Source: Ghiorsea sp. (GTDB lineage: Bacteria; Pseudomonadota; Zetaproteobacteria; Mariprofundales; Mariprofundaceae). From it: DNA of 32,010 nt. Shown piece by piece: positions 1 to 32,010 of the stretch. A program made the position numbers and the translations under genes. The number at the start of each line of letters is the position of its first letter. Within the stretch, counting starts at the first letter, position 1. Below the pieces are notes generated by a model. It did no database searches. It saw nothing but the letters and a program-made list of their open reading frames with translations, and was not told the DNA's origin. The stretch lies in the NCBI GenBank assembly GCA_027055255.1, contig JALUNK010000049.1:8951-40960 (forward strand), given 5' to 3'.

Positions 1-1
1 T

Positions 2-925
2 TATGACCCTGCTTGTGGTAGTGGTGGCATGTTCGTGATGAGTGAGAAGTTTGTCGAAGAGCATCAAGGCAACATTCAAGACATCACCATTTATGGGCAG
101 GAGTCCAACCAGACCACTTGGAAGCTATCCAAGATGAATCTGGCGATTCGTAATATCAATTCTCAGTTTGTAGCTTGGAATACCGAAGGCACATTCTTAA
201 AGGATATGAACCCTGATTTAAAAGCGGATTACATCCTTGCTAATCCACCATTCAATCAATCGGAATGGGGTCAGGATATTTTGCAGGAAGATGGACGCTG
301 GAAATATGGTGTGCCACCTGCTGGCAATGCCAACTTTGGTTGGATGCAGCACATGCTTTATCACCTTGCTTCTAAGGGTGTGATGGCAACGGTACTTGCC
401 AATGGTTCGCTTAGCTCCAACACATCAGGTGAAGGTGAGATTAGAAAGAATATCGTACAAGCCGATTTGGTGGATTGTATCGTAGCTCTTCCCAAACAGC
501 TTTTTTATAACACAGGCATTCCAGCCACCATCTGGATTTTAAGACGCGGCAAAGAAGTTCGCCGTGGTGAGACTTTGTTTATTGATGCTTCAGAGATGGG
601 CTTTATGAAAGACAGGGTTCACCGTGAGTTTGCACTCGATGATATTAAGACCATTGAGCAGGCTTATCATAGCTGGCGTAAAGATGAGAACTACGAGGAT
701 GTTAAAGGTTTCTGCAAATCAGCCACCCTTGCCGATATTGAAAAACACAGCTTTGTACTCACCCCAGGGCGATATGTCGGCATTCCCGATGAAGAGGATG
801 ATGGGATACCCTTTGAAGATAAAATGAAGGATTTGACCACCACGCTTGCTGCACAAATGCAAAAAGAGAAAGAGCTTGATGAGCAAATCAAAACGCAACT
901 TGCCAAGATTGGTTTTGAACTATGA
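2..925 (+). CDS. hsdM: Type I restriction-modification DNA methyltransferase subunit HsdM (5' end outside window)
   Basis: The subunit transfers methyl from S-adenosylmethionine to adenine N6 in the target chosen by HsdS, and is part of both the methylase and the restriction complex. The window opens inside the SAM-binding motif I, which reads [10 protein letters not shown] in the frame starting at base 2. The amino-methyltransferase catalytic motif IV, NPPF, follows at about bases 241-255. The C-terminal part ends in a helix rich in K, E and Q, as is usual where HsdM contacts HsdS. About 307 residues are present; the missing N-terminal helical domain must lie upstream of base 1. The stop overlaps the start of hsdS by four bases (ATGA), so the two are translationally coupled. 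Identity is certain at family level. Confidence 0.95.
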
Positions 926-2211
926 GTGCATTGCCTGAGGGGTGGGTTGAAACAACCCTTGGAGATGTGGTTGAAAGAGTAACTAAAGGAACAACACCTA
1001 AAACTTTTTCCGCTAATAAGGACGATATTAATTATATTAAATCTGACGCATTGGATTATAATGGAAGGTTAAATGTCGCAAAGTTTCTAAAGGTTACTCA
1101 TCAAGTTCATGAACAGCTTAAAAGGTCTCAACTAAAGGAAAACGATATTCTGCTATCAATGGCAGGAGCTTTCTTAGGTAAAACTGGGTTGGTTTCAAAA
1201 GAAATGCTACCTGCAAACACGAACCAAGCCGCTGCAATCATTAGCGCAAATATAGGTGTCATAAACCATATATATTTATGGTACAAACTAAGAGACAATA
1301 AAACTGTTCGGTACTTCAACTCAATACCTAGCCAGTCGGCTCAGCCTAATATTAATTTTACTGAAATTAAGTCATTGCCAATAAACCTTCCCTCTCTCCC
1401 CGAACAAAAAGCCATTGCGGATATGCTTTCTTCTTTTGATGAGAAAATAGAGCTGCTGCGTGAACAAAACAAAACACTGGAATCTCTTGCCCAAACAATA
1501 TTTAAAGAGTGGTTTGTGAATTTCAATTGTCCTGATGCCACAGGTGAGATGGTTGATTCTGAACTTGGTAAAATCCCCAAAGGCTGGCGGGTTGATTGTG
1601 TATATAATATGGCAGAATACATTAATGGTGCAGCATATAAGAATATGCACTTTTCAGAAGGCTTAAAAGGGCTTCCAGTTATAAAAATTGTTGAATTAAA
1701 AAGTGGTATTTCAGACCAAACAAAATTCACGGAAACAAATTTAGGCGAAAAGTACAAAATTGATAATGATGATATTCTTTTTTCATGGTCTGGTAGTCCA
1801 GAGACATCAATTGATATATTTATTTGGACATTGGGGCGAGCGTATTTGAATCAACATATTTTCAAAGTTATACCTCACTCAGGTATAGGGAAATATTATG
1901 TTTATAATATGTTGAAATACCTTAAACCCATATTTATTTCAATCGCTAAAATGAAACAAACGACAGGGCTTGGTCATGTTACTATTGGTGACCTTAAGAA
2001 GATATTGTTTGTAATACCCGATGAACCCGTTTTGAAGTCATACAGCGATGTCATTAAACATACTTATGAAAAACAATTTCAGTTAAATATTCAAATCCAA
2101 ACTCTATCCAAAACCCGAGACACCCTCTTGCCTAAATTGATGAGTGGGCAAGTGAGGCTGGAGACACTTGAAATAGAACCTTCAAAAGAGGAGCTGCATT
2201 ATGACTCTTGA
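922..2211 (+). CDS. hsdS: Type I restriction enzyme specificity subunit HsdS
   Basis: HsdS recognises the bipartite DNA target and holds the HsdM and HsdR subunits. The 429 residues show the two-repeat layout of the family. Target recognition domain 1 begins with [14 protein letters not shown], followed by a central conserved helix ([20 protein letters not shown], then an [12 protein letters not shown] segment). Target recognition domain 2 begins with [11 protein letters not shown], and a second conserved helix near the end contains [14 protein letters not shown]. Both recognition domains are more AT-rich than the flanking hsdM and hsdR sequence, as is common for exchangeable HsdS domains. 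The ATG lies within the last codons of hsdM. The 3' end overlaps the next ORF by 11 bases. Confidence 0.95.
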
Positions 2212-4318
2212 TATTAGAGGAAGTTTAAAAAACACGAGGCTCAATCAAAATTATTATGTGGTAATTGATGAAATGCTATCAAATGCCATAGACTCTTATT
2301 TAATACGAAAAGAAACTGACTCTCAGGTTGCTAGCCTAAAAGTATCACTGAATGTTAATTTGTTTAAGAAGAACCCTCTTGATACCACTGAGGAGGTATT
2401 GGACTTAGAGATTACATGCACTGATAACGGTGCAGGATTAGGTGACCAAGAAACAAAAGCATTTGTTACAAAGGACACATCGTATAAGGATGACCTTGGT
2501 ATTACAGGCATAGGTAAATGTAGAGGTTCTGGGCGAGTTCAATTTTTCCATTATTTCAACAGGGTTAAAATAAATAGTATTTATCGTGATGGAGAAGCTT
2601 TTAAGAAACGAACATTAGATGTTGACGCTAGTGTTAAAGAAATCAGCAAAGATACTTTTACAACTTCTGATGCTAACGGAACTGACACCATGACAGAGGT
2701 AGTTGTACGTACGGTTAAAGAAGTTGTTTACAATAAAATATTTGCTCCTATGGATATACAAAGCAAGTTTTCATCAAACACTCTAAGAAATCATACAATG
2801 GTTTCATTTCTTCAGCGATTGATTAGTTTAAAGGATGTTCTTGGTGACTTTTGTATCGATTTTCATGTTCAGTGTGGAGAGCATGAAGAGAATGAGTCCT
2901 TGTGCAGGCGAGACCTTCCAGAGCCTAGCTCGCATAAAGAGATAGATATTCCGTTTAAAAGTGGTTCAACTGTAAAGTATGAGCAATGTAGGCTAACTCA
3001 TTATAAGCTAAACGAGTCTGACTATAAGCTTAAAGGTAATACGATTGCCTTGTGTGCCAAATCCTCAATCGTCAAACTAATCACTAAGCAATATTTGAAG
3101 ACAAAAACAATAGAACATAAACCCATTAATGGATTTTATCATATTATTCTAATTGAAGATGATTTTTTAGATGAGCATGTTAATGAACAGCGTGATGACT
3201 TTAATTTGCCTAAAGATATAGATGAATCGGACTTGTTTCCTGACTCAAGGGTTTCTTTTCAAGAGCTATATGATGCTTTAGATGATACGATAATAGAGAT
3301 GATAACACCTCCAGATTGGGATAAACAGGAGATTGTAAATACAGTAGGTAGCAAGTTTGGCATTTCTGAAAGTATGATTTCAGAAGTGAATGTTCGTGTG
3401 CATTATGGCGATACTGAAGAAAATATTGTGAAACGGGTGCTGAAAAAGTATCAAGAAAATATTATTCAAGACACATCAGATATCTTTAGTGTGCGAGAAG
3501 AAATTCTTCATTCTGACCCTAATAGCGATGATTTCAGAGATAAAATAAATGAACTGGCATGGAAGTATACTTCGTCATTGAAAAATATTGATATGGCGAA
3601 TCTCTCTCAAGTAGTAGTAAGGCGAACTGCGATTCTTGAGATTTTATCGATGGCTATAAACAAAAGGTTAAAAATTCAAACTGATGACGATAAAAAACGT
3701 CAAGAAAACGAGAAAATCATTCATAATATTTTCTTTCCAATGAAAAAGGACAGTGAAGAAATAGATGAACATGATATTTGGATTCTCAATGAAGAATACC
3801 ACTATTATGACTATATCGCTTCTGACCAATTACTGTCGAATATGGAATGGGATGGAAGTGAAAAGCTTTTTGAGAGCGATGTAGATGATGAGCTTTCAGA
3901 AATTTTACAAAGAAGCTACCAGAGGAATTCAAAAAAACGTCCCGATATTGCAATCTTTAGCAAGGAAGGTGCAGTCATTATTATTGAGTTTAAAGCTCCT
4001 GGTGTAGATATGTCTAATCATACAGGTGACCTTATGGAATACGCTCAACTATTGGCAGCTAAATCTAATGGTAAGCTGAAAAGGTTTTATGGTTACTTAA
4101 TTGGTACAGACCTAAATCAGAATAGGTTAAATGGCTATACACCTTTTTCAAGTGGGCAAGGTTGGTTTACTACTTCAGATATTATTGAGCCTGAAACAAG
4201 GCAACGACTTGGAGAACTATATTCTGAAATCTTATTTTATGATGATATTGTTACTAGAGCGGGACAACGACTTGAAGTGTATAAGAAACGCTTAAACTTA
4301 AACTTTGAACCAAGCTAA
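2201..4318 (+). CDS. GHKL-type ATPase with C-terminal PD-(D/E)XK-like domain, embedded in the hsd operon
   Basis: This 705-residue protein has an N-terminal GHKL ATPase fold. The N-box reads EMLSNAIDSY (E24, N28), the G1 box DNGAG is at 75-79, and a glycine-rich lid GIGKCRGSGR lies at 103-112. This is the arrangement of MutL, Hsp90 and MORC type ATPases. The C-terminal region contains RPDIAIF, then VIIIEFKAPG, giving D582, E596 and K598, which fits the D-x(n)-E-x-K core of restriction-type nucleases and matches the spacing seen in HsdR of this same operon. The middle third is helical and charged and I do not recognise it. The ATG has a good ribosome site (AGAGGAG) inside the end of hsdS. I infer an accessory defence effector that couples ATP-driven dimerisation to cleavage; nuclease activity is not proven. 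Confidence 0.75.
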   Translation: MTLDIRGSLKNTRLNQNYYVVIDEMLSNAIDSYLIRKETDSQVASLKVSLNVNLFKKNPLDTTEEVLDLEITCTDNGAGLGDQETKAFVTKDTSYKDDLGITGIGKCRGSGRVQFFHYFNRVKINSIYRDGEAFKKRTLDVDASVKEISKDTFTTSDANGTDTMTEVVVRTVKEVVYNKIFAPMDIQSKFSSNTLRNHTMVSFLQRLISLKDVLGDFCIDFHVQCGEHEENESLCRRDLPEPSSHKEIDIPFKSGSTVKYEQCRLTHYKLNESDYKLKGNTIALCAKSSIVKLITKQYLKTKTIEHKPINGFYHIILIEDDFLDEHVNEQRDDFNLPKDIDESDLFPDSRVSFQELYDALDDTIIEMITPPDWDKQEIVNTVGSKFGISESMISEVNVRVHYGDTEENIVKRVLKKYQENIIQDTSDIFSVREEILHSDPNSDDFRDKINELAWKYTSSLKNIDMANLSQVVVRRTAILEILSMAINKRLKIQTDDDKKRQENEKIIHNIFFPMKKDSEEIDEHDIWILNEEYHYYDYIASDQLLSNMEWDGSEKLFESDVDDELSEILQRSYQRNSKKRPDIAIFSKEGAVIIIEFKAPGVDMSNHTGDLMEYAQLLAAKSNGKLKRFYGYLIGTDLNQNRLNGYTPFSSGQGWFTTSDIIEPETRQRLGELYSEILFYDDIVTRAGQRLEVYKKRLNLNFEPS

Positions 4319-4319
4319 T

Positions 4320-5291
4320 ATGAACTACCAACCACCTTTTACCATCACCACACAAATCATTGATTTAATCAGTGCGGTCAGTGAGCAGGTTGGTTTTGTG
4401 CAGCGGGATTTCTTGGATGCTTCGCCGCAGCTTCGTAAAGCCAACCGCATCAAAACGATTACAGGCACATTGCAGATAGAAGGCAGCACTTTAAGCGAAG
4501 AGCAGGTGTCGGCGGTGCTGGATGGCAAACCTGTGCTTGCATCGGTGCGTGAGCTTGCTGAGGTAAAAGGTGCGATTGCGGCTTATGATAAGTTGAATGC
4601 TCTGAACCCATATAAGCAGGATGATTTGTTAGAAGCTCACGGCTTGATGATGGGTGATGTGTTAAAGCAAGCGGGTTCATTTCGTAGTAAACCTGTGGGC
4701 GTGTATAAAGGTAAAGAGGTGGTGCATGTTGCCCCACCAGCACACAAAATTTCAGGCTTGATAGCAGAGTTATTGGCATGGACAAAACAATCCGATGCTC
4801 ATCCTCTGATTGTGAGCAGTGTGTTTCACTATGAGTTTGAATTTATTCATCCGTTTATTGATGGCAATGGTCGCATGGGCAGGCTTTGGCAAACCTTGAT
4901 GCTTGCCCAGTGGAAACCGTTATTTGTGGATATGCCTCTGGAAAGTGTAATTAAACAACATCAACAGGATTATTATCAGGCATTGGGCAGTGCTGATTCA
5001 GCAGCAGATAGCACGGTGTTCATCGAGTTTATGCTCAAGGCGATTCTCCAAACCTTAGAAAACGCCTCTGTAAACGCCCTTCAAAACGCCCCCGTAAATA
5101 TTGAAGGTATGAAAACACCCGATGCCATCATTGCTCTGGTTCAGGGTGATGCTTCAATCACTCGCCAGCAAATGGCAGAAAAAATTGGCAAAGATATTCG
5201 TACCATTGGTCGAGCCATCAAAAAACTTCAGGATGAAGGAAAACTACAACGCATTGGCTCGGATAAGTCAGGGCATTGGGAGGCGTTGTGA
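4320..5291 (+). CDS. Fic-domain protein (AMP transferase family) with C-terminal winged HTH
   Basis: Fic proteins usually transfer AMP from ATP to a hydroxyl side chain of a target protein. The active-site motif HPFIDGNGRMGR is complete at residues 177-188 (catalytic H177). An N-terminal TLQIEG at 50-55 matches the (S/T)xxxE(G/N) inhibitory helix, so E54 should keep the enzyme off in the ground state. The last 50 residues (TRQQMAEKIGKDIRTIGRAI) form a winged helix-turn-helix. Start: a TTG at 4305 would overlap the previous gene, but ATG 4320, one base after the previous stop, fits the family start better. It overlaps hsdR by four bases. Fic genes are recurrent passengers of type I restriction operons; their target there is not established. 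Confidence 0.88.
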   Translation: MNYQPPFTITTQIIDLISAVSEQVGFVQRDFLDASPQLRKANRIKTITGTLQIEGSTLSEEQVSAVLDGKPVLASVRELAEVKGAIAAYDKLNALNPYKQDDLLEAHGLMMGDVLKQAGSFRSKPVGVYKGKEVVHVAPPAHKISGLIAELLAWTKQSDAHPLIVSSVFHYEFEFIHPFIDGNGRMGRLWQTLMLAQWKPLFVDMPLESVIKQHQQDYYQALGSADSAADSTVFIEFMLKAILQTLENASVNALQNAPVNIEGMKTPDAIIALVQGDASITRQQMAEKIGKDIRTIGRAIKKLQDEGKLQRIGSDKSGHWEAL

Positions 5292-8200
5292 TAGATTTGA
5301 ATGAAGATGCCGTAGAGCAAAACCTTATCGACCTGCTACAGAAGCAGGGATATACCTATTACAATGATTCAACCATTGCCCCAAATAGTGATAACCCACA
5401 ACGTGATGCCTTGGACAGTGTTGTATTGGAAAAACAGTTTCTGACTTCGCTGCAAAAGCTAAATCCCGATATTCCTGAGCCAGCATTGCATGAAGCATTT
5501 CAGCATGTGCTTCACCTTGGCACGACTGACATCATGACCAACAATGAGAAGTTTCACAAAATGCTTTGTGATGGTGTCACCGTTGAGCATTTTCAGGATG
5601 GGCAGTCGGTTGGTTTGCAGGTGAAGCTGATTGATTTCGATGATTTCCAAAATAATGATTTGTGGGTAGTAAATCAGTTTGTGATTAAGGAGAATAATCA
5701 GTCCAAACGCTTGGATGTGATTCTGTTTGTGAATGGGCTTCCATTGGTGGTGATTGAGCTAAAAAGTGCGACCAGTGAAAAGGCGACATTGGAAAGAGCC
5801 TATACCCAGATTCAGAACTACAAGACTGCTATCCCCTCAATCTTTAATTATAACGCCCTGTGCATTATATCTGATGGCATTGATGCTCGAACCAGTTCGG
5901 TATCTGCTCCTTATTCTCGATACCTTGCTTGGAAATCACCCAAGAAAGAAGATAATGGGATTATACCAGAGCTACAAATTATGGCAGAGCAGATGCTGGG
6001 GCCTGAAGTGCTGCTCAAACTGATTCGATTTAATACGGTGTTTGAATCTGAAGAAATCAAAGATGAAAAGACGGGCATTTTATCCTTGGTAAAAATTAAA
6101 AAGGTTGCGGCTTATCATCAGTTTTATGTGGTAGAAAAAGCAGTGCAGTCCACATTGCGAGCGATGATGTTGGCTGAGGGCGAAGTGCGGGAAGATCCTG
6201 CCCATTACGGCCTTAAATCTGTGAAAGACCAACCTGTGGGCGACCGTAAGATTGGTGTGGTTTGGCATACACAAGGTAGTGGAAAATCATTGTCTATGGT
6301 GTTTTATGCTGGGCAGTTGGTGGTTGAACCTGCGATGAAGAACCCAACGATTGTAATTCTCACCGATAGAAATGATTTGGATGACCAGCTCTTTGGCACA
6401 TTTGGTAATTGCACCTCACTTTTAAGGCAAACGCCTGTTCAAGCCAATAACCGAGAGCATTTGAAAGAACTTTTAACTGTATCAGGTGGTGGCATTGTGT
6501 TTACCACGATTCAAAAATTCTACCCTGAAGATGGCAAGGATACCTATGATGCTTTATCAGATCGAACCAATATCGTGGTGGTCGCGGATGAAGCGCATCG
6601 CAGCCAATATGGATTTACGGGCAAGGTGGATGAGCAAGGCAATATCAAATATGGCAATGCCAAGCATTTAAGGGATGCATTGCCGCATGCTTCATTCATT
6701 GGGTTTACAGGCACACCGATTGAGAAAGAAGATAGAGATACGCAACAGGTGTTTGGTGAATACATTGATGTGTATGATATTGCCCAGGCAGTGAAAGATG
6801 GGGCGACTGTGCCGCTCAGTTATGAAAGCCGATTGGTGAAGATTAAATTCAATGAATCGGCTTCCAAACAGATTGATGTTTTGGTGGATAATATCAAAGG
6901 TGCTACTGATGAGCAGATTGAGAAATCGAAGAAGAAAAATGCTCAAATCAATGCTGTTATCGGACACCCTGACCGACTCAAAGATATTGCTAATGATATA
7001 GTCACCCATTTTGAAGCACGGCAGGAAGTGTTTGAAGGCAAGGGCATGATTGTCTGCATGACAAGGCAGATTGCGGTTGATTTGTATGCACAAATTACTG
7101 AGCTGAAACCTGATTGGCATGAAGCTGATTTAGACAAGGGTGCAATCAAGGTGGTGATGACCAGCTCATCGGATGACCCTGAAAGTTTCCAGCCTCATCA
7201 TACGAACAAGAAAGACCGCAAAGCTTTAGCAACACGCCTTAAAGATGCACATGACCCGCTTAAGCTGGTGATTGTGCAATCCATGTGGCTCACAGGTTTT
7301 GATGCGCCGCCACTACACACACTTTATATTGATAAGAAGATGCAGGGTGCTGCATTGATGCAGGCTATCGCACGGGTGAACCGAGTTTATAAAGATAAAC
7401 CTGGCGGCTTGATTGTCGATTATATTGGTATTGGGCAAGACTTACGCAAAGCCATGCAAATCTATGTTGAGAGTGGTGGTGAGGGTGAAGTAGCTCCTGA
7501 TATTGCTGAAGTCATTGCTGCTATGATGAGCAAGTTTGAAGTTGTGGAGCAGATGTTTCATGGCTTTGATTACCAAGGCTACTTTAAAGCTGAGACGGGT
7601 GAGAAATTAAAAACGCTGCTTGCTGCTCAGAACTTTATTCTGGCAGATGAGGAAGTAAAAGACCGATTTATGGCAGAAGTAACCGCACTATCCAAACTCT
7701 ATGTGATGGCCGTGCCAAGTTATGAAGCTGAGAAAATCAAAGATGAAGTGGCATTGTTCCAAGCCATCAAATCACGTATCAGTAAATTCCTATCCGATGG
7801 GGGAGATGGTGGCGTATCCGATAAATACGTTGATTCAGCTATCAAACAGATTGTCGATGATGCTCTGGCTAGTGATGGTGTGGTGGATATATTTGAAGCG
7901 GCGGGTGTAGCAGCACCTTCGCTGGATATTTTATCTGAAGAGTTCTTGCTTGAAATGAAAAACATGGAGCATAAGAACCTTGCCTTTGAACTGCTTAGAA
8001 AGCTTTTGAATGAAGAAGTGAAAGTCAGGAAGCAGAAGAACATGACGCAGGGTAAGAAGTTCTCTGAAATGCTTTCCAATGTGATTAAACGCTATCACAA
8101 CAACCAGATTGATACGGCTCAGGTGATTCAAGAGTTATCTGAACTAGCCAGAGATATGAAGCTTGAAGACAGCAAAGCAGACGAACTGGGCTTAACGCCC

Positions 8201-8479
8201 GAAGAGTATGCTTTCTACTCTATCCTTGCTCAAAACGATTCCACAGTACTTATGAAACAGGAAGACATTCGTGAGTTGGTTCACCGCATTGTAGAAGGGA
8301 TTCGTAAAAACACCTCAGTAGACTGGAACAAGCGTGATGATGTGAAAGCCAAGCTTAGACTTATGGTGAAGAAATTACTCAAACGGTATGGTTACCCACC
8401 TGATTTAATCTTGATGGCAGCAGATCGAGTGCTTGAGCAGAGTGATTTGCTGGCATGTGAACTTTCTAAGCAGCACTGA
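5288..8479 (+). CDS. hsdR: Type I restriction enzyme endonuclease/translocase subunit HsdR
   Basis: HsdR pulls DNA through the bound complex with ATP and cuts at distant sites when the target is unmethylated. The 1063 residues begin with an N-terminal nuclease domain: D143 in LDVILF, then E157 and K159 in VVIELKSA. A superfamily 2 helicase motor follows, with Walker A GSGKS at 330-334, DEAH at 434-437 and the motif III-like GFTGTP. The second RecA lobe carries WLTGFDAPP and an arginine-finger segment QAIARVNRVY. A long helical C-terminus binds the methylase core. GTG 5288 follows GGGAGG with short spacing and overlaps the Fic stop, so I prefer it to the more upstream TTG. All motifs are intact, so the restriction enzyme looks functional. 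Confidence 0.95.
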   Translation: MIDLNEDAVEQNLIDLLQKQGYTYYNDSTIAPNSDNPQRDALDSVVLEKQFLTSLQKLNPDIPEPALHEAFQHVLHLGTTDIMTNNEKFHKMLCDGVTVEHFQDGQSVGLQVKLIDFDDFQNNDLWVVNQFVIKENNQSKRLDVILFVNGLPLVVIELKSATSEKATLERAYTQIQNYKTAIPSIFNYNALCIISDGIDARTSSVSAPYSRYLAWKSPKKEDNGIIPELQIMAEQMLGPEVLLKLIRFNTVFESEEIKDEKTGILSLVKIKKVAAYHQFYVVEKAVQSTLRAMMLAEGEVREDPAHYGLKSVKDQPVGDRKIGVVWHTQGSGKSLSMVFYAGQLVVEPAMKNPTIVILTDRNDLDDQLFGTFGNCTSLLRQTPVQANNREHLKELLTVSGGGIVFTTIQKFYPEDGKDTYDALSDRTNIVVVADEAHRSQYGFTGKVDEQGNIKYGNAKHLRDALPHASFIGFTGTPIEKEDRDTQQVFGEYIDVYDIAQAVKDGATVPLSYESRLVKIKFNESASKQIDVLVDNIKGATDEQIEKSKKKNAQINAVIGHPDRLKDIANDIVTHFEARQEVFEGKGMIVCMTRQIAVDLYAQITELKPDWHEADLDKGAIKVVMTSSSDDPESFQPHHTNKKDRKALATRLKDAHDPLKLVIVQSMWLTGFDAPPLHTLYIDKKMQGAALMQAIARVNRVYKDKPGGLIVDYIGIGQDLRKAMQIYVESGGEGEVAPDIAEVIAAMMSKFEVVEQMFHGFDYQGYFKAETGEKLKTLLAAQNFILADEEVKDRFMAEVTALSKLYVMAVPSYEAEKIKDEVALFQAIKSRISKFLSDGGDGGVSDKYVDSAIKQIVDDALASDGVVDIFEAAGVAAPSLDILSEEFLLEMKNMEHKNLAFELLRKLLNEEVKVRKQKNMTQGKKFSEMLSNVIKRYHNNQIDTAQVIQELSELARDMKLEDSKADELGLTPEEYAFYSILAQNDSTVLMKQEDIRELVHRIVEGIRKNTSVDWNKRDDVKAKLRLMVKKLLKRYGYPPDLILMAADRVLEQSDLLACELSKQH

Positions 8480-8482
8480 TTT

Positions 8483-8770
8483 TTATTTGAGTGTTAGGGC
8501 AATAATAATCGCAATGCTAATCGAGAACAAGATACCGATAGCTATGCCAATCCAGATACCGTTTCTGAGTGATGACCGTCTTTGCTGTGATATTGAACCG
8601 TGTTCTCGCATGTTCATGAGTATTTCTTTGCAATCATATTTTTTATAATAATAACCACATTTTAGCATGCCAATTAGCACCTTGCTTTGACTGTCTTCGC
8701 TCTTAGGGTTGATTTGGTTTATGGCGTTCAGTAATTTGATGGGTGCTCGAATTGATACTAATTTATTCAT
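8483..8770 (-). CDS. Small protein: ribbon-helix-helix-like N-terminus and one C-terminal membrane helix
   Basis: A 95-residue ORF converging on hsdR, with stops only three bases apart. The N-terminus MNKLVSIRAPIKLLNAI followed by a short helix (SEDSQSKVLIGML) resembles a ribbon-helix-helix strand and helix pair. The last 25 residues (IGIAIGILFSISIAIIIALTL) are a clear hydrophobic span with a charged segment RRSSLRN before it. A start nine codons further upstream is possible. The chosen ATG has GGGGA nine bases upstream. A membrane-anchored RHH would be odd, and the N-terminal assignment rests on pattern only. No family is recognised. It may be a regulator or small effector of the neighbouring systems. 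Confidence 0.45.
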   Translation of the reverse strand: MNKLVSIRAPIKLLNAINQINPKSEDSQSKVLIGMLKCGYYYKKYDCKEILMNMREHGSISQQRRSSLRNGIWIGIAIGILFSISIAIIIALTLK

Positions 8771-9149
8771 TCTGGTAATTCCCCATGGTGTATACAACGT
8801 GTTTACAGTGTATTTTATTCAACCGTTAAAACTGTTGTTTATCATGCCACATTTGGCATAGGCGGTTAAGTTATTTTGATAATTTACAGGGCTAGAAGTA
8901 AATGGCAGAAAGTGGATAAAAGCATTTGAAAAAACAGGTATAACAGCATGTAAAAAATGCTTTTGTAGGGTGGGGAAGAGTGGTTTCTTTGTTTTGCAGT
9001 CCAAGGGTGAAAAATCATTCCAACTTTGAGCGTTGTTTTAACAAGATGGAATGGTAATTTGGAGCCCTTGATGAGGGCATGTATATGAGTCGTATACAGT
9101 ATAGCGTTGAAATAAAATAGGTAGAAAGATAACCAAAAAGTGGTGGTTT

Positions 9150-9175
9150 ACATATAGCATATCTATGCTGTATGT
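9150..9175. promoter_or_regulatory. Strong inverted repeat, operator candidate
   Basis: ACATATAGCAT and ATGCTGTATGT pair over 11 bases with one G-T pair and a four-base loop. It lies 12 bases upstream of the -35 candidate of the next promoter and is not followed by a T run, so an operator fits better than a terminator. No cognate regulator is known. Confidence 0.4.
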
Positions 9176-9187
9176 TCGTGTTCGTTT

Positions 9188-9216
9188 TTGATTGTTTAAC
9201 TTATCATGTTTCTAAT
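9188..9216 (+). promoter_or_regulatory. Sigma70-like promoter candidate for the FtsK-type operon
   Basis: TTGATT at 9188-9193 and TCTAAT at 9211-9216 are separated by 17 bases. This would give a leader of roughly 100 bases before the GTG start at 9328. Matches are four of six for the -35 and five of six for the -10, so it is plausible but unproven. Confidence 0.4.
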
Positions 9217-9327
9217 GAAACAGAAAATGATGGTACAGAATCAACTCTGGTCTTATGAAGCTGTTTTTCTCCAGATTAGAACTTAAACGTATATTTACAA
9301 GGTTTGCTTGGTTGGGGGGATTATATA

Positions 9328-9948
9328 GTGCAAGATGAAGAGATTGAAATGCTAAAACATTCAGTTATTGAATCCATATACGCAGAGAACGCGCAAGGTA
9401 AGGAAGACCTGAACCTATACTTAAGTAAAGCAAAGGAGGTGTTGGCGTTTAGCCTAAAACAGCTAGGAGATGTTGATATTCGAGCCTCTGTGGAGCCCGC
9501 TGGCTTTAATCGTCAATTGGGAAGAGAGAGCGCTGAAAAGTGTAAAGAAGGCAGTTCTAGGCTAGCCACAGTCCGCCAGCAACTTGTCGGCATTAAAGAC
9601 AAGTATAAGGTTGGCTTAACAGCCAAGAGTTTAGACTCAGAAATAGAGGACGTGATATCGCAGAAAGTAGGGTTAGAAGAAGAAGTGTCTAACACTCAAG
9701 ATCGCTTACATGTATTGAGAGTTGGCTATGATGCCCTCGTAAAAGAGCTGTCGGAGTTTCACAAGAATATTGAGGTAGAGGCTAAGAGTCAGGAGTTAGT
9801 TAAGAAGGCAAGGATTGACCAGGAGCTGCGAGATTTAGAGGTCAGGGGTAAGCAAGATAAACAGATAAAGTCTGCAAAGACTGCTTTAGTGATTTCAACC
9901 TTGTTAGTGATTGCTTATGAAGCATTTGTTTTATATGGAGCTGCGTAA
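9328..9948 (+). CDS. Coiled-coil protein with C-terminal transmembrane anchor, first gene of the FtsK-type operon
   Basis: A 206-residue protein, mostly predicted helix with long charged heptad-like stretches (for example 105-175), ending in one hydrophobic span at about 183-203 (TALVISTLLVIAYEAFVLYG). This makes a tail-anchored cytoplasmic coiled coil likely. The GTG at 9328 is preceded by a purine run GGGGGGA at proper distance; a TTG at 9304 lies before that site and is less likely. The stop overlaps the next ATG by one base (TAATG). No family is recognised. By position it may tether the ATPase, which has no membrane span of its own, to the inner membrane; this is inference. Confidence 0.7.
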   Translation: MQDEEIEMLKHSVIESIYAENAQGKEDLNLYLSKAKEVLAFSLKQLGDVDIRASVEPAGFNRQLGRESAEKCKEGSSRLATVRQQLVGIKDKYKVGLTAKSLDSEIEDVISQKVGLEEEVSNTQDRLHVLRVGYDALVKELSEFHKNIEVEAKSQELVKKARIDQELRDLEVRGKQDKQIKSAKTALVISTLLVIAYEAFVLYGAA

Positions 9949-12833
9949 TGAGTAAACTTTTAGGGATAGATGAGCTAAGGAAGCTTGATTTAACAGATAT
10001 AGGTGTAAAGATAGATTTAGGGGAGCAGAGAAAACAGTTTGAGAGTGCTATTTCTGAGGCTAAAAAAGAAACTGAAGATATGGAGCGTTTGGTTTCTAAT
10101 GCAACTAGAAAGCTCACTGAGAACACCAAGAAAGTTGCGGATCTTCAAGATGCAAAAGTGAAGCTGTCCCAGCATGCTGTACTGGAAGTTGAAGTAAAAA
10201 CTTCAGCTCAAGACCTGTCTAATCATATAGCAGCAGCTGAAAAGGAAAAGCAAAAAATTGATGCTACAATGGCAATAAAGGTAGCGGATGAAATTAAAAG
10301 TGCTTTTTCATCAGTGGCTGGCTGGAATGATGAAGGCTGGAAGCAGTGGTCCCCACCATCTGACTTAAGCCAGCTGAAATTACCGAATTTTTTGCGAATA
10401 GGCGAAACTAAAAGTGGGATACCTGTAGGTGTCCCCTTTATAAAGGAAGATGGCGGCGCACATGTAGTTGAGATTTCTGGAGCAACTGAGAAGAGAGATA
10501 TGGCTCACGCTCTAATGGAGAACTTGGTGCTTAGGATAGCTTTATCTATGCCAAAAGTTGCGCGCTTCTCTTTGGTGGAGCCTGGGAACCACCGTTGCTT
10601 TAAGGGAAGAAAAGAACTCCCTAGTGTTCGAGTTATTGATAGACTGAGTAAGAGTCTAGAGGAAATTAATAATGACATTGTTAGAATTAACAATGAAGTT
10701 CTAGGTCGGGCAAACTCTCTGGATCATTTAAGTTCTGAGGCATGGAAGACGGAACAATTTGAAAGTATATTCGTTTCAGATATGACTCACCCAGAAATTC
10801 TAGGCGAGCTGGGAATATGTAAGCAGCTTGCAAAGATTGGGTCTAGTGGCTCTTTAGCGGGTCGTTTCCTTTTTGTGTATGCGGATTCGAGTGTGGAATT
10901 CCCCGAAAAAGTCGCTGAGTTGGAATTTGGTTCAGTTTCTCTGATTGACCTTGATGACTTGAGTGAAGATGTGGTGTTGGATTTGTTGCCGAGCCCTGAC
11001 GAGGAAACAAGGTTGTTAAACGTTGTGAAAACTCAGAAGGAAGCCGCAAAGTCAACTAACATTGAAGATTTGGTTGGTTCACAGCTGGATACAGGCTGGA
11101 AGGAATCTAGTATCGATTTTATAGAGACTTCTGTTGGTGAGAACTTGTCAGTCTGGTTTGGAGAGAAGAATGGTAGGAATTGTCCACACGGTGCCTTAGC
11201 TGGCACATCTGGCTCAGGTAAATCCAACTTTTTACACATGTTAATACTAGGGCTCTCTTTGAGGTACTCCCCCGATGAACTTCAGCTTTACTTGGTAGAT
11301 GGCAAGGCGGGCGTAGGGTTCCAGCGGTACGAAGGGCTTCCACATGCGAGAGTCGTATCATTAAGGACGCCACCCTTGTTAGCATTAAGTGTCCTTCAAG
11401 AATTGCTGGATGAAATGAACTCAAGGTATGAAAAGTTTGGTCAAGCTGGCGTTAAAGATCTTTCTAGCTACCGCAGAAATACTTCTTCTCCAATGCCGCG
11501 GTTACTGCTGGTTGCAGATGAGTATCAAGAATTGTTTGAGTATGACGCTCAGAGAGCATCAGAAATAATTAAAACGCTTGCTGAGAAAGGGCGTGCTGCG
11601 GGTGTACACTTGTTCTTATCGTCCCAAAGCTTTACTGCTGGAGGTATGCTAGGCGCGACGGCTATTTTTGGTAATATAGCTATGCGAGCTTCGCTTCAGC
11701 TTGCTGAATCCCCTATGGGCTACTTTGGTGATGAAGGCCGTAAGCTGGTTAAGAGCTTAGATAGACCTGGAATGGTGGTTATCAATGACAACCTTGGTAG
11801 CGACCCAAACAGTAATAAAGGGATGACTGCATCTATTACGGATGAGGAAAGTTCTCGCTTGCTTGGCAAAATAAAAGGTCTAGCTAAAGAAAGTAATGTT
11901 GAGCAAATAGTCTTAAAAGCTTCAGGGAACCCTAAGCTTGAGGGCAGCCAAACAATTCAATACTTCGAAAGTTTACCAAGCTATTTAAGCCCAGAAAATC
12001 TAGAGCATGTGGCTAGTCAAGATGTGAGAAATGGCGGTTTAGGAATTAATGGTTGGCATGTGGGTGATATACCTATTGCAATGGTCCTTGGCCGACGATT
12101 TGAAGTATATGGTGATACGATCTTAACTTTGAAGAGTGCTAGGCAAGAGAACGTGCTATTAGTGGGTAGTGATACTAAGCAAGCTAAAGACCTACTTTGT
12201 GTGGCTATTCTGAGTGCGCTATATATTCATGATAAGGATAATTTAGAGCTGTATATAGCTGATGCAGGCCGAGCCGATATGCCTAACGGGATGAGCCTTG
12301 AACGCCTGAGTAAAGATGTAGTACAAGAGTTAGGTTACCAGACTCAGTTTTTCAGGGGGGAGGAGGGAGTAAGTCGAGCATTGAGCGACTTGGCTGAGCT
12401 TACAAATATTCGTAGTCGCGATAGTTCAGTATCAGGAACCCCTGTTGTTTTGGTTCTAAGTGATTTGGACTTTGTAGAGGAACAGGCTGAGGTAAATCTA
12501 ACTGCCATTCTCAAAGAGGGCCCAAGGTATGGCGTGCATGTTATTTTACAATGCTCTACTACCCAACAGTTTTGGTCATTGTTTAGTGAAGGGAATGCTA
12601 AGAAAAATTTAAGGTTATTTAATCACAAAGTGATGTGGCAAATGAGTGAGGAAGATAGTAGACTCTTGGTGAGTTCTAAAAAAGCATCAATGCTTAAAGA
12701 TCTGTCTGATTGCGAATCAGTTTTGTATTACAACACTCAATCGCATCAATCAACTTCCTTTGCTACATATTTACCAATGAAGTCTTATGAGCAAACTGTA
12801 ATGACGTTAAAAGACAGACCTAATAATGGTTAG
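9948..12833 (+). CDS. FtsK/SpoIIIE (EccC-like) ATPase with three tandem ATPase domains
   Basis: A 961-residue motor protein. Residues about 25-115 are coiled coil. Three FtsK-like domains follow. Domain 1 has a degenerate P-loop around GATEKRDM (178-185). Domain 2 is intact, with Walker A GTSGSGKS at 419-426 and Walker B LLLVADEY with D524 and E525, followed by an AEKGRAAGVHLFLSSQS segment typical of FtsK. Domain 3 has a decayed P-loop LLVGSDTKQ near 737-745 but retains the C-terminal KVMWQMSEEDSRLLV pattern. Three domains with one intact is the plan of EccC/EssC in type VII secretion rather than of FtsK, which has one motor plus a DNA-reading winged domain. No membrane span and no FtsK gamma domain are seen. 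A DNA translocase role cannot be excluded. Confidence 0.85.
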   Translation: MSKLLGIDELRKLDLTDIGVKIDLGEQRKQFESAISEAKKETEDMERLVSNATRKLTENTKKVADLQDAKVKLSQHAVLEVEVKTSAQDLSNHIAAAEKEKQKIDATMAIKVADEIKSAFSSVAGWNDEGWKQWSPPSDLSQLKLPNFLRIGETKSGIPVGVPFIKEDGGAHVVEISGATEKRDMAHALMENLVLRIALSMPKVARFSLVEPGNHRCFKGRKELPSVRVIDRLSKSLEEINNDIVRINNEVLGRANSLDHLSSEAWKTEQFESIFVSDMTHPEILGELGICKQLAKIGSSGSLAGRFLFVYADSSVEFPEKVAELEFGSVSLIDLDDLSEDVVLDLLPSPDEETRLLNVVKTQKEAAKSTNIEDLVGSQLDTGWKESSIDFIETSVGENLSVWFGEKNGRNCPHGALAGTSGSGKSNFLHMLILGLSLRYSPDELQLYLVDGKAGVGFQRYEGLPHARVVSLRTPPLLALSVLQELLDEMNSRYEKFGQAGVKDLSSYRRNTSSPMPRLLLVADEYQELFEYDAQRASEIIKTLAEKGRAAGVHLFLSSQSFTAGGMLGATAIFGNIAMRASLQLAESPMGYFGDEGRKLVKSLDRPGMVVINDNLGSDPNSNKGMTASITDEESSRLLGKIKGLAKESNVEQIVLKASGNPKLEGSQTIQYFESLPSYLSPENLEHVASQDVRNGGLGINGWHVGDIPIAMVLGRRFEVYGDTILTLKSARQENVLLVGSDTKQAKDLLCVAILSALYIHDKDNLELYIADAGRADMPNGMSLERLSKDVVQELGYQTQFFRGEEGVSRALSDLAELTNIRSRDSSVSGTPVVLVLSDLDFVEEQAEVNLTAILKEGPRYGVHVILQCSTTQQFWSLFSEGNAKKNLRLFNHKVMWQMSEEDSRLLVSSKKASMLKDLSDCESVLYYNTQSHQSTSFATYLPMKSYEQTVMTLKDRPNNG

Positions 12834-13098
12834 TCTAGACGAAACCTTAGACGGGTTAATATCCTTTAAAAAGATTATGGATAATGCTGCAGGCGAGTTA
12901 CAAGTATACAAAACAAAGCTGGCTAGCTTTCATGAAGAACTGGGTCCTATCTGTAAGCAGATGGAAGATAATCAGCTGCTTGTCGACTCTGAAGAGCTTC
13001 TGTTGTCTTTAGAACGCTCTATAGTGACGGATATGGATGAGTTAAATGACTTTCTCAAAGAGAAAATAAGTGTTTTGGAAGAGTACTTAGAGCTGTGA
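12826..13098 (+). CDS. Small helical protein of the FtsK-type operon
   Basis: A 90-residue protein overlapping the ATPase gene by eight bases and the next gene by four. It is acidic, free of tryptophan and proline-poor, and reads as two helices (about 5-48 and 53-85) separated by a short polar turn. The size and helical-hairpin look match WXG100 family proteins, but no WXG turn is present, so this is only a possible partner of the next protein. No other family is recognised. The tight overlap means it is made together with the ATPase. Confidence 0.65.
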   Translation: MVSLDETLDGLISFKKIMDNAAGELQVYKTKLASFHEELGPICKQMEDNQLLVDSEELLLSLERSIVTDMDELNDFLKEKISVLEEYLEL

Positions 13099-13376
13099 GC
13101 CATAATTCTAAATACCTAGAAATTATTGATGAGTACGACAAAACGCTCCATAAGTTGTTGCTGGAAACAGAACAGTTTAGTGAAGGGGAAGTTTTAACTG
13201 CTTCATCAGGGCTGCGTGATGTGTACGTGGGAAAAGGTGCGGATGCTTTTTTTTCACGCTTTGAAATGATACGTACCAGATTAGTTGATAATGAAGAAGG
13301 GATTCACCGTTTACGAGGGAAATTGAAAATATTGCAGGAAGTCATCGGAACGAAGTCAATGTCTGGGCAAGAATAA
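13095..13376 (+). CDS. WXG100-like small helical protein
   Basis: A 93-residue protein starting at a GTG that overlaps the previous stop. Two helices flank a central turn reading YVGKGADAFF at 44-53. This matches the WxGxAAxxF turn of WXG100 proteins, with Y in place of W; the helices around it (LTASSGLRDV and SRFEMIRTRL) have the family-like spacing. WXG100 proteins are dimeric substrates or adaptors of EccC-type ATPases, and this gene sits two genes after such an ATPase. No C-terminal YxxxD/E secretion signal is seen. The assignment rests on motif, size and neighbourhood; a profile search would decide it. Confidence 0.65.
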   Translation: MSHNSKYLEIIDEYDKTLHKLLLETEQFSEGEVLTASSGLRDVYVGKGADAFFSRFEMIRTRLVDNEEGIHRLRGKLKILQEVIGTKSMSGQE

Positions 13377-14344
13377 TGAACGTACCACATGAACTAATTA
13401 ATATTTTTGAAGAATTAGATTCTGCTATGAGCCAGTTTCACTATCGCTGTGAAGATGTGAGTGAACAGGTGAGTGGTCAGCAAGGCAGGTTTGAAGAGGC
13501 TCTGCATAAGAATAAAAGGAAAGCCGACGATTCAAGCGATAGAGTGGATAAAATGAAAGGTGAGACTGGAAGCCTTCGAAGTTACACTGAGTCATTTGAA
13601 AATGATTATCATCATACTCAACAATGCGTTAACCAAACCAATAAGAAGGTAGGTGCTTGTAGCCATGAAATCGAGGGAGTTTTAAAAGAGTGGAAAGAAA
13701 AAAAGGCTGATGCACAGGTTAAATTTAATCGGGCGCAAGAGAATTATAGCTTGGCAGTTAAAGAATGGGAATATGCATATCGTTCGTGCGCTGAAGCATG
13801 GGCTGAGCATGACCGTATGTCAAAACAGCTAGTTTTTCTTAGCCGCGATAACCCTCAATGGAATTATGTAAAAGGTGAGCAGATTGCACAACTGTGTTTA
13901 TGTCGAAAATGGGAGCAGAGAAGGGACCTTGCAGACAGGAAGAAAGATCAAAAAAGTACTCTCTTAGAACAAGCCAAAGCTTGGCTTTTAAAATGTCAGC
14001 ATAATGTTCAAGTGGCTACCGATAGTAAGTCTTGGGCAGATAAGGCGTTGTCGGCGGGTAAGGAAGCAAGTGACCTTGCCAGTAAAGAGAAAGAAACTTT
14101 AGATGATGCACATCGTAAGTTGGCTGATATAGATGTCTCCTTACACCATCAAGAAGTCTGTATTGATACAATCAATGAATACATTTTGAAGTCAAGCTCA
14201 GAGGCAGATAATTCTAAGAACATAGAATACCAAATTAAAAAGATTCTAGATAACCATGAAGGTGTGGTTTCCTATGCGCGTCAGAAGTTGGAAGAGCGCA
14301 TCGATTTGCTTGAGCAGTTTGATCATGACAGGAATATTATTTGA
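13376..14344 (+). CDS. Long coiled-coil protein of the FtsK-type operon
   Basis: A 322-residue protein that is nearly all charged helix, with heptad-like runs over about 45-140 and 180-310 and a tryptophan/cysteine-richer centre (about 120-185) that may be a folded or hinge part. There is no signal peptide or membrane span. TAATG links it to the previous gene and the stop overlaps the next ATG by one base. The family is not recognised. Such proteins can act as scaffold, as chaperone or as a long WXG/LXG-like helical substrate; the sequence does not choose between these. Confidence 0.65.
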   Translation: MNVPHELINIFEELDSAMSQFHYRCEDVSEQVSGQQGRFEEALHKNKRKADDSSDRVDKMKGETGSLRSYTESFENDYHHTQQCVNQTNKKVGACSHEIEGVLKEWKEKKADAQVKFNRAQENYSLAVKEWEYAYRSCAEAWAEHDRMSKQLVFLSRDNPQWNYVKGEQIAQLCLCRKWEQRRDLADRKKDQKSTLLEQAKAWLLKCQHNVQVATDSKSWADKALSAGKEASDLASKEKETLDDAHRKLADIDVSLHHQEVCIDTINEYILKSSSEADNSKNIEYQIKKILDNHEGVVSYARQKLEERIDLLEQFDHDRNII

Positions 14345-14766
14345 TGAATAACGAAGCTCTTGAACAGCAGTTAAGTAATCATAGTGAAGAAGTATCGCAT
14401 TATCAAGAAAGTTGGGAAAGCACTAAGGACATCTTCGAAGATGCTGTACAGCAGTGGAGAGATGAGTCTGGGCAAAGCTTTACTCGAAGCCATATCTCTG
14501 AAATAGAAGAGTCTGCTGGAGTCATGAGCTCATTATTGGGTGAACAAAGTGAAAGCCTTCTTCGGCTGCTTACCCTTTTTAAAGAGGTAGCCGAGCAGCA
14601 GGAGCAGCTATCTTCTCATTTGGAAGTATGTGTAAGGCTATCTAGAGAACAGACCAGTATTATAAAGGAGGGGGAGTCCCTCGACTTAGACACAAATCAA
14701 CAAGCTAGCTTAGCGATGAAGCACATAGAGAAAGCAGCTTTAATTATTCAACAAATCAAAGAATAG
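14344..14766 (+). CDS. Small helical protein with WXG-like W-x-D-x-x-G-x-x-F turn
   Basis: A 140-residue acidic helical protein. Its turn WRDESGQSF at 38-46 followed by a long helix resembles the WxD/WxG turn in proteins related to WXG100 that travel with FtsK-type ATPases. ATG 14344 overlaps the preceding TGA by one base; a TTG one codon earlier is unlikely. The remainder (about 55-135) is helical, with many E, Q and S residues. No membrane span or signal peptide is seen. It may pair with the 93-residue protein upstream. Function is unknown. Confidence 0.6.
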   Translation: MNNEALEQQLSNHSEEVSHYQESWESTKDIFEDAVQQWRDESGQSFTRSHISEIEESAGVMSSLLGEQSESLLRLLTLFKEVAEQQEQLSSHLEVCVRLSREQTSIIKEGESLDLDTNQQASLAMKHIEKAALIIQQIKE

Positions 14767-14783
14767 TAACGAGGGTATATAGA

Positions 14784-15683
14784 ATGGGTATTTTTAAAGG
14801 TATTTTTTATGGACTTAAAAGGTTTGACATAACCATAATTATTACAATTTCTATTTTGTTAACAGCCTTGCTTGCACCAGGTGTTTTTGATCAGGGGTTA
14901 CGAGCTGCAATGTCGCCACTGCTTGAAATGAAGCAGAAGAAGCTTCAACAGGAAGAACAAAAGGTTGCTGGACAAGAGAAAACATTATTGCAGAGCTTGA
15001 ATAAGATACCTGCCCGAGAATATAAAAAGAATCTAAGAGGGTATAAAGAGCTGCTGCTGCTTAGACCTGATAATAAAATGTATAAAGCCAAGGTTGAGGC
15101 ATATAAGACCTTGATTAACAAACAAGATGCTGCAAGGATTAAGGCAGCTAAGGCAAAGAAAGAAAAGAAAGAAAAGAAAGAAAAGAAAGAAAAAGCTAGG
15201 GCAATAGCAAAAGCTAAGGCGGCAGCAAAAGCTAAGGCGGCAGCAAAAGCAAGAGAGGCAGCAAAAGCAAGAGAGGCAAAGTTAAAGGAGTTCAAAGAAG
15301 GTTTAATTCGAACAAAGTGGGCTGGAGAAATTGATCAGTATAGAAAAAAAGGACGTTACTTTACGGCGGCAAATATAACCCTCAAGTTTAGGAAAGGTGG
15401 TAAAGTTGATTTTAACATTTATAAGGATAAAATGATTGAAAAGTCAAACGGGAAATTTACTCCTGTACCAAGCGCACTGTTTTATTCAAATACGGGTACT
15501 TTTAATTATACTGTAGACAGTAATCTAACGGTTAGAATAAAAGTTTCTGGTCTAGAGGAAGTGAAGACGGATTATGCTAAATGGAACCCCAATAAAACTT
15601 GGACAGTAAAGTCAAAGGGTAAAAAGCGAATGCTTCTTGAGACTCGGGGGCTGTCTTCTGCATTAGAGAAGAAAAGTTACTGA
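14784..15683 (+). CDS. Single-span membrane protein with TolA-like K/A/E-rich stalk and C-terminal folded domain
   Basis: A 299-residue protein. A hydrophobic span at about 12-34 (ITIIITISILLTALLAPGVF) is followed by a helical stretch that contains a TPR-like segment (about 70-105). A low-complexity stalk of KKE and AAKAKA/AAKARE repeats runs from 124 to about 165, and a C-terminal domain of about 130 residues with alternating polar and aromatic residues (likely beta) ends the protein. The layout of span, charged helical stalk and terminal domain recalls TolA, which crosses the periplasm, but orientation is not settled by the sequence. GAGGG lies eight bases before the ATG. It is the last gene of the operon and the only one with a real spacer (17 bases) upstream. 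Confidence 0.65.
   Translation: MGIFKGIFYGLKRFDITIIITISILLTALLAPGVFDQGLRAAMSPLLEMKQKKLQQEEQKVAGQEKTLLQSLNKIPAREYKKNLRGYKELLLLRPDNKMYKAKVEAYKTLINKQDAARIKAAKAKKEKKEKKEKKEKARAIAKAKAAAKAKAAAKAREAAKAREAKLKEFKEGLIRTKWAGEIDQYRKKGRYFTAANITLKFRKGGKVDFNIYKDKMIEKSNGKFTPVPSALFYSNTGTFNYTVDSNLTVRIKVSGLEEVKTDYAKWNPNKTWTVKSKGKKRMLLETRGLSSALEKKSY
15156..15275 (+). repeat. In-frame tandem repeats coding the K/A/E stalk
   Basis: A 9-base unit (codons for KKE) is repeated four times at 15156-15191, and an 18-base unit is repeated four times at 15204-15275 (two copies coding AAKAKA-type and two coding AAKARE-type segments). Both unit lengths are multiples of three, so copy-number change would alter stalk length without a frameshift. 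Confidence 0.85.
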
Positions 15684-15774
15684 TTTTTAGTTTATGATTG
15701 TAGTGGCTTAATGATTACGTGAAATCGGGGGGGGTAGAACCCCTATAAATGTATTACTTTAAAGGAGAACCAAT

Positions 15775-16391
15775 ATGAAAAAGATAATTTTTATTTAATT
15801 GCCGCGATGACGTTTGTCGCAACGGGCTTTACTTCAACAGTAAATGCAACTCCCGTCACCTCGAAAGAGGCTAAGATTATTGCTAAAAACGAAGCTGGTA
15901 AATGGGGGCATGATCTAGGTGTTATTATGACCCCGACTGAAGAAAACCCTTATGCCAAGACATATTCTTCAAAGAAGGCTCATGAGATGGTAAGAATAGG
16001 CAAGGTAAATCATAGATTTATCCACCCGGCCAGCAAAGTCTGCTTAAGTTGTCACTCGGATTCAAAGCGTCATAAAACACCTAAGGAAACGCTGATAGGT
16101 CTTAGGAATCGTGTCGCGGGATCAACGTATAAAGGTACGAGAGGGGAAGATGTTTCCCCAGAGTTACTTGCAGGCACCTGGCGTTGGACAGAAGCGAATG
16201 TGCGCTCGATGATGTGTGATCCACAAGGCACGATTAAGCGATTGAGCGGAAACCCTGATGCTGAAACGGAAATGTTGTCATATACTTACAAGAGGCACGT
16301 AAAGTATGGTATTCATAAAGATTCATGGGTGTTTGTCTGTGATAAAGAGATTCAGGATCAGGTTCTTAAAGATATTAAATTTTGGGACTAA
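15775..16391 (+). CDS. Exported monohaem c-type cytochrome, signal peptide split by a one-base frameshift
   Basis: The body (from 15807) carries one c-type haem motif, CLSCH, in an otherwise unrecognised protein of about 195 residues. ATG 15775 has a strong AAGGAG site but reads MKKIIFI and stops at 15796. If the five-T run at 15888-100 bases earlier, that is 15788-15792, had six T, the frame would continue as MKKIIFYLIAAMTF into the body, giving a textbook signal peptide with a cleavage site near VNA. So either a base was lost (mutation or sequencing error) or slippage restores the frame. As it stands the ORF from 15807 lacks the positively charged start of a signal peptide, and haem attachment in the periplasm would fail. 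No partner gene for electron transfer is nearby, so it may be an island passenger. Confidence 0.7.
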
Positions 16392-16424
16392 CTAAAGACT
16401 CATAAGTAGATGTTAAAACAAAAA

Positions 16425-16458
16425 TGGCTCGGGATTAACTTCTCGGGCTATTTTTTTT
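16425..16458 (+). terminator. Rho-independent terminator after the cytochrome gene
   Basis: A nine-base stem (TGGCTCGGG with CTCGGGCTA, including three G-T pairs) and an eight-base loop are followed by eight T. It sits 34 bases after the cytochrome stop. Confidence 0.7.
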
Positions 16459-16552
16459 GGTGGGTACTCCATTAAGCTCTTTGCAATCAATACCAGTAAA
16501 GCTAGAGAGTGACTACTTACAACCATAACAGATGGCGAACTTCAGCATAATA

Positions 16553-16690
16553 TATAGTGGTTCATGTTTAGAGTTACCGTCATGCCCGAGTTCTTTTATC
16601 GGGCATCCACATATAATTCAAATTAGAAAGGTAATGGATTCCCGCCTTCACGGGAATGACAGGCGGCACTTCAATTCATGAATTACTATA
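16553..16690. mobile_element. MITE-like element with Correia/IS630-like ends
   Basis: The ends TATAGTGGTTCATG (16553-16566) and CATGAATTACTATA (16677-16690) are inverted repeats with two mismatches, and both edges show TA, the usual IS630/Tc1 target. The sequence TATAGTGG is also how Neisseria Correia elements begin. Inside is a second pair of imperfect inverted repeats (GTCATGCCCG near 16579 and CGGGAATGAC near 16651), including the widespread GGATTCCCGCC...CGGGAATGAC type palindrome. At 138 bases it has no coding capacity. Confidence 0.55.
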
Positions 16691-16726
16691 GAATACCCTG
16701 TGTGGTTAAAGTTCAGCATTTAAATA

Positions 16727-16754
16727 TTGACTTTTGGACTTTAGTCTGTAGTAT
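16727..16754 (+). promoter_or_regulatory. Sigma70-like promoter with embedded palindrome upstream of the AAA+/phosphoesterase operon
   Basis: TTGACT at 16727-16732 and TAGTAT at 16749-16754 are 16 bases apart. The spacer contains the perfect palindrome GACTTTAGTC (16737-16746), a possible operator. The predicted start near 16761 falls at a hairpin ACTCTT-TTCG-AAGAGT (16761-16776), so the transcript would begin with a stable UUCG-capped stem. Confidence 0.5.
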
Positions 16755-16799
16755 ACCTTTACTCTTTTCGAAGAGTTCTATTTTTCAGTAAACATAAGG

Positions 16800-16874
16800 A
16801 GCACAGTATGCCTAGCCTCACACATAACCTTGCTGTGCTTGATACAGTCACCCTGTAACTCCTTAGGCTTTTTT
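16800..16874 (+). promoter_or_regulatory. Structured leader with possible 16-residue leader peptide and attenuator-like hairpin
   Basis: A well-spaced AAGGAG precedes ATG 16808, which opens a 16-codon frame ending at 16858 (MPSLTHNLAVLDTVTL). AGCACAG at 16800-16806 can pair with CTGTGCT at 16833-16839 and would cover this start. GCCTA at 16810-16814 can pair with TAGGC at 16864-16868, directly before six T, an intrinsic-terminator form. The two pairings exclude each other, as in attenuators. Translation of the peptide and switching are inference. The rest of the 16392-16978 gap holds the terminator, the MITE-like element and the promoter, with no other gene seen. Confidence 0.35.
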
Positions 16875-16978
16875 AAGCTTAAATTTTCAAAAAACACAGC
16901 ACTCTTTAACCGTTAATGCAGGTCGATTGCGCCTGTATTCTTTTTGTATTCCCTTTTTTTAATCAAGGAGAGCTGTCC

Positions 16979-18190
16979 ATGCCCATAAATGAAAAAAACA
17001 ATGCAGTAAAATTTGATGATAGTAATGATGTTCCCTTTGCAGATGAAGATAATCGTGTGGCGCGTCAACCAAGTAAGATGTTTAGTAAACCAACGCGTTC
17101 ATTTGACGATAATCCATACAACTTTAATCAAGGTCATTTTAAAGCGTTGCGAAGGCGAAAGTCACCGTATGATGTTAAACTTTTTGATGCTGAAGAAGTG
17201 CGCCATAAAATTCAAGAAATGGGTGAGAGCTTTAAACGAATGTCAGAAAAGAAACTGTTGGAGAAAATGGCAGCTTCAGAAGGAGTTGGCAGGTTGAGGA
17301 AACAGCCAAAAAACTATAATGCTATTTTAAATCGCTTAGAAGCAGAGTACCCACACTTTCAAAATGTAGTTGCGAAGTTGCGGCGTAAAATGAAAGTGAA
17401 TAGCTTGCAAAAGTATCCAAGCATTAGCTTTGGCAGAGCTATCCTGCTTACAGGTCCTGCAGGGTCGGGCAAGAGTTCCTTTCTGTTTAAGCTGGCGGAA
17501 GAGCTTAACACTGAGTTTTATAGTTATTCGTGTGCTTGTTCATCAAATGGCTTTGACATTGTTGGCCTATCTCCAAAATGGGGAAATGGAAGCAAGGGTA
17601 AAATCCATGAGCTTCTGGTCGAAAGGAATTGCCCTAATCCCATAATTTTGTTGGATGAAATTGAAAAGGTGGCGGATAGTGACCAGCGATTTGGTTCAAT
17701 TGAAGATGCATTGTACGGTCTCCTAGAAAAAAATAATGCTAAATATTTTCGAGATGAATATGTTGGGATTAAAACTAATGCAAGTATGGTGAACTGGTTT
17801 GCAACAGCTAATGATGCTTCATTATTATCTCCACCTATTAGGGATCGGTTCGATGTCCTTGAGGTGCGATTACCCTCATCCGCAGAGCTTATGAAAATGG
17901 TACCAAGCCTCTATAAAAAGACACTTGTTGAGTTGAACGTACAGGATCATTTCGATTCAAAACTAGATGAGTGTGTAATAAAATTACTGTCAAACTATGA
18001 AGGGGCATCAATTCGGCGGATAAAGGCGGCTATTGAAGAAGGGGTTGCGCATGCGGTAGATAGGTATAAACGCGGTGAGAAACTCAGTATTAAGGTAGAA
18101 GATGTGAGTGGGTTTAACCTCAATGATGATGTAAGCAATAAGCCTGTTGGATTCATTTGGCATACTGGAGGTGAGCTGTTGATACATTAA
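16979..18190 (+). CDS. AAA+ family ATPase
   Basis: A 403-residue protein. The first about 150 residues are basic and helical without a known domain. The AAA+ module has Walker A GPAGSGKS at 159-166, Walker B ILLDEIEK with D226 and E227, sensor 1 in NWFATAND, an arginine finger in PIRDRFDVLEV and a sensor 2-like GASIRRIKAAIEEG. Within AAA+ it looks closest to the Lon/HslU/clamp-loader-type modules by eye, but no protease domain follows. ATG 16979 with AAGGAG eight bases upstream is preferred over the in-frame ATG at 16916. Its stop overlaps the next ATG by one base (TAATG). It probably remodels a complex or nucleic acid for the two phosphoesterases coupled to it; that is inference. Confidence 0.85.
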   Translation: MPINEKNNAVKFDDSNDVPFADEDNRVARQPSKMFSKPTRSFDDNPYNFNQGHFKALRRRKSPYDVKLFDAEEVRHKIQEMGESFKRMSEKKLLEKMAASEGVGRLRKQPKNYNAILNRLEAEYPHFQNVVAKLRRKMKVNSLQKYPSISFGRAILLTGPAGSGKSSFLFKLAEELNTEFYSYSCACSSNGFDIVGLSPKWGNGSKGKIHELLVERNCPNPIILLDEIEKVADSDQRFGSIEDALYGLLEKNNAKYFRDEYVGIKTNASMVNWFATANDASLLSPPIRDRFDVLEVRLPSSAELMKMVPSLYKKTLVELNVQDHFDSKLDECVIKLLSNYEGASIRRIKAAIEEGVAHAVDRYKRGEKLSIKVEDVSGFNLNDDVSNKPVGFIWHTGGELLIH

Positions 18191-18903
18191 TGTTTGTTGG
18201 TGACCCACATGGTCGAGTCACCATTATAAAAAATAATATAAACAAATACCAACCTCAGTCTACAATATTACTCGGTGATATGTGTTACTCCAAAGCAATA
18301 GAACAGTTATATTCTGGTATAAGAAACTTATATTGGATTTTTGGTAATCACGATTCGGATCGGCAGTCATGGTATGATAGTTTGTTTAAGTCATCATGGC
18401 TGAGCCAATGCTTACATGCATCAGTGCAAAGCTTATCTGGCGTAAGGGTTGCAGGTTTGGGTGGTATTTTTCGGCCTAAAATTTGGCATCCAAAATCTGG
18501 TGTGATGTATAATGATCTCCTTGAATGGAAACGAGGTCACAATGGGAAAAGATTTGCCCAGCTTGAGCGTACGAATATGACATCAATTTGGCCTATAGAT
18601 TATGCTTATTTAGCTACACAAAAAGCTGATATTCTAGTTATACACGAAGCACCAAGTTCTCACAAGTTTGGCTTTGAAGAGTTAGATGACTTGGCTGCCT
18701 CGCTCGGCGCTCGGCTAATTGTGCATGGGCATCACCATCAATTCTATACAGGTGTTCTCGATAATGGAGTTGCTGTAGTTGGCTTGGGCTTGGCTCAAAT
18801 AGCACACATGGACATTGAAGCTTTTTGTTTAGCAAAGAATAACAAAGAAATTTTCAACGCATTTAAATTTACAAATAATAAAAATGGAGGCGAGTTATCA
18901 TGA
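18190..18903 (+). CDS. Calcineurin-like metallophosphoesterase 1
   Basis: A 237-residue protein with the five metal-site blocks of the family in order: GDPHG at the very N-terminus (D5, H7), LLGDM, FGNHDSD, VIHEAP and HGHHHQF. These bind two metal ions and hydrolyse phosphoester bonds; substrates in the family run from proteins and cyclic nucleotides to DNA and RNA. The N-terminus starts directly with the first block, so there is no signal peptide and the enzyme is cytoplasmic. It overlaps the AAA+ gene by one base and the second phosphoesterase by four. The two phosphoesterases differ clearly in sequence, so this is not a recent duplication. Confidence 0.87.
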   Translation: MFVGDPHGRVTIIKNNINKYQPQSTILLGDMCYSKAIEQLYSGIRNLYWIFGNHDSDRQSWYDSLFKSSWLSQCLHASVQSLSGVRVAGLGGIFRPKIWHPKSGVMYNDLLEWKRGHNGKRFAQLERTNMTSIWPIDYAYLATQKADILVIHEAPSSHKFGFEELDDLAASLGARLIVHGHHHQFYTGVLDNGVAVVGLGLAQIAHMDIEAFCLAKNNKEIFNAFKFTNNKNGGELS

Positions 18904-19655
18904 AAGTACAAGTGTTATCAGATGTTCATTTAGACCATGCGCAGTATGTGCCTCCTGTGACTGATGCAGATATTGTCGTCCTAGCAGGTGATATTGCAGA
19001 AGGAGACCTAGGTGTTTTATGGGCTAAGCAAGTATTTGATGTTCCTGTTGCTTATGTAGCGGGAAATCATGAATTCTACGACTCAGACCATACAATGAAA
19101 GAGACTATTGAGATGATGAAAGTCGCAGCAGAAGGCTCTAATGTGATAGTGTTAGACAATGAGTCTTTAGTAATTGGAGATGTACGCTTCCTAGGCTCAA
19201 CCATGTGGACAAACCTGCATGATGCGCCAGGTGTGCTCTATAGCGATGGGGCTTATATCAGTGTGGGTGATGATACGTCTGGGATGAATCAGTTTGATAA
19301 GGCCTATGCCCAAGGCTTATTTGAAAGAAACCGAGCTTGGCTGAAGCGTGAAATTTCACAGCCATTCGATGGAAAAACAGTGGTTGTGACGCATCATGCG
19401 CCATCATTGCAAAGTATTCATCCACAGTATGCGGGTAATTACTGGAACGGCTGTTTTGTTACAGATGTGGAAGACCTGATGGGAGAGCACGTCGATTTGT
19501 GGGCGCATGGGCATACTCATAGCAGCTTTGACTACAATATCAAAGGCACACGGGTGGTATGCAACCCTAGAGGCTACCCCGGTGTATTTGGTGGTTTCGA
19601 AAACCCTAAATTCAACAAGCGTTATGCTTTTGATTTGCACAATAAGGAGGTTTAA
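18900..19655 (+). CDS. Calcineurin-like metallophosphoesterase 2
   Basis: A 251-residue cytoplasmic enzyme with SDVHLDH (D8, H10), LAGDIAEGD, AGNHEFYD, VTHHAPS and AHGHTHSSFD, the complete set of metal ligands. It ends with a beta segment and NPRGYPG as in many YkuE/Icc-type predicted phosphohydrolases. The ATGA overlap with the first phosphoesterase and the next start directly after its stop show one translation unit. Having two different phosphoesterases in one operon suggests either two steps on one substrate or a heteromeric enzyme. The substrate is unknown. Confidence 0.88.
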   Translation: MKVQVLSDVHLDHAQYVPPVTDADIVVLAGDIAEGDLGVLWAKQVFDVPVAYVAGNHEFYDSDHTMKETIEMMKVAAEGSNVIVLDNESLVIGDVRFLGSTMWTNLHDAPGVLYSDGAYISVGDDTSGMNQFDKAYAQGLFERNRAWLKREISQPFDGKTVVVTHHAPSLQSIHPQYAGNYWNGCFVTDVEDLMGEHVDLWAHGHTHSSFDYNIKGTRVVCNPRGYPGVFGGFENPKFNKRYAFDLHNKEV

Positions 19656-19847
19656 ATGACAGAAATAATTAAAAGAGAAAAGCATGGCATAGAGTATGTC
19701 CTGTTATCAGACTTGGAACCTGAGCAACTAGTGTCATTTCGCGCATTTCTGTTTGGAGCGCAAATCCCTCTTTTCGAAGGAGAGGGGGCGGTGGCATATT
19801 ATTATGATTATGCTGTATGGCGCAATCAGCTCAGCTCTGGCACCTAA
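19656..19847 (+). CDS. Small acidic protein at the end of the AAA+/phosphoesterase operon
   Basis: A 63-residue protein starting one base after the previous stop, with AAGGAGG at ideal distance inside the end of the upstream gene. It reads as a mixed alpha/beta fold with the aromatic-rich end AVAYYYDYAVW. There is no membrane span, cysteine or known motif. The strong ribosome site and coupling argue that it is real. Function is unknown; it may be a small subunit or a regulator of the enzymes before it. Confidence 0.65.
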   Translation: MTEIIKREKHGIEYVLLSDLEPEQLVSFRAFLFGAQIPLFEGEGAVAYYYDYAVWRNQLSSGT

Positions 19848-19903
19848 GTGTCTAGAGCAAGTGAATCGATGCCGCAAAAACCCAAGTTTTGATCCTGAAA
19901 GGG

Positions 19904-20446
19904 CTATAGAGGGTTAGCTACTATCGCATTACAATCATCGTCGTACTCATTGTTAGAAATCATTTGAAGTACGCTTTGAATATGCTCGCTAGTAAGGCCT
20001 GTTTCAATATCTGTTAGAAAAAGTTGACCTTTTTGGTATGGGTGGAAGTTGTTTACATCATCTAAGATTATATATCTCACATGTTCTTTGTTATTTTCTT
20101 TCAGCCAACTATTAATCTCATCACCTCGGCTTTTTCCTTCGGGGTATAAGTTTGGGGTTGCTCCGATAATAGGAGGATTCTTCCACCCATTAGATTCAAA
20201 CATATTTATTATCCGAGGAGTGGTGAACCACACTCGCCAACTGGAGCTTATAACAACCCGTGATTTTGATGCATCACAAATGTCCTTCAAACATCTAACT
20301 GCTTTGGGGTCGAGCATTTTCTCAGGGTCTCTACGAAGTGCGAGAAGTTGATCAGACACTGTGAAGTCTCGGCCACCAAAAATCTCGTGCTTATGATAAG
20401 AGTCGCTGTTGAGAACGCCATCAAAATCAAGAAAAATAATGTTCAT
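19904..20446 (-). CDS. HAD-family phosphatase, similar to HAD domains of RNA-repair proteins
   Basis: A 180-residue protein starting with the HAD motif I FLDFDGVLNSD (D7, D9). Motif II is VISSSWR, a lysine is in the EGKSRGDEI region, and the acidic motif YIILDDVNN supplies the metal ligands. The DFDGVLN start and SSSWR motif are typical of the HAD group found in Swiss-army-knife RNA repair proteins, which remove phosphates from nucleic-acid ends; this is recalled, not searched. The ATG has AGGAAGG about eight bases upstream. It converges with the AAA+/phosphoesterase operon, 56 bases apart, so it may be part of the same functional set or an independent gene. Confidence 0.82.
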   Translation of the reverse strand: MNIIFLDFDGVLNSDSYHKHEIFGGRDFTVSDQLLALRRDPEKMLDPKAVRCLKDICDASKSRVVISSSWRVWFTTPRIINMFESNGWKNPPIIGATPNLYPEGKSRGDEINSWLKENNKEHVRYIILDDVNNFHPYQKGQLFLTDIETGLTSEHIQSVLQMISNNEYDDDCNAIVANPL

Positions 20447-20843
20447 TTTTTCAACCTTCCTATTTTATTATTTGTCTTATATAACTATCACAAATAACCA
20501 ACAATAGCAATCGAGTTCGACTGAAGTTGTTACCTCAGTTTATTTACAGTGCAAAGTTTTTTGGTTGTATCTATGATTTACCTAGGTTTTGAAGCATGAT
20601 ATGTTTTACGTGTGTTTCTAGGGGTTGGACTACCCCTAAAAAAGTAGACTCATATTAAGTTCCAAAATGAAAGTTCCGAACGGCTTCTTTTGGCCGAAAT
20701 TAGATGGTCAGATAATCATGCCAACAGGGCTTTTTAAATAATATTCAGTTGGCTATTTGGATAAGACTCTGCATATGGCTTGCATTGTTGATTCATAATG
20801 TATTTAGATTCCCAGCGCTTTATTTTTACAAGTGTGGCAGTGC
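20447..20843. other. AT-rich non-coding gap with one perfect hairpin
   Basis: No gene is seen. A perfect stem TAGGGGT/ACCCCTA surrounds a six-base loop at 20619-20638; it is followed by A rather than T on this strand, so it is not a standard terminator. Imperfect direct repeats of AAGTTCC occur near 20659 and 20671, and CGGC/GCCG forms a short stem near 20682-20697. The promoter for the leftward HAD gene should lie here, but no clear boxes are found. Confidence 0.5.
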
Positions 20844-21077
20844 TCATTCTAAGTTGTTAGTTATCCATTCATGAACCTTTTGTTCTGGCCACCTACGTAC
20901 GCCACCAAACCTTATAGATGGAGGTAGGTCTTCCCCTCTGGATAATCGATTGCTGATAGTTTGGGGCTTTACCCCAAACCACTCGGCAAGTTCTTCTTTA
21001 TCCAGTAGACGGTTACATTTACACATTTCATGCAGAAACATATACATGAATTGAGTAAAAATGAAACATACGGCCAT
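20844..21077 (-). CDS. AlpA/excisionase-like helix-turn-helix protein
   Basis: Up to 77 residues; the folded part starts at about residue 20 with LLDKEELAEWFGVKPQTISN, followed by a basic RFGGVRRWPEQKVHEWI end. This is the MerR-like layout of AlpA and excisionases: a HTH, then a wing with an RW motif. The true start is unclear; ATG codons at 21077, 21047, 21041 and 21026 are all in frame and no good ribosome site is visible. It is divergent from nothing and same-strand with the integrase, 200 bases downstream of it. AlpA proteins control integrase expression and excision of islands, which fits the position. Confidence 0.75.
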   Translation of the reverse strand: MAVCFIFTQFMYMFLHEMCKCNRLLDKEELAEWFGVKPQTISNRLSRGEDLPPSIRFGGVRRWPEQKVHEWITNNLE

Positions 21078-21277
21078 GTTTTGTTTTGGTGCGCTAATCA
21101 GTTAAGCTTGTGGGTTTTGTATTTACATTTTTATGTTGTATCACTTGTACTTGGTTGAAGATTATGAGTCTGCCAGATTCGCACACGCTATAGCAACGCA
21201 TAAACCTCAGAGCCAGTCAGTCAGTAAGTATTAGGTCAACAAGAAAAGTGATTTTAAATATCTTGGTTAATGCCCAC

Positions 21278-22345
21278 TTATGCTAAGTAGTGTTTATTCA
21301 TTTGTGCGACCTGCTCTCCAATGTCTTCTTCATAATAGATGAGGAGAGTCTCTAATTTTTTATGGCCTGTTATTTTTGCGAGGTCTTGCATTTTTGGATA
21401 GATGTTGGATAGCATGGTGGTTGCTATGTGTCGAGTATCTTGAAATTGAAAGTTTTCAATCTTGGATCGGATCTTTACTTTTTTCCAAGCCTCTTCAAAA
21501 GCTTTCGCGGTAATGGGGAAAAGTTGTTCTGAATCTGGATGGTTGATCTTATGATATTTCTGCATTTCTGTAAGGATTATTTTGGCTTTTGGGGTTAACG
21601 GAACAAGGCGAAAGGTTCTGGTTTTAGAGATACCCTTGCCAATTTGTAGGTATCCATTTTCTAGATGGGTATTCCCCCAAGTATTTTCGAGAAGTTCTCT
21701 GCGGCGGCCTGCTGTTTCTAGTGCTAAATCAAATAACCAACGTATGTATGGGCTTTGACATTTGTTCAGTTCCTCTCGTAGGGAGGTGAGTTCTTTCTCG
21801 GTTAATGCCCTGCTTCGTTCGCCTGATCCTGCGGGGCTCCTTGGTTTTGCACCGCTTACTGGGTTTGTGATATTTTCATGTCGCCAAGTAGTTCGTATGT
21901 GCTTGAATACATCGTGAAGAGTGGTGAGTTTTCGGATAATGGTTTCAGGTTTATTTCCCTTATCTCTCCACGCATTTGAGATCTCTATAACGTGTCCAGT
22001 TTTTATGCGGTAAATATCCATTTTCCCTAGTGGGGAACGAAGTACTTGGTTGAGGGCGCTTGTCTCGTTGATGATACCTTTTTCCCCGCCTTGTTTGTGA
22101 GGAGTGATTTCTTTTAGGTATCGTTGGATAAAGTATTCTAATGATGTGTTCCCTTTTTTTTGTTCCTCTTTTGCAAACTCATCCCAGGTGTCACTATCGA
22201 TAGCAACTTCAATATCTCGAGCAGCTTTTGTTGCTGCAGCTTTCGTGTTTTTTGTTATGTTTACAGTTTTAAAACCTTTTTTGCGAATTTGGGCGAGCCA
22301 GCGTACGGAGCCATCTTGTAGTACTCTCTTTGTAATGCTTGCCAT
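21278..22345 (-). CDS. int: Tyrosine recombinase (island integrase)
   Basis: A 355-residue site-specific recombinase. An N-terminal arm-binding region (about 1-60) and a SAM-like core-binding domain (about 65-165) precede the catalytic domain. Catalytic residues seen are R214 in TAGRRRELLE, K241 in GISKTRTFR, R305 and H306 in QDTRHIATT, H328 in TGHKKLE and the nucleophile Y337. The first histidine of the usual HxxR box is replaced by Q302. ATG 22345 (MASITKR) has an AGGAGAG site; a start seven codons upstream lacks one. Its 5' end faces the tRNA-Val 152 bases away, marking the island edge. The enzyme looks intact, so the island may still move. Confidence 0.92.
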   Translation of the reverse strand: MASITKRVLQDGSVRWLAQIRKKGFKTVNITKNTKAAATKAARDIEVAIDSDTWDEFAKEEQKKGNTSLEYFIQRYLKEITPHKQGGEKGIINETSALNQVLRSPLGKMDIYRIKTGHVIEISNAWRDKGNKPETIIRKLTTLHDVFKHIRTTWRHENITNPVSGAKPRSPAGSGERSRALTEKELTSLREELNKCQSPYIRWLFDLALETAGRRRELLENTWGNTHLENGYLQIGKGISKTRTFRLVPLTPKAKIILTEMQKYHKINHPDSEQLFPITAKAFEEAWKKVKIRSKIENFQFQDTRHIATTMLSNIYPKMQDLAKITGHKKLETLLIYYEEDIGEQVAQMNKHYLA

Positions 22346-22497
22346 GAGTTCTCTCCTGCATATCATGCCGCAACGTTTTGAGGATATTTCGGACTAGTTT
22401 TTTTGAATCAGAAAAAAACTTCATTGCAACTATAGTGCAACTTTTAAGAAATTGCAATTATAGAAAAGGTTGTAGATGTAGTACTTACAACGTATTT

Positions 22498-22572
22498 AGG
22501 CTCGTAGCTCAGGGGTAGAGCACCACCTTGACATGGTGGGGGTCGGCGGTTCGAAACCGCCCGAGCCTACCA
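22498..22572 (+). tRNA. tRNA-Val (anticodon GAC)
   Basis: A complete cloverleaf can be drawn: acceptor AGGCTCG/CGAGCCT, D stem GCTC/GAGC, anticodon stem CCACC/GGTGG with loop TTGACAT (anticodon GAC at 22530-22532), T stem GGCGG/CCGCC with loop TTCGAAA, discriminator A and encoded CCA. It is 75 bases with CCA. All stems are fully paired, so it is functional. The integrase lies on its 5' side and thrS 34 bases after it, so the island touches its upstream flank. Confidence 0.96.
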
Positions 22573-22606
22573 TTTATTTATATCACTCAAGGGGTAGAGC
22601 TTTATC

Positions 22607-24511
22607 ATGAATATTCAATTGCCAGATGGCTCTACACGAACCTTAGAAAACAAGGCAACTGCTTTTGATTTAGCTAAAGATATTGGCGAAGGTTTAGCAA
22701 GGGCGGTGATTGCTGCGAAAGTTAACGATGAAGTGGTTGATTTATCTCATGCCTTATCGGATGGTGATAGTGTTGCTCTGATTACTGAAAAATCCGATGA
22801 AGCTTTAGATATTATCCGCCATTCAACCGCGCATTTATTGGCCATGGCTGTGCAAGAAGTCTTCCCAACTTCGCAAGTGACCATTGGCCCTGTGATTGAA
22901 GATGGCTTTTATTATGACTTTGCTTTTGAACGCGCATTTACACCTGAAGATTTAAAAACCATTGAAAAGAAAATGAAAGAAATTGCCAAGCGTAAACTTC
23001 CTATTGTACGTGAAGTTTGTGCGCGTGATGATGCGATTCAACATTTTGAAAATATTGGCGAAAAATATAAAGCATTATTGATTGGTCGCATCCCAGAAGG
23101 TGAAGAAGTAAGCCTGTATAAACAAGGTGAATGGTCTGATCTTTGTCGTGGTCCGCATGTGCCGAATACTTCTAAATTGAAACACTTTAAATTGATGAAA
23201 GTGTCGGGCGCATATTGGGAAGGTAATGCGGACAATGAACAGCTTCACCGCATTTACGGTACAGCTTGGGCAAGCAAAGATGATTTAAAAGCTTATTTGC
23301 ACCGTTTGGAAGAAGCTGAAAAGCGTGACCACAGAAAATTGGCAAAACAGTTGGATTTATTCCATCTGCAAGAAGAGGCGCCGGGCATGATTTTTTGGCA
23401 CCCTAAAGGCTGGAATGTTTGGCAAGTGGTAGAGAATGAAATCCGCAACATCATGCGCGATAACGGTTACCAAGAAATTAAAACACCGCAAGTGGTGGAT
23501 AGAAAGCTTTGGGAAAAATCTGGGCATTGGGAAAAGTTCCGTGAGGATATGTTTACCACCTGCACAGAAAATCGTGAGTATGCGATTAAACCCATGAACT
23601 GCCCATGTCATATTCAGGTATTCAATCAAAAACTACATTCATATCGTGATTTGCCTTTGCGTTTGGCTGAATTTGGTTCATGCCACCGCAATGAACCATC
23701 AGGTACACTACATGGTTTGATGCGCTTGCGTAATTTTGTACAAGATGATGCGCATATTTTCTGCGCTGAAGAGCAAATTCAAGATGAGGTTGGCGCATTT
23801 ATCGACCTTGTTTATGAGACATACAAGAAGTTTGGCTTTGAAGAAGTGATTATCTTCTTATCTGACCGCCCTGAAAAACGGGTGGGCACAGATGAGCAAT
23901 GGGATAAGGCGGAATCATCTTTGCATGAAGCATTAAAAGCCAAAGACATTGCATACGGATTAAACCCTGGCGAAGGCGCATTTTATGGTCCTAAAATTGA
24001 GTTCTCATTAAAAGATTGTTTGGGTCGGGTTTGGCAGTGTGGCACCATTCAAGTGGACTTCTCTATGCCGGGTCGCCTTGATGCGGAATACATTGGCGCA
24101 GATGATAAAAAACATGTGCCTGTGATGTTGCACAGGGCTATTCTAGGTTCGCTTGAACGCTTTATTGGTATTCTGATTGAAGAGCATGCGGGTAAATTCC
24201 CATTCTGGCTTGCACCAACGCAAGTGGTGGTATGTAATATCTCGGAATCACAAGCTAATTATGTTCAGGAAATCACTGAAAAAATGCAGACTGCTGGCTT
24301 TAGAGTAGAATCGGACTTGCGTAATGAGAAAGTCGGCTATAAGGTGCGCGCCCACACTTTGCAGCGTGTGCCATTTATTTTGGTGGTTGGTGAGCGTGAA
24401 AAAGAGGAAAATACTGTGTCTGTGCGTAACCGAGCTGGCGACAACTTGGGTACGAAAACAGTCGATGAATGGATTGCTGAGATGCAAAACATGACCAAAC
24501 AGTACCTTTAA
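22607..24511 (+). CDS. thrS: Threonine-tRNA ligase
   Basis: The enzyme charges tRNA-Thr with threonine. The 634 residues hold, in order, the TGS domain (about 1-60), the editing domain with the HSTAHLLA metal site (about 70-220), the class II catalytic core with KPMNCPCH and [13 protein letters not shown] motifs (zinc-binding C and H), motif 3 near [11 protein letters not shown], and the anticodon-binding domain from about 535. Length is normal for the family. It is the first gene of the thrS-infC-rpmI-rplT cluster found in many proteobacteria. The ribosome site (AAGGGG) is distant from the ATG. Nothing unusual is seen in the protein. Confidence 0.97.
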
Positions 24512-24556
24512 GTGGGATGATAAAATTGTACGAAGCAACATTGGAAGGAGTTACTT

Positions 24557-25072
24557 ATCGCTAAGAAAGAATTGGCAGTAAACCATGATATTGAAGCCGC
24601 TGAGGTTCGTGTTATTGGTCATGATGGAGAGCAAATTGGTGTATTGAAGCGCCATGAAGCTATTGCAAAAGCACAAGATGTTGGTTTGGACTTGATTATG
24701 ATGTCACCCAATGCCAAGCCTCCCGTTTGTAAAATCATGGATTACGGTAAGTACAAGTACGACCAAAGCAAGAAAGCCAATGAAGCGAAGAAAAAGCAAC
24801 ATGTGATTCAGGTTAAGGAAGTGAAGGTTCGCGCCACCACTGACCAACATGATTTGGATGTGAAGCTTAGAAATGTACGTAAATTTTTATCGGAAGGTAA
24901 TAAAGTTAAAGTGTCTTTGCGCTTTCGTGGTCGCGAAATGGCGTACACAGGGCAAGGACGTGAGCAATTGGAACATATTGCTGAAGAAGTAAAGGAATTG
25001 GGCAAACCTGAAAAGATGCCTAACATGGAAGGACGGCAAATGATTATGATCATTAATCCGTTGAAGAAATAG
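24557..25072 (+). CDS. infC: Translation initiation factor IF-3 (ATC start codon)
   Basis: IF-3 binds the 30S subunit, blocks early 50S joining and proofreads the start codon. The 171 residues show the N-terminal domain ([18 protein letters not shown]), the linker [13 protein letters not shown] and the C-terminal domain with [12 protein letters not shown] and EGRQMIMII. No ATG or GTG exists in frame near the expected start. An AAGGAG at 24545-24550 is six bases before an in-frame ATC at 24557 (reading [14 protein letters not shown]), which gives the right N-terminus. Rare AUU/AUC starts on infC are known to let IF-3 repress its own translation. The TTG at 24572 is too far downstream of the site. 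Confidence 0.93.
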
Positions 25073-25086
25073 AGGTTGGTAAAGTT

Positions 25087-25284
25087 ATGCCTAAAATGAA
25101 AACACATAGTGGTGCTGCAAAACGTTTCTCAAAAACTGGAAGCGGTAAATGGAAGCGCAATAAAGCAAATGCGCAACATATTTTGACCAAAAAATCGCCG
25201 AAGCGTATTCGTGGGTTCCGTGGAACAACACTGGTTGCGGATTCCGATGTTAAAGCCTTGAATCGTTTGATTCCTGGCGCGTAA
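25087..25284 (+). CDS. rpmI: 50S ribosomal protein L35
   Basis: A 65-residue very basic protein of the large subunit with the family signature at its N-terminus ([14 protein letters not shown]) and the KRIRGFRG segment. It is 14 bases after infC and 22 bases before rplT, in the standard infC-rpmI-rplT order. In model bacteria L20 binding to the leader represses rpmI and rplT; no leader structure was identified here. Confidence 0.97.
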
Positions 25285-25306
25285 AGATTAGAGATAGGAG
25301 AAAGAT

Positions 25307-25663
25307 ATGCCTCGCGTAAAATCAGGTGTACAGGCACATGCCCGTCATAAGAAAGTTATTAAAGCTGCAAAAGGTTATTACGGTCGTCGTAAGAGCTGTT
25401 TCCGTGTAGCAACACAAGCAGTAGATAAAGGTCGTCAGTATGCATACCGTGACCGTAAAGTTAAAAAACGTGATTTCCGTAGCCTTTGGATTGTTCGTAT
25501 CAATGCTGCAGCACGTTTGAATGGTTTAAGCTATTCACGTTTCATGTTTGGCTTAACTCAAGCAGGTATCACACTAGATCGTAAAGTGCTTGCTGATATC
25601 GCAGTTCGTGATGCAGAAGCGTTTACGCAGCTTGCAGAATCGGCTAAAGCAAACATTCAATAA
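25307..25663 (+). CDS. rplT: 50S ribosomal protein L20
   Basis: A 118-residue basic protein needed for early 50S assembly, with the conserved start [20 protein letters not shown], the [13 protein letters not shown] segment, the [16 protein letters not shown] helix and the C-terminal NGLSYSRFM motif. AGGAG lies seven bases before its ATG. A clear terminator 36 bases after the stop ends this transcript part. Confidence 0.97.
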
Positions 25664-25698
25664 TTTATTCCCGACAAATGTCGGATATTCGATTGAAG

Positions 25699-25730
25699 AA
25701 TGGCAGAGCCTTAACAGCTCTGCCATTTTT
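25699..25730 (+). terminator. Rho-independent terminator between rplT and pheS
   Basis: A perfect 11-base-pair stem AATGGCAGAGC/GCTCTGCCATT with a seven-base loop is followed by TTTTT. It may end the ribosomal-protein transcript or work as an attenuator for pheST, since no promoter is obvious in the 66 bases between it and pheS. Confidence 0.85.
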
Positions 25731-25796
25731 GTTTGTGGTGACCTTGCACTTGGAAGAAAGCAAAGGCAGCTTAGGGTTTAGATGGAGAGGAAGTAA

Positions 25797-26867
25797 ATGA
25801 GTGAAATTGATTCATTAAAAGCACAGTTAAAGTCTTTGCAAGACAAAGCACTGGGGCTTTTTGCAGAAGCAGCAGATTTGCAAGCGTTGCAAGACCTGCG
25901 CGTGAATTATTTGGGTAAAAAAGGTGAGTTGACCAGCGTGCTTAAAGGCGTGGGTAAATTGCCACCTGAAGAGCGGCCTGTGATTGGCCAGTTTGTGAAT
26001 GCGACCAAAGGTGTGTTGGCGGAAGCTTTGGAAAAAGCTGAGCAGGTGTTGGCGGCGAAAGCTAGTGAAGCACGTATTGAAGCAGAACGCATTGATGTGA
26101 CCTTAGCGGGTCGCAAGTGTCCCCAAGGTGCGTTGCACCCTGTGCAGCAGGGGTTGAATGAAATGACAGCTATTTTTGCCCAAATGGGTTTTGAGATGGC
26201 TGAAGGCCCTGAGATTGAAGATGAGTTTCATAATTTTGATGCTTTAAATATTCCGCAAGAACATCCTGCGCGTGCTAGCCATGACACCTTTTTCTTCAAT
26301 GCTGAAGGTGAGGATGAAGCTATGCTTTTAAGAACGCATACTTCACCTGTGCAAATTCGCGCTATGCAAGCTTGTGTGGATGCTGGTGGTGAGCCACCGC
26401 TTGCTGTGGTTGCAGCAGGGCGTGTGTACCGTTGTGATTATGATGTGACCCATTCACCGATGTTTCACCAAGTTGAAGTATTTAAAGTCGATAAAGATGT
26501 ATCTCTTGCCAATTTGAAAGGAGTGTTACAACATTTCTTATCGGCTTATTTTGAGAAAGATGTGCCGATTCGGTTGCGTCCGCATTATTTCCCATTTACG
26601 GAACCATCTGCGGAAGTGGATATTGGTTGTGTATTCTGCAATCACAAAGGCTGCCGAATTTGTAAGGGTAGCGGTTGGATTGAAGTGTTGGGCAGCGGCA
26701 TGATTCATCCCAATGTGCTCAAAGCTGTGGGCATCGATAGCACAGTCTATTCTGGCTTTGCCTTTGGTCTTGGCGTAGAGCGTTTGGTCATGCTCAAACA
26801 TGGTATTCCAGATTTACGATTATTTTTTGAAAATGATGTTCGATTCTTACGCAGGATGGGGGCTTAA
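25797..26867 (+). CDS. pheS: Phenylalanine-tRNA ligase alpha subunit
   Basis: This is the catalytic subunit of the alpha2-beta2 enzyme. The 356 residues begin with an N-terminal coiled coil (about 1-90) that binds tRNA-Phe. The class II core follows with motif 2 GRVYRCDYDVTHSPMFHQVE, the PHYFPFTEPSAEVD segment and motif 3 GFAFGLGVERLVMLKHG. A four-cysteine knuckle CVFCNHKGCRICKGSGW near 279-295 is common in bacterial PheS. AGAGGAAG precedes the ATG. It is followed by pheT after four bases. Confidence 0.97.
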   Translation: MSEIDSLKAQLKSLQDKALGLFAEAADLQALQDLRVNYLGKKGELTSVLKGVGKLPPEERPVIGQFVNATKGVLAEALEKAEQVLAAKASEARIEAERIDVTLAGRKCPQGALHPVQQGLNEMTAIFAQMGFEMAEGPEIEDEFHNFDALNIPQEHPARASHDTFFFNAEGEDEAMLLRTHTSPVQIRAMQACVDAGGEPPLAVVAAGRVYRCDYDVTHSPMFHQVEVFKVDKDVSLANLKGVLQHFLSAYFEKDVPIRLRPHYFPFTEPSAEVDIGCVFCNHKGCRICKGSGWIEVLGSGMIHPNVLKAVGIDSTVYSGFAFGLGVERLVMLKHGIPDLRLFFENDVRFLRRMGA

Positions 26868-26871
26868 GTCG

Positions 26872-29229
26872 ATGAAAATTCCATTTTCTTGGTTAAAAGA
26901 ACACACACCGATTGAAAAAACGACCCAAGAGGTTGCTGATGATTTGGTGCGCTTGGGTCATGAAGTTGAAGGCATTGATATGCCACGTGCGGGTGTGCAA
27001 GGTGTACGCGTTGGACTTATCGCAGAGATGAAACCACACCCTGATGCAGATAAATTGAAATTGCTTAAGATTGATTTGGGTGATGTGGAGCATTTATCTA
27101 TTGTTTGCGGTGCAGGCAATATGAAAGCAGGTGATAAAGTACCTGTGGCAACGGTAGGTACAAGTTTACCTAACGGTTTAAAAATCAAAAAAGGTAAAAT
27201 CCGTGGTGAAATTAGCTTTGGGATGTGCTGCTCGGAAGCAGAGCTTGGTTTGGCTGAAGATGCTGATGGTTTATTGATTCTGCCGCAAGATGCACCTGTG
27301 GGTGAGGAAGTCGGCGAATATTTAGAGCTTGAAGAAGCTGTGCTTGATTTGGATATCACGCCCAATCGTGGCGATTGCATGAGCTTAAGAGGCATTGCCC
27401 GTGATTTGGCTGCCGATTATGCATTGCCCTTGATTGAGCCAGGCGATGAAGTGGTGGCAACGGACGATAGCGTTGCTGCGCCTAAAGTATCGGTCAGTGC
27501 GACTGATGATTGCCCGCTTTATACAGCATGTAAGATTGAAGGCGTAAAAGTTTCTGCTTCACCCGATTGGCTACAAGCGCGATTGATTGCTGCAGGTTTG
27601 CGCCCCATCAATGGCGTGGTGGATGTGATTAACTATACCATGCTGGATTTAGGGCAACCTATGCACGCTTTTGATGCGGATACTTTAAAAGGTGATATTG
27701 AAGTACGCTTGGCGGTTGAAGGCGAGAAGTTTAAATCTCTCGATGGTAAAGACGTTTCATTACACACTAGCGACCTTGTGATTGCAGATAGTAAGCATGT
27801 GATTGCCTTGGCGGGAATCATGGGTTCAGAGCCTACGGGTGTGACAGAAAAAACGACAAATATCATTTTGGAGTCGGCAGCATTTAAAGCTGCGAAAATT
27901 AGTACTACTCGTCGCACACAAGCTTTGGTGTCGGATTCATCTATGCGTTTTGAGCGTGGCGTTGACCCTGCCATGATTGCTGTGGCGATGGATCAAGTGG
28001 CACAAATGATTACAGGCCTATTTGGTGGTGAGGTAAGCATCACGACTAGTGTGGGTGATGCGGAAGATTTAGTGAAAGATAAACAGATTAAAGTGAGTAT
28101 GAAGCGCATTGAATCACGTTTAGGTATTGATGTACCTGAATCTGCGGATGCTGTGCTTGAGCGCATGGGTTTTGGTATTGAACATGAAGGTGATGCATTA
28201 TTATTCTCTGTGCCAAGTCATAGGCATGATGTGTCGATTGTCGAAGATATTTCTGAAGAATATGCACGTGTGATTGGTTTTGACGCTATTCCTGCGGTGA
28301 TGCCTGCATTGGCGACGATTAAACCACGCAAGTTGTATAATGCTGTAGAATCTGCTGTGGAACAAGGTTTTGTGCAAGTGATTAATTATGCCTTTATCTC
28401 TGCGGATGAGCAGCGCTTATTTGTGGCGGATGACGGTAAAGATTTGGTATTATCTAACCCAATCTCAGAAGCTATGGGTGTGATGCGCAGGTCTGCATTC
28501 CCAGGGCTGTTGAACACCGCAAAATACAATATGAACCGCCAACAAGCAGGTGTGGCATTGGTGGAGCAAGGGCGTTTGTATGATGGTCCTATGTATGAGC
28601 GCAAAGAAACCAATGTTATTGCTTGGCTAATGACAGGTGACTTGCAAGACGATACTTGGTATGCGAAAGCGCGCAGGGCTGACTTCTTTGATATGAAAGG
28701 TGCTGTGGAAGCATGGCTATCTGCGCGTGGTTTAACGGCACGATTTATGGCAGATGATGATGCTCAAGGTTTGCAAACTGGGCAAACGGCAAAAATCTTT
28801 GTTGGTAAAGCAGTGGTTGGTTTTATCGGTAAAGTGGATGCTGAAATTGCATCGGGATTTGATTTGGATGCGGATGTTTTTATTGCATCGATTAACCTAG
28901 ACCAACTTCATACAGGCAAGAAAGCTAAATTTCAGCCTTTACCAGAGTTTCCTTCCATTGAGCGGGACTTGGTGTTTTTGTTTGATAAGGAAACGACTTC
29001 AGATGCTATTTTGCAGACCGTGCGTAAGGCATGTGGCCAGCAGCTTGTGCAGGCACATATCTTTGATTTGTATGCGGGGCAAGGTGTGCCTGAAGGTAAG
29101 GTGAGTTTAGGGGTTAGGTTTGTTTTACAAGATGCGAAGCGTACACTCACCCAAGAAGATTCGGATAAAGCTATGCAGGCAGTGATTGAGGCGATGAATA
29201 AAAAGTTTGAAGCAGAGCTTCGAGGATAA
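26872..29229 (+). CDS. pheT: Phenylalanine-tRNA ligase beta subunit
   Basis: The subunit edits mischarged tyrosine and binds tRNA. The 785 residues hold the EMAP-like tRNA-binding domain (about 40-150, with HPDADKLKLLKID), the B3/B4 editing domain, the B5 domain, a catalytic-like core that lacks the active site as is normal, and the C-terminal FDX-ACB anticodon domain (PLPEFPSIERDLVFLFD to the end). The family start MKIPFSWLKEH fixes ATG 26872; the frame is open further upstream inside pheS without significance. Length is normal. Confidence 0.97.
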   Translation: MKIPFSWLKEHTPIEKTTQEVADDLVRLGHEVEGIDMPRAGVQGVRVGLIAEMKPHPDADKLKLLKIDLGDVEHLSIVCGAGNMKAGDKVPVATVGTSLPNGLKIKKGKIRGEISFGMCCSEAELGLAEDADGLLILPQDAPVGEEVGEYLELEEAVLDLDITPNRGDCMSLRGIARDLAADYALPLIEPGDEVVATDDSVAAPKVSVSATDDCPLYTACKIEGVKVSASPDWLQARLIAAGLRPINGVVDVINYTMLDLGQPMHAFDADTLKGDIEVRLAVEGEKFKSLDGKDVSLHTSDLVIADSKHVIALAGIMGSEPTGVTEKTTNIILESAAFKAAKISTTRRTQALVSDSSMRFERGVDPAMIAVAMDQVAQMITGLFGGEVSITTSVGDAEDLVKDKQIKVSMKRIESRLGIDVPESADAVLERMGFGIEHEGDALLFSVPSHRHDVSIVEDISEEYARVIGFDAIPAVMPALATIKPRKLYNAVESAVEQGFVQVINYAFISADEQRLFVADDGKDLVLSNPISEAMGVMRRSAFPGLLNTAKYNMNRQQAGVALVEQGRLYDGPMYERKETNVIAWLMTGDLQDDTWYAKARRADFFDMKGAVEAWLSARGLTARFMADDDAQGLQTGQTAKIFVGKAVVGFIGKVDAEIASGFDLDADVFIASINLDQLHTGKKAKFQPLPEFPSIERDLVFLFDKETTSDAILQTVRKACGQQLVQAHIFDLYAGQGVPEGKVSLGVRFVLQDAKRTLTQEDSDKAMQAVIEAMNKKFEAELRG

Positions 29230-29235
29230 ACAATT

Positions 29236-31350
29236 TTGAGTAAAAAAAATAAAGACTACGGTAAACGTGATAAAAGCAGCGACAAAGCTGGACGTAGGCG
29301 AACCCGTAAAGAAGACGCATCAACAGATGAGCCGAAAGCTTTTGCATGGCCATCTGCACCACCAGAGCGCAAGAAAAAGTTTAAAGATAATGATGTTAGT
29401 CGCGAGGGTGGAAGTTCACGCGGTGTGTATGGCAAGCGAAAAGAAGATAAACGTGGTAAACCCAGTGATAAAACTTGGATAGGTGTAGTGTCAGCACATC
29501 CTGATGGATTTGGGTTTGTGAATGTAGAAGGGCGCGACGAAGATGTGTTTCTTTCTGTGGATGAGATGCGCGATGTGATGCATGGTGATAAAGTAGAAGT
29601 GCGCACATTTATGCGCCGTGGTCGCGAAGCGGGTGCGATGGTGCGTATGGTGGAACATGCATCAAGCGTAATCACAGGGCAATTTAAAATTGAACATGGA
29701 TTGGGTTTTGTATATCCGCGTTCCAAGCGTATGCAAATGAGCATTTTAATTAAGGGTGATGATGCGAATGGCGCACATCATGGCGATTGGGTACGTGTTG
29801 AAATTCAACGTGGAACCAATCCACTTCGCGGTAAAATACTTGAAGTGATGGGTGATAATTTAACACCAACCAAGTTGGTAGACTTGATTGTTGCAGAGCA
29901 AGGACTGTCGGAAACATTCCCACCAGACGTTGAAGCGGAAAGCGCAGCTATTCCAAGTCGAGTTCGCGCCAAAGATAAACAAGATCGATTGGATTTAACG
30001 CATTTACCTTTTGCCACGATTGATGGTGAAGATGCTCGTGATTTTGATGATGCCATTTGTGTACAAAAACGTGGTGACGGTTATGAAGCTTGGGTAGCGA
30101 TTGCTGATGTTGCGCATTATGTGCATGAAGGTTCGGCATTGGATAAAGAAGCATTGTCACGAGGTAATTCATTCTATTTCCCTGACCGTGTGATTCCCAT
30201 GTTACCCGAGAAACTATCCAATGGTTTATGTTCGCTTAATCCTTGTGTTGACCGTTTAGCCATGGTGGTGCGTATGCGCTTTGATGCAGGCGGTAAACGC
30301 AGGACTTCACGGGTGTATAATGCAGTGATTTACTCTTATGAACGCTTAACTTATGAAAAAGCCACAGCATGGATTGAAAACCAAGATAAAGGTGCGGTGA
30401 CTGAACCTAAAGTGCAAGAGATGTTGGATACGGCAATGCATTTGTATCAAATGTTGGAGCGCAATCGCAGCAGACGTGGTGCATTGGAAATTGATGCACC
30501 AGAAGTACGAGCCGTGATTGATGGAGATAGTATTTCCCGTATTGAAGCTAGAGATAGACATGTATCGCACAAGTTAATTGAAGAAATGATGTTAGCTGCG
30601 AATACAGCAGTTGCAGCCTTCTTAGAAAGCAAAAAAGTAGAGCAGTTATATCGGGTTCACCCCGCACCAGAGCGAGAGGCGATTGAGAAATTGAATGCAT
30701 TTTTGGGTGCATTTGGACTTAAGATTAGACACCCTAAAACCGAAGATGTGCGCCCCAAAGATGTGCAACAAGCTTTGGCAGCCGCAGAAGGTAAACCGTT
30801 CTCTCAAGTATTGCACAAGCTGGTGCTTCGCTCTATGCAACAAGCCAAATATACCACATCGAATGTAGGGCATTTTGGTTTGGCTTATGAAAGTTACGGG
30901 CATTTTACCAGCCCGATTCGTCGCTATGCCGATTTAACTACGCACCGCAGGTTGAAAGCTGTGTTAGCGGGTAATAAGTCTTCAAAACAAGATTTGGAAG
31001 CCGTAGGAGCACACCTTTCAACGCAAGAACGCATTCAACAACGCGCTGAGTGGGATACTCAAGCCATGCTTGCAGCACTGTATCACAAAAAAGATATTGG
31101 CAAGGTGATGGAAGCGGTGGTTTCAGGCGTGACCAAACGGAAAGTCTTCTTATCTTTGAAAGAAACTTTGGCAGAAGCCGCATTGGATGTGGATGATCTG
31201 CAAGGTAGCTTTGAGTTGGATGAGATACATCATCGCTTAACCGCCAAGCGGGGTGGCTTTGCGATAGGTTTAGGGGATGCAGTTTCAGTTGAAATTGAAA
31301 GTACAGATGCTGTGCGCGGTCAGATTTCTGTAAAGCTAGCCAAAATATAG
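29236..31350 (+). CDS. rnr: Ribonuclease R
   Basis: A 3'-5' exoribonuclease that can digest structured RNA. The 704 residues have a lysine-rich N-terminus (about 1-75), a cold-shock/OB part (about 80-215), the RNB catalytic domain with IDGEDARDFDDA at 262-273 (the aspartates bind magnesium), the GHFGLAYESYGHFTSPIRRYADL motif region, and a C-terminal S1 domain. It ends without the long basic tail seen in E. coli (813 residues), so it is on the short side. The start is a TTG six bases after pheT, with AGGA about ten bases upstream; no better start is in frame. Confidence 0.93.
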   Translation: MSKKNKDYGKRDKSSDKAGRRRTRKEDASTDEPKAFAWPSAPPERKKKFKDNDVSREGGSSRGVYGKRKEDKRGKPSDKTWIGVVSAHPDGFGFVNVEGRDEDVFLSVDEMRDVMHGDKVEVRTFMRRGREAGAMVRMVEHASSVITGQFKIEHGLGFVYPRSKRMQMSILIKGDDANGAHHGDWVRVEIQRGTNPLRGKILEVMGDNLTPTKLVDLIVAEQGLSETFPPDVEAESAAIPSRVRAKDKQDRLDLTHLPFATIDGEDARDFDDAICVQKRGDGYEAWVAIADVAHYVHEGSALDKEALSRGNSFYFPDRVIPMLPEKLSNGLCSLNPCVDRLAMVVRMRFDAGGKRRTSRVYNAVIYSYERLTYEKATAWIENQDKGAVTEPKVQEMLDTAMHLYQMLERNRSRRGALEIDAPEVRAVIDGDSISRIEARDRHVSHKLIEEMMLAANTAVAAFLESKKVEQLYRVHPAPEREAIEKLNAFLGAFGLKIRHPKTEDVRPKDVQQALAAAEGKPFSQVLHKLVLRSMQQAKYTTSNVGHFGLAYESYGHFTSPIRRYADLTTHRRLKAVLAGNKSSKQDLEAVGAHLSTQERIQQRAEWDTQAMLAALYHKKDIGKVMEAVVSGVTKRKVFLSLKETLAEAALDVDDLQGSFELDEIHHRLTAKRGGFAIGLGDAVSVEIESTDAVRGQISVKLAKI

Positions 31351-31365
31351 AAGCTTATATATAAT
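31337..31365 (+). promoter_or_regulatory. Promoter candidate for the CZB protein gene
   Basis: A consensus TATAAT at 31360-31365 has TAGCCA 17 bases before it (four of six to the -35 consensus). It overlaps the end of rnr and lies 32 bases before the CZB gene. Confidence 0.4.
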
Positions 31366-31397
31366 GGCACCTTAGAACGAATTTTAAGAGAGGATCG

Positions 31398-31934
31398 ATG
31401 CCAGTTCCAGACACCATACAGCAACTTCGTGCCGCTCGGGCTGCTCATAAAGCATGGGTTGTTCGTGCTGAAGCCTTGGTGAATGGGTTACCTGTGGACA
31501 AAAACCAAGTTCCTGTTGTCGCAACGGAGTGTGGCTTTGGAAAATGGTATTATGGTGATGGAAGTAGGCTTCAGGGTTTCTCTGTTTTTACTAAAATTGA
31601 GGCTGTGCATAACGCATTGCATCAAGTTTATACGGATATTTTCAAGCTACTTTCTGAAGAAGCATCAGGTATGAATAAGCTTCTTGGACAAGGTAAAAAG
31701 CTTAAAAAAGCCAATCAATATAAATCGGAAATGTTGTTGCCGAAGCTGCATTCTCATTATGATGATATCATCGTGTTACTTGGCATTTTAGAAAAAGATT
31801 ATTTGACCTTTAAAGATGAGTCAAAGGTTAAAGAAGCAAGTGCTTCTATGGAAGAGTTACAAACCAAGTCCTTCCGAGATGTTTCTAAAATGATGGATGA
31901 TCTTGAAAAAGATGTGGACAGCTGGTTAAAGTAA
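31398..31934 (+). CDS. Stand-alone CZB (chemoreceptor zinc-binding) domain protein
   Basis: A 178-residue cytoplasmic protein. The zinc-ligand pattern of CZB domains is complete: H17 (AAHKAW), C45 in ECGFGKWYYG, then H71 and H75 in AVHNALHQVY. CZB domains sense zinc or oxidants such as hypochlorite, usually fused to chemoreceptors or diguanylate cyclases. Here the domain (about 1-95) is followed only by helices (about 95-178) without a signalling output. It probably works with a separate receptor or cyclase not in this window. AGAGAGGA precedes the ATG. Confidence 0.88.
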   Translation: MPVPDTIQQLRAARAAHKAWVVRAEALVNGLPVDKNQVPVVATECGFGKWYYGDGSRLQGFSVFTKIEAVHNALHQVYTDIFKLLSEEASGMNKLLGQGKKLKKANQYKSEMLLPKLHSHYDDIIVLLGILEKDYLTFKDESKVKEASASMEELQTKSFRDVSKMMDDLEKDVDSWLK

Positions 31935-32010
31935 GTACACTTTTTCAGGCTGTTTTTTCAGCCGTGACAATCTCAAAATAAAACAGTTATAGTTTGGCTG
32001 ACGTTAAACA

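What the first reader, a model, noticed from the sequence alone, without database searches (positions are those of the whole stretch)
9328..15683. Seven-gene EccC-like ATPase operon in an apparent Gram-negative island
Seen: seven same-strand genes, the first six overlapping by 1-8 bases, with a three-domain FtsK/SpoIIIE ATPase, three small or medium helical proteins, one long coiled-coil protein and two single-span membrane proteins. Known: EccC/EssC ATPases of type VII secretion work with WXG100 proteins, mainly in Actinobacteria and Firmicutes. Inference: this is a reduced type VII-like or a new defence machine. EccB, EccD, EccE and mycosin-like genes are absent, and no toxin is evident.
Basis: partly seen in the sequence, partly recalled or inferred. 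Interest (0 to 1): 0.85.

Follow-up and report, generated by a model that had tools for sequence, protein, structure and literature searches.

The report
Stand-alone type VII-like export operon
[quoted passage not shown] this kind had been noticed before, but I found no earlier description of its stand-alone form.

Summary
Seven same-strand genes lie at 9328-15683, the first six overlapping by 1-8 bases. Six of them are one conserved unit; the seventh (14784-15683) is private to this genome. Relatives of g2-g6 occur in fixed order in 22 loci from Cyanobacteria, Chloroflexota, Bacteroidota, Deinococcota and the host's own phylum (mostly a family I take to be Vibrionaceae). A separate or fused g1-like membrane protein is present wherever the contig is complete. 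[quoted passage not shown] it has an N-terminal coiled coil and no membrane span. g3 and g4 are divergent WXG100 hairpins by family-level tests. g6 is a WxD hairpin with an extended second helix; g5 is a long helical protein. In cyanobacteria an extra g4 copy carries a nuclease-toxin domain and g5 an acetyltransferase domain. The operon sits in a 25.4-kb tRNA-Val island with perfect 45-bp att repeats. I read it as the stand-alone form of the 'mobile WXG/FtsK' systems noted in 2012 and 2024: a new variant of a known kind, probably an inner-membrane exporter. Secretion is inferred, and no toxin is found here.

The parts
9328..9948 (+). g1: 206-aa coiled-coil protein with one C-terminal membrane span (residues 183-201); proposed membrane anchor of the ATPase
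   Evidence: a protein of the same layout is present in the other loci, but with no detectable sequence homology
9948..12833 (+). g2: 961-aa EccC/EssC-like ATPase; N-terminal coiled coil (H24-63, H72-119), three ATPase-fold domains, only the middle one with Walker A (GTSGSGKS, residues 419-426) and Walker B (LLLVADE); no membrane span
12826..13098 (+). g3: 90-aa helical-hairpin protein of a divergent WXG100-type family (this copy has lost the W)
13095..13376 (+). g4: 93-aa WXG100-type hairpin (motif VYVGKGADAFF)
13376..14344 (+). g5: 322-aa long helical/coiled-coil protein; relatives in cyanobacteria carry a C-terminal GNAT domain
14341..14766 (+). g6: 140-aa two-helix protein with the family's invariant WxD (W38, D40) at the predicted turn and a 98-residue second helix
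14784..15683 (+). g7: 299-aa single-span protein with a Lys/Ala-rich helical linker (TolA-like layout) and a C-terminal domain of no known family; not conserved, accessory at most
22494..22538 (+). right attachment repeat (45 bp: 4 bases upstream plus the 5' 41 bases of tRNA-Val); perfect partner 25,373 bp to the left, outside the window (host contig C49 6071-6115)
21278..22366 (-). tyrosine integrase of the island
   Evidence: PF00589, 2.4e-20

Best explanation
The six genes encode a minimal, stand-alone type VII-like export machine. g1 sits in the inner membrane by its C-terminal span and recruits the hexamer-forming ATPase g2 through coiled coils, replacing the N-terminal membrane spans that EccC/EssC have built in. 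g3 and g4 form WXG100-type hairpin dimers. With the longer helical proteins g5 and g6 they act as substrates and adaptors that g2's degenerate outer domains bind, as EccC binds EsxB, and that its single active middle domain pushes across the inner membrane. In some lineages effector domains are attached to the carriers (a nuclease on g4, an acetyltransferase on g5), making the machine a weapon; the copy in this window has no recognisable toxin. Shown by computation: the parts, their homologies, the fixed gene order, the single ATPase domain with Walker motifs, the toxin fusions elsewhere and the mobile island. Inferred: membrane tethering through g1, dimerisation, secretion, direction of transport. 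Unknown: how anything would cross the outer membrane.
For: Gene order g2-g3-g4-g5-(g6) is fixed in all 22 relatives. One locus (G437, L024) consists of exactly the six genes with nothing else attached. ATPase profile: best solved relatives EccC 4nh0 (1.3e-43), EccC5 and YukB; FtsK only 1.2e-18. Foldseek: EccC 5.7e-30, EssC 2e-18, FtsK motor about 1e-12. Only domain 2 has Walker A in all 21 ATPases aligned. 13 of 21 g4 members and 7 of 21 g3 members hit Pfam WXG100 at E up to 1 (best 1.9e-6 and 4.3e-5). The g3 profile's two best solved structures are both HP0062, the ESAT-6-like hairpin of H. pylori. g3 and g4 are homologous to each other (77%, 2e-5). The g6 model turns at W38-D40, and its 14 best structural neighbours are all WXG100 proteins, though none is significant singly. 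Toxin-type domains: Tox-REase-2 (1e-9) on a g4 copy, GNAT (2.5e-7, 1e-6) on g5. A distant Helicobacter plasmid locus pairs a g3-like hairpin and a co-linear ATPase with a WHH nuclease and a SUKH immunity protein. In Marinifilum a coiled coil plus membrane span is fused to the ATPase N-terminus.
Against: I know of no demonstration of secretion for any member. None of the other membrane parts of T7SSa/b is present in the operon, and nothing explains passage through the outer membrane. In the host and in the ten same-phylum genomes searched there is one g4 and essentially one g5 per genome and no toxin-fused copy, so a toxin is not an obligate cargo. g1 is similar between lineages in layout only. 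The positive-inside rule gives different topologies for separate g1 and the Marinifilum fusion, so the fusion is weak support for tethering. The window's own g3 and g4 do not match WXG100 in Pfam on their own.
Confidence: 0.55

Rival explanations
1. An intracellular defence device: the coiled-coil ATPase with hairpin and coiled-coil partners senses infection and acts on the infected cell itself, with nothing exported; the T7SS-like parts are re-used as a sensor/motor.
For: The window's island also holds a type I restriction system, a Fic protein and an RNA-repair-type HAD protein. The closest described relatives are cassettes inside CoCoNuT/TerY-P conflict loci (PMC11090510; L045). The ATPase has no membrane span of its own, and no outer-membrane part is known.
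Against: PADLOC finds no defence family beyond generic FtsK-domain similarity. Several copies lie among ordinary metabolic genes rather than defence genes. WXG100-type proteins and C-terminal toxin fusions are the hallmark of export. g1 is a membrane protein.
Confidence: 0.2
2. A contact-dependent antibacterial weapon in every host, the window's own toxin being either g7's C-terminal domain or encoded elsewhere in the genome (the draft genome is 85% complete).
For: Cyanobacterial copies carry toxin-type domains and, in Prochloron, a downstream gene in the place of an immunity gene; the Helicobacter relative has nuclease plus SUKH. T7SS effector genes often lie away from the machine.
Against: No g4- or g5-carrying toxin elsewhere in the host or in ten nearly complete same-phylum genomes. 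g7 has an N-terminal membrane anchor and no toxin-family match.
Confidence: 0.13
3. A cell-envelope maintenance or surface-assembly machine: the helical proteins are built into the envelope rather than used as weapons or signals.
For: Eight of ten same-phylum copies are followed by a GDPD-family lipoprotein and a conserved 766-799-aa membrane protein. No toxin in those genomes. g5 and g6 are long helical, filament-like proteins.
Against: Two same-phylum copies and all other phyla lack these two genes next to the block. Patchy distribution fits conflict or mobile functions better than housekeeping.
Confidence: 0.08
4. A DNA translocase or conjugation coupling ATPase that helps the island move.
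For: FtsK/HerA superfamily motor; operon in a mobile island.
Against: No FtsK gamma domain matched, no relaxase or conjugation genes in the island. Sequence and fold are closest to EccC/EssC, not FtsK or TcpA. The fixed partners are WXG100-type proteins. Many relatives are not next to integrases.
Confidence: 0.04

Closest known systems
Stand-alone/mobile WXG-FtsK systems (noted by Zhang et al. 2012, PMC3482391 Table 1 footnote 6; attributed to Anantharaman et al. 2012; described within type III-A CoCoNuT loci by Bell et al. 2024, PMC11090510)
   Different: Here no TerY-P, VWA, kinase or McrBC-type neighbours. A fixed block g2-g6 plus a tail-anchored g1, with two further conserved helical families (g5, g6) that I did not find set out in those papers (Anantharaman et al. 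2012 itself was not available). ATPases of the TerY-P/Helicobacter type form a separate, supported clade (99/100).
Helicobacter HP0062/HP0066-type cluster (WXG100 plus FtsK; PMC4978471, PMC3397514) and the plasmid pNHP190012_1 locus
   Same: g3 profile's best solved relative is HP0062; plasmid ATPase co-linear with g2 over 676 columns (1.2e-34); 90-aa hairpin related to g3 (93%, 3.4e-7)
   Different: Toxin-immunity pair embedded; its nuclease carrier shows no detectable g5 homology; different gene order and extra genes
Type VII secretion systems T7SSa (ESX) and T7SSb (Ess); T7SSc-j (PMC11217815)
   Same: EccC/EssC-type ATPase and WXG100-type proteins; toxins fused to helical carriers in some members
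   Different: No membrane spans in the ATPase, one domain with Walker motifs only, none of EccB/D/E, MycP, EssA/EssB/EsaA in the operon; host with an outer membrane
FtsK/SpoIIIE DNA translocases
   Same: motor-domain superfamily
   Different: no gamma domain, three-domain architecture, weaker sequence and fold similarity

Membership tests
Mobile WXG/FtsK (EssC-like) systems of Anantharaman/Zhang 2012 and Bell 2024 | ATPase with three FtsK/HerA domains, only the middle one active | tested here: met
   Walker A only at residues 419-426; domains 1 and 3 lack it in all 21 relatives (two Chitinophagaceae rows have a chance AVLNAGKS match that is not at the domain-3 P-loop); fold model
Mobile WXG/FtsK (EssC-like) systems of Anantharaman/Zhang 2012 and Bell 2024 | N-terminal coiled coil in place of FHA domains and membrane spans | tested here: met
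   helices 24-63 and 72-119 (low confidence in parts); no span by hydropathy
Mobile WXG/FtsK (EssC-like) systems of Anantharaman/Zhang 2012 and Bell 2024 | adjacent WXG100-type protein(s) | tested here: met
   family-level Pfam matches for g3 and g4; window g3 and g4 are members of those families
Mobile WXG/FtsK (EssC-like) systems of Anantharaman/Zhang 2012 and Bell 2024 | mobile, horizontally spread | tested here: met
   45-bp att repeats and integrase; absent from 199 related genomes; scattered over five phyla
Mobile WXG/FtsK (EssC-like) systems of Anantharaman/Zhang 2012 and Bell 2024 | protein secretion | not testable with these tools
   needs experiment; not shown for any member to my knowledge
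Canonical type VII secretion system (T7SSa/T7SSb) | EccC/EssC-family ATPase | tested here: met
   homologous by profile and fold but far below NCBIfam equivalog cut-offs (116 vs 509 bits)
Canonical type VII secretion system (T7SSa/T7SSb) | membrane-spanning N-terminus of the ATPase | tested here: not met
   no span in g2
Canonical type VII secretion system (T7SSa/T7SSb) | membrane partners EccB/EccD/EccE/MycP or EssA/EssB/EsaA encoded with the ATPase | tested here: not met
   no such family among the operon's proteins; the whole-genome EccB search was negative but its control did not ring, so absence elsewhere in the genome is not shown
WXG100 (PF06013), window g3 and g4 individually | match above the Pfam cut-off | tested here: not met
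   no match for the window's own proteins; relatives match with E down to 1.9e-6
FtsK/SpoIIIE DNA translocase | FtsK gamma DNA-reading domain | tested here: not met
   no such match in g2
Known anti-phage defence system (PADLOC) | system-specific models | tested here: not met
   only generic FtsK-domain similarity to SspH and mad8

The most novel reading that the evidence does not exclude
A stand-alone, horizontally spread counterpart of the type VII secretion system in bacteria with an outer membrane, with its own fixed set of six components (tail-anchored g1, single-motor ATPase, two WXG100-type hairpins, and two helical families for which I found no description), used across at least five phyla and only sometimes loaded with toxins. 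It would be a distinct secretion type rather than a reduced T7SS.
Probability: 0.4. Interest if true: 0.82.

Novelty: new variant of a known kind. Interest (0 to 1): 0.62.

Why it matters
Type VII secretion is usually described as a Gram-positive and mycobacterial pathway, and the surveys read here place WXG100 proteins in Actinobacteria, Firmicutes and a few Chloroflexi (PMC3935865, PMC11217815). This cassette gives a compact, defined six-gene set in bacteria with an outer membrane, some with cultured representatives (Marinifilum flexuosum DSM 21950, a Deinococcus plasmid). The question whether WXG100-type export exists in Gram-negative bacteria could therefore be tested directly. It also shows how an EccC-type motor may work with one active domain and, possibly, a separate membrane anchor.

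Tried and rejected
Viral contigs: only generic FtsK-domain hits; phage records likewise, so it is not a phage gene set. PADLOC, PHROGs and NCBIfam: nothing specific for the small proteins. Helicobacter nuclease carrier against g5: no detectable homology. g1 of the window against both g1 groups: nothing beyond layout. g7 C-terminal domain against solved structures: nothing. g5 against solved structures: generic coiled coils only. g3, g5 and g6 profile searches bring up many unrelated coiled coils, so I relied on family counts, shuffles and synteny rather than single E-values. Promoter and terminator scans gave no clear excess over shuffles. In the tree the window ATPase sits on a long branch of unsure place, so I claim no donor. 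Anantharaman et al. 2012 was not in the library.

Full report
1. What is there. The window is part of contig C49 of a 2.0-Mb draft genome, 85% complete. g1 is a coiled-coil protein with one C-terminal span. g2 is a 961-aa FtsK/SpoIIIE-domain protein. g3 (90 aa), g4 (93 aa), g5 (322 aa) and g6 (140 aa) are helical and have no span. g7 (299 aa) has one N-terminal span, a Lys/Ala-rich linker and a C-terminal domain of no known family.

2. The setting. The genome encodes Omp85/BamA (9.9e-66), so the host has an outer membrane. A tyrosine integrase lies beside tRNA-Val. The first 41 bases of that tRNA and 4 bases before it are repeated perfectly (45 bp) 25,373 bp to the left, outside the window (C49 6071-6115 and 31444-31488; chance about 1e-17). 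This defines a 25.4-kb island. It holds a type I restriction system (hsdM, hsdS, hsdR by inspection of the translations), a GHKL-like ATPase with a weak HSDR_N domain, a Fic protein, the operon, an AAA ATPase, two phosphoesterases, an RNA-repair-type HAD protein and an excisionase-like regulator. No match to g2 at E 1e-30 occurs in 199 other genomes of the host's genus, family and wider kin, as expected for a mobile element.

3. One conserved unit of six. Full-length g2 relatives (about 30% identity) were found in Prochloron, Phormidium, several Anaerolineae, two Marinifilum species and two Chitinophagaceae, a Deinococcus plasmid, and in the host's own phylum: five phyla in all. In the host's phylum they occur in 2 of 299 genomes drawn across it (the host included), 4 of 296 of one order, 9 of 151 of one family whose two-replicon 4.5-5.7-Mb genomes I take to be Vibrionaceae, and 1 of 12 of another family. 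Profiles made without the window show the order g2-g3-g4-g5 in all 22 relatives. g6 follows in 19 of them; it is missing in Prochloron, beyond the contig end in L007, and in L026 reads as the end of the g5 frame. A separate g1 lies before g2, or after g6 in the Anaerolineae whose contigs reach that far. Locus L024 is the six genes and nothing else between unrelated neighbours. The window's own g3, g4, g5 and g6 are members of these families: 31.5, 21.4, 68.7 and 25.4 bits, with no shuffle of 2000 and no other window ORF near those scores. g7 is not part of the unit.

4. The ATPase. The best profile match among solved structures is EccC of Thermomonospora (1.3e-43), then mycobacterial EccC5 and Bacillus YukB; FtsK follows at 1e-18. 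The AlphaFold2 model (pLDDT 76.6) has two long N-terminal helices and three ATPase-fold domains. Its closest fold is again EccC (5.7e-30), then EssC. Walker A and B are intact only in the middle domain in all 21 relatives aligned; domains 1 and 3 have kept the fold but lost the P-loop. There is no membrane span. In Marinifilum the protein is about 120 residues longer and begins with a coiled coil and a span, and no separate g1 is found there. I read this as a g1-ATPase fusion, with the caveat that charge distribution suggests a different topology from the separate g1.

5. The small proteins. In relatives g4 carries W....Y.GxxA..F and g3 WxDxMR..YD..W. 13 of 21 g4 and 7 of 21 g3 members match Pfam WXG100 (best 1.9e-6 and 4.3e-5). 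The two families are homologous to each other. The g3 profile's two best solved structures are HP0062 of Helicobacter pylori (1.5e-4, 4.4e-4), which has been compared with ESAT-6 and lies by an FtsK gene (PMC3397514). g6 has an invariant WxD exactly at the predicted turn between two helices. Its nearest folds are EsxB and CFP10-ESAT6, none significant alone. g5 is a long helical protein with a conserved start MxxxP..L and conserved W and Ala positions.

6. Cargo. In Prochloron an extra g4 copy ends in Tox-REase-2 (1e-9, above cut-off) and is followed by a 125-aa gene in the place of an immunity gene. In Phormidium the corresponding copy has a weak restriction-endonuclease-like match (0.019). 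In both, g5 ends in a GNAT acetyltransferase domain. The distant Helicobacter plasmid locus has a WHH nuclease with a SUKH immunity protein between a g3-like hairpin and the ATPase. By contrast the host and the ten same-phylum genomes contain one g4 each and no toxin-linked copy. Eight of the ten same-phylum loci have instead a GDPD lipoprotein and a large membrane protein downstream. So toxins are optional cargo, and the window's copy is unarmed as far as can be seen.

7. Relation to what is known. Zhang et al. [quoted passage not shown] Bell et al. 2024 (PMC11090510) describe the same kind of ATPase, with N-terminal coiled coil and no membrane spans, and two WXG100 proteins in CoCoNuT loci, and cite Anantharaman et al. 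2012 for stand-alone versions. The H. pylori literature calls HP0062/HP0066-type genes a minimal type VII set (PMC4978471). The present operon meets every testable feature of that class (membership table), so the class is not new. What I did not find described is the stand-alone block with g1, g5 and g6, its fixed order over five phyla, its presence in Vibrio-like bacteria, the effector fusions in cyanobacteria and the precise island. Its ATPases are separate from the TerY-P/Helicobacter/Rhodococcus type, which forms its own clade (99/100). It fails defining features of canonical T7SSa/b (spans in the ATPase; EccB/D/E or EssA/EssB/EsaA), so I do not file it there, while holding that it probably works like one.

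8. Judgement. That these are unrelated genes side by side is excluded; the type VII-like reading is the best supported (0.55). The step from homology to secretion, and above all the route through the outer membrane, is inference.

Noticed in passing
15774-16391 (+): 194-aa protein with one CxxCH haem-c-type motif; the ATG after a good ribosome-binding site reads MKKIIFI-stop, while the downstream frame continues a signal-peptide-like stretch: a frameshift within a T-rich run, either an assembly error or a broken gene.
   Followed up: partly
2201-5291 (+): GHKL-like ATPase with a C-terminal HSDR_N-type nuclease domain, and a Fic protein (4305-5291), between hsdS and hsdR of the type I restriction operon; possibly a defence add-on.
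   Followed up: partly
16916-19847 (+): AAA ATPase followed by two adjacent calcineurin-like phosphoesterases and a small protein, overlapping or abutting like an operon.
   Followed up: no
19904-20446 (-): HAD_SAK_2 domain protein (RNA-repair 'Swiss Army Knife' family, 4.4e-31) inside the island.
   Followed up: no
L004 7897-10566; L005 5744-6634: Anaerolineae copies of the block are followed by a second, HerA-like ATPase (889 aa in L004, DUF87 9e-8).
   Followed up: no
L025 16385-20000; L036 15564-19042 and L037 15562-19100: An ECF-like sigma factor and a large Ser/Thr kinase lie near the block in three Vibrio-like genomes (by inspection of translations); kinases also accompany the TerY-P type and T7SSc/d.
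   Followed up: no
L025 10524-14387 and equivalents in L017, L026, L035-L039: GDPD-family lipoprotein plus a 766-799-aa membrane protein of no family, conserved directly downstream in eight same-phylum loci; candidate envelope components.
   Followed up: partly
L081 (Phormidium genome, G692 C157 5567-5983): A second, weak g5-like match (1.2e-7) inside a 551-aa open frame away from the block; could be another carrier protein.
   Followed up: no
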